A stretch of DNA of 64,000 bases, taken from Salvelinus alpinus. Its lineage: Eukaryota > Chordata > Actinopteri > Salmoniformes > Salmonidae. The stretch spans positions 17,249,038 to 17,313,037 of the forward strand of contig NC_092098.1 in assembly GCF_045679555.1 (NCBI RefSeq), in the 5' to 3' direction. Below, one piece after another: positions 1-64,000 of the stretch. Position numbers and translations under genes: made by a program. Position 1 is the stretch's first letter, and the number at the start of each line of letters is the position of its first letter. The notes under the pieces were generated by a model. The model ran no database searches. It was not told the origin of the DNA and worked only from the letters and a program-made list of their open reading frames with translations.

Positions 1-2697
1 CAAACAGTATATCAATCCCCTTTACGTCACTCCCCTTTAACACCTGTGATGAAGAACATCAGGTACAAATTCTTTATAGGAACACTCTGGATTTCTTTCA
101 TTGCTCATATCTCCACCATTGCCATTTGTTTTCAGACACAAAGATCTGAACATTGGGGCTGTATATACAATTATGAGAATTGAGATTCAATAATGAAATG
201 GTCTTTAAAAAGTAGGTACTTGTTAAGATTAAAAAAATGAGACAGCCTAATTCTCCCCATCATTTTCCTTTGACGCAAAATAGTTCCATTCTAGTTGTGC
301 ATCTACAAATAAATTAAAGTGACACAAAATAAAACAAAAACAGCTTATTAAACATACAAAGTTAATACATTACTTGCGTTAGATCAATTCAAAAGTAAAA
401 TTCAAAATTGCTCTACTAACTTAACGACGGACAGACTATAATATACCACCAAGCAGTTTTCATTAAAATGCAAGCTCACTGAAAGATTTTGCACATCATT
501 CGATTTTGAGCTGTGAAATTTTCCTTCAAAACATCTAAAAACGCACATTGCTTTCAGCTTCTTCCATGTCAGTGAAAGGAAGCAGCAAAGGAAGCTGTAA
601 AAAATGTTAAACAGCATTGCAAATGTAGATTTTTTTTTTTAAACAAAAACACATGGCACAAATTATTATTTTTTTTAAAGAAGAAAAGATCCAAATCACT
701 GTAAAAGCATACTTTTCACACAGGCACATGAACATGATACAAGGGTCTTGAAAAAAAGGGGGAAACTTGCATATAATTGGAAGAGCTCACTTTTACACAC
801 ACATCAAACAGCAGTCCTCCTATTCAGAACTCGGAGGACTGTGCGAGTATCCTTGAGGTGATTGCACGTCCTAAGGAGGATGAAAATACAGACAGAAATC
901 ACTTTCTCGATTTTCTTTCACCGCACAAAGCACAAACGCGCTCTCTTGTAGCAGAGTATTTCTCAAACCAACTCCTCTATTAAGAACCAGTTTTTGGTTT
1001 ACATCCTACTACACTATCGTTAAAGTAATATAGCTATATTATTTTCTTAAATACAAAAAATACCCATTTTACTTAAGTGCTTTAAAATATCTAAGGGGGA
1101 AAACTTTTGTGTTATTTCCCTAGAGATCAATGAGCCCTCTTAAGAATCAAATAAAAGGGGACATGTCTGGATCAAAACAATGAACATAATATGTACTTAG
1201 GACTGTTAGAGCACACCGACTCCAAAGAGATTGCATGCCCGCTTTCACAAAGAACCATACTTGTTCTCCCACTCAGGATAAAAAAATTAAATTAAAATTA
1301 AAAAAAGAGGTTAGGGTTATGAAAATGACAAACTTGTTTTGTTTTTTTACTCCGTGGTATGATCTGGTGTTTTCTATTCCAATATTTTGGGGAACCAAGT
1401 AAAGAAACATAAATCGACTGCATGAACATTCAGAGTACAAGTAATAAAAATTAAAAAAGATATACATTTAATTTTTTTGCCGTCAATGTCACCATTGCAA
1501 ACTATTCAAACTTGGTTGTCCATCGCAAAAACAATTCCCACTGCCGATCAAGACAAAATAAAACAGATCAATTTCGCCATTGTCCAGCATTAGCCAAATA
1601 AGATATTATTTTGCTCGATAAGAGTTTCCCCATCTGATAACACTTAGTAAAATACCACATCCAGAGGTCTATCCTTTGCTTTGAATTCCACAGCGAAGTA
1701 ACTTAAAAAAGGGCAATCTCACCACTTTTCAACCTAATTGTCATTATCTCCAGCACAATACCAGTGTCTACATATGTGAAAATGGTGCATTACTAAAAAG
1801 TTCTACCTGATAACAGCAATTTTTCAAATGCAATGAGATTCACAATGACATGGGGAGCAAGAAAATACCCTCCCTCTGGCTAGAAACTTGTTGCAGGTTT
1901 TGGAAAATCAGTTTCTTACTTTTAAAACCTACCCTGTGATGTCACAGAGAAGCATTTCTTTAGGACCTTTCTTCTAAACCACAGAAATGTGCGTTTTTCA
2001 TATGTAGACACTGGTATGGTGCGGAGATGATGAATGAGGTTGAAAAGTGGCAGAATTGCCCTTTAAGTGTATGTGTGAGACAGTTTTGTACACAGCAGGG
2101 GTATGTGTGACCTTCTTGTAGTTCCCTCTCAGTCTGCAAGAACAAGCCATGACGTGACCAGAAAACCCAAGAGAGGGCTGGACTAGGAAGCACAGACATA
2201 GATTCCTGCCATTGCATATAACCTGGACTGGGAACACAGAGAAGTGCTTCAGGTCATGAATGACAAAAGAATCAAGGACAGTAAGAGATCCCCTGTCCAA
2301 TAACAGGTGGAAAACGGTGCAAATCAGTGTGCTTAAAGTGAAATTGCCTAAACAGAGAACTTAAAAGGTTTGAAGCCTACATAACATGTATGACAGCTGC
2401 TTGCAAGCAATGTCAGTGTTTTCTGTAAGCTAAATATTTTGGTATTTTATCACAGCTCTGTAGTTTAGTATTAAATATGACTCCAATTCAATATTTGAGC
2501 AATTCAAATTTGAGCACAATATGAGGATCTTGTTCTGAACCATTTGGCAGAAAACAAAATTGTTCCAACTTTGTCATGGCTTTACCAATGCTACCTGAGT
2601 GACATTTTGTATTTATTCATTTATTTTTCTTAAAAAGAACAGCCCAACCAAAGCCATTCTTAAAAGAAGTTAGTATGCCATTATATAAATATATACA
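1..2697 (-). other. Downstream flank of nufip2, possible long 3'UTR
   Basis: AT-rich sequence with no convincing gene; its short open frames lack family motifs. NUFIP2 transcripts in vertebrates are known for a long 3'UTR, so part of this stretch could be 3'UTR of the minus-strand gene that stops at 5975. Two minus-strand AATAAA motifs lie at 2612-2617 and 2620-2625, about 3.4 kb beyond the stop. Whether they are used cannot be seen. A fold-back MITE lies inside. Confidence 0.35.
1703..2066. mobile_element. Fold-back MITE bounded by TTAA
   Basis: Two arms of about 75 bases (1703-1785 and 1993-2066) are near-perfect reverse complements at roughly 80 percent or more, separated by about 210 bases. 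The outer ends read TTAA then a run ending in GGGCAAT on one side and ATTGCCCTTTAA on the other. TTAA borders are typical of piggyBac-type non-autonomous elements; that class is inferred. It is non-coding. Confidence 0.6.
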
Positions 2698-4115
2698 CAG
2701 TACCAGTCAAATGTTTGAACACACCTACTCATTCATGGGTTTTTTATTTTCACTATTTTCTACATTGTAGAATAATAGTGAAGACATCAAAACTATGAAA
2801 TAGCACATGGAATCATGTAGTAACCAAAAAAGGGTTAAATCAATAGAGTTTAGATTTTTCAAAGTAGCCACCCTTTGCCTTGACAGCTTTGCACACTCTT
2901 GGCATTCTCTCAACCAGCTTCATGAGGTAGTCATCTGGAATGCATTTCAATTAACAGGTGTGCCTTAAGTTAATTTGTGGAATTTCTTTCCTTCTTAATG
3001 TGTTTGAGTCAATCAGTTGTGTTGTGACAAGGTAGGGGTGGTATACAGAATATGGTCTTTTACCAAACAGTGCTAAGTCCATATTAAGGCAAGAACAGCT
3101 CATTACTTTAAGACATGAAGGTCAGTCAATTCGGAAAATGTAAAGAACTTTGAAAGTTTCAAGTGCAGTCGCAAAAACCATCAAGCGCTGATGAAGAAAC
3201 TGGCTCTCATGAGTACCGCCACAGGAAAGAAAGACCCTGAGTTACCTCTGCTGCAAAGGATAAGTTCATTAGATTGCAGCCCAAATAAATGCGTCAAAGT
3301 TCAAGTAACATAATCATCTCCGCATCAACTGTTCAGAGGAGAATCAGGCCTTCATGGTCTAATTGCTGCAAACAAACCACTACTAAAGGACACCAATAAT
3401 AAGAGACTTACTTGGGCCAGGAAACACAAGCAATGGACATTAGACTGGTGGAAATCTGTCCTTTGGTCTGAGGAGTCTAAATTTAAGATTTCTGGTTCTA
3501 ACCGCTGTGTCTTTGTGAGATGCAGAGTAGGTGAACGGATGATCTCCGCATGTGTGATTCCCACCGTGAAGCATGGAGGTGTGATGGTGCTCTACTGGTG
3601 ACGCTGTCAGTGATTTATTTATAATTGAAGGCACACTTTACCAGCATGGCTACCACAGCAGCGATATGCCATCCCATCTGGGGGATCATTTGTTTTTCAA
3701 CAAGACAATGACCCAACACACCTCCAGGCTGTGTAATGGCTATTTGACCAAGAAGGAGAGTGATGGAGTGCTGGCCTCCACAATCACCCAACCTCAAGCC
3801 AATTGAGATGGTTTGTGATGAGTTGGACCGCAGAGTGAAGGAAAAGCAGCCAACAGGTGAAGCTGGTTGTGGGAATATCAGCATATGTGGGAACTCATTC
3901 AAGACTGTTCGAAAAGCATTCCAGGTGAAGCTGGTTGACAGAATGCCAAGAGTGTACAAAGCAGTCATCAAGGCAAAGAGTGGCTACTTTGTTTAACACT
4001 TTTTTGGTTATTTCATAGTTTTGGAGGTCTTCATTGTTATTCTACAATGCAGAAAATAGTAAAAATAAAGAAAAACCCTTGAACAAGTAGGTGTGTCCAA
4101 ACTTGACTGGTACTG
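2698..4115 (+). mobile_element. Tc1-like DNA transposon, degenerate
   Basis: The terminal inverted repeats begin near 2698 (CAGTACCAGTCAAATGTTTG) and end at 4115, where the right end is the reverse complement with only small differences. The right end is followed by TA, the Tc1 target duplication. The length of about 1.4 kb suits a full-size Tc1 element. The internal transposase is broken. It lies in the presumed 3'UTR or downstream flank of nufip2. Confidence 0.9.
3115..3996 (+). pseudogene. Tc1 transposase pseudogene
   Basis: The remnant starts at an ATG (MKVSQFG) and ends with KAKSGYFV and a TAA. The third catalytic block is visible as QSPNLKPIEMVCDELDRRVK near 3780-3840, where most relatives read [11 protein letters not shown]. 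Several frameshifts and stops separate the readable blocks. A short direct repeat (CAGGTGAAGCTGGTTG, near 3856 and 3922) adds further rearrangement. No functional product is expected. Confidence 0.85.
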
Positions 4116-4117
4116 TA

Positions 4118-5974
4118 TATCTGTAGTAATTGAAAGATTTTTAAAAAACGATGTTAAATAAAGTGCTATTAATCCACACAACCAAATAATTTATGCTAGA
4201 GAAAAGAAACTAATGTCCTTCCTTAGCGCAAAACCAAAAACCCAACAGAGGGAGATGGTAGTACCAATGACATCGTGGTTGTCCACTCATTGTATTGCCA
4301 AATTTGGCCTGCCTTGACATGTTTAGGCCTCTTGACACAGTCACTTTGATCAAAGACTACCTCGATGATACGGTATTATGAAACGTCATCACCACCAAAT
4401 CTCTATGCACAGTATAACAAAGAGCGGCTGGTCTGGGACATGAAATGATTACTATTGCGATTGTTTTCTGTCTAAAATTTGCTTGGTTATATTATACTGC
4501 GACTTCTCACATCTCATCCACACATGCAAGAAATACATTGTCATAAGAGAGAGATTAAAGACCAAATGCTGAAAGGGCAAATAGTATCATATGCTGAACA
4601 GGTTGGTCAGCAAATCAAAAGCAAATTGCTTGAGAAAGAAAATAGGAAATTTGCCATTTCTCCACATGGTGTCAGCAAATATAGCTTAGACAGGCCTAAT
4701 GAATTAGACATTTTGAACCTCCTTACTGATGAAATAAACAACATTTTTTTATTTTTTTGAAATATCACTTACATAGATAGCCCTTGCTCCACAATGTCAC
4801 TTCCGAATCTTCCCGAAAACTCCCACAATCAAGTGAAAAGCTCAAGAGAACCTACAACTAAAATTAAGGAACAGCCTACATTAATCGTAATCTGAAATTA
4901 ATGAAATTTGTAGACTGAAAACAGCAAGTGTTAAGAAATAAAAGTACAAATAAAGCTAAACTCAGATATAGACAATTAATGCCAAAACTTTTTTACTGAT
5001 TAGCACGGCTACCAAAAACTGACAACCGAACCACGAGATTATGACATGGCTTTAGTTTCATTCTGATTTGACACGTCTCTATCTGTGCTCTGGGAGTTTG
5101 TTGCTACTGTAGATCACATCTGAAATCGCTAAACCATACAAAACAGAGTAAAATAGTTGTCAAAACTGATACCAAGCAGTCAGGTCTTTGCTGGGCATAG
5201 TTATTTCACTAAAGTAATTAAGACAAATGCGTTCCCTCAACATATATATTTCTCATTTAACCTGCAGCCTAACAGGACTATCAATACTACCAGCCTTCTC
5301 ATAATCTTCACATTTTGTAAATTTCAAGGCGTTCTTAGAATTGAGTTAATTTTCTTTTAAAATGTATTCAAATGTGCACATATACTGATGTGTATGCATA
5401 AATCATAACACATACACAAATGTACATATATTGGACTAATTTGAATGCATGAGGAAATAAAACGATTGAGGCATCCTACTGTCATACAGTCACCACAGTT
5501 CAATGGGCAAGAGGATAAAGGCTCGGGAGGTGCAGTTTGCACCTTCCTCAGTCTTATGTCCCCAACACCCAGAGGAAGGAGCTATGAGACCAACATCTAT
5601 TACAGCAGAAAGTGTCACAAGTGTCCATTCACATGGGAGAGGCACCCAAAATTTCTTTCAAGTGTTTGAGTCTTTGTGTAGTCCAGAGCGTCAGCCAAAG
5701 CTCTTGCGCTCAACTTAATGCCAATAATTGGATTAATATTTCCTCATATTACACCTTCCCTTGTCATCTTCCTCTTCTCTGACGCACCCCCCAAAAACGA
5801 ATCCCATTATCCCATTCTGTATTCCAATAAATGTATGTCACAGGACACACATCTTTCTGTCCCAATATCACAGTTGACTCAATTTTGTTTTCCAAAGGGA
5901 TCATAACCGCCAAAGAAGACATCTGCAGCACCCAGGTAGGGAGAAGGTACATGTAATTGTTGACATGCACTACC
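4118..5974 (-). other. nufip2 3' flank, no separate gene
   Basis: This stretch directly follows the nufip2 stop in the sense of transcription and probably begins the 3'UTR. I see no second gene, RNA gene or mobile element. The longest open frames are under 95 codons and have no recognisable domain. Confidence 0.4.
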
Positions 5975-8900
5975 TCACTGATCAGGTCCATCCTTGGTCT
6001 TGTCATAACAGACTACTCTTTTTGGATCTGGGGGGGAGAAGGACAGAAATTGAGTGTGTAGGCCCTGGGGAACTTAGTTAACGCATAATGCATGTTATTC
6101 AAACTTCAGCTGTATACCTTTGAACATCAAATAGAAAACCCAACTTCACATCTTTAAAAATACACTACACAGAAAAGAGACCTTTTACTTTACCTTGTTT
6201 TTGCAAATTGAAAACATATTCCATTTCTGTAGAGAAAAAAAAAAACGGATTATCATCTCCAGATGCATAAGACAATTTTATTATTAGACACATTGTCTTT
6301 AATGTGAAGCTAATGGATTTAAAGCTTTTGGTGCAAGTGAAATAGTAGGTTAACGCTACTAATGTGTAATACATATTAGATTAAATGGGGCCGATTTCAA
6401 GTTTTCATAATCTGTAACTGGCATTTTTGGACTCCGATTATGGCCGATTACATTGCATTCCACGAGGAAACTCCGTGGCAGGCTGCCCACCTGTTATGCG
6501 AGTGCAGCAAGGAGCCAAGGTAAGTTGCTAGCTAGCATTAAAAACTTATCTTGTAAAAAAATAATCACTCTTCACATAATCACTATTTAGCTACACATTG
6601 TTGATGATATTACTAGGTTACCTAGCTTGTCCTGCGTTGCATATAATCAATGCGGTGCATGTTAATTTATCATCGAGTCACAGCCTACTTCGCCAAACGG
6701 GGGATGATTTAACAAACTCGCATTCACGAAAAAAGCACAATCGTTGCACGAATGTACCTAACCATAAACATCAATGCCCTTCTTAAAATCAATACACAGA
6801 AGTATTTTTTTAAACCTGCATATTTAGTTAAAAGAAATTCATGTTAGCAGGCCATATCAACTAGGGAAATTGTGTCACTTCTCTTGCGTTCATTGCACGC
6901 GGAGTCAGGATATGTGCAACAGTTTGGGCCGTCTGGCTCGTTGCGAACTAATTTGCCAGAATTACGGTTTGGTTCCGTATTTCACTGAAAGAATAAACGT
7001 TTTGTTTTCGAAATTATAGTTTCCAGATTTGACCATATTAATGACCAAAGGCTCGTATTTCTGTGTTTATTATAATTAAGTCTATGATTTGGTAGAGCAG
7101 TCTGACTGAGCGGTGGTAGGCGGCAGCAGGCTCGTAAGCATTCATTCAAACTTTACTGCTTTTGCGAGCAGCTCTTAGCAATGCTTGAGACTAGAGGTCG
7201 ACCGACTATGATTTTTCAACGCCGATACCGATTATTGGAGGACCAAAGAAAGCCGATACCGATTCATCGGCCGATTTTTAAAAATGTATTTGTAATAATG
7301 ACAATTACAACAATACTGAATGTACACTTATTTTAACTTAATATAATACATCAATAATCAATTTAGCCTCAAATAAATAATGAAACATGTTCAATTTGGT
7401 TTAAATATTGCAAAAACAAAGCATTGGAAAAGAAAGTAAAAGTGCAATATGTGCCATGTAAGAAAGCTAACGTTTAAGTTCCTTGCTCAGAACATGAGAA
7501 CATATGAAAGCTGGTGGTTCCTTTTAACATGAGTCTTCGATATTCCCAGGTAAGAAGTTTTAGGTTGTAGTTATTATAGGAATTATAGGACTATTTCTCT
7601 CTATATGATTTGTATTTCATATACCTTTGACTATTGAATGTTCTTATAGGCACTTTAGTATTGCCAGTGTAACAGTATAGCTTCCGTCCCTCTCCTCGCT
7701 CCTACCTGGGCTCGAACCAGGAACACATCGACAACAGCCACCCTCGAAGCAGCGTTACCCATGCAGAGCAAAGGGAACAACTACTCCAAGTCTCAGAGCG
7801 AGTGACATTTGAAACGATATTAGCGTGCACCCCGCTAACTAGCTAGCCATTTCACATCGGTTACACCAGCCTAATCTCGGGAGTTGATAGGCTTGAAGTC
7901 ATACACAGCGCAATGCTTGAAGCCCAGCGACGAGCTGCTGGCAAAACGCACAAAAGTGCTGTTTGAATGAATGCTTACGAGCGTGCTGGTGCCTACCACC
8001 GCTCAGACTGCTCTATCAAATCAAACTTAATTATAACACACAGAAATACGAGCCTTAGGTCATTAATATGGTCGAAACCAGAAACTATCATCTCGAAAAC
8101 CAAACGTTTATTCTTTCAGTGAAATACGGAACCGTTACGTATTTTATCTAACGGGTGGCATCCATAAGTCTAAATATTCCTGTTACATTGCACAACCTTC
8201 AATGTTATGTCATAATTATGTCAAATACTGGCAAATTAGTTCGCAATGAGCCAGGCGGCCCAAACTGTTGCATATACCCTGACTCTGCATGCAATGAATG
8301 CAAGAGAAGTGACACAATTTCACCTGGTTAATATTGCCTGCTAACCTGGATTTCTTTCAGCTAAATATGCAGGTTTAAAAATATATACTTGTGTATTGAT
8401 TTTAAAAAAGGCATTGATGTTTATCGTTAGGTACACATTGGAGCAACGACAGTCCTTTTTTGCGAATGCCACCGCATCGATTACATGCAACGCAGGACAC
8501 GCTAGATAAACTAGTAATATCATCAACCATGTGTAGTTAACTAGTGATTATGATTGATTGATTGATTGTTTTTTATAAGATAAGTTTAATGCTAGCTAGC
8601 AACTTACCTTGGCTTCTTACTGCATTCGCGTAACAGGCAGTCTCCTCATGAGGCAGGTGGTTAGAGCGTTGGATTAGTTAACCGTAAGGTTACAAGATTG
8701 AATCCCTGAGCTGACAAGGTAAAGATCTGTTGTCCTGCCCCTGAACAAGGCAGTAAACCCACCGTTCCTAGGCCGTCATTGAAAATAAGAATGTGTTCTT
8801 AACTGACTTGCCTAGTTAAATAAAAAGGTGTTAAAAAATATATTTAAATTTGGCCAAATCGGTCCAAAAATACAGATTTCCGATTGTTATGAAAACTTGA

Positions 8901-11900
8901 AATCGGCCCTAAATAATCGGCCATTCCGATTAATCGGCCGACCTCTACTTGAGACACAGCGCTGTTTATGACTAAACTAAAGTGCCTATTAGAACATCCA
9001 ATAGTCAAAGGTATATGAAATACAAATGGTAGAGAGAGAAATGGTCGACGAGTCATAATTCCTATAATAACTACAACCTAAAACTTAACTGGGAATATTG
9101 AAGAAATGGGAATATTGAACCACCAGCTTCATATGTTCTCATGTTCTGAGCAAGGAACTTAAACTTTATCCTTTTTACATGGCACATGGCACATGTTGCA
9201 CTTTCACTTTCTTCTCCAACACTGCATTTTTGCATTATTTAAACCAAATTGAGCATGTTTCATTATTTATTTGAGACTAAATAGATTTTATTCATGTATT
9301 ATAAAGTGTTCATTCAGTATTGTTGTAATAGTCATTATTACAAATATATATATACAAAATATTTAGGCCGATTAATCGGTATCGGCTTTTTTTGGTCCTC
9401 CAATAAATCGCTATCGGTGTTAAAATCATAAATCGGTCGACCTCTAATATGTTCATAGAATTGATAAAGCAGGGGAAGAGGAGTTACCTTTAGTGTGATA
9501 AGTAACAGCAGCTTTCAGATCAAACGACCCCCAGCTACCTCTGTCCAGGCTCTTAGAATGGGGCGGCTCTTTAGACAGACCCAACACCAGGTTGGTCAGG
9601 GGGGCCTGGGCAGGCACAGCACTAATGTCTTTACAAGAGGCCAGAAAAACTGCACCTGGACTCTTAGTCTCACCCTTTGTCTTGTCCTGTCTAGACAGCT
9701 GAGCCTTTTCCCCATCCTCACCCTTCACTGTAGCAGGTGGGCAAGCTGGGGCACTAGTCCTTTTCTCTGAGTCTTGAGCCAAAGTGAGAGGCAAAGGCTC
9801 TGGGATTGATAGATTAGAGTCAAGGCCTGGCTTGGCAGCAGGGCATTGCTCCCCTTGAAATGTTACCACTGCAGCCTTGCCCTCCACGGCAGCCACCGGC
9901 CCGCTTCCTCCTTCTGGCCCCACGTTTGGCTCATTGATGAAAGACAGCCCCCACTGATTCTGGAAAATGTCCCCCAAGGCTTTCTGATTTGTCTGAGCAG
10001 CCTGGGTGTCCAATTGGCGAGCACTAGGGAGCACAGGTTGCATATTTAAAGGGTTTAGGGGGTAAATGAAAAGAGTACACTTTCTCAGATCTACAGCTGC
10101 AGGGTTGGTTAAAGAGTTATAGTCATTGTCCAAAGTGGATGCTACGTTCTCCCCACATGGGAGAGAGGGGGCTGGCGGAATACTACTAGCAGCGGGAGTG
10201 AAGAAGGTACCAACAGACGGGCAACTATTTCCATCTCCAGAAACGGGGCCATTAGTAAAGCTAGCTGAGATGATGGTTTTCATAGCAGACATGGGGACCT
10301 GTGAGAGTCTACCAGGCACCTGAGGAGGCTGCACCTCTCCTCCAGCCTGGGCTGCTTTGTTGAGGTTCTCCTTAACTTTACTTGCATAACTAATCTTGGG
10401 CACTATTTTAGCACTACTGTTGTCCACAGGAAATACTGGAGGGGGCTTGAATAAAGTCCAAGAGTCCTCTTTTGAAGAGGAGGAGAGCTTGGATTTAGGC
10501 CTATTCTCAAACTTTTTACCAAAGGCACCTGCAGCAGTCTTACTGTCTGAGTTTTTCTTCTGCAGTTCACCCATAGCCACCTCTGGAGCATCCATCCGCT
10601 TGACTGCTGTCTGGGCGTCTGCTTTATGGACAACTCGCGAGCTCACCAATTTCTCTGTTGGTTCAAGTCCAGAAACCTCTGGCTCCTGTGTGGCATTGCC
10701 CTGCTGCATGACTCTCTCCCTTTCTCTTGTCACATGCTCTGTGTTCTTGATGCTGTTGCGTCTGGTCTTGCGTTTCTTAGGAGTAGTATATCCACCTTCT
10801 GAGCCACTGCCATCATTATCAGGGGGTGTCTTGCTGGAGTAACCATTTGTAATATGAGCAGAGTTTACCACCCCATTCAGAAACAAAGCAGATTCCTTTT
10901 TGTCCAAAAACTTTCCCTCATAGTGATTAGTGAAATCCAGGGCCTTGTCATTTATGTGGTCCATATTCTTCTTGTGAACAAGACCCTCTTTGCTGCCCAC
11001 TTTTGAAAGAGTGGTAAAAACATTTCGTGTTGACTTCTGTTTTACGTTAGCATTTATCAAATGTCTGTTACCATTGCTGTTGGTGGGAAGAGGAATACCA
11101 ACAAAATCCTTTGCAGACAGAATCTTCTCCCCCGCCACCTCCCCGGTGTTTATTTTTCCATTGCCTGTAAAAGAAAACAAAAGAAAGTTAGTTGCACTGC
11201 CAATAATACTTTTTTAGACTATAAAGTCCAAGCAAAGTCCATAATTCCCTACCACCTCACTCTCCAAATATATCAAAAGGGACTAACATACCTAATCTGT
11301 CTACAAAAATGCAAGCTCGCAGCTCCTTTTACAGGAAACATGGCAAGGCCTTTATAAGATGCTGTATCATGACTATTTAGACTGAATAGGTCAGCTGGCA
11401 GCAAACAACCACACACCAGTGCCAGATCAGATTCCCTTGAACATAGTAGTCCCATAGCCTACTTGTGACTAGATACCATACATAAATCACTGAAGAAAAA
11501 TGTGTGCTGTAGGTAGAAATTACCATTACATTGTCCTATAACGTTTGATAAGGGGAAGGTGGTTGACAATGTAACTAGGCTTGACTTTGCTAGCTAATAC
11601 TAAAATACGTTCCATACTAGCATCTAAAGACAACATTTTAAACTAGATGAAAGATTGTCATTTCGCCTAAAATACCTGTATAAAATATGGATTAACAAAT
11701 AACATCTTAATGTTATATTCAGAATAACTAAAATTGTGTTAAATGGTGTTCTATTTTCTTGTCTGAACTGAAGCCAAGGAATGTAACATTTTGTTTTATG
11801 CATGCCATCAAGTGTGAACTTATCGAAAGAAACTGGCTACAATTACATTTCAAGTTACGTACTTAGTTAGCTAAAACAAGCAGAAATTGGTTCTGAATTG

Positions 11901-12003
11901 TTTATTAAAATAAAAATCCCATGAATCAGCCTGCTTGCTAGCAAGAAAATGCTATGTCGTCAAATCACCTACCCAGGCTAACATGTTTGCGTGGCTTCAT
12001 CAT
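5975..12003 (-). CDS. nufip2: NUFIP2 (82-FIP), FMRP-interacting RNA-binding protein
   Basis: Four coding exons on the minus strand: 12003-11973, 11164-9488, 6226-6194 and 6027-5975. All junctions are GT-AG and phases fit, giving 597 residues. Exon 1 reads MMKPRKHVSL; an in-frame TAA with no ATG between lies upstream, which fixes the start. Blocks shared with human NUFIP2 from memory: DNDGSGSEGGYTTPKKRK with a basic NLS near 140-146; SWTLFKPPPVFPVDNSSAK and SYASKVKENLNK near 245-279; LGDIFQNQWGLSFINEP near 406-421; WGSFDLKAAVTYHTK before the micro-exon EMEYVFNLQKQ; and a tail ending DGPDQ. NUFIP2 binds RNA and FMRP and is found in nucleus, polysomes and stress granules. The fish protein lacks the long His/Gln-rich N-terminus of mammals. 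Intron 2 carries nested hAT elements. No breaks were seen. Confidence 0.95.
7192..8947 (-). mobile_element. hAT-type non-autonomous element, inner nested copy
   Basis: It starts TAGAGGTCGACCGACTATG and ends CGGCCGACCTCTA, and is flanked by a perfect 8-base duplication CTTGAGAC (7184-7191 and 8948-8955). An 8-base target duplication is the mark of hAT transposons. Compared with the copies at 36950 and 55414 it runs in reverse. It carries an internal SINE at 8650-8836. No transposase frame is seen, so it is non-autonomous. Confidence 0.85.
8650..8836 (+). mobile_element. tRNA-headed SINE (HpaI-like) inside the hAT element
   Basis: The head resembles a tRNA (GGTGGTTAGAGCGTTGGA, then a B-box-like GATTGAATCCC). 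The tail reads AATAAGAATGTGTTCTTAACTGACTTGCCTAGTTAAATAAA, shared in this window with the L2-type LINE tail. The head-plus-tail layout is that of salmonid HpaI/SmaI-type SINEs (family name from memory). The same insertion occurs in the hAT copies at 36950 and 55414. Confidence 0.8.
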
Positions 12004-12455
12004 GGTTAAATAAACGCAACAGGCCCGACCCAGCCGAACCTGCTTGTAAGTGTAAAATGTCTGGCACGAACCAGCTACTTAATCCCCGAAAAGTCTCAAA
12101 AGTTAGTTAGTTAGCCATCTTGCTTTTGCAGACCTGTCTGCAGCCAGGTGGTAGTAAACAAAATAAAATTGAAACTTGTTTTATGGACAAATCTCACTCT
12201 CGTTGCTAGGATTAACTAGCTAGCTCGTTAGCTTTCTATCTCGCATTTTCTAACATGGCCGACGGGAAATGGCAACTCAGAACATTCCAGTGGAGCCGGC
12301 TTGTTTTTGTTAGCAAAATATTTCACGGAATTCCGACCAAATTTGCATGAGTTTTTTGACAGAGTCAATGTATGCACGTGACAAAATAATTGAACTACAA
12401 AATGACTAATTAGTAGCACAGGTGAATTTTGTCAGGGAGTAGCATAAATGTAGAA
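12004..12455. promoter_or_regulatory. Head-to-head 5' region of nufip2 and a possible plus-strand exon
   Basis: This region holds the 5'UTR and presumed promoter of nufip2. I see no TATA box at a useful distance. A plus-strand open exon with a good splice donor begins at 12456, so the region could be a bidirectional promoter. This is inference from position only. Confidence 0.3.
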
Positions 12456-12635
12456 ATGGGTGGCGAAACCGGCGCACAAGGTCAATCCGCATCTGTCAAA
12501 CCATCAGCTGTCACGCGACGTTTAACGAACCCATCCAGCAATATGCAGCGCTTGACCCAGCTAACTAATGAGCTAAATATGTTTTTTTTAACAGCTTGCA
12601 ACCACTCTGCTATGAGTCACGCAAGCTACATCGAC
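12456..12635 (+). CDS. Possible first coding exon of an unrecognised gene
   Basis: I do not recognise it. ATG at 12456 has a favourable context (AAATGGG), and sixty codons run open to the strong splice donor GAC|GTAAGT at 12636. The translation (MGGETGAQGQSASVKPS...; later NMQRLTQLTNELN) has a polar N-terminal half and a short possibly helical stretch. It lies head-to-head with nufip2, about 450 bases from its start. No following exon was identified, so it may be a chance frame in a promoter-proximal region. Confidence 0.2.
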
Positions 12636-14607
12636 GTAAGTAATAAACTGGCTAGCTAAGTCATTGACATTAGCTAGCTTGCTAACTTTTCCGGATGGCC
12701 CAACCTGTTTTCTTCGTCTGCGTTTCCTGATGCTGGTACTGGAAGTAGATCTGATCATTTTTTAGAGATGTTTTGTATTGAATGGGGTTTCTTTCTTCTC
12801 CATGGTGGTGATATCGTCTCTCTTGTGCCCGATCTTTGGGCTGTTCCTCCATTGAAGTGTAATATAATATCCGAGCTCGTCTACCAGTGTGCACCGCTCA
12901 CTGGGCAAGTGGGAGAGCAGACTATTGAACTGTCCAATCAACGCCACTGACAAACGGAAGCTATTCGAGGTCTCTGTATTCGTCAGCTGTATATCTAAGA
13001 AGTATTTAAAAAATGTTGGTGGTTCCCCCAGCAACATTGCGAAGGTATTGTCAATATATACATTCATGCAGGTTGAACAACTGGAAATATTATGTAAATC
13101 AGAAGCGTAGAGAGATTATATTTTATTCAAGCAAATCTGAACTGCCCTAAGTGGTCCAGTCACACACACCATTGAGACCTGCTGAGACATGTATCCATAT
13201 ACGGTTTATGCATGTATCACATTGTGGTTGGTTGGATTTTACAATACATAATTCTGTATCATGCATCATTCTAGCCGGCATTCAACTGACATGGGAAACA
13301 ATTTAATCAAGATACAAATACTGTCTGTGTAAAAAGCATACCAATTATAAAATATAGTTTAACACATTTGGAATATGCTTTGTAGCCATCTGACATGGTG
13401 TGGTGGACAGCTCTTCCTGTCAGAGCTACTGTAAATTGCTATCCAGGCACCAGGTGGTGGCATTTCATAGTTTAGAGATTTCATCCCACCCTGATCTTCA
13501 ACTACTGGTAGTCAATGTTTGACCACTAAGTGACCACTCAATTTGTATTTTAAAAGCACATAATGAAACAAATTATTGTACAGACATATAACCTAAGGGT
13601 ACTACTATGCCATAAGAAGGATTAAACTGTGAATAGCTTTCATACACCATGAAGATAAACCCGGTATTTCCCATTACCTATTGATGAACATAAGGCACCA
13701 GCACCACTTGACATCTCACCACAGAGATGTAATATTGGTTTATGCACATCACATGTGAGTCCTTCCACATAGAGGACCTATGCACTGCAAGTCAGAGTTA
13801 TTCAGCCACCCTCACCCCTCCTCTCCCAGCCTGCTCTCTAAGGTGCCGGAGGTCACTGTGCTTGTGTTGCCGTCTGGAAGTCTACTTGAGTGCAGTGAAG
13901 ATGCGTCAATGTGAAATACCTCGTCGGTTCCGTTGCTGCTGGCTTCTTTCTTTCATTTGCTTTTCAATCTCGCTCCTCCATTTTGGCACTGTGGGTGATG
14001 CAGTAGGACGGGTGGCAGTGAGCGGACTGGACGTTCTCTCACAGGAGCCACATAGAGGTTTGGTGGTCCTTGGTGTGGGTTTGTGCGTGGACCACCACCA
14101 TTGTGGAAACTGTTGACAAAACCCTTTCAATCAGAGAAGATCAGATCTCACTCAGGGAATTTGATGTAATGAGTTGTGTGCTCATCACAGCAGCAGATAT
14201 TCATATATGCATACATGCCAACACTTTTTTCTGTCATGTAATTCCTTAGGTTGCACTTGTAAGTGCCAACAAGTTTTATTTTTATGTTCATTCTTAATTA
14301 AGGGCATTTCACTCATTCAAAAGTTCTGGTCCTAAGCCGTAAATAGCATCTAAAAGGCTTGTATCAGGTCACGTATCAAAGAGCAGACAGTGTGAGACAA
14401 ACTTGCTTCTTGTCAGGCAACAGAGCTCTTCCCGCACTAGCCAATCCCCATGTTCCTTTGGAAACATCACTCATTTTGCAACCATAGGCAAGGTTCTCAA
14501 TTGTTATCAAAATTATGTTTTTAATATTGTGAGGGTAATCCTCTCACAAACAGCACTACTACCATAATCCATGCCTTATGGTAGTAGTGCTGGAGAGCAT
14601 GACACCC
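12636..14607. other. No gene recognised
   Basis: Open frames on both strands at about 13,742-14,130 overlap each other and show no known domain. I see no confident splice pairs, RNA genes or mobile elements here. Confidence 0.4.
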
Positions 14608-14868
14608 GGTGGCAGGTAGCCTAGTGGTTAGAGCGTTGGGTCAGTAACTGAAAGGTTGCTGGATCGAATCCCCGACCCTGACAGGGTCATTCTGTCCCTG
14701 AGCAAGGCAGTTAACCCACTGTTCCCCAGGCGCCAAAGCAGTGGATGTCGATTAAGGTAGCCCCCCGCACCTCTGATTCGGAGGGGTTGGGTTAAATACG
14801 GAAGACACATTTGAAGGCATTCAGTTGTACAACTGACTAGGTATCCCCCCTTACCCAGTTTGCAGTAA
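14608..14868 (+). mobile_element. tRNA-derived SINE
   Basis: The head has A- and B-box-like parts (TAGCCTAGTGGTTAGAGCG and GGATCGAATCCCCGA). A body follows with AAGGCAGTTAACCCACTGTTCC, and the tail is CAGTTGTACAACTGACTAGG. It is a SINE, not a tRNA gene: the acceptor and anticodon arms do not fold as a tRNA and the unit is about 260 bases long. Confidence 0.8.
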
Positions 14869-14915
14869 TGCCAAGTCTCATAGAATGGTTTCCTTATTTG
14901 CAGTGGCACATCTTT

Positions 14916-15137
14916 CAGGGCTCCTGAGTGGTGCAGCGGTCTAAGGCACTGCATCTCAGTGCTGGAGGAGTCACTACAGACCCTGGTTTGATTCCAGGCT
15001 GTATCATAACCGGCCGTGATTGGGCGGCGCACAATTGGACCAGCGTCGTCCAGGTTAGGGTTTGCCCAGGGTAGGCCGTCATGTAAATAAGAATTTGTTC
15101 TTAACTGACTTGCCTAGTTAAATAAAATAATAACAAA
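14916..15137 (+). mobile_element. tRNA-derived SINE, Slm-like head
   Basis: It begins GGGCTCCTGAGTGGTGCAGC and continues with a CCTGGTTTGATTCCAGG B-box region, ACAACCGGCC-like body and the shared tail AAGAATTTGTTCTTAACTGA. A related full copy lies at 25941-26165 and a 5'-truncated one at 55012-55127. The subfamily name is from memory and less certain. Confidence 0.8.
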
Positions 15138-15173
15138 TCTTACTGCAGTGTGTACAGTGGCTTAGTGGGTATC

Positions 15174-15658
15174 TGTTAGGATAATTAAGTTCTCATTCTT
15201 TAACCAATTAAATTACTCAGTCTGCTTTATCAGGATTTGTAGGATACTGATAGAAATAAAAACGGACAGAGGCCCAGTCTACAAAAGTCAAATGTTAATT
15301 TACGGGAACGTTCTGCCAATCATTACATGTACATTGGTTTATATACCTCTCATTTCGTCATAAATGTCCCTCTAATACAATGATAATATAGTTTACAAGT
15401 CCTTCTCATATATTGCCTGCCACCTGTTGTACAATCTACTACAAGCCCAAGGTTTCTCCCCTCCCTGGGTGGGGAGACTTCCTTCCCTGTTATCAGTTCC
15501 ACAGTGGTCACAAGTTGTCTGCCACAGTTCCTTGCCTGCTAACAGTCCCTCTTTCTTATGGACAAACATTCTTCATCAGACAGGATATAATTCTGTTAGT
15601 TATATTTCTAGTTAAATGTATACATAATTTAGTCATTATTCATAAAAATCCCATAACA
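15174..15658 (-). mobile_element. Solo LTR, 485 bases
   Basis: The ends are TGTTAGGATA and CCCATAACA (TG...CA). Five-base direct repeats GTATC flank it at 15169-15173 and 15659-15663. No internal coding region lies next to it, so it looks like a solo LTR left by recombination between two LTRs. Orientation is set from a TATATAA motif on the minus strand and is tentative. It is a fossil; exact duplicates at its ends suggest moderate age. Confidence 0.75.
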
Positions 15659-15810
15659 GTATCACAACCATTCATAAAGGTCTGAACAGATGCAGTATAT
15701 GGTTTGCAGGAAGAAATCACTTTAAGATTCACTCATATGTGTCTATTTGTTATCTGTATTTTAATGGCCATCTGACTATACTGTCATGTGTCCCTGCTTG
15801 TCTCCTCTAG

Positions 15811-15989
15811 CTCGGGCACGCCTCTCCATGCCACAGTGTCCGTGTGAGCCACAGCCACACCCTGGGGGGTCCGTGGGGTGCTGGGGACCAGTCCGGCAGA
15901 GGACCAGCCAACCAGCAGGGAAGGCAGTTTGTAGACTCTGAGATGTGTTTCTGGTGTAGGGAAGTCCAACAGAATCCTCATAACACCAG
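15811..15989 (+). other. Open, spliceable segment of unknown nature
   Basis: A pyrimidine tract with AG at 15809-15810 and a CAG|GTAGG donor at 15989/15990 bound a 179-base segment open in one frame (LGHASPCHSV...; FVDSEMCFWCREVQ). The minus strand is also open across it for over 60 codons. I recognise no domain. It could be an isolated exon, an exon relic of the drp2 5' end, or chance. Confidence 0.2.
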
Positions 15990-17804
15990 GTAGGACAGTG
16001 CAAATGGAAGGTTTGTGTTGGCCTCTTTTGAATCCGAGTGTGGAAGTCTCCTTACTCGTCTCTGGTATACAGTCCCTTTACAAGTCAAAATGTTGAATAA
16101 ACGTCATTTTAATTTACTCTACCTGTTGTCTGCTTTATTTTGTTCTTCTGCCGTTGAACATTTTAGCAAAAATATCAACAGGAAAGTATTATTAAACCAG
16201 CTTCAAAATGCAGGTCTCCAAGTGTGTCTCTCACAATTTGTTTGAGGCACATGCACAAGACGTAAGTGTATACTATTGGAAGTCTTGCAGGTGTTTACAT
16301 GGTTTTGCACATGTCAGGTGATAGAAATCTCAATGGCAGTACCAGTGTTTTGAAAAGTCAGTTTAATAATCCTGTGGATATTTTTTCTCAAATTTGTAGA
16401 TTCATAAGGACCAACAGCACAGAAAACCGGTAGACAACCGGTAGTTCAAATTACATTTATTCAACATTCTGGCTTGTAGATCTCGTGAGAGAACATTTTC
16501 AAAATAAATGTACAGCATAGTCTGAGGTATCACAGTCTGATGTATTAGATTTGTGTATAACGCATTATTCCTAATGCTTGGAGAGAGAATTGTATAGCAC
16601 TGAGCAGAAGGGATTTATCTCTGTTGATGGGCCCTGTCTGAAATGTTATTGTTGGCCTTGGGTCTGCAGAGACCATACATACTTACTATGAACTGTATTT
16701 AATGTATGCACATGTTAATATATGTAATGTAAAATATTCTGCATGAATGTGTTTGCATAATATTATGTATATGAGTTGGGTCTTTATACGAGCTTGGTCT
16801 ATAAAAGAGTCCACAAAGAACATGCGTATTTGTGTAGTGTGTGTGTACTTGTCTGTGTGCTTGCTTGTTTGTGCCTGTTCATGTGTGTGCCTTGTGTACG
16901 CTGATGCTAAGACTGTTTCTGGGTTAATGAATACATAAGGTAAGCTAGTCAAGCAGAAGAAGAGAGACGCAACCATGCGTTTCCCCTGGCATTAGCTTTC
17001 AGCTTCAATCCAGAACAACCCATCTTGCTTTTTATTGTGATGCCAGTAGAAGTCAAGCTCAACCCGGATAGTTTGAAGGATGCCTTTGTGTGATGCTAAC
17101 ATCACATAATATATACTTAGTCCACAGTATCCTTAACTGGGGTGTGTTGTCTTTAGCAAATGTGCTGTGATGTGCCCTTCTAGATGTGTTTATATCATGT
17201 GACTTATCTGCTATCTGTTCATTTAGCCCCTGACATTCTGTTACTGTGGCACTGTTTGTCAATTCCATATTTTCCTGTTTGTTTATGGTGTACAGTTTTG
17301 GTAAATTGTTACTTTGTTGGTGCTGTGTTTTTTGTTTTGTTTTTTTGTCCCTACCGAGGAGGATGGAACTCATTGAACCAGCCAGAGTTCTATGGAGAGC
17401 GGAGAAATTTGCGCTAACACACAGCTTATCTCGGAGGCTTTAATTGGCACATGAACCATGAAGGGACCCCCACTGACTCTCACAGCACTTAGACAGGCTG
17501 GATTTAGCATTTTGATTGCTGGTGTTGACGTTGAACTGACAGAAAGTAGACGTTGCTCAATCATAGATAACACAGGGAAACATGCCCTGGAAGAGTGTTA
17601 CTTGTCATTGCCATGTTGGATTGAGCGTTTGAGGGTTCCATCTTTCAAACTGCTGGGCTCAGAGGTGGCCTCTGTCAGGGTATTGATTGGCTCTGGAGGC
17701 TGAGGTCAGGTCATGTGTCACTAGGGCATCTTTGTCTGTAGCTGGTAGGCTTGGTCTGGTGTGAGGAGGAAGTCATTACAGTACATTTCAAACACATCCA
17801 TTAA
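15990..17804. other. No gene recognised
   Basis: AT-rich sequence with TG-rich stretches around 16,830-16,900. Short open frames near 17,180-17,700 show no recognisable domain. Confidence 0.4.
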
Positions 17805-17854
17805 CCCCCCCCCCCCCCCACACACACACACACACACACACACACAACACACAC
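17805..17854. repeat. Poly-C followed by (AC)n microsatellite
   Basis: Fifteen C residues run straight into an AC dinucleotide array of about 17 units with one interruption. It is a simple repeat and likely polymorphic. Confidence 0.95.
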
Positions 17855-17949
17855 ATAATGATTTCACAGATTCAAACTTTTCACATGATTTTTGAGAAAT
17901 GCTGTATTTAAAAATATAAGATTAGTGTTTGTTTCAAAATGTATTTCCT

Positions 17950-18150
17950 ATCCACACAGTGTAGGATTGGAGAATCTCTCTGACATCAATGAGACTACAG
18001 CGTTTGCTACAGTACATTCATTTATCTCCTCATACAAGTATTTGGGAGTATGGCTAGACGGTACACTGTCCTTCTCTCAGCACATATCGAAGCTGCAGGC
18101 TAGAGTTAAATCTAGACTTGGTTTCCTCGTAATCGCTCCTCTTTTCCCCC
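17950..18150 (+). mobile_element. L2-type LINE fragment (reverse transcriptase C-terminal part)
   Basis: The plus strand reads SYKYLGVWLDGTLSFSQHI followed by KLQARVKSRLGFL. This matches the block YKYLGLWLDCKLSFQTHI and HLQSKIKSR of the larger LINE at 18150-21960. It is a different, diverged subfamily and stops where the larger LINE begins. Confidence 0.7.
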
Positions 18151-21100
18151 AAGACGTGATCGACCGATGTGGTCTCAACAGGCTATTCTGTTACAATATC
18201 ACAAAGAACCATCTACTAGCCCCGACCCGCTAGCTTTTCTGAACGATGTGTCCCCTGCTCGCCTAGCATAGTAGTGACCGAACAGCACCCTGACTCACCT
18301 ATTGCTGCTCTTTTGAACCTATTATCACTCGGCTACGCAGCTGATGGCCCCTGGACTGTTTCAATAACACGGTACCTCTTTTTGTTTACCTGTCGGCCCC
18401 AGCCTCGAACTCAGGTCCTGTATGTAATTAACTGACCCGCTCTGCCCATTCATCACCATTTACCCGTTGTTGTCTTAGCTCCCCTGATCAACACCTGTGA
18501 TTGCTTTATGCCTCTCTCTAATGTCAATATGCCTTGTCTAATGCTGTCTTGGCTAGTTTTTATTGTTTTACTTCACTGTAGAGCCCTCAGTCCCGCTCAA
18601 AATGCCTTAGATATCTATTTCATCCCACCCCACACGCATGCAGAGACCTCACCTAGGTTAACTGATGCCTCCAGAGACGAAACATCTCTCATCGTCACCC
18701 AACACATAGGTGTACCTCCACTGTACTCACCTCCTACCATACCCTTGTCTGTACATTATGCCTTGAATCTATTCTACCACGCCCAGAAACCTGCTCCTCT
18801 TATTCTCTGTCCCCAACGTACTAGACGACTAGTCTTTATAGCCTTTAGCCGTACCCTTATGCTACTCCTTCTCTGTTCCTCTGGTGATGAAGAGGTTAAC
18901 ACAGGCCCTGTAGCACCTGGGGAATAGGAGTGGAACTGGGGGCTATCATTTGTTGACTTCTGTAACCGTAAAAGCCTTGGTTTCATGCATGTTAACACCA
19001 GAAGCCTCCTCCCTAAGTTTGTTTTTTTCACTGCTTTAGCACACTCCACTAACCCTGATGTCCTAGCCGTGTCTGAATCCTAGCTTAGGAAGGCCACCAA
19101 AAATTCTGAAATTTCCATCCCCAACTACAACATTTTCTGCCACGATAGAACTTCCAAAGGGGGTGGAGTTGCAATCTACTGCAGAGACAGCCTGCAGAGT
19201 TCTGTCATGCTATCCATGTCTGTGCCCAAACAATTCGTGCTTCTACTTTAAAAAATCCACCTTTCCAGAAATAAGTCTCTCACTGTTGCCGCTTGTTATA
19301 GACCCCCCTCAGCCCCCAGCTGTGCGCTGGACACCATATGTGAATTAATCGCCCCCCATCTAGCTTCAGAGTTTGTACTGTTAGGTGACCTAAACTGGGA
19401 TGTGCTTAACACCCCTGCTGTCCTACATTCTAAGCTAGATGGCCTCAATCTCACACAAATTATCATGGACCCTACCAGGTACAACCCTAAATCTGTAAAC
19501 ACAGGCACCCTCATAGATATCATCCTGACCAACCTTTTTTTTTTAAATGCTGTCGTCAACCAGGATCTGTGATCACTGCCTCATTGCCTGCGTCCGTAAT
19601 GGGTCCGTTGTCAATCGACCACCCCTCATCACTGTCAAACGCTCCCTAAAACACTTCAGCGAGCAGGCCTTTCTAATTGACCTGGCTCGCGAGTCCTGGA
19701 AGGATATTGACCTCATTCTGTCAGCAGAGGATGCCTGGTTATTTTTTTAAAGTGCTTTCCTCACCATCTTAAATAAGCATGGCCCATTAATAAAAAATAA
19801 AGAACAGATATAGCCCTTGGTTCACTCCAGACCTGACTGCCCTCACAGCTTCCCACTGCACTGAGGCTAGGAAACACTGTCGCCACTGATAAATCTACGA
19901 TAATCGAATTTCAATAAGCATTTTTCTATGGCTGGCCATGCTTTCCACCTGGCTACCCCTACCCCGGTAAACAGCTCTGCACCCCCCACAGCAACTTGCC
20001 CAAGCCTCCCCCATTTATCCTTCACCCAAATCCAGATAGCTGATGTTCTGAAAGAGCTGCAAAATCTGGACCCCTACAAATCAGCTGGGCTAGACAATCT
20101 GGACCCTCTCTTTCTAAAATTATTCGCTGCAATTGTTGCAACCCCTATTACTAGCCTGTTCAACCTCTCTTTCGTATTGTCTGAGATCCCCAAAGATTGG
20201 AAAGCTGCCGTGGTCATCCCCCTCTTCAAAGGGGGAGACACTCTAGACCCAAACTGTTACAAATCTATATCTATCCTACCTTTACAAGGTCTTCGAAAGC
20301 CAAGTTAACAAACAGATCACCGACCATTTTGAATCCCACCGTACCTTCTCCGCTATGCAATCTGGTTTTCTAGCTGGTCATGGGTGCACCTCAGCCACGC
20401 TCAAGGTCCTAAACGATATCATAACCGCCATTGATAAAAGACAATACTGTGCAGCCTTATTCATCGATCTGGCCATGGCTTTCGACTCTGTCAATCACCG
20501 CATTCTTATTGGCGGAGTCAACAGCCTTGGTTTCTCAAATGACTGCCTCACCTGGTTCACCAACTACTTCTCAGATAGAGTTCAGTGTGTCAAATCGGAG
20601 GGTCTGTTGTACGGACCGCTGGCAGTCTCTATGGGGGTGCCACACGGTAACAATTCTCGGGCTGACTCTTTTCTCTGTATATTTCAATGATGTCGCTCTT
20701 GCTGCTGGTGATTATCTGATCCACTTCTACGCAGACGACACCATTATGTATACTTCTGGCCCTTCTTTGGACACTGTGTTAACAAACCTCCAGATGAGCT
20801 TTAATGCCATACAACCCTCTTTCCGTGGCCTCCAACTGCTCTTAAATGCAAGTAAAACTAAATGCATGCTCTTCAACCGATCGCTGCCCGCACCCGCCTG
20901 CCCAACTAGCATCACTACTCTGAACGGTTCTGACTTAGAACATGTAGACAACTACAAATACCTAGGTCTCTGGCTAGACTGTAAACTCTCCTTCCAGACT
21001 CACATTAAGCATCTCCAATCCAAAATTAAATCTAGAATCTGCTTCCTATTTCGCAACAAAGCATCCTTCCCTCATGCTGCCAAACATACCCTCGTAAAAC

Positions 21101-21960
21101 TGACTATCCTACTGTTCCTTGACTTCGGTGATGTCATTTACAAAATAGCCTCCAACACTCTACTCAGACTGCATCCAATTTGCTATCACAGTGCCATCTG
21201 TTTTGTCACCAAAGCCCCATATACTACCCACCACTGTGACCTGTATGCTCTTGTTGGCTGGCCCTCGCTTCATATTCTTCGCCAAACCCACTGGCTCCAT
21301 GTCATCTATAAGTCTTTGCTAGGTAAAGCCCCACCTTATCTCAGCTCACTGGTCACCATAGTAGCACCCACCCATAGCACGCGCTCCAGCAGGTATATTT
21401 CACTCGTCACCCCCAAAGCCAACTCCTCCTTTGGCTGCCTTTCCTTCCAGTTCTCTGCTGCCAATGACTGGAAAGAATTGCAAAAATCACTGAAGCTGGA
21501 GACTCATTTCTCCCTCACTAACTTTAAGCATCATCTGTCAGAGCAGCTTACAGATCATTGCACCTGTATATAGCCCATCTGTAAATAGCCCACCCAACTA
21601 CCTCATCCCCATATTGTTATTTATTTTTTCTGCTCCTTTGCACCGCAGTATCTCTACTTGCACATTCATCTTCTGCACATCTATCACTCCAGTGTTTAAT
21701 TGCTATATTATAATTACTTTGCCACTGTGGCCTATTTATTGCCTTACCTCCCTAATCTTACTTCATTTGTACACACTGTATATATACTTTTCTATTGTGT
21801 TACTGACTGTACGTTTGTTTATTCCATGTGTAACTCTGTGTTGTTTGTGTCGCACTGCTTTGCTTTATCTTGGCCAGGTCACAGTTGTAAATGAGAACTT
21901 GTTCTCAACTGGCCTACCTGGTTAAATAAAGGTGAAATAAAAAATCAATAAAAAAAAAAA
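18150..21960 (+). mobile_element. Nearly full-length L2-type LINE, broken
   Basis: Endonuclease-like sequence comes first (HVNTRSLLPKF near 18,990; SKGGGVAIYCRDSLQSSV near 19,155). Reverse transcriptase follows: LDPYKSAGLDNLDPLF (about 20,070), LFIDLAMAFDSVNHR (20,460), SMGVPHG (20,630), YADDT (20,730) and a C-terminal tail ending TDHCTCI with TAG near 21,573. The 3' end is GAGAACTTGTTCTCAACTGG...GGTTAAATAAAGGTG. Stops, frameshifts and an internal deletion near 19,850 make it inactive. The SINEs in the window borrow a similar tail, as known for salmonid SINEs and RSg-1-like LINEs. Confidence 0.9.
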
Positions 21961-21964
21961 CATT

Positions 21965-22555
21965 CAGCCATCAGAATTTCCACCAGTGCTCCTTATAGGA
22001 CACATCACTGCACTCTATAGTCTTCTATAAACTGGTAATCTCTGTATACCTGTCGCAAGACCCACTGGTTGATGCTTATTTATAAAACCCTCTTAGGCCT
22101 CACTCCCCCCTATCTGAGGTATCTACTGCATCCCTCATCCTCCACAAACAACACCCGTTCTGCCAGTCACAATCTGTTAAAGGTCCCCAAAGCTCACACA
22201 TCCCTGGGTCGCTCCTCTTTTCAGTTTGCTGCAGCTAGCGACTGGAACAAGCTGCAACAAACACTCAAATTGGACAGTTTTATCTCAATCTTTTCATTTA
22301 AAGACTCAATCATGGACACTCTTACTGACAGTTGTGGCTGCTTTGTGTGATGTTTTGTTGTCTCTACCTGCTTGCCCTTTGTGCTGTTGTCTGTGCCCAA
22401 TGTTTGTACCATGTTTTGTGCTGTTACCATGTTGTGTTATGTTGCTACCATGCTGTGTTGTCATGTGTTGCTGCCTTGCTATGTTGTTGTCTTAGGTCTC
22501 TCTTTATGTAGTGTTGTCTCTTGTGTCTGTGACCATCATTAAATGTGAAGACTTA
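21965..22555 (+). mobile_element. L2-type LINE 3' fragment, older subfamily
   Basis: Coding remnants include HSAIRISTSAPYRTHHCTLY and, in another frame, RSSFQFAAASDWNKLQQTLK, followed by a TGTTG-rich 3' region. The same subfamily is found in reverse at 38452-38935. With the fragment at 17950-18150 it probably forms one older copy interrupted by the L2 LINE between them. Confidence 0.75.
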
Positions 22556-22704
22556 TTTATATAAAATTAGGTTTAATTATTAAGTGATGAAACTAATAAT
22601 GTAAACATTAATTAACTAGGAAGTCGGGGCACCATGGAAAAGGTTGAGATTAAAGTTATAATTTTCCGAATATAAATCTTCAGATATTTTAATATCTGAT
22701 CAAT

Positions 22705-23716
22705 TAGTCTCATTCATGCACATTTGTGGCCTGCTGGAGGTCATTTTGCAGGGCTCTGGCAGTGCTCCTCCTTGCACAAAGGCGCAGCCTCAGCCTCAGG
22801 AGGCTGAAGAAATTCGGCTTGTCACCAAAAGCACTCACAAACTTCTACAGATGCACAATCGAGAGCATCCTGTCGGGCTGTATCACCGCCTGGTACGGCA
22901 ACTGCTCCGCCCACAACCGTAAGGCTCTCCAGAGGGTAGTGAGGTCTGCAGAACGCATCACCAGGGGCAAACTACCTGCCCTCCAGGACACCTACACCAC
23001 CCGATGTCACAGGAAGGCCATAAAGATCATCAAGGACAACAACCACCCAAGCCACTGCCTGTTCACCCCGCTATCATCCAGAAGGCGAGGTCAGTACAGG
23101 TGCATCAAAGCAGGGACCGAGAGACTGAAAAACAGCTTCTATCTCAAGGCCATCAGACTGTTAAACAGCCACCACTAACATTTAGCGGCCGCTGCCAACA
23201 TACTGACTCAACTCCAGCCACTTTAAAAATGGGAATTGATGGAAATTATGTAAAAATGTACCACTAGCCACTTTAAGCAATGCCACTTAATACAATGTTT
23301 ACATACCCTACATTACCCATCTCATATGTATATATACTGTACTCTATATCATCTACTGCATCTTGCCATCTTTATGCAATACATGTACCACTAGCCACTT
23401 TAAACTATGCCACTTTATGTTTACATACCCTACAGTACTCATCTCATATGTATATACCGTACTCTATACCATCTACTGCATCTGCCATGCCGTTCTGTAC
23501 CACCACTCATCCATATATCTTTATGTACATATTCTTTATCCCTTTACACTTGTGTGTGTGTGTAAGGTAGTAGTGTGGAATTGTAAGGTTAGATTACTGT
23601 TGGTTATTACTGCATTGTCGGAACTAGAAGCACAAGCATTTCGCTACACTCGCATTAACATCTGCTAACCATGTGTATGTGACTAATAAAATTTGATTTG
23701 ATTTGATTTGATTTGA
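22705..23716 (+). mobile_element. LINE 3' part, Rex1/CR1-like
   Basis: An open frame (22726-23178) reads LRRLKKFGLSPKALTNFYRC, then TIESILSGCITAWYGNCS and FYLKAIRLLNSHH. This is the end of a non-LTR reverse transcriptase. The 3'UTR is CACTTTA-rich and ends in (TTTGA)n at 23,690-23,716. Copies or tails of the same family lie at 32268-32501 and, in reverse, at 58051-60655. The Rex1/CR1 placement is tentative. Confidence 0.75.
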
Positions 23717-24217
23717 GGTAGCGGTCCTGCTGCTGGGTTGTTGCTCTCCTACGGCCTCCTCCACGTCTCCTGATGTACTGGCCTGTCTCCTGGTAGCGCC
23801 TCAATGCTCTGGACACTACGCTGACAGACACAGCAAACCTTCTTGCCACAGCTCGCATTGATGTGCCATCCTGGATGAGCTGCACTACCTGAGCCACTTG
23901 TGTGGGTTGTAGACTCCGTCTCATGCTACCACTAGAGTGAAAGCACCGCCAGCATTCAAAAGTGACCAAAACATCAGCCAGGAAGCATAGGAACTGAGAA
24001 GTGGTCTGTGGTCACCACCTGCAGAATCACTCCTTTATTGGGGGTGTCTTGCTAATTGCCTATAATTTCCACCTTTGTCTATTCCATTTGCACAACAGCA
24101 TGTGAAATTTATTGTCAATCAGTGTTGCTTCCTAAGTGGACAGTTTGATTTCACAGAAGTGTGATTGACTTGGAGTTACATTGTGTTTAAGTGTTCCCTT
24201 TATTTTTTTGAGCAGTG
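23717..24217 (-). mobile_element. Tc1-like transposon, truncated
   Basis: On the minus strand the transposase N-terminus reads [20 protein letters not shown] and [19 protein letters not shown], a helix-turn-helix start. It is cut after QQQDRYL, where the LINE tail at 23,716 abuts. The terminal inverted repeat (CACTGCTCAAAAAAATAAAG on minus) ends at 24217 and is followed by TA. The catalytic part is missing. Confidence 0.85.
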
Positions 24218-24219
24218 TA

Positions 24220-25083
24220 TTTACGCCTCGATGTCGTTGTCTCTCCGTTAAACACTCGATCGTCCTGTAGAGTTCATCAGTCTCTGGTTAACTTTCCCAG
24301 AAGTCACAATGTCTTTCATGGTTGTACGGGGTTAGAATGGATACTTCAGAGTACCATTTGGAAATGTTCTCATAGGATAGATGCTTTGTCGGTATTCTCG
24401 TTCTAGACTTATGTAATTTCTAGCTGGAGACTAGTAATTATACGTCTAAGATTTGCTCTTATTCTGTAGTGATCAATAGTCTCAGAGTTTAACCATTTCC
24501 AGCCGTGTAGCCAAACTACAGCTGTATGGTCTCCGATGGCCTATGGAATTGCAGCCATTCCAACGTGGGGACTCCTGTCCCGGCGTTCTCTGACTTGTTA
24601 ACCATTCGAGACGTCTGGCTTACCGTGGGTCTCTTTGTCATGAAATGTACATTTCGGCACAGGTGGTGACGCCCGACGTAATGGCTATGCCATTGATTTG
24701 GTTAACTTTATATGAAGACCCATTCTCTCATTTAGAAGGTTAACATCACATTACATTTCACAATATTTAGATGTAAACCTGACAGCTTGGAAATGTACAC
24801 TTAAGAGATACAGTTATGTGTTTCCTGTCCTTCATGAGATCACCAAACGAAACACACTCGTCATAACTGTCCCTTTAAGTGTCCACAGACCATTCCCACA
24901 TTCTCAAAAGTAGAAATATTGTTTAGTTCTCCCCATTTTGGGGATTAGGAGTTTTGAATAAAATAAGGTCTTTGTTCTGGTAGACTCTCTCAGTACTGCA
25001 TGGCAGTTTCTACCAGGTATTTATGACCTGTTGTAAATTCATAAAACTAGAGAGAGCTATGATCTTCCCCCCAGGGCACGTCA
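24220..25083. repeat. Unclassified interspersed repeat candidate
   Basis: An 860-base non-coding block lies exactly between a Tc1 end and an L2 tail. I recall similar sequence as dispersed in salmonid genomes but cannot name the family. No open frame, inverted ends or target duplication is evident. An LTR or LTR-retroelement origin is possible but unproven. Confidence 0.35.
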
Positions 25084-25084
25084 T

Positions 25085-25243
25085 GACACTCTCTTGTCGT
25101 GATGTGTGTGTTGTCCTATATTTCTATTTTATTTTTAATCCCAGCCCCCGCAGGAGGCCTTATGTCTTTTGGTAGTCCGTCATTGTAAATAAGAATTTGT
25201 TCATAACTGACTTGCCTAGTTAAATAAAGGTTAAATAAATAAA
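25085..25243 (+). mobile_element. L2-type LINE 3' tail
   Basis: CTCTCTTGTCGTGATG is followed by CCCAGCCCCCGCAGGAGGCC and the tail AATAAGAATTTGTTC...GTTAAATAAAGG. The same order appears reversed at 38452-38600. It is only the terminal piece of the element. Confidence 0.7.
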
Positions 25244-25416
25244 TTAGCTATCTGTGAAGGATGAGGAGCTATCTCTGACAGTTTGCCTTCACATGACGAT
25301 ATAACAACCTACCAGCATCAGACTGAGGTACATCAGGTAGGCCAAAACAATCTGAGAGAACTTTTTATTTGTTTTACTTTTATCGTGTATTTATTGCAGG
25401 ATATGTACACAATATT

Positions 25417-25714
25417 CACTGAGAGTATAAAACATTAGGAACACAAGGTGTCAAGCGTTCCGAACGCACAACCATATTCCGTTTAAAGGCACCTAAATAT
25501 TTTGTCTTGCATAATCACCCACTGAATGACACACACACAATCCATGTCTCAAGTTTCTCAAGGCATAGAGATCCTTCTTTTACCTGTCGCCTCCCCTTCA
25601 TCCACACTGATTGAAGTGGATTTAACAGGTGATATCAATAAGGGATCATAGACTGACCAGGTGAAAGCTATCTCATGGAAAGAGCAGGTATTCCTAATGT
25701 TTGTACACTCAGTG
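25417..25714. mobile_element. Short non-autonomous DNA element, internally deleted copy
   Basis: The ends CACTGAGAGTATAAAACATT and CTAATGTTTGTACACTCAGTG are inverted repeats shared with the longer copy at 46371-46851. The body matches that copy at CACACAATCCATGTCTCAAG and AACAGGTGATATCAATAAGG. It is non-coding. Confidence 0.75.
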
Positions 25715-25940
25715 CTGTATATAAATCAAACATTAAAATGGCCTTGTAAAGCTCTTATTCATTGAGCCATTGTTTATGAGGTGGTTGGCAAGAATGTTTT
25801 CTATAGATGATCTTTATATACCCATGCCCAAATCATCTCTACAGTCTGCTGGTTGTACAGAATCACAAACTCCCAACGCATGCAATGTATAAAATGTAAT
25901 CCAAATTAAATTATAGAGAGAGTACTTTAATCCACATTAT

Positions 25941-26165
25941 GGGCTCCCGAGTGGTGCAGTGGTTTAAGGCACTGCATCTTAGTGCTAGAGGCGTCACTAC
26001 AGACCCTGGTTCGATTCCAGGCTGTATCACAACCGGCCGTGATTGGGAGTCCCATAGGGCGGCACACAATTGGTACAGGTTTGGCCGGGGTAGGCCGTCA
26101 TTGTAAATAAAAATGTGTTCTTAATTGACTTGCCTAGTTAAATAACGGTTAAATAAATAAATAAA
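25941..26165 (+). mobile_element. tRNA-derived SINE, full length
   Basis: GGGCTCCCGAGTGGTGCAGT head, CTGGTTCGATTCCAGG B box, ACAACCGGCCGTGATTGGG body and the LINE-like tail ending (AAAT)n. It is the best-preserved copy of this SINE type in the window. Confidence 0.85.
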
Positions 26166-26487
26166 AATTAATTATGTAGTCTGGATATTGTCATTGGAAA
26201 GCAACACAGCTTCAGTCTGGAGCCTGAGTTTGTGACTATTTCTTCTCTTGTTTGCTCCTGACTGTATTTGCCAGTCCACAAAGGTCTTATCTAATTCAGT
26301 TACAAGGTAGAACCAAACGGGATATATTATGTATACTCCAGTTATCTGGTTTTATTAACGTAAAGACTTGTTATGCTGTTATGTGCAAGCACTTCAACCA
26401 GAGCGATACTAAGATCATGGAATGGATGTCTGTTCTGTTGATCTCATCTGTAGGTTTTTGTTGAGAAGTCACTTTTTATTTACTCAG

Positions 26488-26570
26488 TGTTGGAGTCTGC
26501 TCAGGCCTTCCTCTCACAATGTGCCACTGTGGATCAGAAGACAGCAAAGGAAGTAGGCAGGATATGGCAA
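26488..26570 (+). pseudogene. drp2: drp2 exon relic: spectrin-like N-terminal part
   Basis: After an acceptor (TTTACTCAG) the frame reads VLESAQAFLSQ, matching human DRP2 SVLESAQAFLSQHPFEELEE, then diverges. No clear donor is seen at the end. It is the most upstream piece I can assign. Confidence 0.75.
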
Positions 26571-28153
26571 AACCAATAATCAGATCGTTAAGTCAAGAAA
26601 TGAGCAGTACTGGTGCGTGGGTAAAATCACTGGTGAAGCCAAGTCAGTAAAAAAAGGCATATTACATGTTGTGTGTTGTGATAATTGCGTTGTTTGCTCT
26701 ATAACCCGTTAAGTCATATGCCTTGTGACTGTGATATACTGTATCCGAGACAATAGGAAGACACAGTGGCAGAAACAATTCAACCACACCTTTGCTTCAT
26801 CACAAAACCGGAGAGCAACCTCTGTCCGGTGAAGTCCACAAAGCATATTGCATGTAACAAACAGTTACATGACCTACAGCATGGTCAAGCCAATTAATGT
26901 TTCCGACATTTTCGGACTGCTAAACAACTGTTGATTTGGAACCATGGAGAGTTACCTCAAGTTGCAAAGAAAACAGGAGCTGCCTTCACTATTCCAGCAC
27001 CATTTCAACATCAACATTTTACATCATCAAATCACCTATGCTTAGTCTAATACAGTGATAACTAAAAGATACAAAAAATGATTTAGTCCCAATCAACTTA
27101 AGCTAAATATGATGTGGCTGTCCATGGTTCTGATTTCTGTGTGTGTGTGTGCATGTGAGTGTGTGCACAAGCAGACAAAACATTTACCCTACTTGTTGAG
27201 AAACGCCAATCCTCTTCTCTTTCATGTTGCAGTAACGGTCTATGACTCTGTCATACAGTAAACGGTCTATGACTCTTATTTTTTGTTGTCCAAGACTAAA
27301 ATGTTAGCTTGCTAGCCTAACTTCCTTTCATGGGAACATTAGCCAGTTAACATTAGCCTTCTACATCTAGCTACATATTGAACTTCCATCCTCTCAGGCA
27401 AGGGTCGCAATGTATGAAATTCATGGTTGAATCAGAATCACCATTATAATTATTGGCCAGTACGCAGAATTAAGTAAAACCACAAGTCCAAATCACTATC
27501 TCCATCCATGGCTAATTTAGGAAAGGGCCAATTGTAGCTAGCTAGCTAGCCACCAGAGAACAACAAAACAACGAGATGCAACAATTCAAGTTGTTTCTGT
27601 CAATGACGTATTGCTCTCGAAGGGATGTGATTGGAGTGAAGCCAAATCCAAACTGGCTTCCCTTGACACTTTTATTTTTGGTGCGCCAGGACCATTCACA
27701 GCTGAACTCACTCAGTTATTTTATACTTTGTTTATCAAGGGAGGCCAAATGCTCGCTGGCTTCCCTTACGTTTAATGCCACCCGTAGCATTAATGTCATA
27801 TTCTTTTTGACCAGACCGCATCAGATAGATGGCCTACACATGCAGAGACAGAGGGGTGCTGTTTTGCTCGCTCGAATGCTTTCTCTAGTGGGATACATTC
27901 AGCCTCTTGCGAATTTAAGGAAAATTATGAAACACAGAGAGACAAAAGATTAATTATTTTATATGTTTTATTTTTCTTGGTCAGTTTTTTGGAGAAGCTT
28001 GGCTTCCCTTGGAATCCATGAATACACACCACTGGGAATGAGTTATGTGTTCCTGGTTGGGAAGAAAATGCTTATCACATAATTAGCTAGATCCATTGTC
28101 ATTGACTCTGCAGTGAGATCTGCCCCTCCTGTTCCTCTGCCTCATCTCTGTAG

Positions 28154-28364
28154 ATGTGAGTCCTCAGCAGCAGAGTACCGGTAGCTGGGTGTCGAGGCAG
28201 GCTGCAGTGGCTGCAGACATGTGGGAGAGAGTGATGTCACGCAGTGTCCAGCGCCACAAACACATGCAGTGTACACAGAGCTGCACTGGGTAGGGAGGAG
28301 CTGTTCCTGGACATAGAGCAGCCTGAAGGGGTGCAGGAGGGCTGGGGGCCCATAGGAGCCTAAC
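28154..28364 (+). pseudogene. drp2: drp2 exon relic: spectrin-repeat exon
   Basis: After CTGTAG the frame reads VSPQQQSTGSWVSRQAAVAA and DMWERVMSRSVQRHKHM, matching human SPKQRIQNLSRFVWKQATVA and SELWEKLTARCVDQHRHI. A later block in another frame, EQPEGVQEGWGPIG, matches SQAEGVRATWEPIG. The frame changes between these blocks and a TAG occurs, so the exon is broken. Confidence 0.88.
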
Positions 28365-28547
28365 CTTTTAAAGTGAGTTGATATGCTTCAAATGCTTAAA
28401 GGAGCTATATGTAGTATTTTTGCATTGTAATTTCTGAAAATGGCCTTCATATATCTGCAGTAATAGTGGAATGATAATGTTTCTCTATGTTTTTTCACCC
28501 CAAAATTTAGGGGGGCCCACATAGCTTGGCCTTAAAGACGTAACATA

Positions 28548-28956
28548 GTAAACGTAAATCTGTGACACTCAAATTAGTATTATATGTTAGGTATGGTTAC
28601 ATAAGACAGAAGGTTACTTAAGCCAAAAATGAAAATCCTTTCATGTGTGGAGGTTGGTCGGGGAGGATGGGTGGGCGTACAACGCGAACGTCTAGCAACC
28701 CAAAGGTTGCGTGTTCGAATCTCATCACGGACAACTTCAGCAATTTATCTAATTAGCAACTTTGCAACTACTTACTACTTTTTAATAACTACTTAGCATG
28801 TTAACTAACCCTTCCCCTAACCTTAACCCCAAACCTGAACTTTAACCCATAACCCCTAGCCTAGCCAACGTTAGCCAACTAGCTAACGTTAGCCACAACA
28901 AATTGGAATTCGTAACATATCATACTAATTTAAGTGTCACAGATTTACGTTTACAA
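28548..28956. mobile_element. Inverted-repeat element with an internal tRNA-like head
   Basis: Arms 28548-28593 and 28909-28956 are reverse complements over about 46 bases with few differences (GTAAACGTAAATCTGTGACA on the left). Between them lies a tRNA-like part (CTAGCAACCCAAAGGTTGCG, then TGTTCGAATCTC as B box) and a CCCTAACC-type stretch. It looks like a DNA element that carries, or was built with, a tRNA-derived sequence. It sits between drp2 exon relics. Confidence 0.6.
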
Positions 28957-29115
28957 TATTGGCCCAGGTTGTGTCCAGGTTGGCCCACACAAAATTGCAT
29001 TAAGATTGTGCAGCCTTCCTATTGGTCAACAAAAGACGGTCCATCTCTGGTTGTCAAATTGGAAGGCTGCACCCTTCCTCTCTTCCATCAGCATCAATCA
29101 GAGGTGTGGTTAAGC

Positions 29116-29505
29116 ACAATCATCAATGGCAGAAATTACACTGCCACTACCTGGTTGCTAAAATTCTATCATGTTTGCCTAATTTCAGTTTGTGACAAAA
29201 GCAAAAAATGTCTGAGAGAAATGCTGTGTAGAGAATCATTGTATCATCTAAATTGCTGTGAAATATCTTTTCAATAACAAAAAATAGCGTACTTTCAGCT
29301 GTTTGAAGCTGGTGTACAAAACTGAAACGAAAAAGACACAGAAATCGCCCTACCTGTTTGCATTGTTCACCTAATTTTAGTTTGTGACAAAACAAGCAAT
29401 TTATAATGTAGAGAGTACCATCTAAAATCGCTGTGAAACATATTTTCCATAATGAAAAATATTGTTTGAAGCTGGTGGACAAAACCGAAACTAAGAGGCT
29501 CAAAA
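29116..29505. mobile_element. Two adjacent partial copies of a MITE
   Basis: The blocks 29126-29330 and 29352-29505 repeat each other: GCTGTTTGAAGCTGGTGTAC against TTGTTTGAAGCTGGTGGAC, and TTTTCAATAAC against TTTTCCATAATG. Both match the element at 49726-50075 downstream of rpl36a. It is non-coding. Confidence 0.65.
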
Positions 29506-29671
29506 GTGGGGAGGGGATGGTGAGTAAATCCAGGAGGGGGGAAGGTTGTTTAGATTCAGCATAAGTGTTGTTGCAATTCGTCCAGCTTCAACAATGTTTT
29601 ATTTTTTATTTAACTTGTATTTAACTAGGCAAGTCAACAAGGGGGAAGCATCTTAGAAATAGTTCCTTTAA

Positions 29672-29760
29672 TGCAGGGGTTCTCAAACCTTTTGGGGCCG
29701 GGGACCTGTTTTGTGATGGCAAATTCCTCAGGGACCCCCTCATAATCAGAACACAACAGG
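29672..29760 (+). mobile_element. hAT-like element terminus
   Basis: GCAGGGGTTCTCAAACCTTT followed by GGGGCCGGGGACC resembles the common vertebrate hAT 5' end CAGNGGTTCTCAAACTTT. Only this end is recognisable, and it abuts the drp2 exon region. Confidence 0.5.
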
Positions 29761-29971
29761 TGAGATTAAAAATAGCATACAAGGAGTTTTACTATGACTC
29801 CGGCAGTGCATGGCCGGACGAACCAAGTCTCGGGCCCAGGGAAAGAACATTGCCTCTGCAATTCTACAGAGTTTGTCATGTAGCAGAGATGTTTTGTTGT
29901 TGCAGCTTTAAAGCTAATATCTTGCCAATCTTAGAGATGTGTGTGCTGCAGTGTTTGTTTCCCTCTTGCAG

Positions 29972-30050
29972 GAGTCCACTGAGGAGAGGCTGAGGCAGTT
30001 GCAGGAGGTCCACAGACACCTTGGACCCAGGTCCCAGCATTGATTTGCCA
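29972..30050 (+). pseudogene. drp2: drp2 exon relic: end of spectrin repeat
   Basis: After CTCTTGCAG the frame reads ESTEERLRQLQEVHRHLGPR then SQH and a TGA, against human SVSERLKQLQDAHRDFGPGS then QHFL. The stop replaces the residue after SQH. Confidence 0.9.
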
Positions 30051-30141
30051 TGCTTTGTGCAAAGCCTTGATCTCCTGGTTAAATATGTCATGCTACATAG
30101 CTGTGCTTGCTTGATTTACATTGCTGTTTGTTTTATTTTAG

Positions 30142-30196
30142 GTTGAGTGCAGATTCCATGGGAACGTGCCATATCGCCCAACAAAGTGCCATACTA
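30142..30196 (+). pseudogene. drp2: drp2 WW-domain exon, 5' half (left of the Tc1 insertion)
   Basis: After TTTATTTTAG the reading is VQIPWERAISPNKVPY and the first two bases of the next Tyr codon, matching human VQVPWERAISPNKVPYY. The first WW tryptophan (PWERA) is kept. The sequence is cut at the TA of the second Tyr codon by the Tc1 at 30197. Confidence 0.95.
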
Positions 30197-31761
30197 CAGT
30201 CGTGGCCAAAAGTTTTGAGAATGACACATATTTATTTTCACAAAGTCTGCTGCCTCAGTTTGTATGATGGCAATTTGGATATACTCCAGAATGTTATGAA
30301 GAGTGATCAGATGAATTGCAAATAATTGCAAAGTCCCTCTTTGCTATGCAAATGAACTGAATCCCCAAAAAACATTTCTACTGCATTTCAGCCCTGCCAC
30401 AAAATGACCAGCTGACATCATGTCAGTGTTTCTCTCGTTAACACAGGTGTGAGTGTTGACGAGGATAAGGCTGGAGATCACTCTGTCATGCTGATTGAGT
30501 TCGAATAACAGACTGGAAGCTTCAAAAGGAGAGTGGTGCTTGGAATCATTGTTCTTCCTCTGTCAACCATGGTTAACTGCAAGGAAACACGTGCCATCAT
30601 CATTGCTTTGCACAAAAAGGGCTTCACAGGCAAGGATATTGCTGCCAGTAAGATTGCACCTAAATCAACCATTTATCGGATCATCAAGAACTTCAAGGAG
30701 CGCGGTTCAATTGTTGTGAAGAAGGCTTCAGGGCGCCCAAGAAAGTCCAGCAAGCGCCAGGACCGTCTCCTAAAGTTGATTCAGCTGCAGGATCGGGGCA
30801 CCACCAGTACAGAGCTTGATAAGGAATGGCAGCAGGCAGGTGTGAGTGCATCTGTACGCACAGTGAGGCAAAGACTTTTGGAGGATGGCCTGGTGTCAAG
30901 AAGGGCAACAAAGAAGCCACTTCTCTCCAGGAAAAACATCAGGGACAGACTGATATTCTGCAAAAGGTACAGGGATTGGACTGCTGAGGACTGGGGTAAA
31001 GTCATTTTCTCTGATGAATCCCCTTTCCGATTGTTTGGGGCATCCGGAAAAAAGCTTGTCCGGAGAAGACAAGGTGAGCGCTACCATCAGTCCTGTGTCA
31101 TGCCAACAGTAAAGCATCCTGAGACCATTCATGTGTGGGGTTACTTCTCAGCCAAGGGAGTGGGCTCACTCACAATTTTGCCTAAGAACACAGCCATGAA
31201 TAAAGAATGGTACCAACACATCCTCCGAGAGCAACTTCTCCCTACCATCCAGGAACAGTTTGGTGACGAACAATGCCTTTTCCAGCATTATGGAGCAACT
31301 TGCCATAAGGCAAAAGTGATAACTAAGTGGCTCGGGGAACAAAACATCGATATTTTGGGTCCATGGCCAGGAAACTCCCCAAACCTTAATCCCATTGAGA
31401 ACTTGTGGTCAATCCTCAAGAGGCGGGTGGACAAACAAAAACCCACAAATTCTGACAAACTCCAAGCATTGATTATGCAAGAATGGGCTGCCATCAGTCA
31501 GAATGTGGCCCAGAAGTTAATTGACAGCATGCCTGGGTGGATTGCAGAGGTCTTGAAAAAGAAGGGTCAACACTGCAAATATTTACTCTTTGCATCAACT
31601 TCATGTAATTGTCAATTAAAGCCTTTGACACTTATGAAATGCTTGTAATTATACTTCAGTATTCCATAGTAACATCTGACAAAAGTATCTAAAGACACTG
31701 AAGCAGCAAACTTTGTGAAAATTAATATTTGTGTCATTTTCAAAACTTTTGGCCACGACTG
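30197..31761 (+). mobile_element. Tc1-like transposon inserted in the drp2 WW exon
   Basis: The perfect outer ends CAGTCGTGGCCAAAAGTTTT and AAAACTTTTGGCCACGACTG are flanked by TA on both sides (30195-30196 and 31762-31763). It is 1,565 bases long with a single long transposase frame. The exon text continues on both sides of it, so the insertion point is known to the base. Confidence 0.97.
30569..31648 (+). CDS. Tc1 transposase, open but with catalytic Asp replaced
   Basis: It would bind the element's inverted repeats and cut and paste it. The frame is open from upstream (30533); the ATG at 30569 (MVNCKETRAIIIALHKKGFT) matches where such proteins start, giving 359 residues against a usual 340-350. 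The N-terminal half holds two helix-turn-helix units with a GRPRKSS hook between them. The DDE nuclease follows: first Asp in IFSDES and the Glu in NPIENLW. The second block reads FQHYGATCH where relatives have D in place of Y, so the metal-binding Asp is lost. SPNLNP also stands for the usual SPDLNP. The protein should not be able to catalyse transposition. Confidence 0.9.
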   Translation: MVNCKETRAIIIALHKKGFTGKDIAASKIAPKSTIYRIIKNFKERGSIVVKKASGRPRKSSKRQDRLLKLIQLQDRGTTSTELDKEWQQAGVSASVRTVRQRLLEDGLVSRRATKKPLLSRKNIRDRLIFCKRYRDWTAEDWGKVIFSDESPFRLFGASGKKLVRRRQGERYHQSCVMPTVKHPETIHVWGYFSAKGVGSLTILPKNTAMNKEWYQHILREQLLPTIQEQFGDEQCLFQHYGATCHKAKVITKWLGEQNIDILGPWPGNSPNLNPIENLWSILKRRVDKQKPTNSDKLQALIMQEWAAISQNVAQKLIDSMPGWIAEVLKKKGQHCKYLLFASTSCNCQLKPLTLMKCL

Positions 31762-31836
31762 TACATTAAGTAAGCCATCAAACCCAGACCACTTGTTGAG
31801 ATCATCCTCAGATGAAGGTGCTCTACCAGGCAGTTG
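31762..31836 (+). pseudogene. drp2: drp2 WW-domain exon, 3' half (right of the Tc1 insertion)
   Basis: The reading resumes with HQTQTTC then TGA, then DHPQMKVLYQAV and a GTATGA donor at 31837. Human has [21 protein letters not shown]. The second WW tryptophan is the TGA stop, and about five extra bases (GTAAG) just after the Tc1 shift the frame. Confidence 0.93.
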
Positions 31837-32006
31837 GTATGATTGGATTATTACAGTATAACAAGAATGTGTGATATACAGTGTCTAAAATGAAGAGACA
31901 GAAATTAGCTCTTTGTCACTGCAAAAAATCTGGATACACCTGAAGTGAGGACACTCCATCATGTGGTGCTGATCTAAACATGTCCATATTTCCCTCCTTT
32001 CCCCAG

Positions 32007-32083
32007 CTGATCTGAACAACACCAGGTTCTCTGCCTATCGAACAATACATGAAGCTGCGACGTGTACAACAGGGCTTGAGATG
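32007..32083 (+). pseudogene. drp2: drp2 exon relic after the WW domain
   Basis: After TTTCCCCAG it reads DLNNTRFSAYRT, then in a shifted frame MKLRRVQQGLR; human is DLNNIKFSAYRTAMKLRRVQ. A small insertion between the two blocks breaks the frame. The phase joins the preceding WW exon. Confidence 0.92.
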
Positions 32084-32099
32084 TGTAATTTAGTAATTT

Positions 32100-32262
32100 A
32101 ATTTTGACGTTCTTATCCAGAGCGACTTACAGTAGCAATTAGGGTTAAGTGCCTTGCTCAAGGACACATCAACAGATTTTTCACCTAGTCGCCTCAGGGA
32201 TTCAAACCAGCAACCTTTCAGTTACTGTCCCAACGCTCTTAACCGCTAGGCTACCTGGCTCC
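32100..32262 (-). mobile_element. tRNA-derived SINE, reverse
   Basis: On the minus strand the head is GGTAGCCTAGCGGTTAAGAG, the B box TGGTTTGAATCCC, and the tail TAAGTCGCTCTGGATAAGAA, a tail type found in many fish SINEs. It begins within 20 bases of the preceding drp2 exon relic. Confidence 0.75.
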
Positions 32263-32267
32263 CCTAC

Positions 32268-32501
32268 TTCTGAGTATTTTATATATTGCATTACACTGGG
32301 CTGACTCTGTACTGGCACCCCCCTGTATATATTGTTATTTTTTACTGCTCCTCTTTAATTACTTGTTACCTTTATCTCTTATTCTTATCTGTGTTTTTTT
32401 GAAACTGCACTGCCGGTTAGGGGCTCGTAAGTAAGCATTTCACTGTAAGGTGAACCTGTTGTATTCGGCGCATGTGACTAATAAAATGTGATCTGATTTG
32501 A
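32268..32501 (+). mobile_element. LINE 3' tail, Rex1/CR1-like family
   Basis: It contains GTAAGCATTTCACTGTAAGG and CGCATGTGACTAATAAAATG, the same 3' end as the LINEs at 22705-23716 and 58051-60655. It has no coding part. Confidence 0.8.
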
Positions 32502-32616
32502 ACTACACTCCATTGTATTTTGTAACAAGATACTTTCGAAAGCTGTACTTTAGTATTTTCAAAATACAAAATCATTTTCAAAACCATTTCATTATAACGG
32601 TTCACAATTTTGTGGC

Positions 32617-32981
32617 TGTCACGACTTCCGCCGAAGTTGGTTCCTCCCCTTGTTCAGGCGGCGGTTGGCGTCACCGGTCTTCTAGCCATCGCCGATCCAC
32701 CTTTAATTTTCCATTTGTTTTGTCTTGTTTTCCCCCCACACCTGGTTTACATTCCCTCATTACTTGTTGTGTATTTAACCCTCTGTTCCCCCCATGTCTG
32801 TGAGTGAAATTGTTTGTTGTAAAGTGCTTGTGCACTCTGACTGGTTCGCAACGTGTTATTTTTGTACCCATATTTTGTTGTTCTGGGTGCCGTTGGTTTT
32901 GCATATTAAACTGCTCCGGTTATTACCCAGTTCTGCTCTCCTGCGCCTGACTTCCCTGCAGCCAGTCACGCACCCCTTACA
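32617..32981 (+). mobile_element. Solo LTR, 365 bases
   Basis: It runs from TGTCACGACTTCCGCC to CACGCACCCCTTACA with five-base duplications GTGGC at 32612-32616 and 32982-32986. A second LTR of the same family lies in reverse at 59993-60373. No internal region is present. It is a fossil with clean ends. Confidence 0.88.
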
Positions 32982-33034
32982 GTGGCCTCCTTTCACCCTG
33001 CATTGGTATTAAAAGTCTGATGGCACTATGGTGT

Positions 33035-33208
33035 GATAAGAGCATCTACTAAATGGGTATGTAAAAATTAACAATTGCAAAGCATGCTGAGTATTACTCT
33101 GATGAGCTCTGCCCCAAAACAAGGTCAATGACAATACCCAGTGTGCTTTGCAGTTGTTAATTTTCACATACACATTTACATTTTGTTCATTTAGCAGATG
33201 CTCTTATC
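33035..33208. mobile_element. Fold-back element with SINE-tail-like ends
   Basis: GATAAGAGCATCTACTAAAT begins the left arm, and ATTTAGCAGATGCTCTTATC ends the right. Inside them ATTAACAATTGCAAAGCATG faces GTGCTTTGCAGTTGTTAATT. The arms are about 60-75 bases with a short loop. The outer ends resemble the tail of tRNA SINEs. Confidence 0.6.
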
Positions 33209-33252
33209 CAGAGTGACAGTGCATTCAACTAATGTAGATAAACAACAACATA

Positions 33253-34809
<1,557 letters not shown>

Positions 34810-35022
34810 TATCACAGTCAAAGCAAGTAAGAAGTTTTTGAGAATGTTGTTGATGTTCAGCCGGCTACTTGCAAATGTATTTTCGTATTTTAAAATACAT
34901 GTATTTTAATTAAATACAATACTTTGGTCTTTAGGGTATTTTGTAGTTGTATTTTGCCATTTATGCTCGTCCTTGTCTGTGTTCTATTTCATGTCTAAGG
35001 AGAGGATGTTCTGTTCTGGCAG

Positions 35023-35166
35023 GTGTCTGGTCCTGGTGGATGTGCTGACCAGCAACACCTCAGTGCCCTGCTTCAGGAGCTCATCCAGGTCCCACGGCAG
35101 CTAGGAGAGGTGGCCGCCTTCGGAGGGAGAAATGTGGAGCCCAGCGTGGCCAGCTGCTTTCGCATG
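35023..35166 (+). pseudogene. drp2: drp2 exon relic, intact reading
   Basis: It is bounded by TCTGGCAG and ATG|GTGAGC, 144 bases, fully open. [20 protein letters not shown] then [19 protein letters not shown] matches human [20 protein letters not shown] closely. It precedes the ZZ finger exon. Alone it looks functional; the exons around it show it is not. Confidence 0.96.
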
Positions 35167-36339
35167 GTGAGCTAGGATTTACGTTGGTCAAAATAAGCAT
35201 TAGCTATTACTGTTAAGTATAGCCCAAGGTTTTCCCCATGTTAGTCGCTGTTATAGTACAATATTACAAGAGGAAGTGTAGAAATAAAATCCAATCTGTG
35301 TTAAAAACTCTCATTGGATTATCTCCAATCTTTATGTAATGTTATTGATTTTCAAAATGGATTTGAACATTCTTTATGCACTTGTAAGGTGTACTTTAAT
35401 CCATTATGTGAGCAGCAGACTAATGTCAAGAGAGGATTTGAGGCTATTTATACATCTTTGAGAGTAGCTCTGAGACCATGATGGAGAGATGCAGATGCCT
35501 AAACACTGTGAGTTCTATTAAACTGAGCATCTAATTTATGATGACAGTTATGCTAACTCAAACCCTATAATGTCAAACATTCATGATGAATACGGTGAGA
35601 CATCAATGCCTTGTTTCTGATAGACTCTTATAGATTAGTCAGTCATATGTCTGCTGCCTCAGTCTCATCTTGACGTGTCTGAGATTAGTGTACACTAAAT
35701 TGTTTGAAGGGGTCATGGCATTTTAATGGGCTGTGTTATCCGAAAGGGCTAATCACCACAGGCTCTCTCTCTGACCTTGTGCTGTCTGTCAGTTTGCTTG
35801 TGTGGGCTTTACAGGGGCACGTATGTGTACATTAGGCGTATTGTGTACGTTGTGTATTTGTACATGCACACACGTTTTGCATGTCTGTTTGTGTAGTAAA
35901 TATGTGATTTGTTCTCTGAAAGATACCCAGCAGTCTCTTACTCCAGGAGCATTGGGATGCTACTATAGTAGACAGGCTTTATCAGGCTCCACAGCTGGAT
36001 TAGAACACACCACTGGAACCCAAATGGGAATAGCAACTTAATTATGTCATTTCTCTCATGTAGACCCTTAAGAAATTAAACATGGAGTGCCTTTCAAACC
36101 CCTTTAATGAGAATTGTGTCCAGTAATGAACATTAGTGACTCATGAGAATTTTCTTTAACATTTCTCATCATCAATTTCATGACTTATTTCTGGAAATAA
36201 ATGACTGAGACTAGAGTAATTTACTACAGCTCTACTAAGTCAGTCTCTGAAGGGAATGCCAGAGAGCATATGCCCTGCCTCTGGATCTCTGGTGGTCTCA
36301 TGGTCCTCCTCTCCTCTCTTCCCCACCATGTGGCTATAG

Positions 36340-36507
36340 GCTCCTGGGAAAACCTCCATCCAGCTGTCCCACTTCCTGGAGTGGATGAGCCTGGAGCTCC
36401 AGTCCGTGTTGTGGCTGTCTGTGCTGCAGCGAGTGGTCCAGGCAGAGAACGCCTAACACCAGGCCAAGTGCTCCATCTGGAAACAGTTTCCCATCAAGAG
36501 CTTTAGA
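36340..36507 (+). pseudogene. drp2: drp2 exon relic: start of ZZ zinc finger
   Basis: After TGGCTATAG it reads LSHFLEWMSLELQSVLWLSV, then LQRVVQAENA, a TAA, and HQAKCSIWKQFPIKSFR. Human is QFLEWVNLEPQSMVWLAVLH, then RVTIAEQVKHQTKCSICRQC. The stop takes the place of a Lys codon. The second and third ZZ cysteines are Trp and Phe. The donor reads ATGAGC where GTGAGC is expected. Confidence 0.95.
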
Positions 36508-36528
36508 TGAGCCACATGGCCTCCACAG

Positions 36529-36640
36529 GTGAACGCTATTTCAACCATATAGGGAATGTCAAAGCTGCTTCCTGTCCTGGCGTACTACCAAGGGCAAGGC
36601 TTTAATTTACCCCATCATTGAGTACTACAGTACACCCCAG
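36529..36640 (+). pseudogene. drp2: drp2 exon relic: rest of ZZ zinc finger
   Basis: After CCTCCACAG the 5' part is scrambled, then CQSCFLSWRTTKGKALIYPI and IEYYSTPQ match human CQTCFLTGRASKGNKLHYPI and MEYYTPT. Confidence 0.9.
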
Positions 36641-36949
36641 TAAAAAGCGTAAATCATAGTCCACAGACGCTGAGATACGATAGTCTCGTGTCCCATCTGA
36701 GACCACCAAAGTGGGGGATGTACATCCACACAATTCCTAGCCAACGCGTCTATGGTACGTGTCCTCTTCATTTGAATGTGTTGACAGTTGGTGAAATTGC
36801 TTGAGCTGTGCTGAGAATTCGAAAAGTATGAAAGACAACGGTCCAATGTTGTAGAACACTGCTGTGCGTACGCATACACATTTTGGACTCTGATAAACCC
36901 ATAAGACTAATTTCATTATGCCATTAGTATTTTTTATGTCACTCTCAGC

Positions 36950-38320
36950 TAGAGGTCGACCGATTAATCTGAATGGCCGATTAATTAGGGCCGATTTCAA
37001 GTTTTCATAACAATCAGAAATCGGTATTTTTGGGTGCGGATTTGCCGTTTGTTTGTTTAAAAAAAAGAAAGTTTTTTGTTTGTTTTTTTTCTCCAATTTT
37101 TTTAAATTTTTAAACATTTTTTTATACCTTTATTTAATTAGGCAACTCAGTTAAGAACATATTCTTATTTTCAAGGACGGCCTAGGAACGGTGGGTTAAC
37201 TGCCTCGTTCAGGGGCAGAACGACAGATTTTCACCTTGTCAGCTCGGGGGATCCATTCTTGCAACCTTACAGTTAACTAGTCCAACGCAATAACGACCTG
37301 CCTCTCTCTCGTTGCACTCCACAAGGAGACTGCCTGTTACGCAAATGCAGTAAGCCAAGGTAAGTTGCTAGCTAGCATTAAACTTATCTTATAAAAAACA
37401 ATCAATCATAATCACTAGTTAACTACACATGGTTGATGATATTACTAGATATTATCTAGCGTGTCCTGCGTTGCATATAATCTGACTGAGCATACAAGTA
37501 TCTAAGTATCTGACTGAGCGGTGGTAGGCAGAAACAGGCGTGTAAACATTCATTCAAACAGCACTTTCGTGCGTTTTGCCAGGAGCTCTTTGTTGTGCGT
37601 CAAGCATTGCGATGTTTATGACTTCAAACCTATCAACTCCCGAGATGAGGCTGGTGTAACCGAAGTGAAATGGCTAGCTAGTTAGCACGCGCTAATAGCG
37701 TTTCAAACGTCACTCGCTCTGAGCCTTCTAGTAGTTGTTCCCCTTGCTCTGCATGGGTAACGCTGCTTCGATGGTGGCTGTAGTCGTTGTGTTCCTGGTT
37801 CGAGCCCAGGGAGGAGCGAGTTGAGGGACGGAAGCTATACTGTTACACTGGAAATACTAAAGTGCCTATAAGAACATCTAATAGTCAAAGGTTAATGAAA
37901 TACAAATGGTATAGAGGGAAATAGTCCTATAATTCCTATAACTACAACCTAAAACTTCTTACCTGGGAATATTGAAGACTCATGTTAAAAGGAACCACCA
38001 GCTTTCATATGTTCTCATGTTCTGAGCAAGGAACTGAAACGTTAGCTTTCTTACATGGCACATATTGCACTTTTACTTTCTTCTCCAACACTTTGTTTTT
38101 GCATTATTTAAACCAAATTGAACATGTTTCAGTATTTACTTGAGGCTAAATTGATTTTATTGATGTATTATATTAAGTTAAAATAAGTGTTCATTCAGTA
38201 TTGTTGTAATTGTCATTATTACAAATACATTTTAAAAATCGTCCGATTAATCGGTATCGACTTTTTTGGTCCTCCAATAATCGGTATTGGCGTTGAAAAA
38301 TCATAATCGGTCGACCTCTA
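36950..38320 (+). mobile_element. hAT-type non-autonomous element
   Basis: It starts TAGAGGTCGACCGATTAATC and ends ATAATCGGTCGACCTCTA, with perfect 8-base duplications CTCTCAGC at 36942-36949 and 38321-38328. It carries the internal SINE (37125-37312, reverse) and a B-box-like GGTTCGAGCCC at 37797-37807. It lacks about 450 internal bases found in the copy at 55414. No transposase is present. Confidence 0.9.
37125..37312 (-). mobile_element. tRNA-headed SINE inside the hAT element
   Basis: In reverse, the tail ACTGAGTTGCCTAATTAAAT and the body GGCAGTTAACCCACCGTTCC match the SINE at 8650-8836. It sits at the same place in the host element as in the other two SINE-bearing copies. Confidence 0.75.
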
Positions 38321-38451
38321 CTCTCAGCCCATCCCAGCCACTCTCAGCCCATCCCACCTATCACCATAGACCACCCTCGTTTGATTTCCATGTGTCATAT
38401 ATTTTTCAATTGTGTTGTTTTACATACATTGAACCTTTCTAATCGTATATT

Positions 38452-38935
38452 TCTTATTTTTATTTAAAATTTATTTAACTAGGCAAGTCAGTTAAGAACA
38501 AATTTTTATTTACAATGACGGCCTACCAAAAGGCAAAAGGCCTCCTACGGGGGCTGAGATTAAAAATAAAATCTATATAGGACAAAACACACATCACGAC
38601 AAGAGAGAGCATAGCATGGCAGCAACACATGACAACACATGGCAGCAGCACAACATGGTAGCCCCACAAAACATGGTATAAACATTATTGGGCACAGACA
38701 ACAGCATAAAGGACAAGAAGGTAGAAACAACAATACATCACGCAAAGCAGCCACAACTGTCAGTAAGAGTGTCCATGATTGATTCTTTGAATGAGGAGAT
38801 TAAGATAAAACTGTCCCGTTTGAGTGTTTGTTGCAGCTCGTTCCAGTCGCTAGCTGCAGCAAACTGAAAAGACGATCGACTCAGGGATGTGTGTGCTTTA
38901 GTATCCACAGATTGTAAGCTAAAGATGAAAACCTT
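38452..38935 (-). mobile_element. L2-type LINE 3' fragment, reverse
   Basis: On the minus strand RSSFQFAAASDWNELQQTLK precedes a TGTTG-rich 3' region and the tail AATAAAAATTTGTTCTTAAC. It belongs to the subfamily at 21965-22555. Confidence 0.8.
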
Positions 38936-39120
38936 TTTTTGCAATAAAATGCAAATTAATTATTTAAAAATCATACAATGTGATTTTCTGGATTTTTGTT
39001 TTAGATTCCGTCTCTCACAGTTGAAGTGTACCTATGATAAAAATTACAGAGCTCTACATGCTTTGTAAGTAGGAAAACCTGCAAAATCGGCAGTGTATCA
39101 AATACTTGTTCTCCCCACTG
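38936..39120. mobile_element. Tc1-like terminal inverted repeat fragment
   Basis: It ends AAATACTTGTTCTCCCCACTG followed by TA and shows the long repeat motif ACAATGTGATTTTCTGGATT also seen in the Tc1 at 33253-34809. Only one end remains and it is fused to the LINE fragment at 38935. Confidence 0.75.
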
Positions 39121-39129
39121 TATGTGACA

Positions 39130-40560
39130 TAACTCCACCGTTTCTATTCATAATATCATTAATAAATATAATACAGTTTTAAAATAAAAAATCCATAAAG
39201 AATGTTGTTTTATTAAGCAGTATATTTGAGTTTAACCATAACATTTGCTGTAATATTTGTTCTATCTTTTCTGGAGGATAAAACAGAAATTGTAACCAGC
39301 TTTGTATGGCTTGTTTAAGATGATACTTTAAACAAAATGTAATTTTCAATTAGTCGGAAATTAGAAGTTGTAATCTGTATAAAGACAAAAAGGCAATTTT
39401 TGAACAAATCTACTGGAGAACCATTTTAGGTTTAAGTATAATGTATGTATGAGTGAAGCTTTTAGTGAGAGGTTTAAAGCTTTAATATTTAATCATTTTA
39501 GCCCCCCAAACTCTTATTCATTATATAAATAGGCACGTTTAATTTGTCTGGCTTAGCATTCCAAATAAAAAGAAATATTTTTTGCTCATATGATAAAAGA
39601 AAATTGTCATCTGGTGTAGGCAGTGCCATTAGTAAGTAAGTAAACTGTGATAGGACCAAAGAGTTAATCATTGTGATTTTTCCATAAATAGACAAGTATT
39701 TACCTCTCCACGGTTGCAGAATCTTATCAATTTTTGCAAACTTTCTATTGAAATTGATTGTGATAAGTTGATTTATATTTTTTGAGATGTGAATACCAAG
39801 TATGTCTACTGCACCATCCGCCCATTTTATTGGTAGACTACAAGGTAGTGTAAACACGGTCTTTTAATGATCCAATACGTAATATGGTACACTTGTCATA
39901 ATTAGGTTTTAGTCCAGAAGCTAGAAAAGTGATCAAGATCTTCAATGAGACTGTGCAGGGATCCAGATTGTGGACTTAAGAAAAAACTATAGTCATCAGC
40001 ATACATTGACACTTTTGTTTTTATCCCCTGGATTTCTAACCCCTTGATGTTCTTGTTGGATCAAATTTTAATAGCTAGCGTTTCAATGGCCATAATAAAT
40101 AGATTTGGAGACAACGGACAGCCTTGTTTTACTCCTCTTAAAAGCTCAACACTTTCTGAGAAGTAACCATTATTTACTATTTTACATCTGGGGTTGCTGT
40201 ACATAACTTTAACCCATTGTAATTGAGATTCACTTAAATTAAAGTAATTCAGGCATTTATATATAAATTATAGTCGTACTTTATCAAACACCTTTTCAAA
40301 ATCTGCTTTGAAGACCAGGCCTGGTATATTTGATGTTTCATAATGTTCAATTGTTTCAAGTAATTGTTGTATATTATCTCCAATATATCGTCCATGTAAA
40401 AAAAAAAACTGTCTGATCAAGATGAACAATATCTGGTAAAACCTTTTTTATTTTATGTGCTATGCATTTCGCCAGGAAGTTCGCATCACAACATTGAAGT
40501 GTAAGAGGCATCCAGTTTTTTAAATGGACTGGCTTTTTATACTTACCACCTGGGTTCTGT
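39130..40560 (-). mobile_element. LINE fragment, L1/Tx1-like reverse transcriptase
   Basis: On the minus strand: CKIVNNGYFSESVELLRGVK, QGCPLSPNLFIMAIETLAI, KVSMYADDYSFFLSPQ, and the frame at 39857-39498 with YGKITMINSLVLSQFTYLLM. The order and the YADD box identify a reverse transcriptase of the L1/Tx1 type, distinct from the L2 LINEs. Both ends are missing and several stops occur. Confidence 0.85.
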
Positions 40561-40753
40561 TTTAGTAGTAATGAAATCAGACCTGGTAGGGTACTTGAAA
40601 GTCTACAAGTTCAAATGTACAGCCTGTCTTGGGGGCAGGGAGTGAGGATAATTAGTCCTAAAGCCTGGGAGGTCTTATGTGATGGAACATCCAGAGACTG
40701 TCAGCACAGATTGACACTCCTTATTTTGATAGACATCTCTGTGCTTCTGTCAG

Positions 40754-40819
40754 GTCCAGCTCGTCCCCAAGGATTCCCCTCTCAGACACACACTCCAGAA
40801 TTGAGCACTATACCTGTAG
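40754..40819 (+). pseudogene. drp2: drp2 exon relic
   Basis: Bounded by TTCTGTCAG and TGTAG|GTATGAG, it reads SSSSPRIPLSDTHSRIEHYT, matching human PASSPMWPHADTHSRIEHFA. It is open, 66 bases, and joins in phase to the exon at 41656. Confidence 0.92.
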
Positions 40820-41655
40820 GTATGAGTCAAGAAATAATTTTATAGCATCACCCGCCTGCTGCTGCCCACTAGTTGAGTAGGCTTCACCCCAGGGGTATTG
40901 ATAAGTTGTAACACAGCTGTGAATAAGGCTCAGAGAAGTGAGCCAGCCCTACCAGACAGCACAGGAGAGCACGCTGAAAATCAGCAGGGTCCGCAGAACT
41001 TCATTACCCAGTTTTTATCAGGCAATGACTCCTGCAGACTATACTTTGAACTAACTGGGTTAACATCAGCAGACTGTGCATAGTGAACACTACTTGCATG
41101 CAAAGGGTAGCCCCGGCACCGTTATGTTTACTTCAACAGAGCAAGTCTTAGATCAGCCACGCATCTGTCAGTTTCTTTACTTAAATGTCAGGGGGGAAAG
41201 TTATCTGTAGTAGGCTAACACCTTCATTTTAATTTGTACATTATACATGCATGCAGTCTTTGTCATTATATTCTTCCCTCAGCAGCACTGCCCACAATGT
41301 GCCTTTTCTATGAAATAATCTTCTCCACACAGATGAACATGATGCCACTAATGAGTATGGTGGAGTGGCGTGACTCCTTTGTTTGGGTTTAATCATATTA
41401 AAACATTTGGTCGGGCGTGTCCTCGTTCTCTGCCAGATCATGTTTATAAAATGTAAGCAATGAGTGAAGAAAGCACAAATGTAATTCTGACAAAGAAAGT
41501 GTTTACAGAAAAGCACATAAACCTGACTTAGCAGCAACAGCTAGGGTTTCCCTTTTGTAATGTTAAGACTGCTGGATTTGCACTTCTTGGAATTCCCTCC
41601 CATGACACATTCATTTTACAGTGAACTATGTTTTTACTCTCTGCTTCTGTTCAAG

Positions 41656-41716
41656 ACTCGTTGAGATTACTCGTTGAGATTGAGAACCAGAACTGCTCCT
41701 TCTTCACTGAGAGCCT
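41656..41716 (+). pseudogene. drp2: drp2 exon relic with a 13-base tandem duplication
   Basis: Acceptor TTCAAG, donor CCT|GTGAGT. The 13-mer ACTCGTTGAGATT occurs twice in a row at the exon start, which shifts the frame. The remaining text VEIENQNCSFFTES matches human AEMESQNCSFFNDS. Confidence 0.92.
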
Positions 41717-41838
41717 GTGAGTTTATCATATAAAGCTCTTACGATACGACAAGATGAGACTGTGTTAGAAAACATTAGATTAGCTTCACTCAGGTTTCCT
41801 CACGTCCGCATAGTTCATTCTGTCCTTCCCTCTGTTCT

Positions 41839-41970
41839 GGTTGAGGATCAGTATCTTGACCGCCTGGATCAGGACTCCCTGGCATCCTATGACCATTACC
41901 TGGGTTATACAGGCTGTGAGACCGAGGATGAGCTGCAGAAAACACTGGCCATGCTGTAGAATGAGAACAG
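41839..41970 (+). pseudogene. drp2: drp2 exon relic: start of C-terminal coiled coil
   Basis: VEDQYLDRLDQDSLASYDHY is followed by TEDELQKTLAML, a TAG and NENR, with donor ACAG|GTGAGA. Human has IDEDQYLLRHSS and GELQKILAHLEDENR. The stop sits where Glu is expected. Confidence 0.93.
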
Positions 41971-42049
41971 GTGAGAGGTCACGAACCCTCATGTCCTTTT
42001 CATCTTATGAGTACCAAAGTCAGTCCAATCACACCCAAATAAAAATATT

Positions 42050-42252
42050 TCTGGCATCAGGGCCCAGTTTTTCAATGGTTATCTATCTGGATTTTGCCTA
42101 TCGGATAGGATTAAATGCATAGAAACAGAATGATTAGAACAGACAAATCATTGACTTTAATGGGGACTCCCGTTCGAATCATTCTATTTTTATGCATTTA
42201 ATCCTATCCAATAGGCGGAATTCAGATAGATAACTTTTGATAAACCGGGCCC
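42050..42252. mobile_element. Fold-back MITE with GGGCCC ends
   Basis: The left arm GGGCCCAGTTTTTCAATGGT and further bases to TTAAATGCATAGAAA is mirrored on the right by TTTATGCATTTAATCC to AACCGGGCCC. The arms are about 70 bases with a loop of about 60. It sits in a drp2 intron relic. Target duplication is unclear. Confidence 0.7.
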
Positions 42253-42546
42253 AGAGAATCTAATCATAATGGGTTTACCTCGGATCTAAGAAAGAAAACA
42301 AGTAGGCGGCCAGTACGATGCAGAAAACTTTAGTGAACTATTTACAAATAATATATACATAAAGTAGGAGCCAATCAGCCTATAGTTTACATCAGGACGC
42401 ACAACTGCAACGTGTTTCGAGTACTACAAGAGTCTTCTTCAGGCAGTGTTTTACCTTAGATCTGCCATAATATCAGAGCACAGTTGTAGACATAAAACAC
42501 AAAGTTCCCCGGGAAAAAAGTGTAATTCCCCCCCAAGGTACTGCAG

Positions 42547-42789
42547 GGGGAGTACTGACATCTAGAGTGGCAGCATGCTGAGGCCAGGCCTGACCACATC
42601 TGAGGGTGGGCTCCGTGGAGCAGTAGGACTACCAGAACCAGGCCTTGCTGGCTGGGGCCAGGGACCTGAGGTACCATCAGGGCAGGCTGGAAACCTGCAT
42701 GCAGATCCTGGAGTACCCCAACAAGGAGCTAGAGTCCCAGCTCTACCGGCTCAGGGAGATTCTACAACAGGGAGTCCCAGTCAGAGGAT
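42547..42789 (+). pseudogene. drp2: drp2 exon relic: coiled coil
   Basis: After GTACTGCAG the block LEWQHAEARPDH matches human LKWQHEEA. Later, in a shifted frame, LLAGARDLRYHQGRLETCMQ and ILEYPNKELESQLYRLREIL match LLAEARILRQHKSRLETRMQ and ILEDHNKQLESQLQRLRELL. Two stops and a frame change lie between them. Confidence 0.95.
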
Positions 42790-42871
42790 AGCAGACAGGG
42801 GGATGCCTTGAATGCAGTCCTATCCACATGAAGGTGCATCCTTTTATTTCCTCATATTAGTATATGTTTAG

Positions 42872-42982
42872 AGAGAGAGGATTCCAAGGGCAATGCATCA
42901 ACTGGAACCCCATCATCGGTGTTACAAAGAGACCAGCTGGGGAGCCAGCTAAGCACAGGAGCCAGCAACACAGAACCCCCAG
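42872..42982 (+). pseudogene. drp2: drp2 exon relic: Ser/Gly/Thr-rich linker
   Basis: EDSKGNASTGTPSSVLQRDQ is followed by GASNTEPPG and the donor CAG|GTAACA. Position and composition fit the human ESDGSGSAGSSLASSPQQ linker. The alignment is weak but the order is right. Confidence 0.65.
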
Positions 42983-43083
42983 GTAACATAGTATGCTAGT
43001 TTGATATGAGGATTAACTGTCAAAAGGCATTAGGGGCCTGTCTAAAAGGGAGCCCTCGTGCCTTTGTTTTCCCTCTGTGTAAG

Positions 43084-43150
43084 CATGACCGGCCTCACCC
43101 TGCTCCATCACCTTCAACAGGCCATAGAGCAACTGAAGAACGTCTTTCCC
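43084..43150 (+). pseudogene. drp2: drp2 last exon relic
   Basis: HHLQQAIEQLKNVFPLHG corresponds to human LEDIMEKLRHAFPSV near the C-terminus. The normal stop is not found, because unrelated repeat sequence follows from about 43,150. Confidence 0.75.
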
Positions 43151-43845
43151 TTACACGGAACCCAAACCGGCTGCGCGCGTGCGCCATCGTGCATACATTT
43201 ATTTTGTCCCCCCACACCAAACACGACCATGACACGCAGGTTAAAATATCAAAACAAACTCTGAACCAATTATATTAATTTGGGGACAGGTCGAAAAGTA
43301 TTAAACATTTATGGCAATTTAGCTAGTTAGCTTGCACTTGCTAGCTAATTTGTCCTATTTAGCTAGCTTGCTGTTGCTAGCTAATTTGTCCTGGGATATA
43401 AACATTGAGTTGTTATTTTACCTGAAATGCACAAGGTCCTCTACTCTGCCAATTAATCCACACATAAAATGGTCAACTGAATTGTTTCTAGTCATCTCTC
43501 TTCCTTCTAGGCTTTTCCTTCTCTTGACTTTATATTGCGATTGGCAATTTTCATAAATTAGGTGCATTACCGCCACTGACCTCGTTCGTCTTTCAGTCAC
43601 CTACGTGGGTATAACCAATGAGGAGATGGCACGTGGGTACCTGCTTCTATAAACTAATGAGGAGATGGGAGGCAGGACTTGCAGCGCGATCTGCGTCAGA
43701 AATAGAACTGATTTCTATTTTAGCCCTTGGCAACGCAGGCGCTCGTTGGCGCGCACAAGCAGTGTGGGTGCAATAATTGAATAACATAGATTTCTACATT
43801 TATTTTGCATCACACGCGACGCAAGTGGTGCGGTCAGCCTGTTAG
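43150..43845. repeat. Unclassified interspersed repeat, about 700 bases
   Basis: It begins GGCTGCGCGCGTGCGCC, has a middle with repeated GCTAGCTAATTTGTCCT, and a GC-rich end with GGCGCGCACAAGCAG. I recall this unit as widespread in salmonids but cannot name the class. It replaces the end of the drp2 last exon. No open frame is seen. Confidence 0.45.
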
Positions 43846-44347
43846 AGACCAGAGAGAACTGAGTTCCCTTTCAGTCAACTTCCGTACAACATACTATGGG
43901 GAGTCGCTCTCTCGTGACTTCGGTTGAAGCATCTACAATCTCGCCAGACAAGGCCAATGAAATCCGCACCTCGCTGGAAGCCCCGCCTTCCATAGGTTAT
44001 AAGCGTGAGGCTTGGATTCATTCCTTCAATTATTCTACATTTCACCTCTCATGGGCTGTAACCAGGGTTTGAGTTTTAGTGAGGTCCAGAAGGGGGCTCC
44101 CAGGAAATTTTCTGAAAGTTGAAGCTCACTTTATGCATTTCTATAAAATAAAAAAACTTTAAAATGCTATTTGGAGAACAGCAAAAACAAGCCAAAATGA
44201 CCCCAGCCATTATCACCTTGGCTGCTGTAGGTTAATTCACCTCAGTCGCTCTACAAGCACATAGCCTATTAGCTATACAATTCTAATGTTATATCCCTGA
44301 AAGGGGGGAAATATGATTATTCACACTGACAAGTAGAAGTCAAGTCT
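43846..44347. other. Non-coding stretch, possible repeat
   Basis: It contains GGGGAGTCGCTCTCTCGTGA and nearby sequence that I believe is dispersed in teleosts. No gene or inverted ends are seen. Confidence 0.3.
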
Positions 44348-44524
44348 GGGCGGCAGGTGGCCTGTGGTTAGAGTGTTGGACTAGTAACTGGAAGGTTGCA
44401 AGATTGAATCCCTGAGCTGACAAGGTAAAAATCGGTCGTTCTGCCCCTGAACACTGTTCCTAGGATGTCATTGAAAATAAGAATTTGTTCTTAACTGACT
44501 TGCCTAGTAAAATAAATTTTAAAA
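44348..44524 (+). mobile_element. tRNA-headed SINE (HpaI-like)
   Basis: GGCGGCAGGTGGCCTGTGGT head, AAGATTGAATCCCTGAG B-box region, and tail AATAAGAATTTGTTCTTAAC. It matches the SINE captured by the hAT elements, here standing alone. Confidence 0.8.
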
Positions 44525-45920
44525 AGTGACTAAACGAAAACATATTACATTTTTAGAACAGTATTGCTTGCATTTTAATGTAGGCCTACAGGGGAGATGT
44601 TCATATTGAAAGATCTTATTTTAGTAAATTCCTAACTTGTTTGATAAGATTATTGCAGATTTTCTCAGGGTACCACAAATTTGGGAACGACATTAATAAC
44701 CTCTCTGCTTGCTTTCTCTCACTCTGTCTCCTCTTCTTCCTCCTGCATGCATTGCAGCCTGCCTCAGCACTGAGCGCCACATCACTGTTTGTCTCAGTAG
44801 CGTACACTGTAAAGCAAAGTTATTATGAGAATTTAGAAGCATATTTTTGGCTCCTGCTGAGGTAGGCTCCGTTTAACGTTAACTTCTTACTTAATCCTTC
44901 TAGCTGGCGAAGTAATACTAGCCAGAGCCCTTCAACGTTACTGCAATACGTCTCTACCGGCAGCTAGCCACCTGACTGACTGACATGACATATCTATAAG
45001 CTACTATTTACCAGTTCTGCACTCATTCTCTGAGTCTGGTTTTTGTTTGTTTGGTGGTTGTATGTAGACACGTCAGGAGTCGCGGGACGGTTTGAAGATG
45101 GCATTTTTCCAGTATCTCGCAAACACACTGTCTGCAGCATCTCTAGTTACCAACTTGAGCGGACTCCAAAATGGGGTAGTTCGTTTCACATCTCAGGCTT
45201 TCGGTTTGTCCCACGAGAGGGTGGAGTTAGCTGTTTGAGCGAGTGGTGAATGTGGTGCTATAAAGGCAAATCCAAGTGTCAAATCTGGGCGACGCAGGAG
45301 AAAATAACGAAAAAAACACTTTATGATTCCCACTCGTTTGCAGAGGCAGGCGCTAATATAATTCAGTCAGATCAAGAATATAAGGGTTCGGAGCTTTGAT
45401 CAACGCTAGGAGCAATGTTTAGATGTTGACCCGTAATTGATTTTCTTTAGTGTGTACAAACGATATATATATATATTTTTTTTTTTTATGCAAAAGTGTG
45501 AAAAGATTACCGAGGTCCGGTAAGTGTCCTATGTAATTACGGCCATGTCACCTCGGTTTGAACATGAACCATTCACGCTACTAAAACAAACAATTGGAAC
45601 ACGAGACTGTCTTACGTTGTGCCAACTAAACTGTTACTTAGTGGTAGTAGAGTGGGCTCACCTCCTGGACGTTGTGTTCTGAAGTGTACTATAGAATACT
45701 ACAGTACTAACTGTAGAATTATTGAAATTACATGACCCTCCCCTGGACTAGATTTAGTAAATACTAAACCCTCCCCTTGAAATCTCATTAGGAATCACAT
45801 CAGCTCTCATCATTGCATTTCTATCTGTAACATTCTTAATTTATTGCTGAAACATGGCCCAGGTGGTAGTGTTGCTTCTGATACACAACAGAGTTCCAAA
45901 AACAGAACAGTCACTCAGGA
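44525..45920. other. No gene recognised
   Basis: Open frames near 44,640 and 45,043 show no domain. A 46-codon frame with a good Kozak context starts at 45,102 (MAFFQYLANTLSAAS...) and is listed as an observation only. Confidence 0.35.
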
Positions 45921-46345
45921 CCAGTGTTGGGTGTAATATATTACTTACATGAGTAACGGAGTAATATAAGTTCCTGTCTTTAAATATTGTAATATTAGTT
46001 ACTTTTTCAAGTAACCCGTTTATTACTTTGAAGCATATCTCTACCGCCATGTTATATACAGTATACATGTTTAATGCCTTGTCTCATGGTAACGGAATTC
46101 ATGCTGTAGGCTAACTTGTTTCCAATAGGCTATAGTAAAGCCAAAAATCAAAGCAAGATGGCAGCTGTGTTACCCTGCTAAATCTTTTCCTTGTGGAAAT
46201 GCTCCCATTTATTTTTTGTTAATCGAGGAGATCAGTCAAATACAAACTCTGGAAAGGCAGCATTGATCTCTTCGTCCGGAAACACCACATCAAACTTGAA
46301 AAAACATCTGGAGGTTGTGCACTAAGCTGGTAGCCAAAGTTCTAG
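45921..46345 (+). mobile_element. hAT transposon fragment with BED-finger remnant
   Basis: It starts CCAGTGTTGGGTGTAATATA, the usual start of a fish hAT group. At about 46,280-46,325 the plus strand reads NTTSNLKKHLEVVH, the second half of a BED zinc finger. The rest of the transposase is absent. Confidence 0.7.
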
Positions 46346-46370
46346 AAATTAGTGAAATAAGAGAAATCTA

Positions 46371-46851
46371 CACTGAGTGTACAAAACATTAGAAACACCT
46401 TCCTAATATTGACTTGCACCCCCTTTTGCCCTCAGAACAGCCTCAATTTGTCGGGGCATGGACTCTTCAAGGTGTCGAAAGCATTTAACAGGGATGCTGG
46501 CCACTGTTGACTCCAATGCTTCCCACTGTTCTGTCAAGTTGTCTGGATGTCCTTTGGGTGGTGGACCATTCTTGATACACACAGATAACTACTAAGCGTG
46601 AAAAACCAAATTCTTGACACACTCAAACCGGTGCGCCTTCCACCTACTACCATACCCCATTCAAAAGCACCCTCTGAATGGCACACATACACAATCCATG
46701 TCTCAATGCCTGTCACCTCCCCTTTATCTCCACTGATTAAAGTGTATTTAACAGGTGTCATCAATAAGGGAACATAGCTTTCACCTGGATTCACATGGTC
46801 AGTCTATGTCATGGAAAGAGCAGGTGTTCCTAATGTTTTGTACACTCAGTG
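46371..46851. mobile_element. Non-autonomous Tc1/mariner-like element
   Basis: The ends CACTGAGTGTACAAAACATT and AATGTTTTGTACACTCAGTG are perfect inverts, each next to TA. It is 481 bases long with no frame. A shorter copy lies at 25417-25714. Confidence 0.85.
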
Positions 46852-46853
46852 TA

Positions 46854-47898
46854 TTGGTCCGGACAATCTATATACCACAAATTATTAAGATCTGATTATT
46901 TGAACGTGTATTCACTTCACTTGATTTGTGAAATGTGTATTTAAAAAAAAATGTACCTTGTGTCCAGAGACTAAATATAGTAAAATATAGAAACAGCTGT
47001 AGTTCAAACAACAATGAGTTGAATCATATTTGGCACAGGTCAAATAACAATACTATATGCTTTTAAACAAATACATTCTGAAAAGTATTTTAAAATACAT
47101 ATGCTGAAGTCATTTTAATGATTTTTAAAAAATGGTCTCAAAGTCCCAACTTTGATTGTCATTATCTATCATACTTCCACTGTCAATCTTAAATTTCAAT
47201 GTGGCCTGTGTAGACACTTGTACTATGTTGACACCAAATTTCATGCAATAACACCAGACATAATTTGTTCAGTGGTGCATTTTGATATTGTATTAAATAC
47301 CGTACCCTGGCATGAATGGGTTAATACACATTGAAATGAATAAACAGGCTAATGATGAGAATCATGACCCTGTTTTACAAAATCAGTCTAACGTTACTGG
47401 ATGGAAATCTGATGTGTTGTTTTATGGTATCAGGCCAGTCTGTCTATGTTCTATGTTGACGTAATATTTCATGATGTTGATATTTTTTGCATTTTCAATA
47501 ATTAATAAATTCATAATTCAATGTTTCTAACATAATTATTTTCCACAATAGTAAATTTCCACATGCAGTTATTCATGTCAATATGACATATTCTAGTCTC
47601 TCAGTACTGGTTTCAGTAAATGAAAGTCAGATTTCATTGTCACAATGTAGGCTTACAAGTAATTTCTTCATTCTTACATCTGTGGACTGAGAACAGCCAT
47701 ACAAATCACTTACCTGTAACAAAGATGGTTTAGTATGGTTTTAGAAACTCTGTGCCAGTACTTTCCATGAAATGATTTTCTCTTCTGCTAGGCGGACTTA
47801 ATCCACAGGACGGCACTATTGTATTGCACAGATCTCTTCTGTGCAGCTCACACACGCATTTCCGGTTTCATCTACATGCGGTCTCCTGACTTATTTTT
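46854..47898. other. Upstream flank of rpl36a, nothing recognised
   Basis: AT-rich intergenic sequence. The last 100 bases before 47,899 probably hold the rpl36a promoter (TTTCCGG near 47,860), but no clear element can be assigned. Confidence 0.4.
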
Positions 47899-47907
47899 CT
47901 TCCTTTG
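47899..47907 (+). promoter_or_regulatory. rpl36a: Probable 5' TOP tract and transcription start of rpl36a
   Basis: CTTCCTTTG, a C followed by pyrimidines, lies 35 bases before the ATG. Ribosomal protein mRNAs start in such tracts, which tie their translation to mTOR signalling. The exact start base is inferred. Confidence 0.5.
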
Positions 47908-47933
47908 ACCTCCTGCATCAAGAGTGTGCAGTC

Positions 47934-49571
<1,638 letters not shown>

Positions 49572-49594
49572 GCTCTTTTCTTGGGTCACTTATC

Positions 49595-49600
49595 AATAAA
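49595..49600 (+). terminator. rpl36a: Poly(A) signal of rpl36a
   Basis: AATAAA lies 24 bases after the stop codon, giving the very short 3'UTR usual for ribosomal protein genes. Confidence 0.8.
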
Positions 49601-49725
49601 ATATGTACTCTAACTGTACTTGAACTTGTACTGTATTTACTGTCAGTTAATAAACCTTTATGCGTTGAAACATTGGAACCAATCAGATAAGGGATCTTGA
49701 GTTGTCTGGCACATGTAGTTACACA

Positions 49726-50075
49726 TTAAAGGTGCAATATGCAGAAATTACGCTACCATTTCCTAGTTGCTAAAATTCGAATAGTTTGCCTAATTTCATT
49801 TTGACAAATCAAGCAGTAATTGTGTAGAGAATCATTGTACCATAACTGAAATATGTTTTCCATAACCTAAAATATTGTATTTTCAGCTGTTTGAAGCTGG
49901 TATAGAAAACTGAAAATAAGACGCAAAATGACACTTAAGATCGGGAAGCATAGAAATAGCACACATAAAACTGATCTACTGCTTCTTAGACCTGCTTTCA
50001 ATGAGAATGAGTGACTGATCTATAACTCACATTTCTGTGAAATTTGGTCAGGCTGCCCAAAAAGATACATTGTAG
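49726..50075 (+). mobile_element. MITE, TTAA-type start
   Basis: It starts TTAAAGGTGCAATATGCAGA and contains GCTGTTTGAAGCTGGTATAG. Copies lie at 29116-29505. The right terminus appears lost near CATTGTAGC. It is non-coding and lies just after rpl36a. Confidence 0.65.
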
Positions 50076-50636
50076 CAATATATGTGTCTAGTGAAGCTTG
50101 GTGATGATACCTTCGCCCGAATTGACTTTCAATGGTGTGAAGCAAATTGCTACATAGTTATCTTGCTAGGGGGCAGAATGTTTCTAGTTGTTAAATACTT
50201 GTGAAGGAAAACAAACTAGATAATGCCTATGTATTATTCAGTGTTTCTAATGGAATAGTTGTGGATTTTACACTGACTCGGGAAGATGTACGCTTCATCC
50301 TGAACTTTCATTCCCCTCTTATGTATGTTTTCATTCACTGACTTGTAAAAAAAATCCTCAATGGAAGCAAGCTTAGAAACATTGAGACATCTGCATGAAT
50401 TTGTAGTGGTGACAACAGCCATGGTTTTATATTTAAACAAATTATTCATTTTTACGCTAGCCATTGACATTTAAAAAAACATCCAAGACAAGGTGCATAA
50501 AGAAAAGGCTGACAATTAACGAAGGACATCGCCTAACTAGACAATTCAAAATGTCCAGCATTCACTTCTGTTGATTCATGTACCAATAGTACTGTCCCAT
50601 TACATAGTATTCCATATTAGGTTGAAATCATTTGTA

Positions 50637-50642
50637 TTTATT
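50637..50642 (-). terminator. Candidate poly(A) signal of the glycine receptor gene
   Basis: AATAAA on the minus strand, about 600 bases after the stop at 51246. It is the first canonical hexamer I noted in that direction. Confidence 0.4.
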
Positions 50643-50831
50643 AACAATTTGCCAGAAACGAGTACAAAATACAATTCCGGGGAGGAGGGGAATCCAACAT
50701 TTCCATGCAGTCCTGCCTCAATATCTGGGCTTGTGCTTGCTCCATGAGGGTGACATTAAGTGTCCATAGTACAAGGACTACAATATTTGTGCTAATTAGT
50801 GCATTCCACTGGAATTGTAAAAAATAGAAAG

Positions 50832-51055
50832 TTAAAGGGGCAATATGCGTTTGGACTTAATTTATATCTACACATTTGATTCTTAAAGCACTAGCCTAAA
50901 AACATTCTTAAGTTTCATGGAGGGTCATTAATTGCATCCAGAGCGGTCTACACATTTGAGTGGTTATATTTCTCCAGCCCAATCCCATGGTTGTTTACCA
51001 AATCAGTGGTGGGGTGAAACTTTGTTATTGTATAAACTGCAGATTGCCCCCTTAA
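50832..51055. mobile_element. MITE bounded by TTAA
   Basis: TTAAAGGGGCAATATGCG and CTGCAGATTGCCCCCTTAA form the ends, with TTAA as likely duplicated target (piggyBac-like, inferred). It lies inside the presumed 3'UTR of the glycine receptor gene. Confidence 0.7.
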
Positions 51056-51245
51056 GGATGACACTTGGACTACATCAGGTTTGCTAACTTTAGTGAAAAA
51101 ATGAATGGAACTGGACATGCAGTCAATTATTTTTCCATTGGCACAGCGAATGGATTTGACATTGTCTGTAAAAGTGTTCTGTGGAAGACTAGGTTCAACT
51201 CCGTATTGGTTTTTAGTGCTGTAATTCAGTCCTCGTGTTGGTTTG

Positions 51246-51515
51246 TCACAGAGTAGCTCGGATGGCTTCATTCCGCAGCACTTTGTAGGTGAGCCAATAG
51301 AAAACATTGAAGCAGAGGAAACTCAGAGGGAACACAGCCCTAGATATGGTGTCGATCCTTTTTGCCCGATCTACAAACTGCCTGCGGATGTCATACAGTG
51401 GGAACCCATGAGGTAAGGCCTGAAAGATTGGGGCATCCATCTCTGGTGGTGCATCGCCTGCTACTCCATAACTATGGAGAAAATAGGCCTGGCTCTGCTC
51501 CACCAGCTCCTGCTC
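51246..51515 (-). CDS. glra4: Glycine receptor alpha subunit, last coding exon (GLRA4-like)
   Basis: This is a partial gene. After the acceptor CTTTCTTAG the exon reads EQELVEQSQAYFLHSYG, then FVDRAKRIDTISRAVFPLSF and LCFNVFYWLTYKVLRNE, ending IRATL with TGA, about 89 codons. The block FVDRAKRID plus the M4 membrane helix is diagnostic of glycine receptor alpha chains. The details (DTISRAVFP, YKVLR) fit GLRA4 best, alpha-2 and alpha-3 less well. Such subunits form glycine-gated chloride channels in the plasma membrane of neurons. Upstream exons (signal peptide, ligand domain, M1-M3) were not found between 51,516 and 64,000, so they lie beyond the window or after a very long intron. Confidence 0.85.
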   Translation of the reverse strand, partial: EQELVEQSQAYFLHSYGVAGDAPPEMDAPIFQALPHGFPLYDIRRQFVDRAKRIDTISRAVFPLSFLCFNVFYWLTYKVLRNEAIRATL

Positions 51516-51712
51516 CTAAGAAAGAACAAAAGGAAAAGGGCCAAATGTCTGTCACCCTCAGTCATAACCTGCAATATTTTCTCCACATTACTTGCTGCAT
51601 ACTGGATTATGATTCAAGTCTTGCAAAGTCAACAAGGTCTTTGTAAGAATTGGATTTTGTGATAAATACATTACGAGGTTAAATAGACAACCTTAACACT
51701 AAATGAGATCTA

Positions 51713-52916
51713 CAGTGCCTTCAGAAAGTATTCACAACCCTCGACTTTTTCCACATTTAAAGTGTGATAGAAAAAAATATTTGATTGCAATTTGTCAACA
51801 ATCTACACAATACTCAACTTGGATTTTTTATTTTTTTATTAATGGAAAATAAAATGTCTTAGATAAATATTCAACCTCACCGAGTCAATACATGTTAGAA
51901 TAACTTGTGGCAGCGAATACAGCTGTGACCTTTTCTAGGTAAGTCTAAGGGCTTTGCTCACTGGGATTGTACAATTTTTCAATACTTCAAGCTCTGTCAA
52001 GTTAGTTGTTGATCATTGCTAGACAGCCACTTAATTCTTGCCATAGATTTTCAAACCTAAACTTTATAAACTAGGCTAGTCAGAACCAGTCAACATTCAA
52101 GGATTTTTCCTGTGCTTCTCTATTCCATTTATTTGTATAAAAATAACTCCCTAGTCCTTGCTAAAGAAAAGTATAACCATAACATAATGCAGCCACCACG
52201 TTTGAAAATATGAAGAGTGGTACTCAGTGTTGTTGGATTTGCCCCAAACACAATTCTTGCTATTCAGAACAAAAAGTACATTTTCAGTTTTACTTTAGTG
52301 CCTACTGTACAGGCCTTCTTTTCACTCTATTTATGTTAGTATTGTGGAGTAACTACAATGTTGTTGACCCAGCCATTAAACTGTCTTAAAATCACCATTG
52401 GCCTTATGATGAAATCCCCGAAGGAAGGGCGCATGTATCTCTGTAGTGACTGGGTGTATTGATACAGCATCCAAAGTGTAATTAATGCTCAAAGGGATAT
52501 TCAATGTCTGCTTTTTTCTTTACCCATCTACCAAAAAGTGCCCTTTTTGCAAACCATTGAAAAACCTCCCTGGTCTTTGTGGTTGACTCTGTGCTTGAAA
52601 TGCATTGCTTGACTGCAGGACCTTACAGATAAGTGTTTTTGTGGGGTACAGAGATGGGGTAGTCATTGAGCCCATGCAACTTGTGACTTAAGCACATTTG
52701 TACTCCTGAATGTATTTAGGCTAGCCACAAGGGTTGAATACTTATTGACTCAAGACATTAATCTTTTCATTTATTAATTTGTAAACATATCTAAAAACAA
52801 TTCCACTGATATTATGGGGTATTGTGTGTAGATCAGTGACACAATCTCAATTTAAACTCAGGCTGTAACACAATGTGGAAAAAGTCAACAGGTGTCAATA
52901 CTTTCTGAAGGCACTA
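51713..52916. mobile_element. Tc1-like element, non-coding and degenerate
   Basis: It starts CAGTGCCTTCAGAAAGTATT after TA and ends AATACTTTCTGAAGGCACTA. The long inverted repeats include GACTTTTTCCACATTT and the reverse AATGTGGAAAAAGTC. There is no transposase frame in 1.2 kb. It lies in the presumed glra4 intron. Confidence 0.88.
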
Positions 52917-53359
52917 CCATTTTGTTTTTCTAAGTGAACAAACAGTGGAATACCCCATTAAACTAAACTCCAGCCAGCATGAGAAATGTAGTTTTTTTTA
53001 CCCTGGCACAGACGCTGCACTGCTGAGGGCCAGGCAGGGTCCCCTGGGAGGAGTTATTGCCTGGCAAGTTGTTACCTTTCACTTGGCTGCTCTCCCCACT
53101 TCCACTTCTCTGCTAATAAACCCAGAGCAACATGGAGGTCTAGCAAGCATACATGAATACTGTGATTCAATCTAAACAACATGCAGTGACACATTACTGA
53201 TTTACATTCATTTTTCAAATGTTGTACATTTAATAAAGTCCGACATACCAACTGAGTGTAAAGATCTCAAAATAACAGGAGAACTAGGAGAAACAGTAGG
53301 CTACCTGGTCCCTGGAACTGATATAGATGCAAGTGTCAGGGAAAGATAGATAATTTGAG
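52917..53359. other. No feature recognised
   Basis: Probably intronic. A short open frame at 52,945-53,175 has no domain. Confidence 0.4.
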
Positions 53360-54440
53360 TAATGCTTCATTTTAAGGCGTCCTTATTACAGTGTAATTAC
53401 ACTAAGTATTGTAGTTAATTGTAATAACATGTAACTGGTGGTAATTGCGGTCTGTAATTACAGAGGTGTAACAACAAATGCTTGTTACCATGCTTGTTAC
53501 AAATGGGCAAGTTTCTACTAAATTCACCTATTTAGTGTTTCGTTTCTTCCCTGCTGCATCGCATTTAGTGATAACTGTCACAGGGACTATAATCTTTTGT
53601 GCACTGGGTGTCCGCTGAGGTGATCCTAACTGACCTAAGACAGGGAATTTTACTAGGATTTAATGTCAGGAATTGTGAAAAACTGAGTTTAATTGTATTT
53701 GGCTAAGGTTAATGTAAACTTCCGACTTCAACTGTATATATAAATACAACTTGTGTACATTACCCATTATGACAACCTGAACCTCCTTGCCATCCAAGTG
53801 AGAGGATAAATCCATAAGTACAATGTAATGTGATACAATGTGATACAGGATTTAGCTGTTTACAATAAAGTGTATTTTGAGGTGAACTTACATAGTACAT
53901 TACCCATTCTGACAACCTGGTCCTCATTTTAAGGCTTCCGGAAGCGCCATCCAAGTGGGAGGATAAGCACGCTAGTACACCAGAATGCATGTAATATCTG
54001 TAAGACCAATGCAAATACTAGGTGCTACACAGGATTTAGGTAGTTAAAATTTAGAGTATGTTGGGTACTTGTAATTAATGTGTACTTATATTGTATGTTA
54101 CCCATCCTGACCCTCATTTTTAAGCTTCTGGAAACCCCATCCAAGTGAGAAAATAAACACAAGTACACCACAGAGTACATGTAATATCTGCAAAAGTACA
54201 ATGTAATTACTTGGTGTTACACAGGATTTAGCTAGTTAAAATTAAGGGTATCTTGATGAGTACTTGTAATAATTGTGTACCTACAAAGTACGTTACTCAT
54301 TCTGACAATCTAGTCGTGAGAAAATAAACACACTAATAGACCACAGACTACATATCTGGAATGATTACATGGTTGTTGATAGTTCTTACACGGGATGTAG
54401 CTATTTAAAGTGATGTGTAACTATACCTATGAGCAATTTC
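53360..54440. repeat. Diverged tandem array interrupted by a Tc1 end
   Basis: Units share TACATTACCCATTCTGACAA, then CATCCAAGTGAGA, ACATGTAATATCTG and ACACAGGATTTAGCTAGTTA. Unit starts are near 53,755, 53,893, 54,098 and 54,290, so the period varies from 140 to 205 bases. Related text before 53,604 suggests the array once extended left of the Tc1 piece. No coding is seen. Confidence 0.65.
53604..53734. mobile_element. Single terminal repeat of a Tc1 element
   Basis: It ends AACTTCCGACTTCAACTG then TA, the reverse of the well-known salmonid Tc1 start CAGTTGAAGTCGGAAGTTTA (the Tss/Sleeping Beauty group). The inner repeat text GATCCTAACTGACCTAAGAC is also typical. The rest of the element is gone. 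Confidence 0.85.
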
Positions 54441-54521
54441 TATATAATTACTTATTACCAAGTGAAAATACCTACAAAAGAGCTTCTACTTCATCTACTT
54501 CTACAGCTTTATTGCAAAATA

Positions 54522-54977
54522 CCCTTACAATTTTTTTTAACCTTTTGTGAAGGAATTTTGCAGGTGTCCTGCAGGAATCCTGTAGGATTGACAAAATCCT
54601 GCAGTAGTATGACTTGTCCTGCAGAAATGTTGAAAATTCTGCACAAACATGACAATTCCTGCAAGAATCCTGCAGGACCGAAACCTGCAGGATATGGCAA
54701 TTCCCACAGGACCAAGTAAATCCCAGCACGAATCCTGCCGAACCGCCCTTGCAAAAAAAAGATTGCAGTCAGAGTGCAGTATAACTGCAGTATGTTGCAA
54801 ATACTGCGTAAAGTTTTTTTTACTGCAGTAATTTTACAGTGTAACTGCAGTTACAGTGCAGTATAACTTCAGTTACGGTGCAGTATAACTGCAGTTATTC
54901 TGCAATTACTGCGTCCAAAATACCATAGTTGACTGCAGGTACTGCAGCTTCAAAACTGCAATATTTTTTTGTAAGGG
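54522..54977. mobile_element. CTGCAG-rich palindromic DNA element
   Basis: It is bounded by CCCTTACAATTTTTTTT and ATTTTTTTGTAAGGG, short inverted repeats. Between them about a dozen CTGCAG hexamers occur, first as TCCTGCAGGA-type units, then as ACTGCAGTWA-type units. It is non-coding. The class is unknown and no target duplication is seen. Confidence 0.55.
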
Positions 54978-55011
54978 TGAATCCTGCAGGATTTTGATAT
55001 TCCTGCAGTGT

Positions 55012-55127
55012 TCATGGCGGCGCACAATTGGCCTAGGGTCATCCTGGTTAGGGGAGGATTTGGCTGGGGTAGGCTGTTATTGTAAGATAAGAATTTGTTC
55101 TTAACTGACTTGCCTAGTTAAATATTC
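55012..55127 (+). mobile_element. 5'-truncated SINE
   Basis: GGCGGCGCACAATTGGCCTA to the shared tail AAGAATTTGTTCTTAACTGA. It is the 3' half of the SINE type seen at 25941-26165. Confidence 0.75.
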
Positions 55128-55413
55128 GGTAAGGCCATATCAGATATTCAAACTACTGGAGGAGATAAAGTGTGTGTGTGGTGGTGAGCGCACATCATTT
55201 TGTATATAGCTAGCTAGTTTTTGATTACCCAAAAATGTGTTTTAAACTTTCCTTTACAATCAACAAGAAGAAGATGCACGGTCATGTGACATCTTGGTCA
55301 CCATAGCAACAGTTGAGGAAATGGCTGCCAGGCAGTTTAGCTAGCTAGTTCAAGTACTGCTAATATAACTTTACTTTTTTAACAGGTAAAGAGTTAGAGA
55401 AACATACTAAAAC

Positions 55414-57245
55414 TAGAGGTCGACCGATTAATCGGAATGGCTGATTAATTAGGGCCGATTTCAAGTTTTCATAACAATCGGAAATCGATATTTTTGGACA
55501 CCGATTTGGCCGATTTTTTTATTTTTATTTATTCAACTAGGCAAGTCAGTTAAGAACACGTTCTTATTTTCAATGACGGCCTAGGAACGGTTAGTTAACT
55601 GCCTTGTTCAGGGGCAGAACGACAGATTTTTACCATGTCAGCTCGGGGATTCGTTTTTGCAACCTTCCGGTTACTAGTCCAACGCTCTAACCACCTGCCT
55701 TACATTGCACTCCACGAGGAGCCTGCATGGCAGGCTGACTACCTGTTACAAGAGGGCAGCAAGAAGCCAAGGTAAGTTGCTAGCTAGCATTAAACTTATC
55801 TCATAAAAAAACAATCAACCTTAACATAATCACTAGTTAACTACACATAGTTGATGATATTACTAGTTTATCTAGTGTCCTGCGTTGCATATAATCGATG
55901 CGGTGCCTGTTCATTTCTTATCGAATCATAGCCTACTTCGCCAAACGGGTGATGATTTAGCACTGTCGTTGCACAAAACCTAACCATAAACATCAATGCC
56001 TTTCTTTAAAATCAATACACAAGTATATATTTTTAAACCGGCATATTTAGTTAATATTGCCTGCTAACATTAATTTCTTATAATTAGGGAAATTGTGTCA
56101 CTTCTCTTGCGTTCCGTGCAAGCAGTCAGGGTATATGCAGCAGTTTGGGCCGCCTGGCTCATTGCGAATTGTGTGAAGTCCATTTATTCCTAACAAAGAC
56201 CGTAATTAATTTGCCAGAATTGTACATAATTATGACATAACATTGAAGGTTGTACAATGTAACAGCAATATTTAGACATAGGGATGCCACCCGTTAGATA
56301 AAATACGTAACGGTTCCGTATTTCACTGAAAGAATAAACGTTTTGTTTTCGAAATGATAGTTTCCGGATTCGGCCATATCAATGACCAAAGGCTCGTATT
56401 TCTGTGTGTTATTAAGTTATAATTAAGTCTATGATTTGATATTTGATAGAGCAGTCTGATTGAGCGATGGTAGGCAGCAGTAGGCTCGTAAGCATTCATT
56501 CAAACAGCACTTTCGTGTGTTTGACAGCAGCTCTTCGCTGTGCTTCAAGCATTGAGCTGTTTATGACTTCAAGCCTATACACTCCCGAGATTAGGCTGGT
56601 GTAACTAGCTAGTTTACCGAGGTGCGCGCTAATAGCGTTTCAATCGGTGACGTCACTTGCTCTGAGACTTGGAGTAGTTGTTCCCCTTGCTCTGCAAGGC
56701 CCGCGGCCTTTGTGGAGCGATGGCTAACAATACTTCGAGGGTGGCTGTTGTCGATGTGTTCCTAGTTCGAGCCCAGGTAGGGGCGAGGAGAGGGACGGAA
56801 GCTATACTGTTACACTGGCAATACTAAAGTGCCTATAAGAACATCCAATAGTCAAAGGTATATGAAATACAAATGGTATAATAGAGAGAAATAGTCCTAT
56901 AATTCCTATAACTACAACCTAAAACTTCTTACCTGGGAATATTGAAGACTCATGTTAAAAGGAACCACCTCCTTTCATATGTTCTCATGTTCTGAGCAAG
57001 GAACTTAAACGTTAGCTTTTTTACATGGCACGTATTGAACTTTTACTTTCTTCTCCAACACATTGTTTTTGCATTATTTAAACCAAATTGAACATGTTTC
57101 ATTATTTATTTGAGGCTAAATTGATTTTATTGATGTATTATATTAAGGTAAAAGAAAAGTGTTCATTCAGTATTGTTGTAATTGTCATTATTACAAATAA
57201 ATAATCGGTATCGGCGTTGAAAAATCATAAATCGGTCGACCTCTA
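55414..57245 (+). mobile_element. hAT-type non-autonomous element, longest complete copy
   Basis: The ends TAGAGGTCGACCGATTAATC and AAATCGGTCGACCTCTA are flanked by perfect 8-base duplications ACTAAAAC at 55406-55413 and 57246-57253. It is 1,832 bases with the SINE at 55520-55707. A B-box-like AGTTCGAGCCC lies near 56,766. No transposase frame is found. Confidence 0.92.
55520..55707 (-). mobile_element. tRNA-headed SINE inside the hAT element
   Basis: In reverse: tail AGTTAAGAACACGTTCTTAT, body GGCAGTTAACTAACCGTTCC, head GTGGTTAGAGCGTTGGACTA. It is the same insertion as in the copies at 7192 and 36950. Confidence 0.85.
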
Positions 57246-57253
57246 ACTAAAAC

Positions 57254-58050
57254 TGCAACAAATGTCTATATAAACATGTTAGGGGGTCGCATAGTTATTT
57301 TTTAATGTTGTTTGCAGAATATTTTATGAGTAAATTAGCTATCTTAGCTAGCATGTGCTCTACATAGCATTGACAAAACAAAACATTTAACTTTTGCTTC
57401 CATGGAAAGTGACAAATGAGGTTTGATATCACCCCCCTGCTCTGTCTCTTTAGTACTGTTGTCACAAGTTAGGCTATAATGTTTCATTGCTTATTGGCTT
57501 GCACTTGACGACGGTAACCAAGTCACAAGACTGAACATGACGTATAAATAAGGAAGTGATTGAATTGGGGGTTAAAAACATTGTTTAAAACAATGTTCCA
57601 AATTGCATACTTGCGTTTTCCCGTTCTTTCAAGGGTGATCTTCCAAGAACACCTGAGAGAGCATACCGTCTAGTATAGGAGAACACAGAGCGCTTAAAAT
57701 CTGTTACATTTGAAACGTACTTCGACATGACCTCTAACCTAAATAGGAAACTGCATCATCATGCAGCCGACACCAACAAAGCTAGCTTTTATGCTAGCTA
57801 GCTACATCTGTTTACATTGTAGCAACTAGTGCTAGCAATTCAGTGAACAACTATCCCAGAATGGAAATATTTAACATGAATAACAAGTAACAGAATCGAT
57901 TTTCTCTGTACCTGTTAGTGAATTAAGCTGACACCAAACAGAATCATTTTAGGTTGGGTCCTCCTCTCACAAATTGCTTGGTCTGCTGCTACATTTAAAA
58001 AAAAAAAATGTTTTGTGCTGCTACATCATTGTGGACGTATGACAGGTAAT
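57254..58050. other. No gene recognised
   Basis: AT-rich sequence with several GCTAGCTA motifs. No mobile element could be assigned. Confidence 0.4.
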
Positions 58051-60655
58051 CTTTCAAATCAAATCAAACTTTATTAGTCACATGCGCCGAATAGACCTTA
58101 CCGTGAAATGCTTACTTACAAGCCATTAACCAAAAGTGCAGTTCAAGAAAGAGTTAAGAAAATATTTACCAAATAAACTAAAGTAAAAAATTATAAAAAA
58201 GTAACAACAAAATAATAACGAGGCTAAATACAGGGGGTACCGGTACCGAGTCAATGTGCGGGGGTACAGGTTAGTCAAGGTAATTTGTACATGTAGGTAG
58301 CGGTGAAGTGAAACAGCAAGTAGCAGCAATGTACAAAACAAATGGAGGGGGGTGGGGGGTCAATGTAAATAATCTGGTGGTCATTTGATTAATTGTTCAG
58401 CAGTCTAATGCCTTGGGGGTAGAAACTGTTAAGGAGCCTTTTGGTCCTAGACTTGGCTCTCCGGTACCGCTTGTCGTGCGGTAGCAGAGAACAGTCTGTG
58501 ACTTCGGTGACTGGAGGCCTTCCTCTGACTCCGCCTAGTATATAGGTCCTGGATGGCAGGAAGCTTGGCCTCAGTGATGTACTGGGCCGGACGCACTACC
58601 CTCTGTAGCACCTTACGGTCAGATGTCGAGCAGTTGTCATACCAGGCAGTGATGCAACCGGCCAGGATGCTCTCGATGGTGCAGCTGTATAACTTTTTGA
58701 GGATCTGGGGACCCATGCCAAACCTTTTCAGTCTCCTGAGGGGGAAAAGGTTTTGTCGTACCCTCTTCACAACTGTCTTGGTGTGTTTGGACCCTGATAC
58801 CCTAACTCTCAACCTGCTCCACTACAGCCCCTTCAATGTTAATTGGGGCCTGTTCGGCCGGACTTTTGTTGTAGTCCACGATCAGCTCCTTTGTCTTGCT
58901 CACATTGAGGGAGAGGTTGTTGTCCTGGCACCACACTGCCAGGTCTCTGACCTCCTCCCTATAGGCTGTCTCTTCGTTGTCGGTGATCAGTCCTACCACT
59001 GTTGTGTCGTCAGCAAACTTAATGATGATGTTGGAGTCATGCATGGTCACGTGGGTGAACAGGGAGTACAGGAGGGGACTAAGCACACACCCCTGTGGGG
59101 CCCCAGTGTTGAGGATCAGCGTAGCAGACGTGTTGTTGCCTACGCATTACTACCACACTGACGAGTCTAATCATGTAGGTATTAGACTCGGTCAGGGAGA
59201 GGTTGAAAATGTCAGTGAAGACACTTGCCAGTTGGTCTGCGCATGCTTTGAGTACACGTCCTGGTAATCGATCTGGCCCCATGGCTTTGTGAATGTTGAC
59301 CTGTTTAAACGTCTTGCTCACATAGGCTAACGAGAGCGTTATCACACAGTCGTACAGAACAGCTGGTGCTCTCATGCATGCTTCAGTGTTGCTTGCCTCT
59401 CAGCGAGCATAAAAGGCATTTAGCTCGTCTGGTAGGCTCGCGTCACTGGGCAGCTCGTGGCTGGGTTTCCCTTTGTAGTCCGTAATAGTTTAAGCCCTGC
59501 CACATCCGACGAGCGTCAGAGCCGGTGTAGTAGGATTCAATCTTAATCCTGTATTGACGCTTTGCTTGTTTGATGGTTACTCTGAGGGCATAGCGGAATT
59601 TCTTATAAGCGTCCGGATTAGCGTCCCACTCCTTGAAAGCGGCAGCTCTAGCCTTTAGCTCGATGCGGATGTTGCCTGGAATCCATGGCTTCTGGTTGGG
59701 ATATGTATGTACGGTCACTGTGGGGACAACGTCGTCAATGCACTTATTGATGAAGCCGATGACTGAGGTGGTATACTACTCAATGCCATTTGATGAATCA
59801 TGGAACACATTCCAGTCTGTGCTAGAAAAACAGTCCTGTAGCGTAGCATCCGTGTCATCTGACCACTTCCGTATTGAGCGAGTCACTGGTACTTCCTGCT
59901 TTAGTTTTTGCTTGTAGGCAGGAATCAGAAGAATATAATTATGGTCAGATTTGCCAAATGGAGGGCGGGGGATAGCGTTGTATGCATCTCTGTGTTAGGT
60001 ATGCGTAACTGGCTGTAAGGGAGTCAGGTGCAGGAGAGCAGAATTTGGGGAGCAAACGGAGCCTTTTATTTAGGCGAACAAAACACACGGCACAAAGAAC
60101 ACTAAACACAATATGGGTTGACATAAGCCAGCGCAACCAGTCTAACGTGCGCAAACACGAAACAATAAACAATTCCACACACAGACATGGGGGGAACAGA
60201 GGGTTAAATACATGACAAGTAATGAGGGAAATGTAAACCAGGTGTGTGGGAAAACAAGACAAAACAAATGGAAAATGAAAGGTGGATCGGCGATGGCTAG
60301 AAGACCGGTACCGTCGACTGCCGAAACACCGCCCGAACAAGGAGAGGAACCGACTTCGGCGGAAGTCGTGACACTCTGTGTGTGGAGTAGAGGTGGTCTA
60401 GAGTTTTTTTTCCCTCTGGTTGCATATGTGACATGCTGTTAGAGATGAGGTAAAACGGATTTAAGTTTGCCTGCATTAAAGTCCCCAGGCCACTAGGAGC
60501 ACCGCTTCTGGATGAGCATTTTCTTGTTTGCTTATGGCCTTATACAGCTGGTTGAGTGCAGCCTTAGTGCCAGCATCGGTTTGTGGTCATAAATAGACTG
60601 CTACGAATAATATAGATGAGATCTCTTTTGGTCGATAATGTGGTCTACATTGTAC
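58051..60655 (-). mobile_element. LINE, Rex1/CR1-like, split by a solo LTR
   Basis: Reading on the minus strand from the 5' side: endonuclease with WPGDFNAGKLKSVL (about 60,480); RPPFGKSDHNYILLIPAYKQ (59,900); a linker frame with KPWIPGNIRIELKARAAAF; reverse transcriptase with KQVNIHKAMGPDRLPGRVLK, then IIIKFADDTTVVGLI, and LRRLKRFGMGPQILKKLYSC with TIESILAGCITAWYDNC. The 3' end is ACTAATAAAGTTTGATTTGA. Several frameshifts and stops occur. The upstream endonuclease start is missing. Confidence 0.88.
59993..60373 (-). mobile_element. Solo LTR inside the LINE endonuclease region
   Basis: TG...CA ends (TGTTAGGTATGCG and AAGTCGTGACA) and five-base duplications CTCTG at 59988-59992 and 60374-60378. 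It is the same family as 32617-32981, in reverse. It is younger than the LINE it splits. It is a fossil without internal region. Confidence 0.88.
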
Positions 60656-61607
60656 ATTCATACATTGTACAGAGGCAGAAGCAAAAAATAAATTATTGTA
60701 AAATAAATTATTTTGCTTACGTTTAAGAATGATAAATAGCCAGGATAGTGGTGTTTCGCTGTGAAGCTAAAATTACATTGCATTAGGACCACTGGTGTTT
60801 TATTTCCAATGAGCAGGTTTGCATTGTGATAAATTCATACAACTATAACACCCATGCATATTATTAAATGATGCTGATGTTCACGATTAGCTTGGTTTTA
60901 TATTCACCTTATGCATTGATAACTAAATGATAGGCGACATGATGCAATACAACTAGATTAGAAGGCCTAGACCAGGGGTACTAAAGTACTATTTGAGGTC
61001 CAGTCAAACACATTTCCTTGGTGGAAAAGGTCCGGATGGATAATGTAATTTATCGGCGTTGTAACAAACCCCCACCTCGCAACCCATGCGACCCCAAAAT
61101 GTTCACACCCCTCTTGTTGGCAGTGAGAAAAGGTTGCAGTTTTAAAGTGAATTTCCAGCAATTCTACACATTTAGCACGGGGCAGATTTTTATGGCTGTT
61201 TTAAAGTTCATTTCCTGCAATTATATGCATTTTCCATGTCTTGTGTGTGTTTATAGTATACCAGGGGTCGAAGCCCGACCGAGTAAAATAAATAATAAAA
61301 TAAAAAACTATTTTGGGGGTGTGTCAATCTGCGGTACGTATTGACCCCGTTCTGTGTCCGGATCCGTTCCGCCAGATGAGTATGGAGGGCCTAGACTATT
61401 TCATCCTAATGTAAGCTAAATGTATTGGATACAAAACAAACACTGGCAATGTCCACTTTAATTATATGCATGCATATCAAACAGGAATAATATTAAATTA
61501 ACACACCATTGTAATATTATTACTCTCTCCCTACAGGGGATTAGACAGATGAACTGCAGCCCAAATTCCCAAGCCTCAAACCAGAACAGTAGGGAGACAT
61601 CAATACT
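60656..61607. other. No gene recognised
   Basis: The stretch from about 60,972 (CCAGGGGTACTAAAGTAC) has a hAT-like start, but no matching end or duplication could be fixed. No coding is seen. Confidence 0.35.
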
Positions 61608-61980
61608 TGTCACTTTCTGACCCTAGTTCTTGTGTTAATTCTTTGTTTTAGTGTGGTCAGGGCGTGAGTTGGGTGGGTTATCTATGTTTTGTGTTTCTAT
61701 GTTGGGTTTCTCGTTTGGCCTGATAGGGTTCTCAATCAGAGGCAGGTGTTAGTCATTGTCTCTGATTGGGAACCATATTTAAGTAGCTTGTTTTCTGTTG
61801 TGTTTTGTGGGTGGTTGTCTTCCGTGTCTGTGTGTTCCACACGGAACTGTTTCGGTTTTCGTTCGTTCAGTTTATTGTTTTGTAATTCAGTGTTCAGTTT
61901 GTTCTATTAAAGTTTCATCATGAACACTTACCACGCTGTGCTTTGGTCCTCCTCTCTTTCTCCCAAAGAAGATCGTTACA
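61608..61980 (+). mobile_element. Solo LTR, 373 bases
   Basis: It runs from TGTCACTTTCTGACC to GAAGATCGTTACA, with five-base duplications ATACT at 61603-61607 and 61981-61985. TCTATTAAAGTTTC near the end resembles a variant poly(A) signal (ATTAAA). It is a fossil; clean ends suggest it is not very old. Confidence 0.88.
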
Positions 61981-61985
61981 ATACT

Positions 61986-63869
61986 TGTCATTTTTTATAG
62001 ATATTCACCATTTTATTGGTTTTCCTGTATCTGTGCATGATCACAGATCATTGTAGAAAAGTTGTATTAATCGTATGTACAGGATACACATGGTCCAACG
62101 AAATGCTTACTTGCAGGTTCATTCTCGACACTGAAACAACAATAAGAAATAAAAGCTAATACGGATATAAAATAAATGGCTCAGTAGAATGGAACACATT
62201 TTAGAATCCCCAAGTGAGGGACATCAAGGAGATTAACATTCAAAAGCTTGTTCAGTACACCTCATTCAACTAATTGTGGTCTAAATTTTAGACGATGAAT
62301 AGTTGAACATACATGGTGTTTGCTTGGTAGGAATAAAGACTTGTACATAGCAGAAATCATCCACGTCTGTATTTTAGAATGAGCTTCATATGTTATAATG
62401 AGCTGACAATTCTGCATGATAGAGAATAACATGTGTGAATCTACTTCTAACATAGCGATGTTGCACACTGCTGAATAAACTCCTGGATAGGGTGATTTTC
62501 ATGGTGGATGGGAAGTTCCCAAGTTCTTTACATCTGTCTGGGTGATGGGGTGGGATGTGCTTCAACCTGAGGCGAACAGAGCAGACATATAAGGCCAAGG
62601 GAGGAGAAATGAACCTCACTGCTCAAATTTGAGTGCTGGTTCAAGTTGCTGAGAACCACAAATAGCTTTGTTAATGTGCAATGGTTTTGTAGACAGTTTT
62701 ACATATTCATAGGCTTGATCAAGTTGTCACTGATTTACTTTTATTTAATAATTTCATTATTTAAAAAAATGTCTTTGTATGCAATGGTGAAACACGAGGG
62801 GAGGGGAAAGTGACAAGAAGAAAGTTGTATGCACTGTATGCATTTACTGATCATGTAAGAATGCACAAATAACTTGGCTGGCTAACAAGCCTAGATTGAA
62901 CAGAACATGGTGTCATGACGTTGGCCTAAGGGGGGAGGTTTATGACCCCCATAAATACCTTCCCCTTTTTCCTTTCTCTACTCTACCGATGTGACTATTG
63001 AAAATCCCTTTGTTAACCTTGAGAGAGAGTTTGATGACATCAAAAGATGGGAAACGGAGCCATATTTCGGTAATACAACCAGTTGAAAATATGCGTTGGG
63101 ACTTAATGAATATGATGTCAGTTCAGTTGGCATCTGAGACAGGATTAGCTTAATCAGGTAATATGAATTACAGAGAAATTATTTTATAGAATAGCATGTC
63201 ATATCACTTAATCCGGCATAGCCGAAGACACGACAACGGCTATCTGCATTTCCTATGTTTTTAATCAGATGTCATTAAAATGTCAAATCTCTAAACCAGT
63301 CTTTTTTGTCCTGCCAATGCCATGGATTGAAATGAACGCATCAGTTGCAATCTGTCCCTGAAAACAAATGAACAAAAAGATTTGCTACATTTCTCATTAG
63401 CTGCCTATAAAGTTCACCAATACAGGATTTTTTTAAAACTGTCCGGGTCTTCACAGTTGACACCGCTAATTTTACGATTAGTTAGTCATCCCTAAACAGC
63501 TGATAACCAGGATGAGATCGCCTGCTAGCTAGCCATCGTGTCCGACGAGCTATGAATGGGAAGCGGTGTTTCACCGCGAGGCATCCTGTGCTAGTGTATC
63601 ATGCCCATTAGCTTGGCTAGCAGGCTGATAAACAGCAGTGACTCAACATTTGAATTCAAAATTCATGTTAAAGTAATTTGTTGAATAAATAAACGTAATA
63701 CTTGCATTTTACAAAGTTATTCCTTATTCCTCTGGAACATTTTCTCCCAAGCCGGGACTTCAGTCCGCCATTAATTCAGAAGTTTTGGTAATTTTCGCTG
63801 TGTCGCAAGGTTTTATGGGATAGCCTCCCCGGTGAAGGGAACGAAAATGTATGATCCCTTGTGTGCTTT
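61986..63869. other. No gene recognised
   Basis: A LINE tail relic lies at about 62,080-62,165 (GTCCAACGAAATGCTTACTT). The rest is AT-rich with no domain-bearing frame and may be glra4 intron. Confidence 0.35.
62080..62165 (-). mobile_element. LINE 3' tail relic
   Basis: TCCAACGAAATGCTTACTTG resembles the tail region of the LINE at 58051 (GTGAAATGCTTACTTACAAG). It is short and diverged. Confidence 0.45.
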
Positions 63870-64000
63870 TGTCACATCCTGACCATAGAAAGCCTGTATT
63901 GTCTATGGTAGAGTAGGTCAGGGCGTGACTAGGGTTTTTTAGTCTAGTTTATTATTTGAATGTGGGGTTCCAGGTTTATTTTTCTATGTTGGTGTTTGTG
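63870..64000 (+). mobile_element. Start of an LTR, cut by the window end
   Basis: TGTCACATCCTGACCATAG, then GGTCAGGGCGTGAC, resembles the start of the LTR at 61608 (TGTCACTTTCTGACC; GGTCAGGGCGTGAG). Only 131 bases are visible, so solo or full element cannot be told. Confidence 0.65.

Follow-up and report, generated by a model that had tools for sequence, protein, structure and literature searches.

The window analysed here, a stretch of 64,000 nucleotides of the Salvelinus alpinus genome (C13:17249038-17313037), contains the remnants of a dystrophin-family gene, drp2, together with several neighbouring genes and two transposons; the genome to which it belongs comprises 928 contigs and 2.37 Gb. 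A nufip2 frame lies at 9456-11213 on the minus strand (Pfam NUFIP2, E 1.5e-186), and the two genes that the first-pass annotation had placed next to the drp2 remnant, rpl36a and a glra4-like gene, were both found in the window; an Rfam search of the window returned no match. Exon-by-exon alignment to the copy on C1 places the drp2 pieces in order on the plus strand between 25243 and 43153, with 17 of the 20 C1 exons kept and 1765 of the 2536 C1 coding bases having a counterpart, which agrees with the earlier description of a drp2 gene decaying with its pieces in the correct order. The range proposed at that stage, 26488 to 43150, starts too late, as the remnant begins 1.2 kb earlier, with what is left of e1. 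The features are as follows, the exons being numbered as on C1 and placed by alignment to that copy.

25243..43153, plus strand: predicted drp2 pseudogene, with pieces of 17 of 20 exons (alignment to C1, protein search)
25243..25336, plus: e1, 3'-terminal 92 of 157 bases; insertion of 2 bp, TGG>TAG; outside the first-pass range
26454..26549, plus: e2, 96 of 109 bases; three deletions (1, 6 and 6 bp), no donor left
28154..28366, plus: e3, 211 of 263 bases; 13-bp deletion among others, lacks its 3' end and donor
29972..30059, plus: e5; 9-bp insertion, donor lost
30142..30198, plus: e6 (WW exon), 57 of 61 bases as far as the Tc1 element; TCA>TGA
30197..31761, plus: Tc1-type DNA transposon inside e6, 1,565 bp, flanked by TA on either side, with an open transposase frame at 30509-31645 (transposase domains)
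31775..31836, plus: e7; TGG>TGA
32007..32082, plus: e8; 1-bp insertion
33250..34812, plus: second Tc1-type element, with inverted ends of 210 nt, in the gap lacking e9 and e10
35010..35166, plus: e11 (EF-hand exon); open body, acceptor deleted
36340..36506, plus: e12 (EF-hand through first half of ZZ); CAA>TAA, donor GT>AT
36557..36639, plus: e13 (latter half of ZZ), 78 of 112 bases; lacks its 5' end and acceptor, insertion of 5 bp
40616..40650, plus: e14, 35 of 137 bases
40754..40819, plus: e15; sole exon without visible lesion
41656..41716, plus: e16; 13-bp insertion at start
41839..41970, plus: e17; acceptor lost, GAG>TAG
42537..42770, plus: e18 (coiled coil); neither splice site kept, three stops, 1-bp deletion
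42874..42982, plus: e19; 12-bp deletion, acceptor unalignable
43087..43153, plus: e20, 67 of 99 bases; deletions of 11 and 5 bp

No convincing match to e4, e9 or e10 was found in the window by this alignment (best scores 16.3, 20.2 and 11.7). The EF-hand exons and one exon after the ZZ finger had been thought missing; e9 and e10 are indeed absent and e14 lacks the first 101 of its 137 bases, but e11 (35023-35166 in the earlier description) is itself an EF-hand exon, and e4, from the spectrin part, is also absent. The window matches Pfam EF-hand_3 (4e-14) and solved dystrophin (1.6e-12) as well, and a Pfam scan of the three plus-strand frames, with X at stops, returned EF-hand_3, transposase domains and a few weak matches (best 0.0042), therefore missing most of the drp2 pieces.

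The C1 partner and the collinear block

The duplicate region was located by using the nufip2 frame as a query, which matches C1:94365253-94366984 at 89%, and also C21 and C22 at about 70% each. A 100 kb region of C1 proved collinear with the window from about position 129 to 53344 of the latter (matches above 90 bits only), the remaining listed matches being out of order and repeat-like in look, and beyond the window collinearity with C1 starts again. Within this region drp2 occupies C1:94330346 to C1:94341820 on the minus strand, its 20 exons joining as one frame of 845 aa that matches solved dystrophin over residues 3-841 (E 4.4e-262). The term open covers these 20 exons only, the first and last coding exons not having been found in the C1 region. 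Exon ends were chosen by eye for frame continuity, and the AG before and GT after each of the 20 exons are therefore partly there by construction; the donor of e2 (GTGGGG) is weak. An intact partner on the duplicated chromosome had been anticipated by the first-pass annotation, to which the absence of any intact drp2 elsewhere in the genome would have been damaging, and the C1 copy, open over its 20 exons, answers that condition.

The idea that the genome has no intact drp2 was prompted by a ZZ family search, among whose 22 matches neither the C1 nor the window copy appears (three of them led to dystrophin and utrophin-like loci). The finger is split between exons, and its final histidine is absent on C1. 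The idea is ruled out by the collinearity of C1 and by the 20-exon frame. The C1 product comprises, in order, two spectrin repeats, WW, EF-hand, ZZ and coiled coil, and in this it resembles DRP2 as described in passages of PMC1790709, where DRP2 is without a counterpart of dystrophin exon 71, as is the C1 partner.

When the C1 protein was searched against the genome (54 of 134 candidates scored), five matches fell in the window (E 7.3e-24 to 8.0e-12), drp2-like exons were also found at C7:58.21-58.28 Mb and C4:67.38-67.46 Mb, and weaker matches on C10, C8 and C27, loci which we take to be dystrophin and a pair of utrophin genes. For C7 and C4 alike, nine of the 20 exons were retrieved; these are open, with stops only where a match runs into an intron.

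Decay of the window copy

Nine stops interrupt the C1 frame, one each in e1, e6, e7, e12, e13 and e17 and three in e18, in line with the earlier remark that some exons carry stops. Frameshifting indels occur in 9 of the 17 exons (e1, e2, e3, e8, e13, e14, e16, e18 and e20, that of e14 sitting at the final base of the piece), acceptors are lost or unalignable in 8 of the 17 (e1, e11, e13, e14, e17, e18, e19 and e20) and donors likewise in 8 (e2, e3, e5, e6, e12, e14, e18 and e20). Only e15 is present at full length without a stop or indel and with both splice dinucleotides. Of the intron between e6 and e7, 383 bp long on C1, no more than a few bases at the start remain. The exon-intron structure is kept, and 3383 alignable non-exon bases differ from C1 by 11.7%.

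The exon at 35023-35166 had been described as intact with perfect splice sites, a description that does not hold. On C1 the exon starts as gtatgtcag|ATCTGTTCTGGCAGGTG, and the acceptor stretch is deleted in the window, where e11 begins at about 35010; the cag at 35020-35022, which in cag|GTG looks like an acceptor, lies within the exon and corresponds to the Q codon in the ..LFWQVSG.. stretch of C1. No stop interrupts the 52 codons of the body, and the donor is kept. The dN/dS check suggested for this exon gave 0.229 to C1, from 11 changes, against 0.504 for the other exons; with the acceptor gone as well, continued selection on e11 is not supported.

Selection, transposons and the order of events

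Over the compared drp2 exons, C1 and the window give dS 0.173, dN 0.082 and dN/dS 0.476 (bootstrap 0.34-0.68), the corresponding ratios being 0.113 for C7-C4, 0.149 for C1-C7, 0.154 for C1-C4 and 0.412 for the nufip2 pair; since the latter pair is open and its ratio hardly lower, the pairwise value is by itself no demonstration of relaxation. When C7 and C4 serve as outgroups, codon positions 1+2 show 10 changes on C1 against 26 on the window copy (p 0.011), and position 3 shows 11 and 9 respectively, while amino acid changes numbered 7 and 24 of 263. As changes at positions 1+2 fall mostly on the window copy and those at position 3 are equal, the C1 copy is constrained and the window copy free. 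A faster rate of the C1 copy than of C7 or C4 was also considered and found no support in relative-rate counts (6 vs 6 and 7 vs 4 of 151).

Judged on sequence, the window almost certainly holds an unprocessed (exon-intron) drp2 pseudogene that arose by whole-genome duplication and is decaying in place, its duplicate on C1 being open and under selection. A whole-genome duplication would have given the C1 and C13 copies, of which the latter would have lost selection long ago and then accumulated stops, small indels, splice-site losses and inserted transposons, with exons and introns deleted as well. Unlike the DRP2 gene, the window copy cannot encode DRP2; it very likely makes no DRP2 protein, and it probably has no useful transcript.

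A different order of events, in which the insertion of the Tc1 element into the WW exon killed the gene and the other lesions came later, deserves consideration, as the element cuts this exon exactly, with TA on each side, would alone be enough to disable drp2, and when excised in silico leaves ..KVPYYI.. of the WW exon rejoined. The element nevertheless looks young. Its family includes at least 39 near-full-length copies besides that of the window, at 96% (40 of 3379 candidates scored), and against 14 of these it has 22 private substitutions in 1565 columns, the others having 15-25 each, and about 96% identity; these 14 were the best matches, which biases the age downwards, and the age of the element may therefore be underestimated. 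The transposase frame is still open. The remainder of drp2 looks older, with divergence from C1 of about 9% in exons and 12% in introns. On a rough clock, drawn up by hand with wide error and no error model and with neutral change of 6.4-8.7% per lineage since the split, the insertion falls at about 0.15-0.3 of the time since the split ago and the loss of selection at about 0.4-0.8. On this reckoning the window copy would already have been free of selection when the Tc1 element arrived. The element is then better seen as a late passenger, its role as killer being unlikely.

Less probable still is that the surviving exons of the window copy continue to give rise to a regulatory RNA or to a short product of the C-terminal part. 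To be set beside the lesion-free e15, and the GT donors kept by e7, e8, e11, e13, e16, e17 and e19, are the frameshift in e16, the stop and missing acceptor of e17, the three stops of e18 and the loss of both its splice sites, and the raised change at positions 1+2 on the C13 branch.

Origin of the pair and the fate of its neighbours

In a FastTree phylogeny of 172 columns C1 groups with the window (0.994) and C7 with C4 (0.863), the four standing together (1.000) apart from C10, C8 and C27, with branch lengths of 0.134 for the window copy and 0.030 for C1. The stem of C1 and C13 is the longer one in this tree. We assume the two groups to be DRP2 and dystrophin/utrophin, their naming drawing in part on passages of PMC1790709.

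Values of dS are similar in four duplicate pairs, namely drp2 on C1-C13 (0.173, as above), nufip2 on C1-C13 (0.189), the drp2-like genes on C7-C4 (0.225) and the utrophin-like genes on C27-C8 (0.208), as expected from one genome doubling. The first-pass proposal that drp2 was lost as one duplicate after such a doubling is supported by the C1 partner, by collinearity and by these values, and the doubling behind C1/C13 would be the salmonid Ss4R. That the window pieces instead represent an older teleost-duplication copy, to which the existence of two more drp2-like loci on C4 and C7 might point, is practically out of the question, being refuted by collinearity, with nufip2 and rpl36a on the flanks pairing with C1, and by dS, which is 1.2-1.35 between C1 and C4 or C7, the tree placing these two in another group. 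The window copy is best read as the duplicate of C1. Near relatives of the glra4-like gene, too, lie on C4 and C7 (88-93%), and C1/C13 and C4/C7 may accordingly represent the two outcomes of the older teleost duplication, both of them doubled a second time.

The flanking genes have had different fates. Both rpl36a (three exons seen) and nufip2 (residues 9-586 compared) are open on C1 and on C13. For the glra4-like gene the situation is the reverse of that for drp2: it is open on C13, where seven exon pieces were found and all read open, and broken on C1. There an 8-bp deletion affects the ligand-binding exon, the second exon after it stops short with 13 matching residues, and a stop interrupts the TM4 exon three residues short of the end of the compared piece; the TM1-3 exon had no tblastn match in the 100 kb at 1e-3, the best DNA alignment being 97/171. 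Divergent resolution in the classic sense refers to different losses in different lineages. What is seen here is similar, except that two neighbours in one genome are concerned. We think it improbable, though less so than a surviving C-terminal product, that these reciprocal losses arose other than by chance, whether because regulation of the blocks diverged, each keeping one nervous-system gene, or through divergent resolution dependent on salmonid lineage.

For Atlantic salmon, passages of PMC8127823 (Lien et al. 2016) report broken homeologue fragments for 56% of 9,162 Ss4R singletons, together with large Tc1-mariner expansions. The window resembles the Ss4R pseudogenes described there, in that a broken fragment lies at the expected collinear place and an open partner on the duplicate chromosome, and drp2 may be among the pseudogenised homeologues of that study; unlike those passages, which name no single gene, the present case is followed exon by exon. 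Among the papers listed by a literature search, none dealt with drp2 loss in salmonids, which does not prove the absence of one.

The loss of drp2 is an ordinary and well-documented kind of gene loss, and the reciprocal loss of its neighbour is only a mild surprise, worth a note and, if other species are compared, possibly more. The case offers loss after genome doubling resolved to the level of exons, and because an open partner, introns serving as neutral yardsticks and a datable transposon occur in the same gene, one can propose and test an order of events. With its two neighbours lost reciprocally, this block is a useful small test case, though one that leaves knowledge of the process unchanged.

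Last histidine of the ZZ finger in the drp2 copies

On C1, the duplicate block collinear with the window (C13), drp2 exon 13 (C1:94334282-94334393), which encodes the second half of the ZZ finger, lacks the finger's last histidine and reads ..KAKALIYPI... At the two further drp2-like loci of this genome, the same histidine is altered on C7 (..KGKKQLQYPI..) and retained on C4 (..KGKKLHYPI..).

Repeat-like units in the window

An 84-nt inverted repeat lies within a drp2 intron (window 42057-42255), its arms being 86% complementary and 31 nt apart; it is probably a small non-autonomous element. A tRNA-Ser was predicted by ARAGORN at window 25953-26030, and since the unit surrounding this call is repeated in the C1 region at 86%, the call probably represents the head of a short repeat derived from a tRNA.

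Fates of the neighbouring genes

Both duplicates of nufip2 (window 9456-11213) are open and the dN/dS between them is high (0.412), with additional copies at approximately 70% found on C21 and C22, not on C4 and C7. The fate of the glra4-like gene, which adjoins drp2, is the reverse of that of drp2: on C13 the exon pieces seen are open (C13:17323038-17333037 and window 51249-51515), whereas the C1 copy is broken (C1:94323448-94323670 and nearby), its ligand exon carrying an 8-bp deletion and its TM1-3 exon being absent.
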